Made by a program: the position numbers and the translations under genes. Source: a virus. Taken from it: 26,023 nt of DNA. Location: positions 1-26,023 of the IMG/VR virus record IMGVR_UViG_3300008219_000080, one strand, 5' to 3'. Under the pieces are notes generated by a model. The model saw only the letters and a list, made by a program, of their open reading frames with translations, had not been told where the DNA came from and ran no database searches. Positions 1 through 26,023 of the stretch are shown here, one piece after another (within the stretch, counting starts at the first letter, position 1; the number at the start of each line of letters is the position of its first letter).

Positions 1-318
1 ACCTTGGTCTGCATGTATAACGATAGTCTCTGATGTACCACCATCAGCAGTCAGGAGAATGGCATTAGCCCCATTCAGTCCTGACTTTACATTGATACCA
101 CCGACATCAGACAGTAACTGTATGGAAGCAGCACCTTCTGTAGCTGCTGTACCTTGGTCATTGAAGAGGGTCATGGTAGAAGTAGTTCCACCATCCACTG
201 TTATGTTTACAGCGTTGGCTAGGTTAGCCGTACTGCGTATACCCACACCGCCAACATCGGAGAGGATGTTTACAGACTCAGCTCCCTCAGTGACAGAGGT
301 TCCCTGATCTGCATGTAT
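1..318 (-). repeat. Tandem 150-bp (50-aa) repeats in the fiber gene
   Basis: Two complete units (318-169 and 168-19) and the first six codons of a third (18-1) read in frame on the minus strand. Each begins with (I/L)(H/F)(A/N)DQG and contains EGA, LSDVGG, AN(A) and DGGT at matching positions. A more degenerate unit precedes them, ending in ENAGTSGTI before residue 230. The period is exactly 50 residues. The array probably continues outside the window. Confidence 0.85.
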
Positions 319-1005
319 CTTGATAGTTCCAGATGTGCCTGCATTTTCACGGAGATAGATAGATGCAGCTGTATTGTTGGTACTAAGTAAGTCAATGTCT
401 CCCGATGAGGCTATATCGAAATCAGTGACATCAAAGTCAGCAGTACCATTTACATCCAGTGTGGTGGTGACAGCAAGAATGCCACCCACGGTTACGCTAG
501 AGGCAGCTGCATTAGCACCATTGGTGATAGTAATGTAGTCAATGATGGTTCCTGCAGAGGCTTTGTCTGAGCCTATGGCAAACGTATGAGAGTTACCTGC
601 TCCTCCACCAGCATTTATTCTCCAGTAGTCTCCTGCATCATCAGCACCGTCAGCAAAGAAATGTACTGCGGCATCACCAGCTTCAACTGCCCTTACTATT
701 ATCTTCTCCGCATCTATATTCTCTACCTGTATAGAGTCCCTGTACTTGATGCGTCTTATAGAACTGCCACCAGAAGATGTGATCTCTACGTCAAGCCTGT
801 TACTGGCATCAGTAGCACTATTAGAAGAGGTAATAGTCCACATGCCAACTGCGGAGCCTGAACCAGTAGTAGTGTCAGCTAATGATGAACCAGATGTTGC
901 AGTGTCAGCAGAGTCACCAGCATAAACCTTTACTGTAGCCCCTGCGATACCAGCACCTGCATCATCATATACATATCCCTTCAGGACAATGTCGTCATAT
1001 GCCAT
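1..1005 (-). CDS. Tail fiber-like repeat protein, partial (C-terminus beyond window)
   Basis: An open frame of 335 codons starts at the ATG at 1005-1003 and runs without a stop off the left edge of the window. The start overlaps the stop of the preceding gene as TAATG. Residues 1-60 look like a small beta-sandwich of the carboxypeptidase-regulatory/Ig-like kind (a GYVYDDAG segment followed by an AGATVKVYAG segment). The middle is Gly/Ala/Thr/Asp-rich. From about residue 230 there is a 50-residue repeat with IHADQG, EGA, LSDVGG and ADGGTSET landmarks. Such repeats usually form elongated beta-structured fibers or spikes. As the last gene of the tail cluster it is probably a receptor-binding or fiber protein; the repeat fold is inference. 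Confidence is good that it is a coding, virion-surface-type gene, lower for the exact role. Confidence 0.75.
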   Translation of the reverse strand, partial: MAYDDIVLKGYVYDDAGAGIAGATVKVYAGDSADTATSGSSLADTTTGSGSAVGMWTITSSNSATDASNRLDVEITSSGGSSIRRIKYRDSIQVENIDAEKIIVRAVEAGDAAVHFFADGADDAGDYWRINAGGGAGNSHTFAIGSDKASAGTIIDYITITNGANAAASSVTVGGILAVTTTLDVNGTADFDVTDFDIASSGDIDLLSTNNTAASIYLRENAGTSGTIKIHADQGTSVTEGAESVNILSDVGGVGIRSTANLANAVNITVDGGTTSTMTLFNDQGTAATEGAASIQLLSDVGGINVKSGLNGANAILLTADGGTSETIVIHADQG

Positions 1006-1406
1006 TAAAGCCCCCTACCCCCTAGCCTAGAATGATCCCTGTACCTGAGAGCCTCTCTCACATAGTAGAAAGGATCATCTTCTAAGCTACTTTCGTCTAT
1101 GAATATTAATATCATACCAAGTGATGCCAACTGTACACGAGCTAGTATATCTCTTGTAGCAGTTTCAACTCCCATACCGTAGTGATAATAGTTTCCCTGT
1201 ACATTTATGCCCAGATCAGGTGGGTCTTTAAATACAAAGTCAACTATTGATCCACCCTTCTCCAGTCTTCCTCCCATCAATGGAGACTGATAGGTAAAAT
1301 CCTCATCAGGAACCTTACCTAGCTGTACAAGTACATTATATGTAATCCATTCAGGCTCTGATCCTTCCCAAGAGGCAGGCATATCCTGAATTGCTTGGGT
1401 CGTCAC
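1005..1406 (-). CDS. Small protein with PD-(D/E)XK nuclease-like pattern
   Basis: 133 aa, GTG start at 1406-1404 overlapping the upstream stop (GTGA), stop overlapping the next ATG (TAATG). The central pattern, GGSIVDFVF (Asp56) followed by a strand LGINVQGNYYH, resembles the core beta-hairpin of Vsr/DUF559-type restriction-fold nucleases. In those, an Asp is followed by an E-x-K or E-x-D strand and a Trp/Tyr-His. Here the E-x-K position reads N-V-Q (Asn68, Val69, Gln70), so the fold may be kept while catalysis is uncertain. Glu19 near the N-terminus could act as an extra acidic residue. Its place between tail genes suggests a virion-associated or assembly role. Function is inferred from the pattern only. 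Confidence 0.7.
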   Translation of the reverse strand: MTTQAIQDMPASWEGSEPEWITYNVLVQLGKVPDEDFTYQSPLMGGRLEKGGSIVDFVFKDPPDLGINVQGNYYHYGMGVETATRDILARVQLASLGMILIFIDESSLEDDPFYYVREALRYRDHSRLGGRGL

Positions 1407-3361
1407 GGCTCTACCAGCAGTATCTGTGACTGTCCCCTCTCGTCATACCCTGTATACTCAAGTCCAGATGCAGAGGCAATATCCACATAGTAGTTTCTTG
1501 TACCACCTGCATCATCTCGGAATGTAAACTCAACTAACTGCCTATTCTCTATAGCAGTAATAAGATTACTTCTTAATTCCTGTGGAGTCTTATCCCTGTA
1601 GTCATTGGAGAAGTCCACAGTTACCGTATGTCCCCACTTGGGTTCTAGCTTTTTACGATACTCAAAAGTAAGAGAGATCAAATCAGGAGATAACAGCTTG
1701 GCTGCATCAGTATCTGCATCTTCCCTGTTAAGAGTTATCTTAAAGCGTATAGCCCTGAATGTAGTACCGTTGAGTACTGAGGCACTATCACCGAAGCTAA
1801 ACGTCTGTACGCCCTTCACAGCCCCCATGGTGGTCGATGTTACCTCGGTATCTCCTGACTGTATGGACAGAGAATTTTCTGCATGATCTAATTCATATTC
1901 TATTGTTAGCTTCTCATTACTGCTAAGATCACTGGCTTCTACCTTGAGCCTGAGTGCCAGCTTATCTACCTCTACCTGCCCTGCATCAAACCAGGGAGTG
2001 TAATGCACTGCTGACTTGGCATACTCAAAGTCAGCGAGCTGAGATGGATTAATAATGTCTGAAGCTATCTTCATGTTGTAGATATCATTATCAAATACCC
2101 ACCATAGCCTGTAATCACCATGTGCATTGCTGACATGGGTATCCAGTATGGGCTTACCTGTATCGTGTGCATACCATTTTGTCTGCCAGCCTATCTCGTT
2201 ATAGCCATAGATACCGCTTGTTCCTGTATCGGCAGGCATTACAGGAGAGCCATGTCCATGCTGTACGGCACTCCACTGGAAGTTTCCTGTTAATGCAGTA
2301 GAGGCAACAACTGGTGCAGTAGTAGCATCAACCATAGCAAGCAGTTCATTATGTGATGCGTCAAGTCTCTTGATAGTACCTCTTGCTTCAGAGGGTAATC
2401 CGTCATCCTTATCTGGTCCTACTGTAGTTATGACAGCATTATTAGTACCGTTTATATACTTATATATACCCAGTCCTGCTGGGAAATATACTGAATCTCT
2501 CCACTTTCTTGTTCCTATACCGTTAAACGGATGAAATGGAAAGTCCACCTCTGTTTCTACCCACTTTGTATTAGAAGCGTCATGGGCAAATAGTCCTACC
2601 TTAGTAGAGGCATAAAGAATAGAGTTCCCAGAAGAATTTCTGGCTGTAAACAGGTCCGTCACATGTCCTACAGGTACTGGCAGTAGCGCATCCGTAGTAG
2701 GTGATGCATTAGGTGCAGTCACATGATATAGCTGTCCTGCGTTACTAATGAAATATAGCTTATTGTCCCACCATGCAAGGTACTTGGCTGCATGGGTACT
2801 ATCATCAGTCATAGCCCCAGACATATTGGTGCTATATGCGTAACCAGTTGTGTAGGCAAAGATAATATATGTAGTGCCGCTAAGATTAACAGTAATAGTA
2901 TCCGTGGCATTGGCAGGTAATGTATCTGCAACTGACCACACATCTGTAGCTGATACATACTTGAGAACCTTGTTATCACAGGCAGCATATATCGTATCGT
3001 CCAACTCACCTATGACAGCAGAAGAAAGACCTGAAATTGCATGTGCCGTGGAAGCGAGAGTACCGTCTGCCCCTGTCTTATTAGCCAGAGGTGGAAGGAC
3101 AAGATGTCTCTTGTACCTGAGCTGTGCTGTAGACCACCATGTCTTATCTACATCTACAGCTCCTTCCATTCTCTCTATGCCAAGACCACCACGCCAGTCA
3201 GCCCATGAGATTACAGATGCACGGGACTGGGAGTCTCTAGATGTATCACCAATGGTTACCTTTGGTGGATAGAGAGAAGCCAGTACTGCCTGTACTGGTC
3301 TGGTTGTAGGATAGAAGACATCATTGATAGATACTTCATTTGTCTCTATGACTGTAGCCAC
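1403..3361 (-). CDS. Tail-associated beta-propeller-like structural protein
   Basis: 652 aa from a GTG at 3361 that overlaps the stop of the upstream gene (TAGTG). The N-terminus has an extended arm followed by WADWRGGLG. From roughly residue 100 to 430 there are recurring short segments of the type IYAACDNKVLKY, LAWWDNKLYFIS, ILYASTKVGLFAHD and DSVYFPAGLGIYKY. These look like successive blades of a WD40/Kelch-like propeller. The C-terminal third is beta-rich. No catalytic motif is evident. Proteins of this sort sit among tail or receptor-binding genes of podovirus-like phages. The tail assignment rests on position and fold pattern; receptor binding is inference. Confidence 0.75.
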   Translation of the reverse strand: MATVIETNEVSINDVFYPTTRPVQAVLASLYPPKVTIGDTSRDSQSRASVISWADWRGGLGIERMEGAVDVDKTWWSTAQLRYKRHLVLPPLANKTGADGTLASTAHAISGLSSAVIGELDDTIYAACDNKVLKYVSATDVWSVADTLPANATDTITVNLSGTTYIIFAYTTGYAYSTNMSGAMTDDSTHAAKYLAWWDNKLYFISNAGQLYHVTAPNASPTTDALLPVPVGHVTDLFTARNSSGNSILYASTKVGLFAHDASNTKWVETEVDFPFHPFNGIGTRKWRDSVYFPAGLGIYKYINGTNNAVITTVGPDKDDGLPSEARGTIKRLDASHNELLAMVDATTAPVVASTALTGNFQWSAVQHGHGSPVMPADTGTSGIYGYNEIGWQTKWYAHDTGKPILDTHVSNAHGDYRLWWVFDNDIYNMKIASDIINPSQLADFEYAKSAVHYTPWFDAGQVEVDKLALRLKVEASDLSSNEKLTIEYELDHAENSLSIQSGDTEVTSTTMGAVKGVQTFSFGDSASVLNGTTFRAIRFKITLNREDADTDAAKLLSPDLISLTFEYRKKLEPKWGHTVTVDFSNDYRDKTPQELRSNLITAIENRQLVEFTFRDDAGGTRNYYVDIASASGLEYTGYDERGQSQILLVEP

Positions 3362-4644
3362 TAGGATGCCGTCCTTACGTTAGTAAGGAATGGGAAGGCT
3401 CTCTTGTTCTGCTCAGACATACCAAAATAGAATGTTGCCTGTTGTCTTCTTGCATCTGGATCAGTTGCAGGACTTCCAGACTGTGAAGACAGAGCCAAGG
3501 CTGTAGCCTTGTTGATTACATAGCCATCATCTATCTCAGAAGTAGCAGAGTCAGATGTTAGGAGAGCAGGCTTATCTCCGCCCTTGATCTTGAGGAGTTT
3601 ATACCCCATGTAGCTCACACCATCAGTCGTGAAAACAATATCCTGAGCTGCCTTATCAACTCTCCATAGCTGGCTGGGTACGTCTTCCCATGTAATGGTG
3701 TTGTTAGCAACTACCTTAATATCATCCAGCCAGAGATAGTAAGCAGCACCACCGCCTATATCTACATCTTGCTCTAGACCTATAGATATAATCGCTGTAT
3801 CTAGTTCTGGTGTACTTAGCTGCAGTCTGACATAAGTCCATGTATCAGCCGATAATGCAGGGATATCAAGAGTTTCTAGTGGTGATACACAGTTAGCCGT
3901 ATTATCTAAAGATATCTTTAGATTAGCTGAAGATGTGGCAATAGAAGATTTTATCCAGAACTCTAGATAATCGTATTTACTAATATCTTTAGAGGATATA
4001 TCTGTTGTAAGAATTGCTCCAGCAGCAACGCCTGCACTGTCATCTAGCTTAAACTTAACCGATCCAGTACCTTGCTTCTTATCCTCAGTATCTACAGAAG
4101 ATGTGAAATTTGAGACAGCAGCACCATCAAAGGCAGTACCGCAGGTATGAAGACTAGCCCACTGCATCTTGTCTCGCATCTGAATCTTGTTGACCATAGC
4201 AAAGTCAGATGGCAGATCGAATCGGGAGTCATATCCATTTGAGTGTAAACTCAAACTCTCTAATGGGTCATAGACCTGACCAGTCACATCGAGTATTGCC
4301 TGATTGATGAACTCATTGATCAGGGTGGGTGAATACCCATCCCACATCTCATACTTATCTTCATCAGTAGTGGTAGCTGGAGCAGCCTGTATCGTGAGAG
4401 TCCCACCAGTAGCATAGTCGGAGACCCTGCGCTCTACCTCTCTGTTCGTAGACTGCCCGACATCGTTATAGAACCAGATATATCTGCCGTTATAGATGTC
4501 ATTGCCACCAAACAGAATAGTATCGAGTAGGGTAGTTTCACCATTAGAACCAGGAGTAGAAGTAGCAGCACCTACATGGAGTGCGCCAAGGTTATAGCCT
4601 ACGGACTGACGTATCTCCTGACGAGTTCGTTTCTGTATAACCAC
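3361..4644 (-). CDS. Head-tail adaptor/tail-tube-like protein with inserted CBM-like domain
   Basis: 427 aa, GTG start at 4644. Residues 1-160 contain an RQEIRQSVGYNLG start, a beta-rich stretch with NGRYIWFYND and a helix PTLINEFINQAILDV. Residues 313-427 contain WRVDKAAQDIVF and end in a helical SEQNKRAFPF segment. These flanks resemble adaptor or tail-tube gatekeeper proteins of podovirus-like phages. Residues about 165-312 look like a separate jelly-roll module (KKQGTGSVKFKLDD, YDYLEFWIKSS, DTWTYVRLQLS, YYLWLDDIKVV). That is the pattern of carbohydrate-binding or galactose-binding-like domains. An adaptor with a carbohydrate-binding insertion is my reading; a stand-alone tail surface protein is the alternative. 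Confidence 0.72.
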   Translation of the reverse strand: MVIQKRTRQEIRQSVGYNLGALHVGAATSTPGSNGETTLLDTILFGGNDIYNGRYIWFYNDVGQSTNREVERRVSDYATGGTLTIQAAPATTTDEDKYEMWDGYSPTLINEFINQAILDVTGQVYDPLESLSLHSNGYDSRFDLPSDFAMVNKIQMRDKMQWASLHTCGTAFDGAAVSNFTSSVDTEDKKQGTGSVKFKLDDSAGVAAGAILTTDISSKDISKYDYLEFWIKSSIATSSANLKISLDNTANCVSPLETLDIPALSADTWTYVRLQLSTPELDTAIISIGLEQDVDIGGGAAYYLWLDDIKVVANNTITWEDVPSQLWRVDKAAQDIVFTTDGVSYMGYKLLKIKGGDKPALLTSDSATSEIDDGYVINKATALALSSQSGSPATDPDARRQQATFYFGMSEQNKRAFPFLTNVRTAS

Positions 4645-4656
4645 GCATCACTCCCA

Positions 4657-4878
4657 CTAGGCTGTTGTTTTCTCTAGTTTATCAACTGAACCCTTGTTAT
4701 TGCTCTTAAAGTGAAGTTCATTTATCTCACTTTCCAGTTCAGCAATCTTCTCATCTCTTTCCTTAACTGTTCGGGAAAGCATCTGTATCTGTAACTGAAG
4801 TTGAGCAGTAGGATTACTGTTCAGAACTGCATTGATATCTTCAGTTGTGGGCATGATAGCCCCGTTTTCACTAGTCAT
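4657..4878 (-). CDS. Small coiled-coil protein, function unknown
   Basis: 73 aa. ATG at 4878-4876 overlaps the stop of the upstream gene (ATGA), with AAGGGGA upstream as ribosome binding site. Residues 30-58 form a clear amphipathic heptad pattern (LQIQMLSRTVKERDEKIAELE). The C-terminal tail is basic and polar. An internal Met9 is a possible alternative start, but the coupled ATG has the better context. It could be a small assembly chaperone or virion minor protein; I do not recognise the family. Confidence 0.7.
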   Translation of the reverse strand: MTSENGAIMPTTEDINAVLNSNPTAQLQLQIQMLSRTVKERDEKIAELESEINELHFKSNNKGSVDKLEKTTA

Positions 4879-5240
4879 AATTCAGTCCCCTTGTAATAGA
4901 CTTTATTGTTCGTACTCTCTCTTCGTCTAAAAGCATATTCTCTAAATTCACGAATAGCCTTTCCAGCTTCTTTTCTCTGCTCAGGTGTTGGACTCTTTTT
5001 CTTACCATCAGTTCTTATTTCTAAAATCCAACTCTCTAGTGCCTGAGCAGCCATATCTTCTATATGAGCCTGAGAGACCGATGAGTCTACAGGAATCTTT
5101 ATTACAGACTTTCTTCCACTTTCCTTATCATGGAAATGAAAGGTGTGGATAGTTACGGACTCCCCAGTCTCAGCATTGTTACCTCCTATATCAGAGGAAA
5201 CAAGACTGGAGCCTTGAGGAGTCCAGAGTTCTATAGCCAC
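4875..5240 (-). CDS. Hypothetical protein, 121 aa
   Basis: GTG start at 5240, directly after the stop of the decoration gene (TAA then GTG), and its own stop overlaps the next start (ATGA). The N-terminal half is beta-like and includes HTFHFHDKESGRKSVIKIP. The C-terminal half is helical and very basic (KEAGKAIREFREYAFRRRES). No known motif was recognised. Position between decoration and adaptor genes suggests a head-completion or neck role, but this is context only. Confidence 0.7.
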   Translation of the reverse strand: MAIELWTPQGSSLVSSDIGGNNAETGESVTIHTFHFHDKESGRKSVIKIPVDSSVSQAHIEDMAAQALESWILEIRTDGKKKSPTPEQRKEAGKAIREFREYAFRRRESTNNKVYYKGTEL

Positions 5241-5993
5241 TTATGGTGATATTTGCAAGAACACTAAAGCGTAATCTGCAGCAGCAGAAGCAATCAACAT
5301 CTGAACACCAATAAGCTGTTCATTTTCGTTGCTTCCATCAAAGTCCATATCTTCTGTACCACCTGCAGTAGAGGCTCCACCCACTCTAACATGTTGTCCA
5401 AGAACACCAGCTGCATTAGCTAACACAGCTGCTGGACCCCAAGTTTGAATCCAGCCGTAATAATCGGCTGTTAGGAGTGTTGGGGCTACACCTACAGCTA
5501 CGTTTGTTACTGTAGTAGGTGAAATGATTACATCTTTATATGGGTTAGTAGACAATCCAACTTCACAGTTGCTTGCACCTGCTGTCAAAGCAGTTGCAAG
5601 TCCATCTTCTTCGTCAAGCGTTAATACCATACCTGTTGCACCAGAAACAGCAGTATTAGATTTAATTCTATATACCTCACCTGCTCCTGTTCCAGAGTTA
5701 ATGTGCATGTAACCATCTTTGTACTGGTCCTTTGTGTAAGTACCAGATGTATTTATAGTTACAGTTGTAGCACCAGCAGAAGCTGCAACTACAATTAGGT
5801 CTTGGTCGTGAGCAGCAGTTCCTGCAGCAGCCTGAACAACTGCACCACCAGCAATATCACTTCCTGCAGTTTCTACATATCTGTAAACTCGTCCGTCAGG
5901 TAATGTCATACGAGAGCCAAGAACATGTTTTTGGCTAGAAGTTTCTGTTTTCTCCCAACCATATTTTCCCATTATTGTCTGTGGGAACGACAT
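5241..5993 (-). CDS. Head decoration/cement-like protein
   Basis: 250 aa, ATG at 5993-5991 with the very strong ribosome binding site AAGGAGGT. The N-terminus has SSQKHVLGSRMTLPDGRVYRYVETAG. This matches a pattern I know from capsid-associated proteins of many environmental phages (LGTR..LPDGRVFRYA). The rest is Ala/Gly/Thr/Val-rich and beta-type with few charged residues, typical of a head-coat protein. It lies two genes downstream of the major capsid protein and has the best ribosome binding site of the cluster, which fits a high-copy product. Decoration function is inferred from composition, pattern and context. Confidence 0.75.
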   Translation of the reverse strand: MSFPQTIMGKYGWEKTETSSQKHVLGSRMTLPDGRVYRYVETAGSDIAGGAVVQAAAGTAAHDQDLIVVAASAGATTVTINTSGTYTKDQYKDGYMHINSGTGAGEVYRIKSNTAVSGATGMVLTLDEEDGLATALTAGASNCEVGLSTNPYKDVIISPTTVTNVAVGVAPTLLTADYYGWIQTWGPAAVLANAAGVLGQHVRVGGASTAGGTEDMDFDGSNENEQLIGVQMLIASAAADYALVFLQISP

Positions 5994-5996
5994 ATC

Positions 5997-6014
5997 TAAC
6001 CTCCTTAAAGGTTA
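5997..6014 (-). promoter_or_regulatory. Hairpin enclosing the decoration-gene ribosome binding site
   Basis: A 6-bp inverted repeat (TAACCT at 5997-6002, AGGTTA at 6009-6014, loop CCTTAA) overlaps the minus-strand Shine-Dalgarno AAGGAGGTTAG (6006-5996). Part of the binding site is in the stem and part in the loop. It could modulate translation or stabilise the mRNA 5' side. No experimental basis. Confidence 0.35.
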
Positions 6015-6022
6015 CTTATTTA

Positions 6023-6037
6023 CAGGGTTTTCCCCTG
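6023..6037 (-). terminator. Short GC hairpin between two head genes
   Basis: CAGGG (6023-6027) and CCCTG (6033-6037) pair around a 5-base loop. In transcription direction the hairpin follows the stop of the 112-aa gene and is followed by an AT-rich stretch without a clear U-run. It may be a weak terminator or a processing signal between capsid and decoration genes. Confidence 0.25.
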
Positions 6038-6047
6038 CGACCAACCG

Positions 6048-6386
6048 TTATTTTTTACCAGAAGAGGAGCCACGGTCAATCGTTACAACTGCCTCTTCTG
6101 GTTCTTTTACACCCCAGTCGGTAGCAATACACCACCGACATTCACACTCATTGCTTGGCTTCCAGGGGAATAAACCGATCTTAGCCTTACGCAATACATA
6201 GTCTGGATTGCCCGGAACTCCTGCTGTGATTGATCCAACTTCCTCAGATATCTCACCATCAACAGTGTAGCTAGGCTTATGCCTATATAGAGTAGCTTTA
6301 GGCTGCCACTCATCTATGTATCGCATAGAGAAGCCTTGATTGACTAACTCTAATTTTTGCTGATTACGCTCAGTTATCCCTGCCAT
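6048..6386 (-). CDS. Hypothetical head-cluster protein with Cys motif
   Basis: 112 aa, ATG at 6386 with AGGAAT upstream, 12 bases after the capsid gene. The N-terminus has an amphipathic helix (ITERNQQKLELVNQGFS). Cys81, Cys83 and Cys86 form the cluster CECRWC, and the C-terminus is SSSGKK. Three close cysteines could bind a metal together with a His, or be a redox or structural feature. Position between capsid and decoration genes suggests a capsid-related role. Family not recognised. Confidence 0.7.
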   Translation of the reverse strand: MAGITERNQQKLELVNQGFSMRYIDEWQPKATLYRHKPSYTVDGEISEEVGSITAGVPGNPDYVLRKAKIGLFPWKPSNECECRWCIATDWGVKEPEEAVVTIDRGSSSGKK

Positions 6387-6398
6387 TTGTTATTCCTA

Positions 6399-7274
6399 TT
6401 AGGAAGTAGCTAGATCGCCAATTTCAAATATAACGCCTGCACCACGGGTATCGTCAAGTTCAAATACACCATAGTCAGCCGTCATCACGACTTCCGTAGC
6501 CCTGAGAGAAGCATCCCTCTGTCGCTCTGTCCTTGTATCCATACTGGTAAGAGCAGCCATAGCAGACTTATCAGCTATAACACCAATACCAGAGTCAACA
6601 CTAGCAGTCTTTTCAATATTCCCATCTTCAAAAATGCTGACACCGTTAATAGGTTTAAGACCACTGTAGAAATTCTTCAGCAAGTCTACGCTCCATCCAG
6701 ATGTAAGTTCACCACCTACTGTTGAGGCAACTGTTGCTGATTCCTTGGCAAGGGCAGCAACAGCATTAGGGTGGTGGTTAATATAAAGCTGGTTACCAAA
6801 CTTATTTGCCTTGGCATTAGAAATGATGGCAGTAACATTACCAGCAGTCATAGAACGACCATCTAATCCTAGCTTAGTACCACCATTCAAGTTGGTATAA
6901 AGAGCAATGACATCCGTATCTTTCTTTCTTGCCATACCATCACCAAGCTGTCGTCCTATGATGGCAAAAACATTTTGAGCCATCTGTCGTACTAGCTTAT
7001 CCGTAAGGATAATCTTGGCTCCAACCTCACTAGCTGTAAGGTCAACAGTAGACATTCCAATCTCTTCCTCATCCACGATGTCCTGACCATCTACTAGGTC
7101 ACTCATGGACATCGTAGCAACCTTGGGTACAGTTACCTGTTTTGCACCCTTTGGCAGTCTGAACTGCTCAATCAAAGCTAGCGCAGGAGCATTGTGCTCC
7201 TCCGTATATCTAGCTGTGCTGATGATGATTTTCTGGGCAGATTCAAGGTTGCCCGTTGTTGCTGTCTGAGCCAT
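6399..7274 (-). CDS. Major capsid protein (HK97-fold)
   Basis: 291 aa, ATG at 7274 preceded by AAGGGGGG. It directly follows the scaffold gene and precedes decoration genes, the standard head order. Sequence features fit an HK97-type capsid protein of short-tailed phages: an N-terminal arm, a segment GAKQVTVPKVATMSM, an acidic GQDIVDEEEI loop, a long helix region around LTDKLVRQMAQNVFAIIGRQLGDGMARKKDTDVIAL, a P-domain-like YINHHPNAVAAL segment, and a C-terminal strand ADYGVFELDDTRGAGVIFEI. The 291-residue length is at the short end for the family but normal for proteins lacking a fused scaffold. No cleavage site could be assigned. Confidence 0.85.
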   Translation of the reverse strand: MAQTATTGNLESAQKIIISTARYTEEHNAPALALIEQFRLPKGAKQVTVPKVATMSMSDLVDGQDIVDEEEIGMSTVDLTASEVGAKIILTDKLVRQMAQNVFAIIGRQLGDGMARKKDTDVIALYTNLNGGTKLGLDGRSMTAGNVTAIISNAKANKFGNQLYINHHPNAVAALAKESATVASTVGGELTSGWSVDLLKNFYSGLKPINGVSIFEDGNIEKTASVDSGIGVIADKSAMAALTSMDTRTERQRDASLRATEVVMTADYGVFELDDTRGAGVIFEIGDLATS

Positions 7275-7290
7275 TACGCCCCCCTTATCG

Positions 7291-8031
7291 CTACATCCCT
7301 AACAATTTGGCTGCTGCAGCCGTTGCTGCATCAGATCGGTCACCAGCTAGATAAGCGTCTAGCAAACGCTCTTCATTTGTTGCTGCTGCAGGAGAAGGAG
7401 TATTGGAATCAAACGACTGTTGCGGTGCAACCTTTGCTTTGAGTTCCGCTATTTCCTGTTTCTGCTTAGCCATCGTAGACATAGTTTTAGCAATACTCTC
7501 CATCTCGGCAGGAGTACTGGCTCTCTCTAACTGGCTAAGAGCATCAATGCTTAGTTTATACTGCTTCGCAAAGTGAATGGAAGCATTTCTTTTACCCTGT
7601 GAAATCTGTTGCTGCTGCTGAATCTGTTGCTGTTGCTGAATTTGGTTGACTCTTCCTTGAAGGTGAGTCATCGTCTGTTGCTTCGCTTCTTCATCAGAAA
7701 GACCTTGGTTAACAAGTTTCTGTTCCATCTGAACAGCTTCCTGTTCCAAGCTCCTGATCATGTTGTCCCGTTCTAGTAACTGTTCATGTTTTCTCTGGGA
7801 CTCTGCAAGCCTAGCCCTCTCTGCTTCAAGGGTGTCTGTAGTCTGAGGTGTAGCAGGAACTGCAGAAGTAATTTCTGGTTCTATGGGAGTAGGAGATATG
7901 TCGGGTTCTACAACAGGAGGCAACACTTCTGTGACAGGAGCATCTAACTCTATATCTGGAGCCACCTCAGTAACAGCTACAGTTTCTTCGCTCCCATATT
8001 CATCAAAAGGCAGCTCTGGCTGTGTAGTCAT
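7291..8031 (-). CDS. Capsid scaffold protein
   Basis: 246 aa, ATG at 8031 with GGAGAG upstream. Residues 1-65 are acidic and Pro-rich (PVTEVLPPVVEPDISPTPIE). Residues 68-145 form a long coiled coil ending in two blocks of five Gln residues. The C-terminal half is helical with an Ala-rich end near AAAAKLLGM. An acidic, highly helical protein of this size directly before the capsid gene is the usual scaffold profile, in which the protein guides procapsid assembly and leaves or is degraded before packaging. The CAG/CAA runs behind the Gln blocks could be length-variable. Assigned by position and composition. Confidence 0.78.
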   Translation of the reverse strand: MTTQPELPFDEYGSEETVAVTEVAPDIELDAPVTEVLPPVVEPDISPTPIEPEITSAVPATPQTTDTLEAERARLAESQRKHEQLLERDNMIRSLEQEAVQMEQKLVNQGLSDEEAKQQTMTHLQGRVNQIQQQQQIQQQQQISQGKRNASIHFAKQYKLSIDALSQLERASTPAEMESIAKTMSTMAKQKQEIAELKAKVAPQQSFDSNTPSPAAATNEERLLDAYLAGDRSDAATAAAAKLLGM

Positions 8032-8048
8032 AATCTCTCCATCATTTT

Positions 8049-8060
8049 GAATTTAAACTC
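8049..8060. promoter_or_regulatory. GAGTTTAAACTC-like near-palindrome before the scaffold gene
   Basis: The 12-mer GAATTTAAACTC, one base from the perfect palindrome GAGTTTAAACTC found at 23317, lies in the only sizeable gap between the giant virion gene and the scaffold, 18-29 bases upstream of the scaffold ATG. It may be a phage-specific regulator or promoter site for the capsid genes. Confidence 0.35.
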
Positions 8061-8070
8061 AATATTATAT

Positions 8071-11000
8071 TTATCTTCCAGTATTGTCCAATATCTTAGA
8101 CCAGTTACCACGTTTCTCTAAGAACTCTGCCTGCATGGTCTCTGCCCTTCGCCATCTGGATACTGTACTTTTTGGAAGCAAGTTCTGGTAGGCATCTGGA
8201 TGCTCTGCAGTAGAGGTATTTCGATATATAAAATCTTGATAGTCCTTGTAAGACTGTCCATCTGGCAGCTTTCTGTCCCAGAATGCTCGCTGTAGTCTTT
8301 CTAATCTGTCGTGATCAAATACATCACTCTCGTCATACTTGGCAAGATCATACAGGGCATACCATTCCTGCATTATAAACTTATGTGGGTCTTTGGAATC
8401 AAACTCAACATCATCTTGATACATAGCAAATGTCTCATTAATTGCAGCTCTATTCTGTGCATACTGGTTCTGTATCCTAGCGAACTCTTCTCTGAGAGTG
8501 TTAGCACCACCAATGAGGAACTGTGGGTACTTCCTTGGATTGTAGAACTGTCTCAGTAATGCCTCTTCGTCAATTATCCTATCTTCATCATTCTTATTAA
8601 GAGCATCCCAGTACTGAGCATTCTTATCTCCCCTAGCTATTCTCTCTTCCATCATAGGATCAAGAACATCTTTTAGGTGCTGTCTAAGAAGTCGTCTTTC
8701 AAAGGGTTCCATATCCTCATAGTCAATGCCAATGATATCTTTTGCGTATCCCTGTATAAGCTGATATGAAGATTCTGGATATCCCCTGCCACCAAAGAAC
8801 TCCGAGACACCCTTTACGCCTCGTTGCTGTACATTCCCTCCCTCAAGCAACACAGCCTGCGCCCATATAGGCATAGTCTTGGGAAGTAACTCTGTCATAG
8901 TGAAGTTCTTAGCATGACTTGCTATATTCCATCCTTCACCCCAGACAGGCTCACCCATATAAGTTCTTCCCATCAAGGAATCTACACCTGTACTGAGAAT
9001 AGGTGATAGGTTTCCCCTGATAAACCTGAAGCCAGGGTTATCCATCGACCAGTCGTTTAGTTTATCCCCTTCACCCTGTTGCACAGTTGTATATATAGAA
9101 GCAGATAGCTTGATCAAAGACCTTACCTTGGTTCCAAAACCAACATTCGTACCGTCTATATTCCATGTCATAAATTTTGGACTGGTTGGTGTGAAATGTT
9201 CCACTATCTCATCTGGGTCTTCACCTCGTGCAAGAGAGAAGGCAACAGCCATAGCTGATATTGCTGCTATACCACTGGCTAGTTTCTTACGAGCTTCATC
9301 TCCCCGTAGACCACCACGGCCAACATCAGCAAGCATTGCAACAATTGCCCTGTTATACCGTGGAGCAAGCAAAGCAAGTGATTCCCACTGTCTCTGCTTT
9401 GCAGTAGTTCCAAGTCTAGATGAATTGGCAAGTCCTCTAAATTCATTTGTAAAGTCATCTATCTGCTGTGTGGATATAGCATCAACAGCTTTATGGTCTA
9501 AAGACTTCAGTAACTCTATGCCAGCTATATCAATAGCAGACTCAAATCCCTGCTGTGCACCTCTCAGGAATCCCATATATAACTTACCAGCAGTAGGAAT
9601 AATACGAGTAGGGTCTTTCCCTAAAACCTCAGCAGCAATCTTGATTGGCTTTGCCCTTACAAATCCAGCATTAGACAATACCCTAGTAAACTCTGTGAAC
9701 TCTGTGCCTCCTGTTGAAAGGAGAAATCCAGGATGTCTTTCCAGTAACTCTTTATTCTCATCTATAACCTTGGCATGAACAGTTGGGTCTATAAAAGCAT
9801 GCACAAAACCTTTCATAGTATCGTATAGCCACTTAGGATGAGTAGTCGCATGCCCCATTAGAAACAATAGCTGTATTCCAAACAGTGACATGTCACCAGC
9901 AAGCTGGAAGAATCTTAATGCTGAGTTAACCGTATTAACACTATTGAGAATCTTACTAAATTCTTGGTTCTCGACCATGCTCTTGACAATTATGTCATCA
10001 ACATCTGATCCTTTGATACGGCGCATCTCACCCGTACCCTCATCTTTAATAAATCCAAGATTTGTAGGCTGGTCTTCCTCAAAGAATCTTCCTGTAAAAG
10101 CAGGAACCTTTGATTGTAAACTACCTTCAGTAAGATGTTTCTTCTTTATTTTTTCTTCTAGAAGGCTTTTCTCTGCTGCAACATCCGCTGCATCTGAACG
10201 AAGCGTATCTATAAACCCACCCCTGTATCTGGTATACCTGTTATCTCCAACAGTGTGATAGTAAGGAGTTCCCCTCACCATCTCTAGAAGCTCATCAATA
10301 GCTCCTACCTTATCTTCCATAAGGATTGATCTGGCACTACGGCTAAAGGTGTACTCAAAGTCTCCAGTTGCTGCATAGTTCTCGTATGCCTCACGAACAG
10401 CAAACTTGGTAAATCCAAGCCTTCTCTTCATCTTATTAAGACGGTTAATTAATTCAGAAGGAACTTCTGCACCAGATGCTTCGATGGTGGCTACTTCGAC
10501 TTCCAGTTCCTTGACCTTATTGAACAGAGCCTTGATAGCTCCTTTTCTTGGAGTAGCATCTATAGGCTGGTCTGAAGCTACTCTTCCAGCTTTGACTAGC
10601 TGATCAAGGCTAATTGCAGAAACGTCATCAAGCATCCCTTCCATCTCAGGAAGAAGAGTCTCAATAGACTTTCGTGTCTGTGCTGTGATCTGCCCTCCAC
10701 GCTTTGCTCTCTGCAATTCATCTATAAGTTTTTTTGCTGCATCTACCCTCTCGATAGCTACATTATTCCTGAGTAACAGTTCTTGAGGAGCTGCAGATGT
10801 GCGTGACCAGACCACGTTTTGAACGATATAATCAACTGCTCTCTTATCAGCAACTCTTCTGTATGCTGACTGTAAGTTAAGGCTTAGAGCTTCATCATCA
10901 TTTAGATACCTGTATCCTGCAGCAATAGCCTCTTTTTCAGTTTCAAATACCCTTCTCTTTTCCTGTGTACTTTTTGCACCAACTCTTCCAACACCGCCTG

Positions 11001-14000
11001 CTCGTGGGAATGAAACTGTTTCCGCAATATCACCATCAATAAAAATCTTACTCATCACTATACGTCCTGCATAATGACCGCCTTCTTCAAATTCAAGGTC
11101 GTTTATCTCTATACCTTCTACCGCAAACATTCTTCGCTTTGCTTCTTCTATTGCTTGAGCATTGGCAATCCACTCTTTCTGCTTGTCATCTAATAAATGT
11201 CCATATCTATCTGGATAAGTACGAATATCATTTACATTTAATTCCTGTCCTTCAAATGCGCCTTCTATTAAATGTCCGTTATCATTCGTAGCACCGAATA
11301 CATCGTCCTGAGTTCCGAGTCTACGCAGCCTTGCAAAAGCAATCTGTGCTTTCTGATCTCCCTCAGCTTTCAGCATTGCATGGGCTATCAGGGATTTAGC
11401 CAATGGGTCTGTAGCAGCAGTAGATGGGTCCAGTCTTCCCAAGATAAGCCTGAGTCCTGGCATACGCATGAACTTGGCATAGTGATCATTGATCATATTA
11501 GTTGAGAGGATAGTATCCATAGTGGACAGAGAAGATAGCTCCTCGACCAGTGGACGTACTTCAGGCTCATCAACAGTATGGAAGAGTCTTTCAGCAACCT
11601 GCTCAAGATTACCATCATCAGCTACGATATAGTCATCAACCCTGTATCCATAGAACTTCTTAGCCTGTGGTATGAGATGGGCAGGAACATTAGCTTCTAT
11701 AGTCTTGATTGATGGCTTTCTCGTATTGAGAATGTCATCAAACATATCTTTCATGGCAGGACTAAGGCTTTCTTCATGAGGACTTCCCTTGATTGCCCTT
11801 ATCACGTTAAGAAGCATATCTTTGAATCTTTCAAAGACACCTCTTACCTGTTGGTTAGGAGCATAACCAGTCATTACAAAGGTCTCAAAGGCTTCGGCAA
11901 ACTTCTCTTCCCCTGCCCTTGTCCATATATTCTTGTTGACCAGCGAATCGTATCCCTCTTTACCCATAGAGAACTCGCCAGCAATACGGAGCTGTTCTTC
12001 AGATAGCTGTCTTCTGAGAACATGCCCTATCTCATGTATTCCTGTCTGGAAGTCAGCAGCTTCTGTGAAGTTAAGCCAGTACTTACCGTCATTGTTGAAG
12101 TCAGTGAACCCAAGTACCTTTCCACCATTGGGTATATCCCCATTTATCTGGAATAGCCTCATCTGAACATTAGTCAAGGATTCAGATAAGGTAGAAAAAG
12201 CCTTGACTCCCTTGTTAGGGCGAGCCTTAAATCCTTTTGAAAGAATAAGTTCAGATGGCTCTAGAAGATTATCTTTTAATCTTATGGAGTGTACGGATAC
12301 TGTTTTATCCGTAGGTCTATCCTCCATAGTAACCAAGTGTTTGGAAACTCCGACAGTATCTTCTAACTGTTTGGCGTTTATCTTTGGATTATTTTCAATT
12401 GCGATCTCGGCAATGGCATCCAATAACTCTTGTTTGCTGGAACCATGTCGTGTTCTGGAAGTAGGTACTCCACCTAATTCCAGAAGATCAAATACAGATA
12501 TAGGGGTTTCCCTTTGTACACTAGGTCCGCTCAACCCCATCTCTGTAAACTCATCAACAGACTCAAGTAACTCTTGATTCTGAGATACCCTCTCCATTAT
12601 TTTTGGAATGCGTATATCAGAAGGAGGCTTTCCCAGACGGATATCACTATTTGTCTGCCTAGATGCAGATAACTTTTTTTCTACTTCAGCTAGTTTACTA
12701 CCCCACTCATATATATCTCCTTGAACTCTATCCACACTAGGTCCACCAATCCATACCCCTGCTGCGTTTTGGCTTGCTGGTCCATAACTTCCATCAGCAA
12801 GATTAGCCATCTCTGCAATAATATTTTGATTTAAATCCGCAATCTCTTCCTCCATCTCTGCTATCTCTAATCCTGAAGTAAATTTTTGTACTGTACCTGT
12901 AGGCCTTTCTCCTCTTATTTTTTTAGCATTAGTTAAATTTTTAAGTGCGTCATTTAACTCTTCTTTAGTATCGTCTATTTCATATTGAATACCACCTTTG
13001 TCTTCGACTGGAAGACGTTTTTGTTCGTCAGTTAACGCATCAATAGTCCTCCGCAGTTCATCAATTTCTTCTTCCATAGCAGTTATTTCTGCGTCACTTG
13101 CCTTTACCTGACCCCTTGATACCCCCTTATCGAGATAAACTTTCTGAGTCTGCTTAACGGCTGTATTGATTCTAGTGTGGAAATCACTCATACCATCAAC
13201 TACATTTTCTAAATCTTCATACAGATTTTCCCTACTAAGGTCTAAGGCAGACAGCTCTTTTCTTGCCTGAGCAATATCATTCTCTATATCTCTCAATGCT
13301 TTCTGATAAGCATCAGGATTACCGAGCATCGATTCATCATCCCAAGTACCAAGAGCTTCTAGTTGTCTTTCTCCTTTTGCAATCCTATCTTTTAGTACAC
13401 TAGCCGTATGACGTTCCGATGCTACCTTCGCCAGTGTTCCAACATCTAACAGTCTTAGAGATTCTTCGACTTCTGCCCTATGTTCAGGAGATGTAAGTTT
13501 GTTTGGAAAATAATCAACCTGATTTACCATCTCGTTATGAAGATCAGGGTCCAGAAGCCTTAAATCTGAGTCGTCTATTAACTGAGTATGTTGACCAAGT
13601 CTGTATTCCCAGCTCGGATTAGTACCAACTTCTTCACTTATTATCTGGTGTCCTAATCTTCTTACCTTATGGCTAGAGTAGTATTCTGTAAGTTCCTTTG
13701 ATGTTTTCATATCCGTGCCGATAGGAATCTCTGTTGTCTCTATCAACGCTCTTGTATCAGAGTTTTTCCAAGTTCCCCATCCTGCGGTATGCTGGACATC
13801 TTCGACAAGTTTCTCAGTAGCTTCAAGAAGCTGTCCCTTTCTACCGTCTACCTCTCCGTAGCGCATATTCGCATAAGGCATTGCTTCATCTTTATATTTA
13901 TTCAAGACAATTTGACCCGTAGAAATAGTCATCTTGTCTGCGCCCTCTGAGGCAGCATGGAACATAAGCCTTCTAAGGACTGGAATATGAAAGTTCCCTG

Positions 14001-17000
14001 TAGAGAAAATAAAGTTTGGAGGCAAGGCAAAAGTTTCAGGAGTTGTATTCTTCAGATGGACAAGCACTGCTACGGCTGCTGCACGTTCTGATGCATAATT
14101 ACGACCCCACTCATGCATACCCTCGACTACTTTATACCTATCACGATGAGTCATCTTTCCAGAAGGAAGAAGCTCACCTGCCTCTTCCCTGATACGAAAT
14201 GTTCCTACGTTACCATCTATAACATCATCAATAGACCACCGTACCCTGTTTGGTTCGGCTGTACCACGCTTACGGTTGGTAAGTAATTGGTCAGTAATTT
14301 TACCAAGTGCTTCATTAAAATTATCTGTCCACGGGTTTCTTCGATCAGTAATAGTTGAAATACGGATAATCGGAGCCTTTGTCACCCCCTGCTTGCCAGG
14401 AGCAGGATCAATTATCTGTACTGTTACATTCCCTAAACCTTCAATATCGTAGTTTCCTAAAGAATCTTTAGGTCTGATTACTGTTTCTTTACGGACCTGA
14501 TCACTGAAGATAGTTTCTGATCTTGTGTAACTTCCTTCTGGCAGTATTTCATCTTCATCAAAAGCCCGAATAATATTTTCATACTGTGCCTCCACCATAT
14601 CATCGGTGGCAGAACTGCCATTAGCAGGAGCAACATATATATCATAAGCAGGACCACTTATAGTACGCATCTCCGTAATTGCTTCAGGAGCAGCTTGTTC
14701 CGTCTTTAAATATTCTGCTGAAGAATATTCGCCCATATCCAGTTTTTCTACACCTGCTGTAGTTCGTTCTTCTAGATTAGTTAAAGGACCAGACATCCAA
14801 GAATCACCAGTCTTGTTAATCCAGAATGCAGGGTGTCCAGGTGTCCAATTTGCACCTGAGCCTCGACCACTTACATACATAGGGTCTGTTATTGCTTCTA
14901 ATAATTCTTCTTTACCTAATCCAATCATCTTCTGTATCATGTCAGACTGGACTTCTTCTACATGGAATATCTTCTTTACAACTTCTACTCCATTTTCAAG
15001 TTCTGTTACTGACCGTACAGAATATCTTCCTGATACGAATATATTTGTTCTTGCAGATGTTGGAATGGGAGTATGAGAAACTGCTCCACCTTCCATTAAT
15101 TCCCTTGTTTGCCCATATAGCCCGTCAACAAGGTCTTTATTCATCATATTTACGCCATACTGACTGCCGTAATGACCATGAGGATACTCTAATTCTCCAA
15201 GCGCACTACCCCTTTTGTCCCAGTCACTAGGACGATCTTCTGCCAGTGGACTCATAGCCTTTCTGATAGCAGATTCCTCTGACATATTGGGAACATCGAG
15301 CTTGAGTAGTATTACTCCCTGACGCTCGGCTGGACCATGCAGAGTTGCATTGAACTGTGTCTCGGAATACAGGTCAGATATATTAAACTCAACTATCTTT
15401 GCCCTGTTTGTGTCCATATGCTCCCGTAGAGCATGTATGGATATCCTTTTGCCCTTGTTATCCCTGAGCAACCTGTTAATACCAAGGGCTTCCAGTTCCT
15501 CTGAGCTGATTTTTAGCCCTGAGAACCTGCCCATCGCTTCATTTTTAGGAACATTACGTCTATTAGTACCTTTAGTAGTGCGATCATTAAGGTGATTAAA
15601 AAGGTCATCAGCATTAAAGGTTTTATCTCTGTCTCTCAATAACCCCTGTGCGCTTGTTCCTCGTATCTCCCATACATAATCGAGCCATTCATCGAAGTTA
15701 TGCTTAAAGGGAATAACATCCGTACTTGGATCAACTACCTTAAAGAGATACCCCTGTGGGGCGAACATATTAACGCTGTTGATAGACTCTTCAAGAGCAC
15801 TGTTGGCAGCACCGTCAGATATCCTTGAAAAGCGCATCTGACCAGCAAGAAAATCAGTATCTCCAGATGTGCTGTTGGAAATCTGACCAATTATCCTAGT
15901 CTGTAGATCAGCTTCTGAGTCATTTATACCCATATCTATCATCTGCTGTCTAAGCCTTACAGAGTTTGTACCATACTCTGCTATATCAACCGATGGATCG
16001 AATGCCTTTAGGTTATATAAAGCGTGGAAATCAGACTTAAACGTGCCTGACATACCATTTCTGGCAGCTTTCCACTGCCTCCACATGGGTTTAATATAAG
16101 CATCAGCAGGTCCGAAGATCGCAGCGAATGGAGGAGAAGCAAACTCAAGAGTATTGAGTGCTGCTTCAAAGTCACCCATCAGACCTTCTTCATCACTATA
16201 GAATAGACCTCCCTGAGCATTGATTTCAGGGTTGAAGACTATGGATGCACCAGCAGTGGGAATAGCCGCAGCAAACTCTGCTCCTATCTTTACTCCCACT
16301 TCTGCCATATTCTGGGGAACTGGACCTGCGCTAAGAGAGTTTACTATTCCGCTTCTTAGGTCTCTTGCACTTACTTCACCTATGATATCTGGTGAATGTA
16401 TGACATTTTTTTTACGCCATACCTCTTTAAATAGACCAGTATTATTTGCAATAGGTCTTCCGTTCTCATCTTCTTCTGGACCATAAGTGATATGGGGTAT
16501 GGCTTCCTGTGTTCTCTCGTACCCTTCTCTGCGAAGCCTATTGGCTTCGATAGAAACAGTACGCCTCTTATCAGGGTCTAGAATTAGTTCTACTGGCTCT
16601 GCCCATATCTTAGTAGATATATCTGTGATTACATTGGGAGCACCAAGCTGGCGATTATAAAATACTTCCTCTCCCCTTGCAGGAGAGAGATTAATATTTA
16701 TAGTTCCGTCATCTTTCACACCTTGAGCAAGAACACTTTCTGAGATTCCTAACTCTGAAGCAATAACATTCGCTTCTTGAGCCTTACCAGGTAAAAGAAT
16801 CTGATCCCAAGATGGAACATCCCATGTATATCCCTTGCCTGCAGAAAGATTGAGAAGTCCCTCGGCAACATTCTTGTAGGGCGCAGTAGCATACTGCCTT
16901 ATTCTCTGGTTTGCCTCAGTATATCCTTCAGGTAGAAGAGCATCAGTTGCAACATCAGTTATATCTTTTACTTGACCAAAATACTGGAAGGGTAGAGAAG

Positions 17001-17244
17001 GTAGTACCTCACCCATTGTGCCGAGCATACTCTGGATTCTGGAGGTCCAGTCACCCCCACGCTGACCGCCTTCAGGGGGAGAATCCCATACTAGCGCATC
17101 GGATATGGTTTTAAACCATTCTGATTCGCTACGTCTTTGTAGATTCTCTTTCCACTCATCTCGGCTTGTTGCTACCTTGAGAGCTGGAATGGGAATCTTG
17201 TCCCACCATTTCTCTTTTCCGTAATACCAATGCTCATTTGACAT
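8071..17244 (-). CDS. Giant polyvalent virion protein with zincin metallopeptidase domain
   Basis: 3057 aa, ATG at 17244 overlapping the upstream stop (TAATG). Residues about 600-1130 follow a pattern seen in large phage polyvalent proteins: RISIHALREHM, EEVQSD at 763-768, and the LRRLMFHAASEGADKM...STGQ segment ending at 1111. Residues about 1250-1490 are long coiled coil. Residues 1737-1741 are HEIGH, a zinc-metallopeptidase helix, followed about 40 residues later by EEKFAEAF, which offers a glutamate third ligand (Glu1780 or Glu1784). The last third carries hydrophobic segments near 2445-2490 and 2650-2670 and a LLAPRYNRA region typical of the C-terminal part of such proteins. Likely packaged and ejected with the DNA, acting on host proteins or membrane. 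Domain names are by pattern, not by search. Confidence 0.85.
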   Translation of the reverse strand: MSNEHWYYGKEKWWDKIPIPALKVATSRDEWKENLQRRSESEWFKTISDALVWDSPPEGGQRGGDWTSRIQSMLGTMGEVLPSLPFQYFGQVKDITDVATDALLPEGYTEANQRIRQYATAPYKNVAEGLLNLSAGKGYTWDVPSWDQILLPGKAQEANVIASELGISESVLAQGVKDDGTININLSPARGEEVFYNRQLGAPNVITDISTKIWAEPVELILDPDKRRTVSIEANRLRREGYERTQEAIPHITYGPEEDENGRPIANNTGLFKEVWRKKNVIHSPDIIGEVSARDLRSGIVNSLSAGPVPQNMAEVGVKIGAEFAAAIPTAGASIVFNPEINAQGGLFYSDEEGLMGDFEAALNTLEFASPPFAAIFGPADAYIKPMWRQWKAARNGMSGTFKSDFHALYNLKAFDPSVDIAEYGTNSVRLRQQMIDMGINDSEADLQTRIIGQISNSTSGDTDFLAGQMRFSRISDGAANSALEESINSVNMFAPQGYLFKVVDPSTDVIPFKHNFDEWLDYVWEIRGTSAQGLLRDRDKTFNADDLFNHLNDRTTKGTNRRNVPKNEAMGRFSGLKISSEELEALGINRLLRDNKGKRISIHALREHMDTNRAKIVEFNISDLYSETQFNATLHGPAERQGVILLKLDVPNMSEESAIRKAMSPLAEDRPSDWDKRGSALGELEYPHGHYGSQYGVNMMNKDLVDGLYGQTRELMEGGAVSHTPIPTSARTNIFVSGRYSVRSVTELENGVEVVKKIFHVEEVQSDMIQKMIGLGKEELLEAITDPMYVSGRGSGANWTPGHPAFWINKTGDSWMSGPLTNLEERTTAGVEKLDMGEYSSAEYLKTEQAAPEAITEMRTISGPAYDIYVAPANGSSATDDMVEAQYENIIRAFDEDEILPEGSYTRSETIFSDQVRKETVIRPKDSLGNYDIEGLGNVTVQIIDPAPGKQGVTKAPIIRISTITDRRNPWTDNFNEALGKITDQLLTNRKRGTAEPNRVRWSIDDVIDGNVGTFRIREEAGELLPSGKMTHRDRYKVVEGMHEWGRNYASERAAAVAVLVHLKNTTPETFALPPNFIFSTGNFHIPVLRRLMFHAASEGADKMTISTGQIVLNKYKDEAMPYANMRYGEVDGRKGQLLEATEKLVEDVQHTAGWGTWKNSDTRALIETTEIPIGTDMKTSKELTEYYSSHKVRRLGHQIISEEVGTNPSWEYRLGQHTQLIDDSDLRLLDPDLHNEMVNQVDYFPNKLTSPEHRAEVEESLRLLDVGTLAKVASERHTASVLKDRIAKGERQLEALGTWDDESMLGNPDAYQKALRDIENDIAQARKELSALDLSRENLYEDLENVVDGMSDFHTRINTAVKQTQKVYLDKGVSRGQVKASDAEITAMEEEIDELRRTIDALTDEQKRLPVEDKGGIQYEIDDTKEELNDALKNLTNAKKIRGERPTGTVQKFTSGLEIAEMEEEIADLNQNIIAEMANLADGSYGPASQNAAGVWIGGPSVDRVQGDIYEWGSKLAEVEKKLSASRQTNSDIRLGKPPSDIRIPKIMERVSQNQELLESVDEFTEMGLSGPSVQRETPISVFDLLELGGVPTSRTRHGSSKQELLDAIAEIAIENNPKINAKQLEDTVGVSKHLVTMEDRPTDKTVSVHSIRLKDNLLEPSELILSKGFKARPNKGVKAFSTLSESLTNVQMRLFQINGDIPNGGKVLGFTDFNNDGKYWLNFTEAADFQTGIHEIGHVLRRQLSEEQLRIAGEFSMGKEGYDSLVNKNIWTRAGEEKFAEAFETFVMTGYAPNQQVRGVFERFKDMLLNVIRAIKGSPHEESLSPAMKDMFDDILNTRKPSIKTIEANVPAHLIPQAKKFYGYRVDDYIVADDGNLEQVAERLFHTVDEPEVRPLVEELSSLSTMDTILSTNMINDHYAKFMRMPGLRLILGRLDPSTAATDPLAKSLIAHAMLKAEGDQKAQIAFARLRRLGTQDDVFGATNDNGHLIEGAFEGQELNVNDIRTYPDRYGHLLDDKQKEWIANAQAIEEAKRRMFAVEGIEINDLEFEEGGHYAGRIVMSKIFIDGDIAETVSFPRAGGVGRVGAKSTQEKRRVFETEKEAIAAGYRYLNDDEALSLNLQSAYRRVADKRAVDYIVQNVVWSRTSAAPQELLLRNNVAIERVDAAKKLIDELQRAKRGGQITAQTRKSIETLLPEMEGMLDDVSAISLDQLVKAGRVASDQPIDATPRKGAIKALFNKVKELEVEVATIEASGAEVPSELINRLNKMKRRLGFTKFAVREAYENYAATGDFEYTFSRSARSILMEDKVGAIDELLEMVRGTPYYHTVGDNRYTRYRGGFIDTLRSDAADVAAEKSLLEEKIKKKHLTEGSLQSKVPAFTGRFFEEDQPTNLGFIKDEGTGEMRRIKGSDVDDIIVKSMVENQEFSKILNSVNTVNSALRFFQLAGDMSLFGIQLLFLMGHATTHPKWLYDTMKGFVHAFIDPTVHAKVIDENKELLERHPGFLLSTGGTEFTEFTRVLSNAGFVRAKPIKIAAEVLGKDPTRIIPTAGKLYMGFLRGAQQGFESAIDIAGIELLKSLDHKAVDAISTQQIDDFTNEFRGLANSSRLGTTAKQRQWESLALLAPRYNRAIVAMLADVGRGGLRGDEARKKLASGIAAISAMAVAFSLARGEDPDEIVEHFTPTSPKFMTWNIDGTNVGFGTKVRSLIKLSASIYTTVQQGEGDKLNDWSMDNPGFRFIRGNLSPILSTGVDSLMGRTYMGEPVWGEGWNIASHAKNFTMTELLPKTMPIWAQAVLLEGGNVQQRGVKGVSEFFGGRGYPESSYQLIQGYAKDIIGIDYEDMEPFERRLLRQHLKDVLDPMMEERIARGDKNAQYWDALNKNDEDRIIDEEALLRQFYNPRKYPQFLIGGANTLREEFARIQNQYAQNRAAINETFAMYQDDVEFDSKDPHKFIMQEWYALYDLAKYDESDVFDHDRLERLQRAFWDRKLPDGQSYKDYQDFIYRNTSTAEHPDAYQNLLPKSTVSRWRRAETMQAEFLEKRGNWSKILDNTGR

Positions 17245-17579
17245 TAGAAGTAGATTTGTCTGGTCCTCGGATTAAACTGGGATGTAAAGTTTCCTCTCAT
17301 CTCTGGTGGAAGAGCAGTGTATTTCTCTGTCCAGTCATAGTCCTTGAGAAATCCAGCAAAGGTATTCTCAGTTTCAGTAGGTATAGTTCCCTGCCTGAGA
17401 AGTCCACCCAGAGACCCAAGATACTGGTTATATACGTTTTGAAACTGGCTCTGGTAATGACGCTGCCCAGATGGTGCACCCCATTCTTCCCCATAGCTGT
17501 AATAAGCAGCAGCAGGATTTAACTCTAGGTACTGACCTGGAACATCGCCAAATTCACCCCAGTCATATTGGTTTGACAT
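17244..17579 (-). CDS. Hypothetical virion protein, 111 aa
   Basis: ATG at 17579, one base from the upstream stop; the stop overlaps the giant gene start as TAATG, implying tight translational coupling. The protein is rich in Tyr, Gln, Gly and Phe, with YQSQFQNVYNQYLGSLGG and a C-terminal NPRTRQIYF. No motif recognised. The composition and the coupling suggest a small internal virion partner of the giant protein, but this is inference. Confidence 0.7.
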   Translation of the reverse strand: MSNQYDWGEFGDVPGQYLELNPAAAYYSYGEEWGAPSGQRHYQSQFQNVYNQYLGSLGGLLRQGTIPTETENTFAGFLKDYDWTEKYTALPPEMRGNFTSQFNPRTRQIYF

Positions 17580-18149
17580 TTATATACCAAATGCTTTCCA
17601 TACTGATCCAGGATCAGTACCTTGAGCATAATCAAGATAACTTCCTGTCTGTCCTGATCCTGCCCACTGGTCAAACAATCTTTGAAGGATAGCCTGTGTC
17701 TCTCCCCTGAGAGCAAGAGGTGATCTTGACAGTGCTGCTTGGTTCACAATTCCAGCCTGTCGAGCAGCTACCTGTGCAGGATCGGACCCTTCAACAGCCC
17801 CGAATCTCTGCTGCATTCTCTGTACATCCTCTGGTGTGTATCCTGCTCCTGCAGTACCGCCAAGAGCACTCGAAACATCTGCTGCTCTTTGCTGCCACTG
17901 TGCAGAGGTCATAGGCGAATAAGCACCTGCGCCAGTACCGCCAAGAAAAGATGCATATGGGTTAGTGCCTAAGTCTGTATCTGGATTATATCCCTGTTGG
18001 GGAGCAGTCCAGTATGCCATCTGAGACATTGGTCCGTAAGCTGCTCCTGCAGCCCTCCCAAATAACTGGGTAGGATCAAACTGCTGAGAAAGCCAGTACC
18101 TGTAAGCACCTTCCATCGGGTTGAATGTTGCTGATGTTGCTTGTGACAT
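17580..18149 (-). CDS. Internal virion-type protein sharing a C-terminal module with its neighbour
   Basis: 189 aa, ATG at 18149 with AGGAG upstream. The first two thirds are Gly/Ala/Tyr/Gln-rich and low in charge (for example GYNPDTDLGTNPYASFLGG). The C-terminal part from residue 134 (VNQAAL, then LRGETQAILQRLFDQW, then SYLDYAQG) matches in order the C-terminus of the 615-aa product encoded upstream (VNQKAL, LRNETSKILHRLHNDW, SWLEYVHE). The two adjacent genes therefore share a module. Function unknown; position between portal and giant virion protein suggests an internal or ejection protein. Confidence 0.72.
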   Translation of the reverse strand: MSQATSATFNPMEGAYRYWLSQQFDPTQLFGRAAGAAYGPMSQMAYWTAPQQGYNPDTDLGTNPYASFLGGTGAGAYSPMTSAQWQQRAADVSSALGGTAGAGYTPEDVQRMQQRFGAVEGSDPAQVAARQAGIVNQAALSRSPLALRGETQAILQRLFDQWAGSGQTGSYLDYAQGTDPGSVWKAFGI

Positions 18150-18158
18150 AACTAACTC

Positions 18159-20006
18159 CTATCCTCCCGGACTTAATCCAGAACCTATCTGTGTATTTGT
18201 AGGTATCATACCAAAATAATCATTTTCGTGAACATACTCAAGCCACGACACAGTTGGGTCTTTATCAGGAGTAGTAAGCCAGTCGTTATGCAGACGATGT
18301 AATATTTTAGAAGTTTCATTCCTCAGTGTCGGGTGAGTATTCTGCATAATCGGAAGAGCAGCAAGTGCCTTCTGGTTTACTACTGATCTGGGACCTTCAA
18401 AGAATGAATGTCTCCATCTATATGCTTGTAGTTGCTCAGAAGAATAATCCTGATCTACCCCAACAGGATCATATCTATCCCACGTTCCACCAGGCTTATC
18501 AGAGTCTACCTGCCTTACAACATCAATAATCTCGCCTATCCTGCCAGTAAGAGAATCTCCAGTGAGCGGAACATAAGTCTGTAAAAAGTTATTATATCTA
18601 TTTTGATCATATATATTTGACTGTGGACCGAATACTATCCCACCTTGAGGTTCTGCCCCTATGACATGACCACCTTCTAGCTTCCCTCCCCACGGGTCAT
18701 CTTCCGTAGCCTGTGTCAAGAACTGTGTGTAAGTAGTTCTCTGAAGGGGATCATTTGAAAGTCCCTGATCTGAATGGTATTTGAATACGGCAGGACTGCC
18801 TGCTGCACCAAATTTATCATTAAGAAAATCTTGGTATATAGGACTCCAAGGAACAGAAGAGTAGCTGCTGGGAGTAAAGTCTGAGTCAGGTCTTGGGTCT
18901 TCAGCTAAATCTGGTGGAAAAGATGTAGAAACAACTTCTTTTGTCCAGAAAGGACTTAATTTATATGTCTTATCTAAAACCGCCCAGGGTTTATCAGTGG
19001 GTAGGTTCTGACGGAGGAATTCTTTACTTCTTCCTACTATAGTAGCAAGAACACCAAGAGCATTATCTTTAGCTGTTAACCATTTTTCTAAATCGTCTTT
19101 ATTATTTTTATCAAATCCAGATAATACCCCTGGCATATTATCAAGAATTATTCCTAATGCTTCTTCGAGATGACCCTCCCCTGAAGGTGCATGTATGTCA
19201 GCAGCATAAGATCCCAAAAACCATTTCATAAAATCTGATCTATGGAAGTCCGTTCCCCCTGGATAATAAATCTGCACTATCTCTGATTTTATCTTTTCAA
19301 GATCACTGAATCTTATAGAGTATGAGCTTTCTCCTGCTTCAAGTTCTCTCTCTAAACGAACTTTTTCTAAATCTGCTACAGGACTAGCTGCTCCCCAATA
19401 TAATGACTTGCGATTATCGTATGCCTGCTGACCAGCATCAGTATCAAATACAATCTTGTCAGTATCAGGCCACCATTTACGATCAACCCTTTCTTTTTTG
19501 AACTGGTAACTGATTCCAGTTGTAGAATCGGTCCAGTATGATGTTTCACCATATTCAGTAGGTTCAGGCTGCTCACCACCAGTACCGATCATCTCTGGGT
19601 CCATTGTCAGTCCGAAGTCATCAACTGGTGTATGCCATCCACGAACTGCACTAGGAACATTAGATACAGGTGGCGCAGTTCCTGGACCTGCAAACGCTTC
19701 TGGGTCTTCTTCAGGATCAGCAGGAGTTGCAGGAATATTAACTGGAGGTGTAAGAGGTAAATTTAATGGACTGGTTAATGGAGTAGGTTGCTCCACTGAC
19801 TGACCCGGAAGAACTGGTCCCTGAACAACAGGAGGAGGGGCTACTGGTTCTGGAGGAAGTTCGGGTTCATTGAATCCCCCGTACATAATCGGGTCTACAT
19901 AAACTCCACCCATGCCATAAGATATGGTTGAAGTTACACGACCAGCATCATTGATCCTGTCAACAAACATCCCATTTTCATCTCGGGATACCCTTCTAAA
20001 CCCCAC
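18159..20006 (-). CDS. Portal-proximal virion protein with Pro-rich linker, 615 aa
   Basis: GTG start at 20006, preceded by AAGGGGG which lies across the portal stop. Residues about 45-110 are strongly Pro-rich (ELPPEPVAPPPVVQGP and similar), as in an extended linker. The middle is globular with many aromatic residues. Residues about 541-600 carry the module shared with the 189-aa protein encoded next (VNQKAL, LRNETSKILHRLHNDW, SWLEYVHE). No enzymatic motif recognised. By position it may be an internal core or ejection protein assembled at the portal. Confidence 0.72.
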   Translation of the reverse strand: MGFRRVSRDENGMFVDRINDAGRVTSTISYGMGGVYVDPIMYGGFNEPELPPEPVAPPPVVQGPVLPGQSVEQPTPLTSPLNLPLTPPVNIPATPADPEEDPEAFAGPGTAPPVSNVPSAVRGWHTPVDDFGLTMDPEMIGTGGEQPEPTEYGETSYWTDSTTGISYQFKKERVDRKWWPDTDKIVFDTDAGQQAYDNRKSLYWGAASPVADLEKVRLERELEAGESSYSIRFSDLEKIKSEIVQIYYPGGTDFHRSDFMKWFLGSYAADIHAPSGEGHLEEALGIILDNMPGVLSGFDKNNKDDLEKWLTAKDNALGVLATIVGRSKEFLRQNLPTDKPWAVLDKTYKLSPFWTKEVVSTSFPPDLAEDPRPDSDFTPSSYSSVPWSPIYQDFLNDKFGAAGSPAVFKYHSDQGLSNDPLQRTTYTQFLTQATEDDPWGGKLEGGHVIGAEPQGGIVFGPQSNIYDQNRYNNFLQTYVPLTGDSLTGRIGEIIDVVRQVDSDKPGGTWDRYDPVGVDQDYSSEQLQAYRWRHSFFEGPRSVVNQKALAALPIMQNTHPTLRNETSKILHRLHNDWLTTPDKDPTVSWLEYVHENDYFGMIPTNTQIGSGLSPGG

Positions 20007-20009
20007 GCA

Positions 20010-21848
20010 CTACCCCCTTGGTCCCAGTAACCCCAGACTCCTTAATGCCTCTTCTGCTCCCTGACCGTTCTGTGCACCTGGTCTCGGAGAGCCAGGCGGA
20101 ACATTGGGACCACCCTGTGGTGTCGGGGCAGGAGGCGGAACGCCCATCATGGCATTAGGCATAACCATTGGGTTTGCTGTCGGTGGACCTCCCTGTCCGC
20201 CACCAGCTCCTTGAGGAGCACCGGGACCTTGAGGGGCACCCGGCTGCTGTGGCATCATGCTTTGCTGTCTCATCATCTGCTTCTGCATTAGTAAGTGCAT
20301 CAACTCACCGTAGTAGAACTGGGCAAGATCAGGTCGTCCACGTTCTTCAGTTGCCTGAAGAAGAGACCAGAGAGAGGCTTCTGGCAGCACTCTCTCTGCC
20401 ATCTGTTCTTTGATTGAGTCTTCTATAGAATCAGCATCTTGCATTCCAAGTATCTTATCCCTGACATAGATGTCTGACAGCAAGGGGGTCGGACCCTCTC
20501 TTGCCATCTGCGCCATGCTCATACGGGACATATCATCTTCTGGTAACTGGCTTACAAGAGATATCTCTGGAGTTCCTGCCATGCCTATGGAGTCAGGAGC
20601 CACAGCCTCACTGAAATAAACCCTGTTTCTGTCTCTTCCGCTCACACTGACAGGATCGTATATTCCAGTGGAATACTGGTCGCATATAAGATGAGAAATC
20701 TGTATGTAGGCATCTTCCATTGCCACTATCCGTGGCTGTAGAACACTGTCTATACCCTGCCTGAGAGTATTAATGGCAAATCCCGATAGCTGGAACTGCA
20801 GGTCTCCGTACACGGTATGCGGTATAGCCCCACGCTGAAGTTCTCCTGAGACCATGCCCATATAGGCTCCAGTCTCCTTGGCGACTTCCATCAGTCCAAG
20901 GGGCTTTATATCCTCTCCCTGTGCAAGAGCAACCTCGGCTCCTGCCTTGTACGGGTCTTCATCAAGTGTCTTCTGCCCATCTCTTGATGTGATGGTTATC
21001 CCCTGCTTACGGGAACGGGCAACCATCTCCATCATCACTGACATGGTGAAGTTGTGCTTATCGTATATCTCCCTGTTGGGAGCAAAAACGGATTCCCCGT
21101 ACTCAACGATAGTGTCGGTTACGGATGTATTATCTATATTCTGTACGAGCGGTTGAGGTCCAACCATACCTATAAACACTGGAACCCTGTCGGCTCCGTG
21201 GGGAGTAGCCTGCTTCAGTATGGTATCGCCCGTACAGACAATATTATGCTCTTCATCATAGTAGTCATAGACTTCTATAGGTGTCTCGTCATCCTGCTCG
21301 TCAAGTTTAATACTGTACTGCTGAAGAATCTCATCCTTTGTTTTGTGTATCCGATAACATGCCCACGCAAGACCCTCTTCACCTTCACCCCAGTATGTAT
21401 GAAGAGGGTCCCACGGAGTTATATCAACCTGTGTTCTCTCCTTGGAGTCGATGTGAAGTAATGCCCTTCCTGCATACCATCCTCTGAGAGCAACAAACCA
21501 TGCCAACTGTTCTCTAAGTGATGGCTGAAGCCTGCGCCGTAGCCGTTCATCCGCAGCCCTGAGAATGCCTACGAGAAACTTCTCCTTGGCATCATTGACT
21601 TCTCTCATCTCCCTCGGCTCTTCGATGTTGGGGATTCGTATGATCAGCTCCGCAGAACTCATCCATGAGATTATCTTGTCGGCATAAGTGCGTGGCTCGT
21701 TGGATGTATATGACTCGTACCCGTCACCAGCATCGTATGGGCGCATAATGTACAGGTCATAGTCAGATTGCATCCTATCTCTGAAGGGATATGTCGAGTC
21801 TCTGTGTCCCTCAACCAGTTTTGCTATTTCGTCTGCAGTCTTTCTCAC
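20010..21848 (-). CDS. Portal protein
   Basis: 612 aa from a GTG at 21848 that overlaps the terminase stop (GTGA). The order terminase-portal is the usual one. The N-terminus fits a portal: a helical lead (RKTADEIAKLVEGHRDSTYPFRDRMQSDYDLY), then a region with an Asn-rich YTSNEPRTYADKIISWM segment, a beta-rich wing (TPWDPLHTYWGEGEE, EEGLAWACYRIHKTKDEIL), and a long helical region with the GELQRGAIPHTVYGDLQFQLSGFAIN segment. The last 100 residues are low complexity, rich in Gln, Pro, Gly and Met, and end at LGLLGPRG. It forms the dodecameric DNA channel. Family-level identification by context and layout. Confidence 0.82.
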   Translation of the reverse strand: MRKTADEIAKLVEGHRDSTYPFRDRMQSDYDLYIMRPYDAGDGYESYTSNEPRTYADKIISWMSSAELIIRIPNIEEPREMREVNDAKEKFLVGILRAADERLRRRLQPSLREQLAWFVALRGWYAGRALLHIDSKERTQVDITPWDPLHTYWGEGEEGLAWACYRIHKTKDEILQQYSIKLDEQDDETPIEVYDYYDEEHNIVCTGDTILKQATPHGADRVPVFIGMVGPQPLVQNIDNTSVTDTIVEYGESVFAPNREIYDKHNFTMSVMMEMVARSRKQGITITSRDGQKTLDEDPYKAGAEVALAQGEDIKPLGLMEVAKETGAYMGMVSGELQRGAIPHTVYGDLQFQLSGFAINTLRQGIDSVLQPRIVAMEDAYIQISHLICDQYSTGIYDPVSVSGRDRNRVYFSEAVAPDSIGMAGTPEISLVSQLPEDDMSRMSMAQMAREGPTPLLSDIYVRDKILGMQDADSIEDSIKEQMAERVLPEASLWSLLQATEERGRPDLAQFYYGELMHLLMQKQMMRQQSMMPQQPGAPQGPGAPQGAGGGQGGPPTANPMVMPNAMMGVPPPAPTPQGGPNVPPGSPRPGAQNGQGAEEALRSLGLLGPRG

Positions 21849-23164
21849 CAGTGCTTCACCTTTATCTTCTTCCTGTCACTAGCGTAGCTGTACCCAAAAT
21901 GGTACACGAGACCGTAAATCAATGCCTTTACACCATGATTATACTTATCTTCTGGCACGTTACCAACTATATTTCCGTCCCTGTCCATCTTCCATCTGTA
22001 TGCCTGTGACTGACCAGTGAAAGGATTTGCCACTGCGCCGAACTCGGAGAGAACACCACTGCATTTTGAGTCTATACTCAACTTCGGGTAGCCAGTGATG
22101 GGATCGACTTTCAGGAAACTCTTCAGTCTTTCCGTCCCATCGTTGATGGGAACTTTCTGTGAGGCAAGGTATAAACCAGTGTTAGCCATCCACACCTCGG
22201 CAGGTGCTGGCATAGCCTGATGCTGAGTGCCTGCGATGTCTATAACCCCGTACTCCACATCCTGCCACCACGGTTTGGTCATGGCTATAGTTGCAACTTC
22301 TTCCGTGACAAGACCTGTCTCATATATCTCGTCAAAGACTCTCACATGATCGTCTATGATCTGTACCGCTTCCAGCGCATAACCGCCAGCATACCCAGGG
22401 TCAATCCAAATATGAACAGGCTCGTGTGGGATATAATCAATTTCTCCTGCGTGTATATTGGCTCTGAACTCGTTGAAGACAAGTCCTCTAGGCGGTACAG
22501 GCTTTCCTTCAATCCTCTCCATAAAGAAATCATCGCTCGACACCGCCTCCAGTCTTCTTATCTCAGGATCATTCCTGCCACCAGGGTAGAGGTGGTGGTT
22601 GGAGTAGCTGGGCAGGGAGAATGACTGCTCGTCATTTACCCCCGACTCCCAAGCCGTAAACGTCTGCGGATACCATCCAAGAGAGCTTTCAAATGTCCCA
22701 CCAAGGAACAGCCAGCCACCTTTCGGGGCGCACCTTCCACGCATTCGGTAGAAGGTTTCCAGATCAAGTTGTGACGCTTCACAGCCAACGATACCATTGG
22801 GTGCTCGCATTGCGAGTGTCCTTGGGTCCTTGGCTGACTTGGTTTCGATCCGTGTCCCATCTGCAAGTACGATCCTGCCAGGGTCTACCCTTTTTGTAAC
22901 CTCGGCAAGTATGCCGAGCTTTGCAAAGTCCTCAGAAAGATATTCAAACTCCGCTCTCGTTCTCTCGTAATCCGCAGCTACCAGCCAGTATAAACCAGGA
23001 CTGTCGTCCTCAAGGAACTTATGGAGTAGGAACTTGGAAGCCACCATCGACTTACCAGCCTGCTCACCCCCTGCAACGAGTATAAACCTCTTGCCTGAAT
23101 TTAATATCTGGGACTGCTCATCCGTAGGGTCAAAGCCAACTATCTCAAAGACAGGAGAAGCCAT
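21845..23164 (-). CDS. terL: Terminase large subunit
   Basis: 439 aa, ATG at 23164. The ATPase half shows Walker A GGEQAGKS (32-39). The Walker B-like strand is GIVGCEASQ (124-132), in which the usual Asp before the catalytic Glu129 is Cys128. A coupling motif GGT follows at 155-157. The RNase H-like nuclease half shows WIDPG (Asp255), FDEIYE (Glu279), and GVIDIAG (Asp309). A C-terminal NHGVKALIYGL helix (409-419) stands where DHAxDAL is usual, so one expected acidic residue is not obvious. It translocates DNA into the prohead and cuts it. The coding end overlaps the portal start. Confidence 0.92.
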   Translation of the reverse strand: MASPVFEIVGFDPTDEQSQILNSGKRFILVAGGEQAGKSMVASKFLLHKFLEDDSPGLYWLVAADYERTRAEFEYLSEDFAKLGILAEVTKRVDPGRIVLADGTRIETKSAKDPRTLAMRAPNGIVGCEASQLDLETFYRMRGRCAPKGGWLFLGGTFESSLGWYPQTFTAWESGVNDEQSFSLPSYSNHHLYPGGRNDPEIRRLEAVSSDDFFMERIEGKPVPPRGLVFNEFRANIHAGEIDYIPHEPVHIWIDPGYAGGYALEAVQIIDDHVRVFDEIYETGLVTEEVATIAMTKPWWQDVEYGVIDIAGTQHQAMPAPAEVWMANTGLYLASQKVPINDGTERLKSFLKVDPITGYPKLSIDSKCSGVLSEFGAVANPFTGQSQAYRWKMDRDGNIVGNVPEDKYNHGVKALIYGLVYHFGYSYASDRKKIKVKHW

Positions 23165-23274
23165 CAGTACTTCTTCTTCTTAGTCATCTTCTTCCCTGAC
23201 TGCTTGGCGTACTTCGTAGCTGCAGCCTTACCCTTCTTCGTATAGGCAAATTGCCTCTTACCCACCTTCGGCAT
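23164..23274 (-). CDS. Very small Lys-rich protein (36 aa) before terL
   Basis: A 36-codon frame starts at 23274 with an excellent Shine-Dalgarno (AAGGAGGT, 5 bases before the ATG) and its TGA overlaps the terL ATG (TGATG). The product begins MPKVGKRQFAYTKKGKAA and ends in KKKKY. It contains 14 lysines and no acidic residue. I recall small basic proteins beginning MPKVGK in environmental phage genomes, often near packaging genes. A role in DNA binding or DNA condensation is a guess from composition. The strong ribosome binding site and coupling support that it is a real gene. Confidence 0.75.
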   Translation of the reverse strand: MPKVGKRQFAYTKKGKAAATKYAKQSGKKMTKKKKY

Positions 23275-23557
23275 ATCGAACCTCCTTCTTTGGTTTAATT
23301 CGTTTGCGAATGAATTGAGTTTAAACTCCCCTTTTACTATCAATGTACCCGTGCCTTAACTGATAGGCACTAGTGCCTTTACTAGTAAATGTTGCCATAC
23401 TAGCAACATAACTCTAGTTTAAACTACGTTTTGGCCGATCGGACAAAACTACGACAGATCATCTGGCGCATACTTTACAGTATTCTTTTACAGTGTCTCA
23501 GTTTAAACTCTAAGTGTTGCAGTGTTGCAGGGAATGAAGCCACCGTCCATCCCCACA
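23275..23557. promoter_or_regulatory. Palindrome-rich intergenic region upstream of terL
   Basis: This 283-bp gap holds no credible gene but many dyads. Perfect palindromes are GAGTTTAAACTC (23317-23328), AGGCACTAGTGCCT (23365-23378), TTTACTAGTAAA (23378-23389), TAGTTTAAACTA (23415-23426) and AGTTTAAACT (23500-23509). Hairpins are ATTCG/CGAAT (23298-23311), GTGCCT/AGGCAC (23351-23370) and ATGTTGC/GCAACAT (23389-23409). Direct repeats are TTTACAGT (23474 and 23487) and a tandem AGTGTTGC (23513-23528). It may include the late promoter, regulator sites, a packaging site or an origin; no clear sigma70 -35/-10 pair was found. Confidence 0.55.
23428..23449. promoter_or_regulatory. Operator-like 22-bp dyad
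   Basis: Arms GTTTTG and CAAAAC flank a perfect inner palindrome CCGATCGG, with one mismatched pair (G23434/A23443) between inner and outer arms. An imperfect dyad of 11-base half sites is the usual size for a dimeric repressor site. It lies 154 bp upstream of the 36-aa gene and terL. Confidence 0.45.
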
Positions 23558-23728
23558 TCACTCACCGTCTAATAGCTTCATCCCCAGGGCAATGATACCA
23601 CCAGTACATCCAGTAACCACTGCTATGTACTGCTCGCCATCTCTCATAAGAGCCACAGTGCTGATAAGTCCCAGTACAAATATCGCTAATATAATCTGAG
23701 GGCGTATCTTTCTAAACAAATCATTCAT
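23558..23728 (-). CDS. Small two-helix membrane protein, holin-like
   Basis: A 56-codon frame from the ATG at 23728 to TGA at 23558. AGAGAG lies 5 bases upstream as a modest ribosome binding site. The product has a short N-terminus MNDLFRKIR, a hydrophobic segment at about 10-27 (QIILAIFVLGLISTVAL), a turn MRDGEQY, and a second hydrophobic segment at about 36-52 (IAVVTGCTGGIIALGMKLL). Two membrane spans with a short basic N-terminus and a size under 100 aa fit a class II holin, which would time host lysis. No endolysin was seen in the window, so another membrane role is possible. Confidence 0.6.
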   Translation of the reverse strand: MNDLFRKIRPQIILAIFVLGLISTVALMRDGEQYIAVVTGCTGGIIALGMKLLDGE

Positions 23729-23866
23729 ATTAACTCTCTTAATATATATAGACTATATATATAGTATATATACAGATAAGTCTCTAAAGACTTATCTGTC
23801 TATTTATATAAAATAAACTGGCACTGGTATAGATACCATACAAACACAAAGTCTAAGCCATGCCCC
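23729..23866. other. AT-rich gap with hairpins between terS and the holin-like gene
   Basis: The 138-bp gap holds a 12-bp perfect hairpin (23772-23783 with 23788-23799, loop CTAA), a second hairpin TGGTAT/ATACCA (23825-23838, loop AG) and an alternating TA tract around 23739-23771. The large hairpin lacks a clear U-run in either direction, so it is not a classical terminator. The TA tract melts easily and could serve a promoter or origin. Confidence 0.5.
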
Positions 23867-24367
23867 CTACTCATCTATCTTACTAGTCAGTATCTCGTTA
23901 ACTTGATCAAGAGCTGATTTCTCTGGTTCAGGAGCTTCAGCAAGCTGTTCAGGTGAGTCTTTAGACAAGGCTCTAAGCTCTCTCAGTACATCCTTAGCAG
24001 TATCATCGTTCATGACGACAGTAGGTCTATACTTCATAGGCAAGTTCGCATTCAACAGTGTGATCAGCAAGATCGGATTGGACTTAGCGTCCTGCATCTT
24101 AACTCTCTCCAATGCCAACTGCTCAAGTGACTCACAGAACTGGAAGTCTGCTTCTTCTAACCGTTCCATGAAACCAAAGTAGTTATCCTTCTGCCACTTC
24201 ATTACTGTTCGATACTTAACTCCAGCATAACTAGCAGATGTAGTCTTGCTCCTCGTCTCACTGTAGCAAGATAAGAACTTATCTTGGTTTCTCCAGCTAC
24301 GTTTTTGGCTAGGACTTAGTGCTTTATAAGTATCATCAGTCTTGCTATCTATCCTAGTACCTAGCAT
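23867..24367 (-). CDS. Terminase small subunit-like protein
   Basis: 166 aa, ATG at 24367 with GAGAGG upstream. The N-terminal half is a helix-turn-helix type domain: KFLSCYSETRSKTTSASYAGVKYRTVMKWQKD. Then come FMERLEEADFQFCESLEQLALERV and SNPILLITLLNANLPMKYRP, an order typical of small terminase proteins that recognise the packaging site on phage DNA. The C-terminus is acidic and probably flexible, as in partners of the large subunit. It lies separated from terL by the holin-like gene and a palindrome-rich gap. A 9-bp hairpin (24267-24275 with 24278-24286, loop AA) lies inside the gene. Assignment by pattern and position. Confidence 0.75.
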   Translation of the reverse strand: MLGTRIDSKTDDTYKALSPSQKRSWRNQDKFLSCYSETRSKTTSASYAGVKYRTVMKWQKDNYFGFMERLEEADFQFCESLEQLALERVKMQDAKSNPILLITLLNANLPMKYRPTVVMNDDTAKDVLRELRALSKDSPEQLAEAPEPEKSALDQVNEILTSKIDE

Positions 24368-24605
24368 ATTTACCTCTCTGACCTAGCGGTAAACCGCTAG
24401 GTTTAGTAGCTTGAGTATGTTTACATACTCTTTGTCGAATTTCCGCTGAGTTTACCACAGACTAGCTTGCTAGTCTGGCAGTTTGAGTTTAAACTGGACT
24501 CTGAGATGTAAACATCTCAGGTTGAAATTGGAGGTCGCTGACTCCCCTCCTGGAAGAAAGAGCATTCAATACCTTCCCTAAATACCCCTCCCCATCAGAA
24601 GTCTA
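24368..24605. promoter_or_regulatory. Divergent intergenic region with a run of hairpins
   Basis: This space separates the minus-strand late genes from the plus-strand genes. Hairpins in order: ACCTAGCGG/CCGCTAGGT around TAAA (24381-24402), GAGTATG/CATACTC around TTTA (24413-24430), CAGACTAGC/GCTAGTCTG around TT (24458-24477), CAGTTT/AAACTG (24479-24496, includes GTTTAAAC at 24487-24494), CTGAGATG/CATCTCAG around TAAA (24501-24520). The first lies just upstream of the small terminase ribosome binding site. Positions 24521-24605 hold only a weak GGAGG/CCTCC pairing and nothing else clear. Confidence 0.6.
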
Positions 24606-24672
24606 CCACCCTAAGATCGCTTCGCTCTCAGTGTCAATGGTAATACATTGACACAGAGTCTTAGGGAGGTGG
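24606..24672 (+). promoter_or_regulatory. Structured leader: outer stem with nested hairpin
   Basis: CCACCCTAAGA (24606-24616) pairs with TCTTAGGG and GGTGG (24659-24672, 3-base bulge). Inside lies a perfect 9-bp hairpin GTGTCAATG/CATTGACAC (24631-24639 and 24646-24654, loop GTAATA). The outer right arm carries the GGAGGT (24665-24670) that precedes a short leader frame. The inner arms contain TTGACA on both strands, so divergent -35 elements are an alternative reading. Confidence 0.45.
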
Positions 24673-24673
24673 G

Positions 24674-24733
24674 ATGAATACATCGGCAATTTCGCCGAAC
24701 AAACCCCTCAGTAAACTGAGGGAGATGCCCTAA
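24674..24733 (+). CDS. Possible 19-aa leader peptide
   Basis: ATG at 24674 opens 19 codons (MNTSAISPNKPLSKLREMP) ending with TAA at 24731. GGAGGT lies only 3 bases before the ATG, which is short but usable. The stop sits in the loop of the hairpin TGCCC/GGGCA (24726-24739), just before the ribosome binding site of the next gene, and the frame spans CCCTCAG/CTGAGGG (24705-24722). This layout resembles a leader that could couple translation to folding of downstream hairpins. Chance is possible for so short a frame. Confidence 0.3.
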   Translation: MNTSAISPNKPLSKLREMP

Positions 24734-24757
24734 AGGGCAAGGAGGACATAAATGTCC
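24683..24757 (+). promoter_or_regulatory. Four consecutive hairpins ending on the start codon of the 138-aa gene
   Basis: TCGGC/GCCGA (24683-24698), CCCTCAG/CTGAGGG around TAAA (24705-24722), TGCCC/GGGCA around TAAA (24726-24739) and GGACA/TGTCC around TAAA (24744-24757). The last one encloses the ATG at 24752-24754 and takes in the last two G of the Shine-Dalgarno AAGGAGG (24739-24745). Folding would reduce access to the start site. Confidence 0.55.
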
Positions 24758-25168
24758 AAGCTGACCAAAGCAGCACTAGCGAAGCTAGAGAAAGCTGGAG
24801 ACGACGGCAAGATGAAAGTCGGAGACTTTCTAGCACTCTGGCTAGACCCTAAGTCTAGCCTAGCTGGAACTAAGGGGAATATCGGTGAAGAATTCACCGA
24901 TAAGAAAACTGGTCTTACTCGTAAGACCACTAGCTTCCACTCAGTACTGAGTGGATTCAACGAAGCCTTTAGGCTTTACTACGACTGTGACAGCAAAGCT
25001 GTCATTTCGGCGATGGAAAAAGCCGAAGAGCTAAAACTAATCTCGGTGAGATTAGTCGGTCGAGGTCAAAGCGGTAAGGGAGTTCCCGGTGCTAGAATCT
25101 CTGCATACAGAGATTCTAGTGGAAGAGGCAAATCAGCCTTGGCTGATTTGGGAATCAAGGTTAGCTAG
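24752..25168 (+). CDS. 138-aa basic protein of unknown function, hairpin-saturated gene
   Basis: ATG at 24752 with AAGGAGG 6 bases upstream; TAG at 25166-25168 lies inside a 24-bp palindrome. The product has many Lys, Arg, Ser and Gly residues, an N-terminal helix (KLTKAALAKLEKAG), a middle DKKTGLTRKTT segment, and a helix-rich part SKAVISAMEKAEELKLISVRL followed by a Gly-rich GRGQSGKGVPGARISAYR. The last part could be a winged-helix DNA-binding unit (helix, then wing), but I do not recognise the family. It is the first gene on the plus strand, so an early regulatory role is plausible. Its DNA is unusual: nine perfect inverted repeats with arms of 7 bp or more lie fully inside the frame. Confidence 0.75.
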   Translation: MSKLTKAALAKLEKAGDDGKMKVGDFLALWLDPKSSLAGTKGNIGEEFTDKKTGLTRKTTSFHSVLSGFNEAFRLYYDCDSKAVISAMEKAEELKLISVRLVGRGQSGKGVPGARISAYRDSSGRGKSALADLGIKVS

Positions 25169-25182
25169 CTAGCTAGCTAACC
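24776..25182 (+). repeat. Array of unrelated perfect hairpins within and at the end of a coding sequence
   Basis: Inverted repeats (arm length, span): 5 bp 24776-24788; 7 bp 24814-24830; 8 bp 24840-24860; 10 bp 24880-24902; 9 bp 24910-24929; perfect 20-bp palindrome 24936-24955; 6 bp 24963-24976; 7 bp 24988-25004; 6 bp 25006-25027; 9 bp 25036-25056; 12 bp 25092-25119; 10 bp 25129-25150; perfect 24-bp palindrome 25159-25182 made of TAGC/AGCT units. Loops are mostly 2-5 bases. Arm sequences differ, so these are not copies of one element. Confidence 0.85.
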
Positions 25183-25187
25183 CACTA

Positions 25188-25219
25188 GCCCTACAGGACT
25201 TTAGTCCTGTAGGGCTTTT
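25188..25219 (+). terminator. Strong intrinsic terminator
   Basis: A perfect 12-bp stem (25188-25199 with 25204-25215; arms GCCCTACAGGAC and GTCCTGTAGGGC) closes a TTTA loop and is followed on the plus strand by TTTTCTCGTTT. It lies 20 bases after the stop of the 138-aa gene. It would end or attenuate that transcript before the 163-aa gene, unless the T-run (4 bases) is too short for full termination. Confidence 0.75.
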
Positions 25220-25265
25220 CTCGTTTATAGCTAACCTAAATCCTAACCTAGCAAGGAACTAAGCC

Positions 25266-25757
25266 ATGCCTAAGAATCAAGCGAAACTAAGAGTACTAGA
25301 AGTGACTACAGTAAGTGACATATGCTTCCAGTGCTCTAGGGAATGTAGAACTACTATCAACAGTCCTAAAGGACTGATCTACCTATGCTCTAACCAGTGT
25401 CAGCATAACTTCCTGCTTCAAGCAGGACTAAAAGGCTACAACCAGATTAGAGACAAGGAAGACCTGAAGCTAACTACAGTCGGCAAGCTGAATGAGTTAA
25501 CAGCTAAAGAACTAGAGAGAATCTACAGGTTTAAACACAAGCTAACAAGAGACCAGATGAATAGAAACAAGGAAGGTGATTCTATCGACAGGCTATTTAG
25601 CAGCATGGGTTTGAGGTTAAACCCAAAGAAACCTAGCAGAAGGGTACAAACTAGGATGCCGTTTGACTGGGAATGTGACTGTGCTAAAGCAGAATGCAAG
25701 GTATGTAGAGCTACAGGCTTAGTCACCGATGAACAAGTAGAGAAACTGCCTTGGTGA
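25266..25757 (+). CDS. Zinc-binding protein with two Cys clusters, function unknown
   Basis: 163 aa, ATG at 25266 with AAGGA 8 bases upstream. The N-terminal half shows Cys20-x2-Cys23-x3-Cys27 and Cys41-x3-Cys45, a treble-clef or MYM/TRASH-like layout. The C-terminus shows Cys137-x-Cys139-x4-Cys144-x2-Cys147 followed by ATG (residues), like half of a DnaJ-type zinc centre. Between them is a basic helical segment (LERIYRFKHKLTRDQMNRNKEG). Such proteins often bind nucleic acid or protein partners; no family was recognised. Three local hairpins lie in its DNA (25361-25376, 25411-25427, 25606-25625), far fewer than in the gene before it. Confidence 0.75.
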   Translation: MPKNQAKLRVLEVTTVSDICFQCSRECRTTINSPKGLIYLCSNQCQHNFLLQAGLKGYNQIRDKEDLKLTTVGKLNELTAKELERIYRFKHKLTRDQMNRNKEGDSIDRLFSSMGLRLNPKKPSRRVQTRMPFDWECDCAKAECKVCRATGLVTDEQVEKLPW

Positions 25758-25772
25758 TAAGGAGCAGAATAT

Positions 25773-25979
25773 ATGACCTACGCCTCTAAGAACTACAAAA
25801 CTAAGAAAGCACTCAAGGATGCTATAAAGAATGGTGAAATAGTTGAAGTGTACGAACCAGGCTTAGGAACAATACCCGAAAACGGTACTGTCTATCTGGA
25901 AGGACCACACTATCCAGCACCACATACTTGGTATGCTCAAGGTACTATGCAAAACGGCAAGTTAGTCAAGGTTAAATAA
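25773..25979 (+). CDS. Small conserved-type phage protein, 68 aa
   Basis: ATG at 25773 with AAGGAG upstream, 15 bases after the preceding stop. Features are an N-terminal basic YKTKKALKDAIKNGE, then EVYEPGLGTIPENGTVYLEGPHYPAPHTWYAQ, and a C-terminal NGKLVKVK. I recall short phage proteins with this GPHYP-PH-WYA pattern in marine phage genomes; their function is unknown. It has no obvious hairpins in its DNA, in contrast to the genes before it. Confidence 0.75.
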   Translation: MTYASKNYKTKKALKDAIKNGEIVEVYEPGLGTIPENGTVYLEGPHYPAPHTWYAQGTMQNGKLVKVK

Positions 25980-25993
25980 GGAGCAAGAAAGCT

Positions 25994-26023
25994 ATGGTAG
26001 CAATAGACATAACAGAAAGCCTA
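25994..26023 (+). CDS. Start of a further plus-strand gene (partial)
   Basis: ATG at 25994 with AAGGAG (25978-25983) 10 bases upstream, overlapping the previous stop region. The ten codons in the window read MVAIDITESL and the frame leaves the right edge. Too short to assign a function. Confidence 0.5.
   Translation, partial: MVAIDITESL

Follow-up and report, generated by a model that had tools for sequence, protein, structure and literature searches.

The window analysed here is a single virus record of IMG/VR (IMGVR_UViG_3300008219_000080; 26,023 nt), and the first gene of its rightward operon, which we call hp, is built to a large extent from small perfect inverted repeats. Comparison with other genomes shows that these predicted mini-hairpins belong to an array that is fixed in genome position, independent of the gene it occupies and covarying in its arms; its units pair by Watson-Crick rules only, are symmetric with respect to strand, have a preferred geometry and are evenly spaced. 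On balance, we consider it probable that hp lies in an early-operon hairpin island, where the DNA would be selected, beyond the protein that it encodes, for sequence-independent mini-hairpins acting as sites that are read by their structure. The interpretation given in the original prediction, which had been made on this DNA before the present analysis, is partly supported overall.

Hairpins in the window

Leftward late genes and rightward genes meet in a divergent junction at approximately 24.4 kb. The late side contains the genes for the major capsid protein (6399-7274), the large terminase (21845-23164) and, at the junction, the small terminase subunit (23867-24367, minus strand), which has 2 dyads per kb and is not hairpin-rich. 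The hp gene (24752-25168, plus strand; 417 bp, 138 aa) encodes a small, basic protein without a match in Pfam or PHROGs. Its predicted model is weakly winged-helix-like; a winged-helix identity was considered but not adopted, since the resemblances to PDB sequences and folds are weak (best E 0.015-0.045). Homologues are present in about a dozen distinct IMG/VR contigs, with G42, F62, H63, S67, G68 and N70 invariant, and none were found in isolated phages or GTDB genomes. A tRNA search gave no hits, Rfam yielded no known RNA family at the gathering threshold, and there are no direct repeats or iterons of at least 10 nt in 24300-25300, nor a repeated unit sequence of the CRISPR or TIGR type.

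As originally predicted, the hp ORF holds nine perfect dyads (arms of 7-12 bp, loops of 0-5 nt), with a tenth lying across the stop codon. The series starts with a 7-bp hairpin with loop GGA and a C-G closing pair (24814-24830, a site shared by the homologues L011 and L013), followed by an 8-bp hairpin with a loop of 5 nt (24840-24860), a 10-bp hairpin with loop GAA (24880-24902; L011 and L019 have homologous hairpins with different arm letters), a hairpin of 8-9 bp with a loop of 2-4 nt (CTCG; 24910-24929) and a 10-bp dyad with a spacer of 0 (24936-24955). After a 6-bp hairpin (24963-24976), in a stretch that is covered by a different hairpin in L011, L019 and L017, come a 7-bp hairpin with loop AAA (24988-25004; in L011 the pair GACAGC/GCTGTC is changed to GACACC/GGTGTC), a 9-bp hairpin with loop GGT (25036-25056), a 12-bp hairpin with loop CATA (25092-25119; L011 and L019 have other hairpins at or near this site) and a hairpin of 9-10 bp with loop CTTG or TT (25129-25150; covarying in L011). 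The dyad across the stop codon is a 12-bp palindrome (25159-25182), and a hairpin of 13-14 bp followed by a T-rich tract, resembling an intrinsic terminator (25187-25216, plus strand), marks the predicted end of the hp transcript.

Six further dyads are found in the leader (24368-24751, 384 nt): a 9-bp hairpin with loop TAAA (24381-24402; L011 has one at the equivalent place with different letters), hairpins at 24413-24430, 24458-24477 (loop CTTG) and 24501-24520 (loop TAAA), a 9-bp hairpin at 24631-24654 (where L011 has GTGTCAAC/GTTGACAC) and one at 24705-24722 (loop TAAA).

The dyad spans add up to 189 of the 417 nt of hp, matching the predicted 45%, and the arms by themselves to 39%. The early estimate of about 0.15 dyads expected by chance was of the right order: the mean number of dyads of at least 7 bp is 0.17 when codon order is shuffled, 0.25 in a dinucleotide shuffle and 0.48 when both the protein and the codon pool are kept. 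Even these last, codon-preserving shuffles, proposed at the time as a check, never reach the observed density (maximum 4 in 1000). Per kb, hp has 21.6 dyads against 0-6 in the other ORFs of the window. It had also been noted that hairpin centres fall in different codon phases; the phases do differ, but they are not used uniformly (middle, first and third position in a ratio of 64:35:21 for the whole hairpin set), the rarest phase being the one least compatible with coding. The identical sequence is present in three other IMG/VR contigs.

Homologues of hp

Against synonymous shuffles, the hairpin enrichment of hp reaches a z of 14 in the window and 9.2, 8.2 and 6.4 in three homologues. L011 and L013 (53-55% local protein identity) have nine hairpins and L019 and L021 (47% identity) six, mostly with different arm letters and at sites that are partly shared with the window gene. 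Enrichment is weaker in L110 (z 7.2), L025 (6.6), L017 (4.6) and L106 (4.2) and near zero in L010, L094, L016, L030 and L024. Given these z values and the variation in arm letters, the hp protein is retained with and without hairpins, and the hairpins are retained with changed letters. The expectation that homologues preserve the hairpins thus holds for part of the family only: it stands for others at 47-60% identity, where compensatory changes are seen, and fails for the near-zero group, which keeps the protein but loses the hairpins, so that the island is not essential in all relatives.

Other kinds of repeats were observed in some contigs. In G015 (the contig of L123) four near-identical hairpins of 8-10 bp, of the CTTGTCCCGATTTCGGGACAAG type, lie about 60 nt apart at 6683-6895; they occupy the island position in a relative without a variable-arm array, and here the sequence, not only the structure, is repeated. 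A different repeated element, which is G-rich, is present in L130: GGGGTAGGGG..CCCCTACCCC palindromes, approximately 13 in number, are scattered over 8.7 kb. In L146 CGGGACCGGTCCCG palindromes recur at at least four places in 8.7 kb.

The island follows genome position

In a sister lineage, with a large terminase about 70% identical to that of the window, the locus is occupied by three genes: one of 233 aa, a member of the Gp88 family (PF17338, E 2e-30) and one of 219 aa. They have 11, 14 and 5 dyads of at least 7 bp, respectively. Within this lineage, each of six Gp88 genes (61-100% identity) carries 17-19 hairpins (arms of at least 6 bp; z 12-20), against 0-4 in 28 Gp88 homologues from other phages (about 38-46% identity). 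In L074 the locus has a third ORF, unrelated to the others, which holds ten hairpins. Whole-contig maps show one island per genome. It sits at the divergent junction, approximately 1-6 kb away from the large terminase gene on the upstream side; this location does not depend on the gene that occupies the junction, and the island is weak or absent in some relatives. Overall, the island tracks genome position and not the gene: it begins at the junction of late and early genes and extends into the rightward operon. For five strong genomes the dyad density in the island region is 6.8 per kb, with triloops in 90 of 153, and outside the island zone it is 1.1 per kb, with flat loop sizes. In most contigs the island coincides with, or lies close to, the cumulative GC-skew minimum, though gene orientation alone would give that.

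The tetranucleotide CTAG is in excess in the island, by 5-7x: 19.5 against 3.6 per kb in the rest of the genome for the window (24370-25240) and 22.2 against 3.0 per kb for G002 (24000-24900). The Gp88 lineage does not show this to that degree.

Paired changes in the arms

The codon alignment of Gp88 shows how arms are exchanged: AGGGTTAG/CTAACCCT, AGGGTAAG/CTTACCCT and AGGGTCAG/CTGACCCT substitute for each other, with synonymous V and L codons. Where both partners differ, Watson-Crick pairing is kept in 181 of 298 cells at the true register, against 35-90 of 183-282 cells for partners slid by whole codons (the cells are sequence pairs and not independent events). Among the four closest sequences the numbers are 30 of 42, and 0-13 of 2-47 for slid partners. 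Six of the eight paired sites in these four sequences include an amino-acid change, and two alter both residues (I to L together with D to E, and P to S together with I to V). Since paired arm changes thus include paired amino-acid changes, the hairpin constraint reaches the protein, which tolerates it by taking it up in synonymous sites and conservative replacements. This covariation, found in two unrelated gene families, gives strong support to the earlier statement that the repeats are of structure and not of sequence.

Geometry, pairing and spacing

The modal unit has a 7-bp stem, a 3-nt loop and a C-G closing pair. Loops of 3 nt occur in 103 of the 163 distinct hairpins (about 12% in shuffles), and 84 of these 103 are closed by C-G. 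On the coding strand 39 triloops are GNA and 30 its complement TNC (together 69 of 103); as this ratio equals that of the background (0.077:0.058), neither strand is preferred. Triloop arms of 2, 3 and 4 bp are at chance (220, 57 and 10 observed, 219, 56 and 12 expected), those of 6, 7 and 8 bp are in large excess (21, 35 and 18 against 1.5, 0.5 and 0.3), and no arm of a triloop hairpin exceeds 10 bp. For coding-region hairpins in general, arms are 6-12 bp.

Perfect stems number 136 against 6.2 expected. With a finder that permits one extra pair type, stems containing G.T (14 against 20.3 expected) or A.C (31 against 28.2) were counted as well. Spacing is even, with a median of 45 nt and a coefficient of variation of 0.39, compared to 0.61 for random placement (minimum 0.455 of 500). 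Whole-gene folding is much better than in shuffles with both DNA (z -8.2) and RNA (z -9.65) parameters, and the energies do not discriminate DNA from RNA. The DNA nearest-neighbour set used has no GNA bonus, so the argument from the loops depends on the literature on phage N4.

Comparison with known systems

The closest likeness is to the early promoter hairpins of the N4 virion RNA polymerase (vRNAP; Schitoviridae), which have a 7-bp stem, a 3-nt loop, C-G closure and a GNA loop; our hairpin finder, when applied to N4, recovers its 7-bp C-GGA-G hairpins. For extrusion under physiological supercoiling, these promoters need the C-G closing pair together with the 5' G and 3' A of the loop (PMC4496689). 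In both cases the hairpins lie in the phage early region and the stem letters are partly free, while in N4 the structure is required. However, there are three promoters in N4, marked by conserved bases ahead of the start sites, whereas the island consists of dozens of hairpins with unrelated arms, inside coding genes and in either strand orientation. Conserved promoter bases of the N4 type were not found in the stems or flanks, as the arms differ, and the 3057-aa late protein of the window shows no similarity to RNA polymerases in Pfam, PHROGs or PDB sequences: an N4-type polymerase was not found.

Perfect inverted repeats in coding sequence are also known from mitochondrial genes of Nematomorpha, for which an origin by template switching was proposed (PMC6649704). 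These too reside in functional protein genes and are gained and lost between species without imperfect intermediates, but their arms reach 142 bp and they are scattered (PMC6649704), in contrast to the arms of 6-12 bp, the fixed loop size and sequence, the even spacing and the single genome position observed here. Lambda ori, located in gene O, is likewise a cis-acting DNA element within an early coding gene; its iterons share one sequence, whereas the island has no direct repeats. A search of the open-access literature gave no description of hairpin arrays in phage coding genes, which is weak evidence of absence.

Weighing the explanations

Taken together, these features point to strand-blind selection at the level of DNA and away from folding of the mRNA; the mini-hairpins selected would be of the type found in the N4 early promoters. 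Of the readings offered originally, DNA structure is favoured over both mRNA folding and template switching; over RNA it is preferred because pairing is Watson-Crick only, loops are strand-symmetric and the geometry resembles that of N4 extrusion. The main rival is nevertheless a role in the mRNA, in which folding of the early transcript along its length would protect it from RNases, prevent loading of Rho or tune translation. What keeps this the main rival is that the island runs with the rightward operon; it also takes in the leader and ends around terminators in some genomes. The strong folding of the transcript agrees with this, and the even spacing would suit protection over the whole length. 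We still regard it as unlikely, given that G.T in this clade does not exceed chance and has no advantage over A.C, so that G.U pairs are left unused, and that GNA and TNC, set against their background, occur equally often on the coding strand. Moreover, triloops dominate and GNRA or UNCG tetraloops are not prominent, whereas in rRNA 3-nt loops make up about 6% and 4-nt loops 42% of hairpin loops and UNCG is stable in RNA only (PMC8794818); the Turner RNA parameters show essentially no sequence preference for triloops.

Template switching at quasi-palindromes, which makes and repairs palindromes without any need for a function, appears less probable again. Arms that are perfect, hairpins that are gained and lost between homologues, and double changes are its hallmarks (PMC8794818, PMC8604942) and are all seen here. 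The process is also expected to invert loops and to rewrite single arms, yet 321 comparisons of homologous hairpins gave 0 loop inversions, and one-arm rewriting is rare: lineage-specific hairpins differ in both arms in 33 of 38 cases and in one arm in 5 (a test that is limited by divergence). Together with the peak in arm length at 7 bp, without an excess at 3-4 bp or arms above 10 bp, and the even spacing, this fits selection for a hairpin of set size better than template switching, against which the fixed genome position also speaks. Evasion of a defence that targets nucleic acid of both strands, where guides derived from the island, be they RNA or DNA, would fold back on themselves, would account for strand symmetry, Watson-Crick-only pairing and possibly the placement in early genes. 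The median spacing of 45 nt is too wide for this, leaving many stretches of 30-36 nt without a whole hairpin, and our literature search gave no precedent; we rejected the idea as very improbable. Chance, codon bias or an assembly artefact can practically be dismissed: synonymous, codon and dinucleotide shuffles refute the first two, and the last is excluded since the sequence recurs in three other contigs and the pattern is kept, with covariation, in diverged relatives.

Under the preferred reading of DNA-level selection, the island hairpins would be DNA structures. Negative supercoiling might extrude them, as in the N4 early promoters, or they might fold while the DNA is single-stranded in the course of early replication or transcription. 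The array might then provide sites, recognised by their structure, where a phage or host factor is loaded, positioned or limited in a hub of the early region, most likely for initiation of replication or of early transcription. On this view, early viral genes would carry a DNA signal that is based on shape and has not been described before. Protein-coding DNA would here be under selection for local shape that is strong enough to bring about paired amino-acid changes, and, if the DNA reading is true, an unknown step of early infection makes use of extruded or single-stranded hairpins, with N4 as the well-studied case. The islands further offer clean covariation material for telling apart DNA-level selection, RNA-level selection and template switching.

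Islands in unrelated contigs

A scan for three CCGAAGG or GCGAAGC cores at 21-50 nt from each other returned at least 238 loci, and among the matches listed eight have dense hairpins with distinct arms. Seven of these were mapped as whole contigs (island GC 0.40-0.67). The island starts at or near the switch from leftward to rightward genes in the unrelated contigs G017, G018, G021, G022 and G023. In G018 it extends over 10 kb, with 12, 11, 14, 12, 11, 9, 13, 7, 11 and 9 hairpins in successive kb against approximately 0-2 per kb on the left side, and crosses ORFs including a DUF2201/VWA gene; the island of G017 includes a MoxR/CobS-type AAA gene. Arms are in excess at 5-8 bp and triloops are the commonest class; the search pattern biases the loop letters in these loci, but loop size, arm length and position much less. 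Stems with G.T are mostly near chance, except in the GC-rich L256 (26 against 13.4) and L339 (21 against 13.0, with A.C at 32 against 22.6), and spacing is less even (coefficient of variation 0.55-0.86).

It is conceivable, although we lean slightly against it, that diverse dsDNA phages carry a shape code in the early operon, laid over whichever genes are present, in which a factor reads evenly spaced C(GNA)G DNA mini-hairpins on either strand, whatever their arm sequence; this would constitute a new class of cis-acting element. A feature that is fixed in position, independent of the gene and recurrent in unrelated phages is, in any case, easy to search for.

Additional observations

The 3057-aa late protein (8071-17244, minus strand) contains a metallopeptidase-like HEIGH motif and, apart from phrog_9880, matches no clear family. 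In its place after the portal-side gene, two relatives, L070 and L074, encode proteins of 808 and 1018 aa. Between the terminase genes (23165-23866) about 700 nt are free of any ORF of 60 aa; this gap contains an AT-repeat palindrome and a 12-bp hairpin (23742-23799), and G008 and G010 have similar AT palindromes close to their small terminase genes. In L003, a phage, the PEP-utiliser mobile domain (PF00391) and the ATP-binding domain of PPDK (PF01326) are encoded by two separate genes of the early region (12376-12690 and 15378-16166), as if a PEP synthase had been split. The same early region contains RecT/Bet-like annealing protein and exonuclease genes (17030-19416), and recombination-linked replication is likely in L003.
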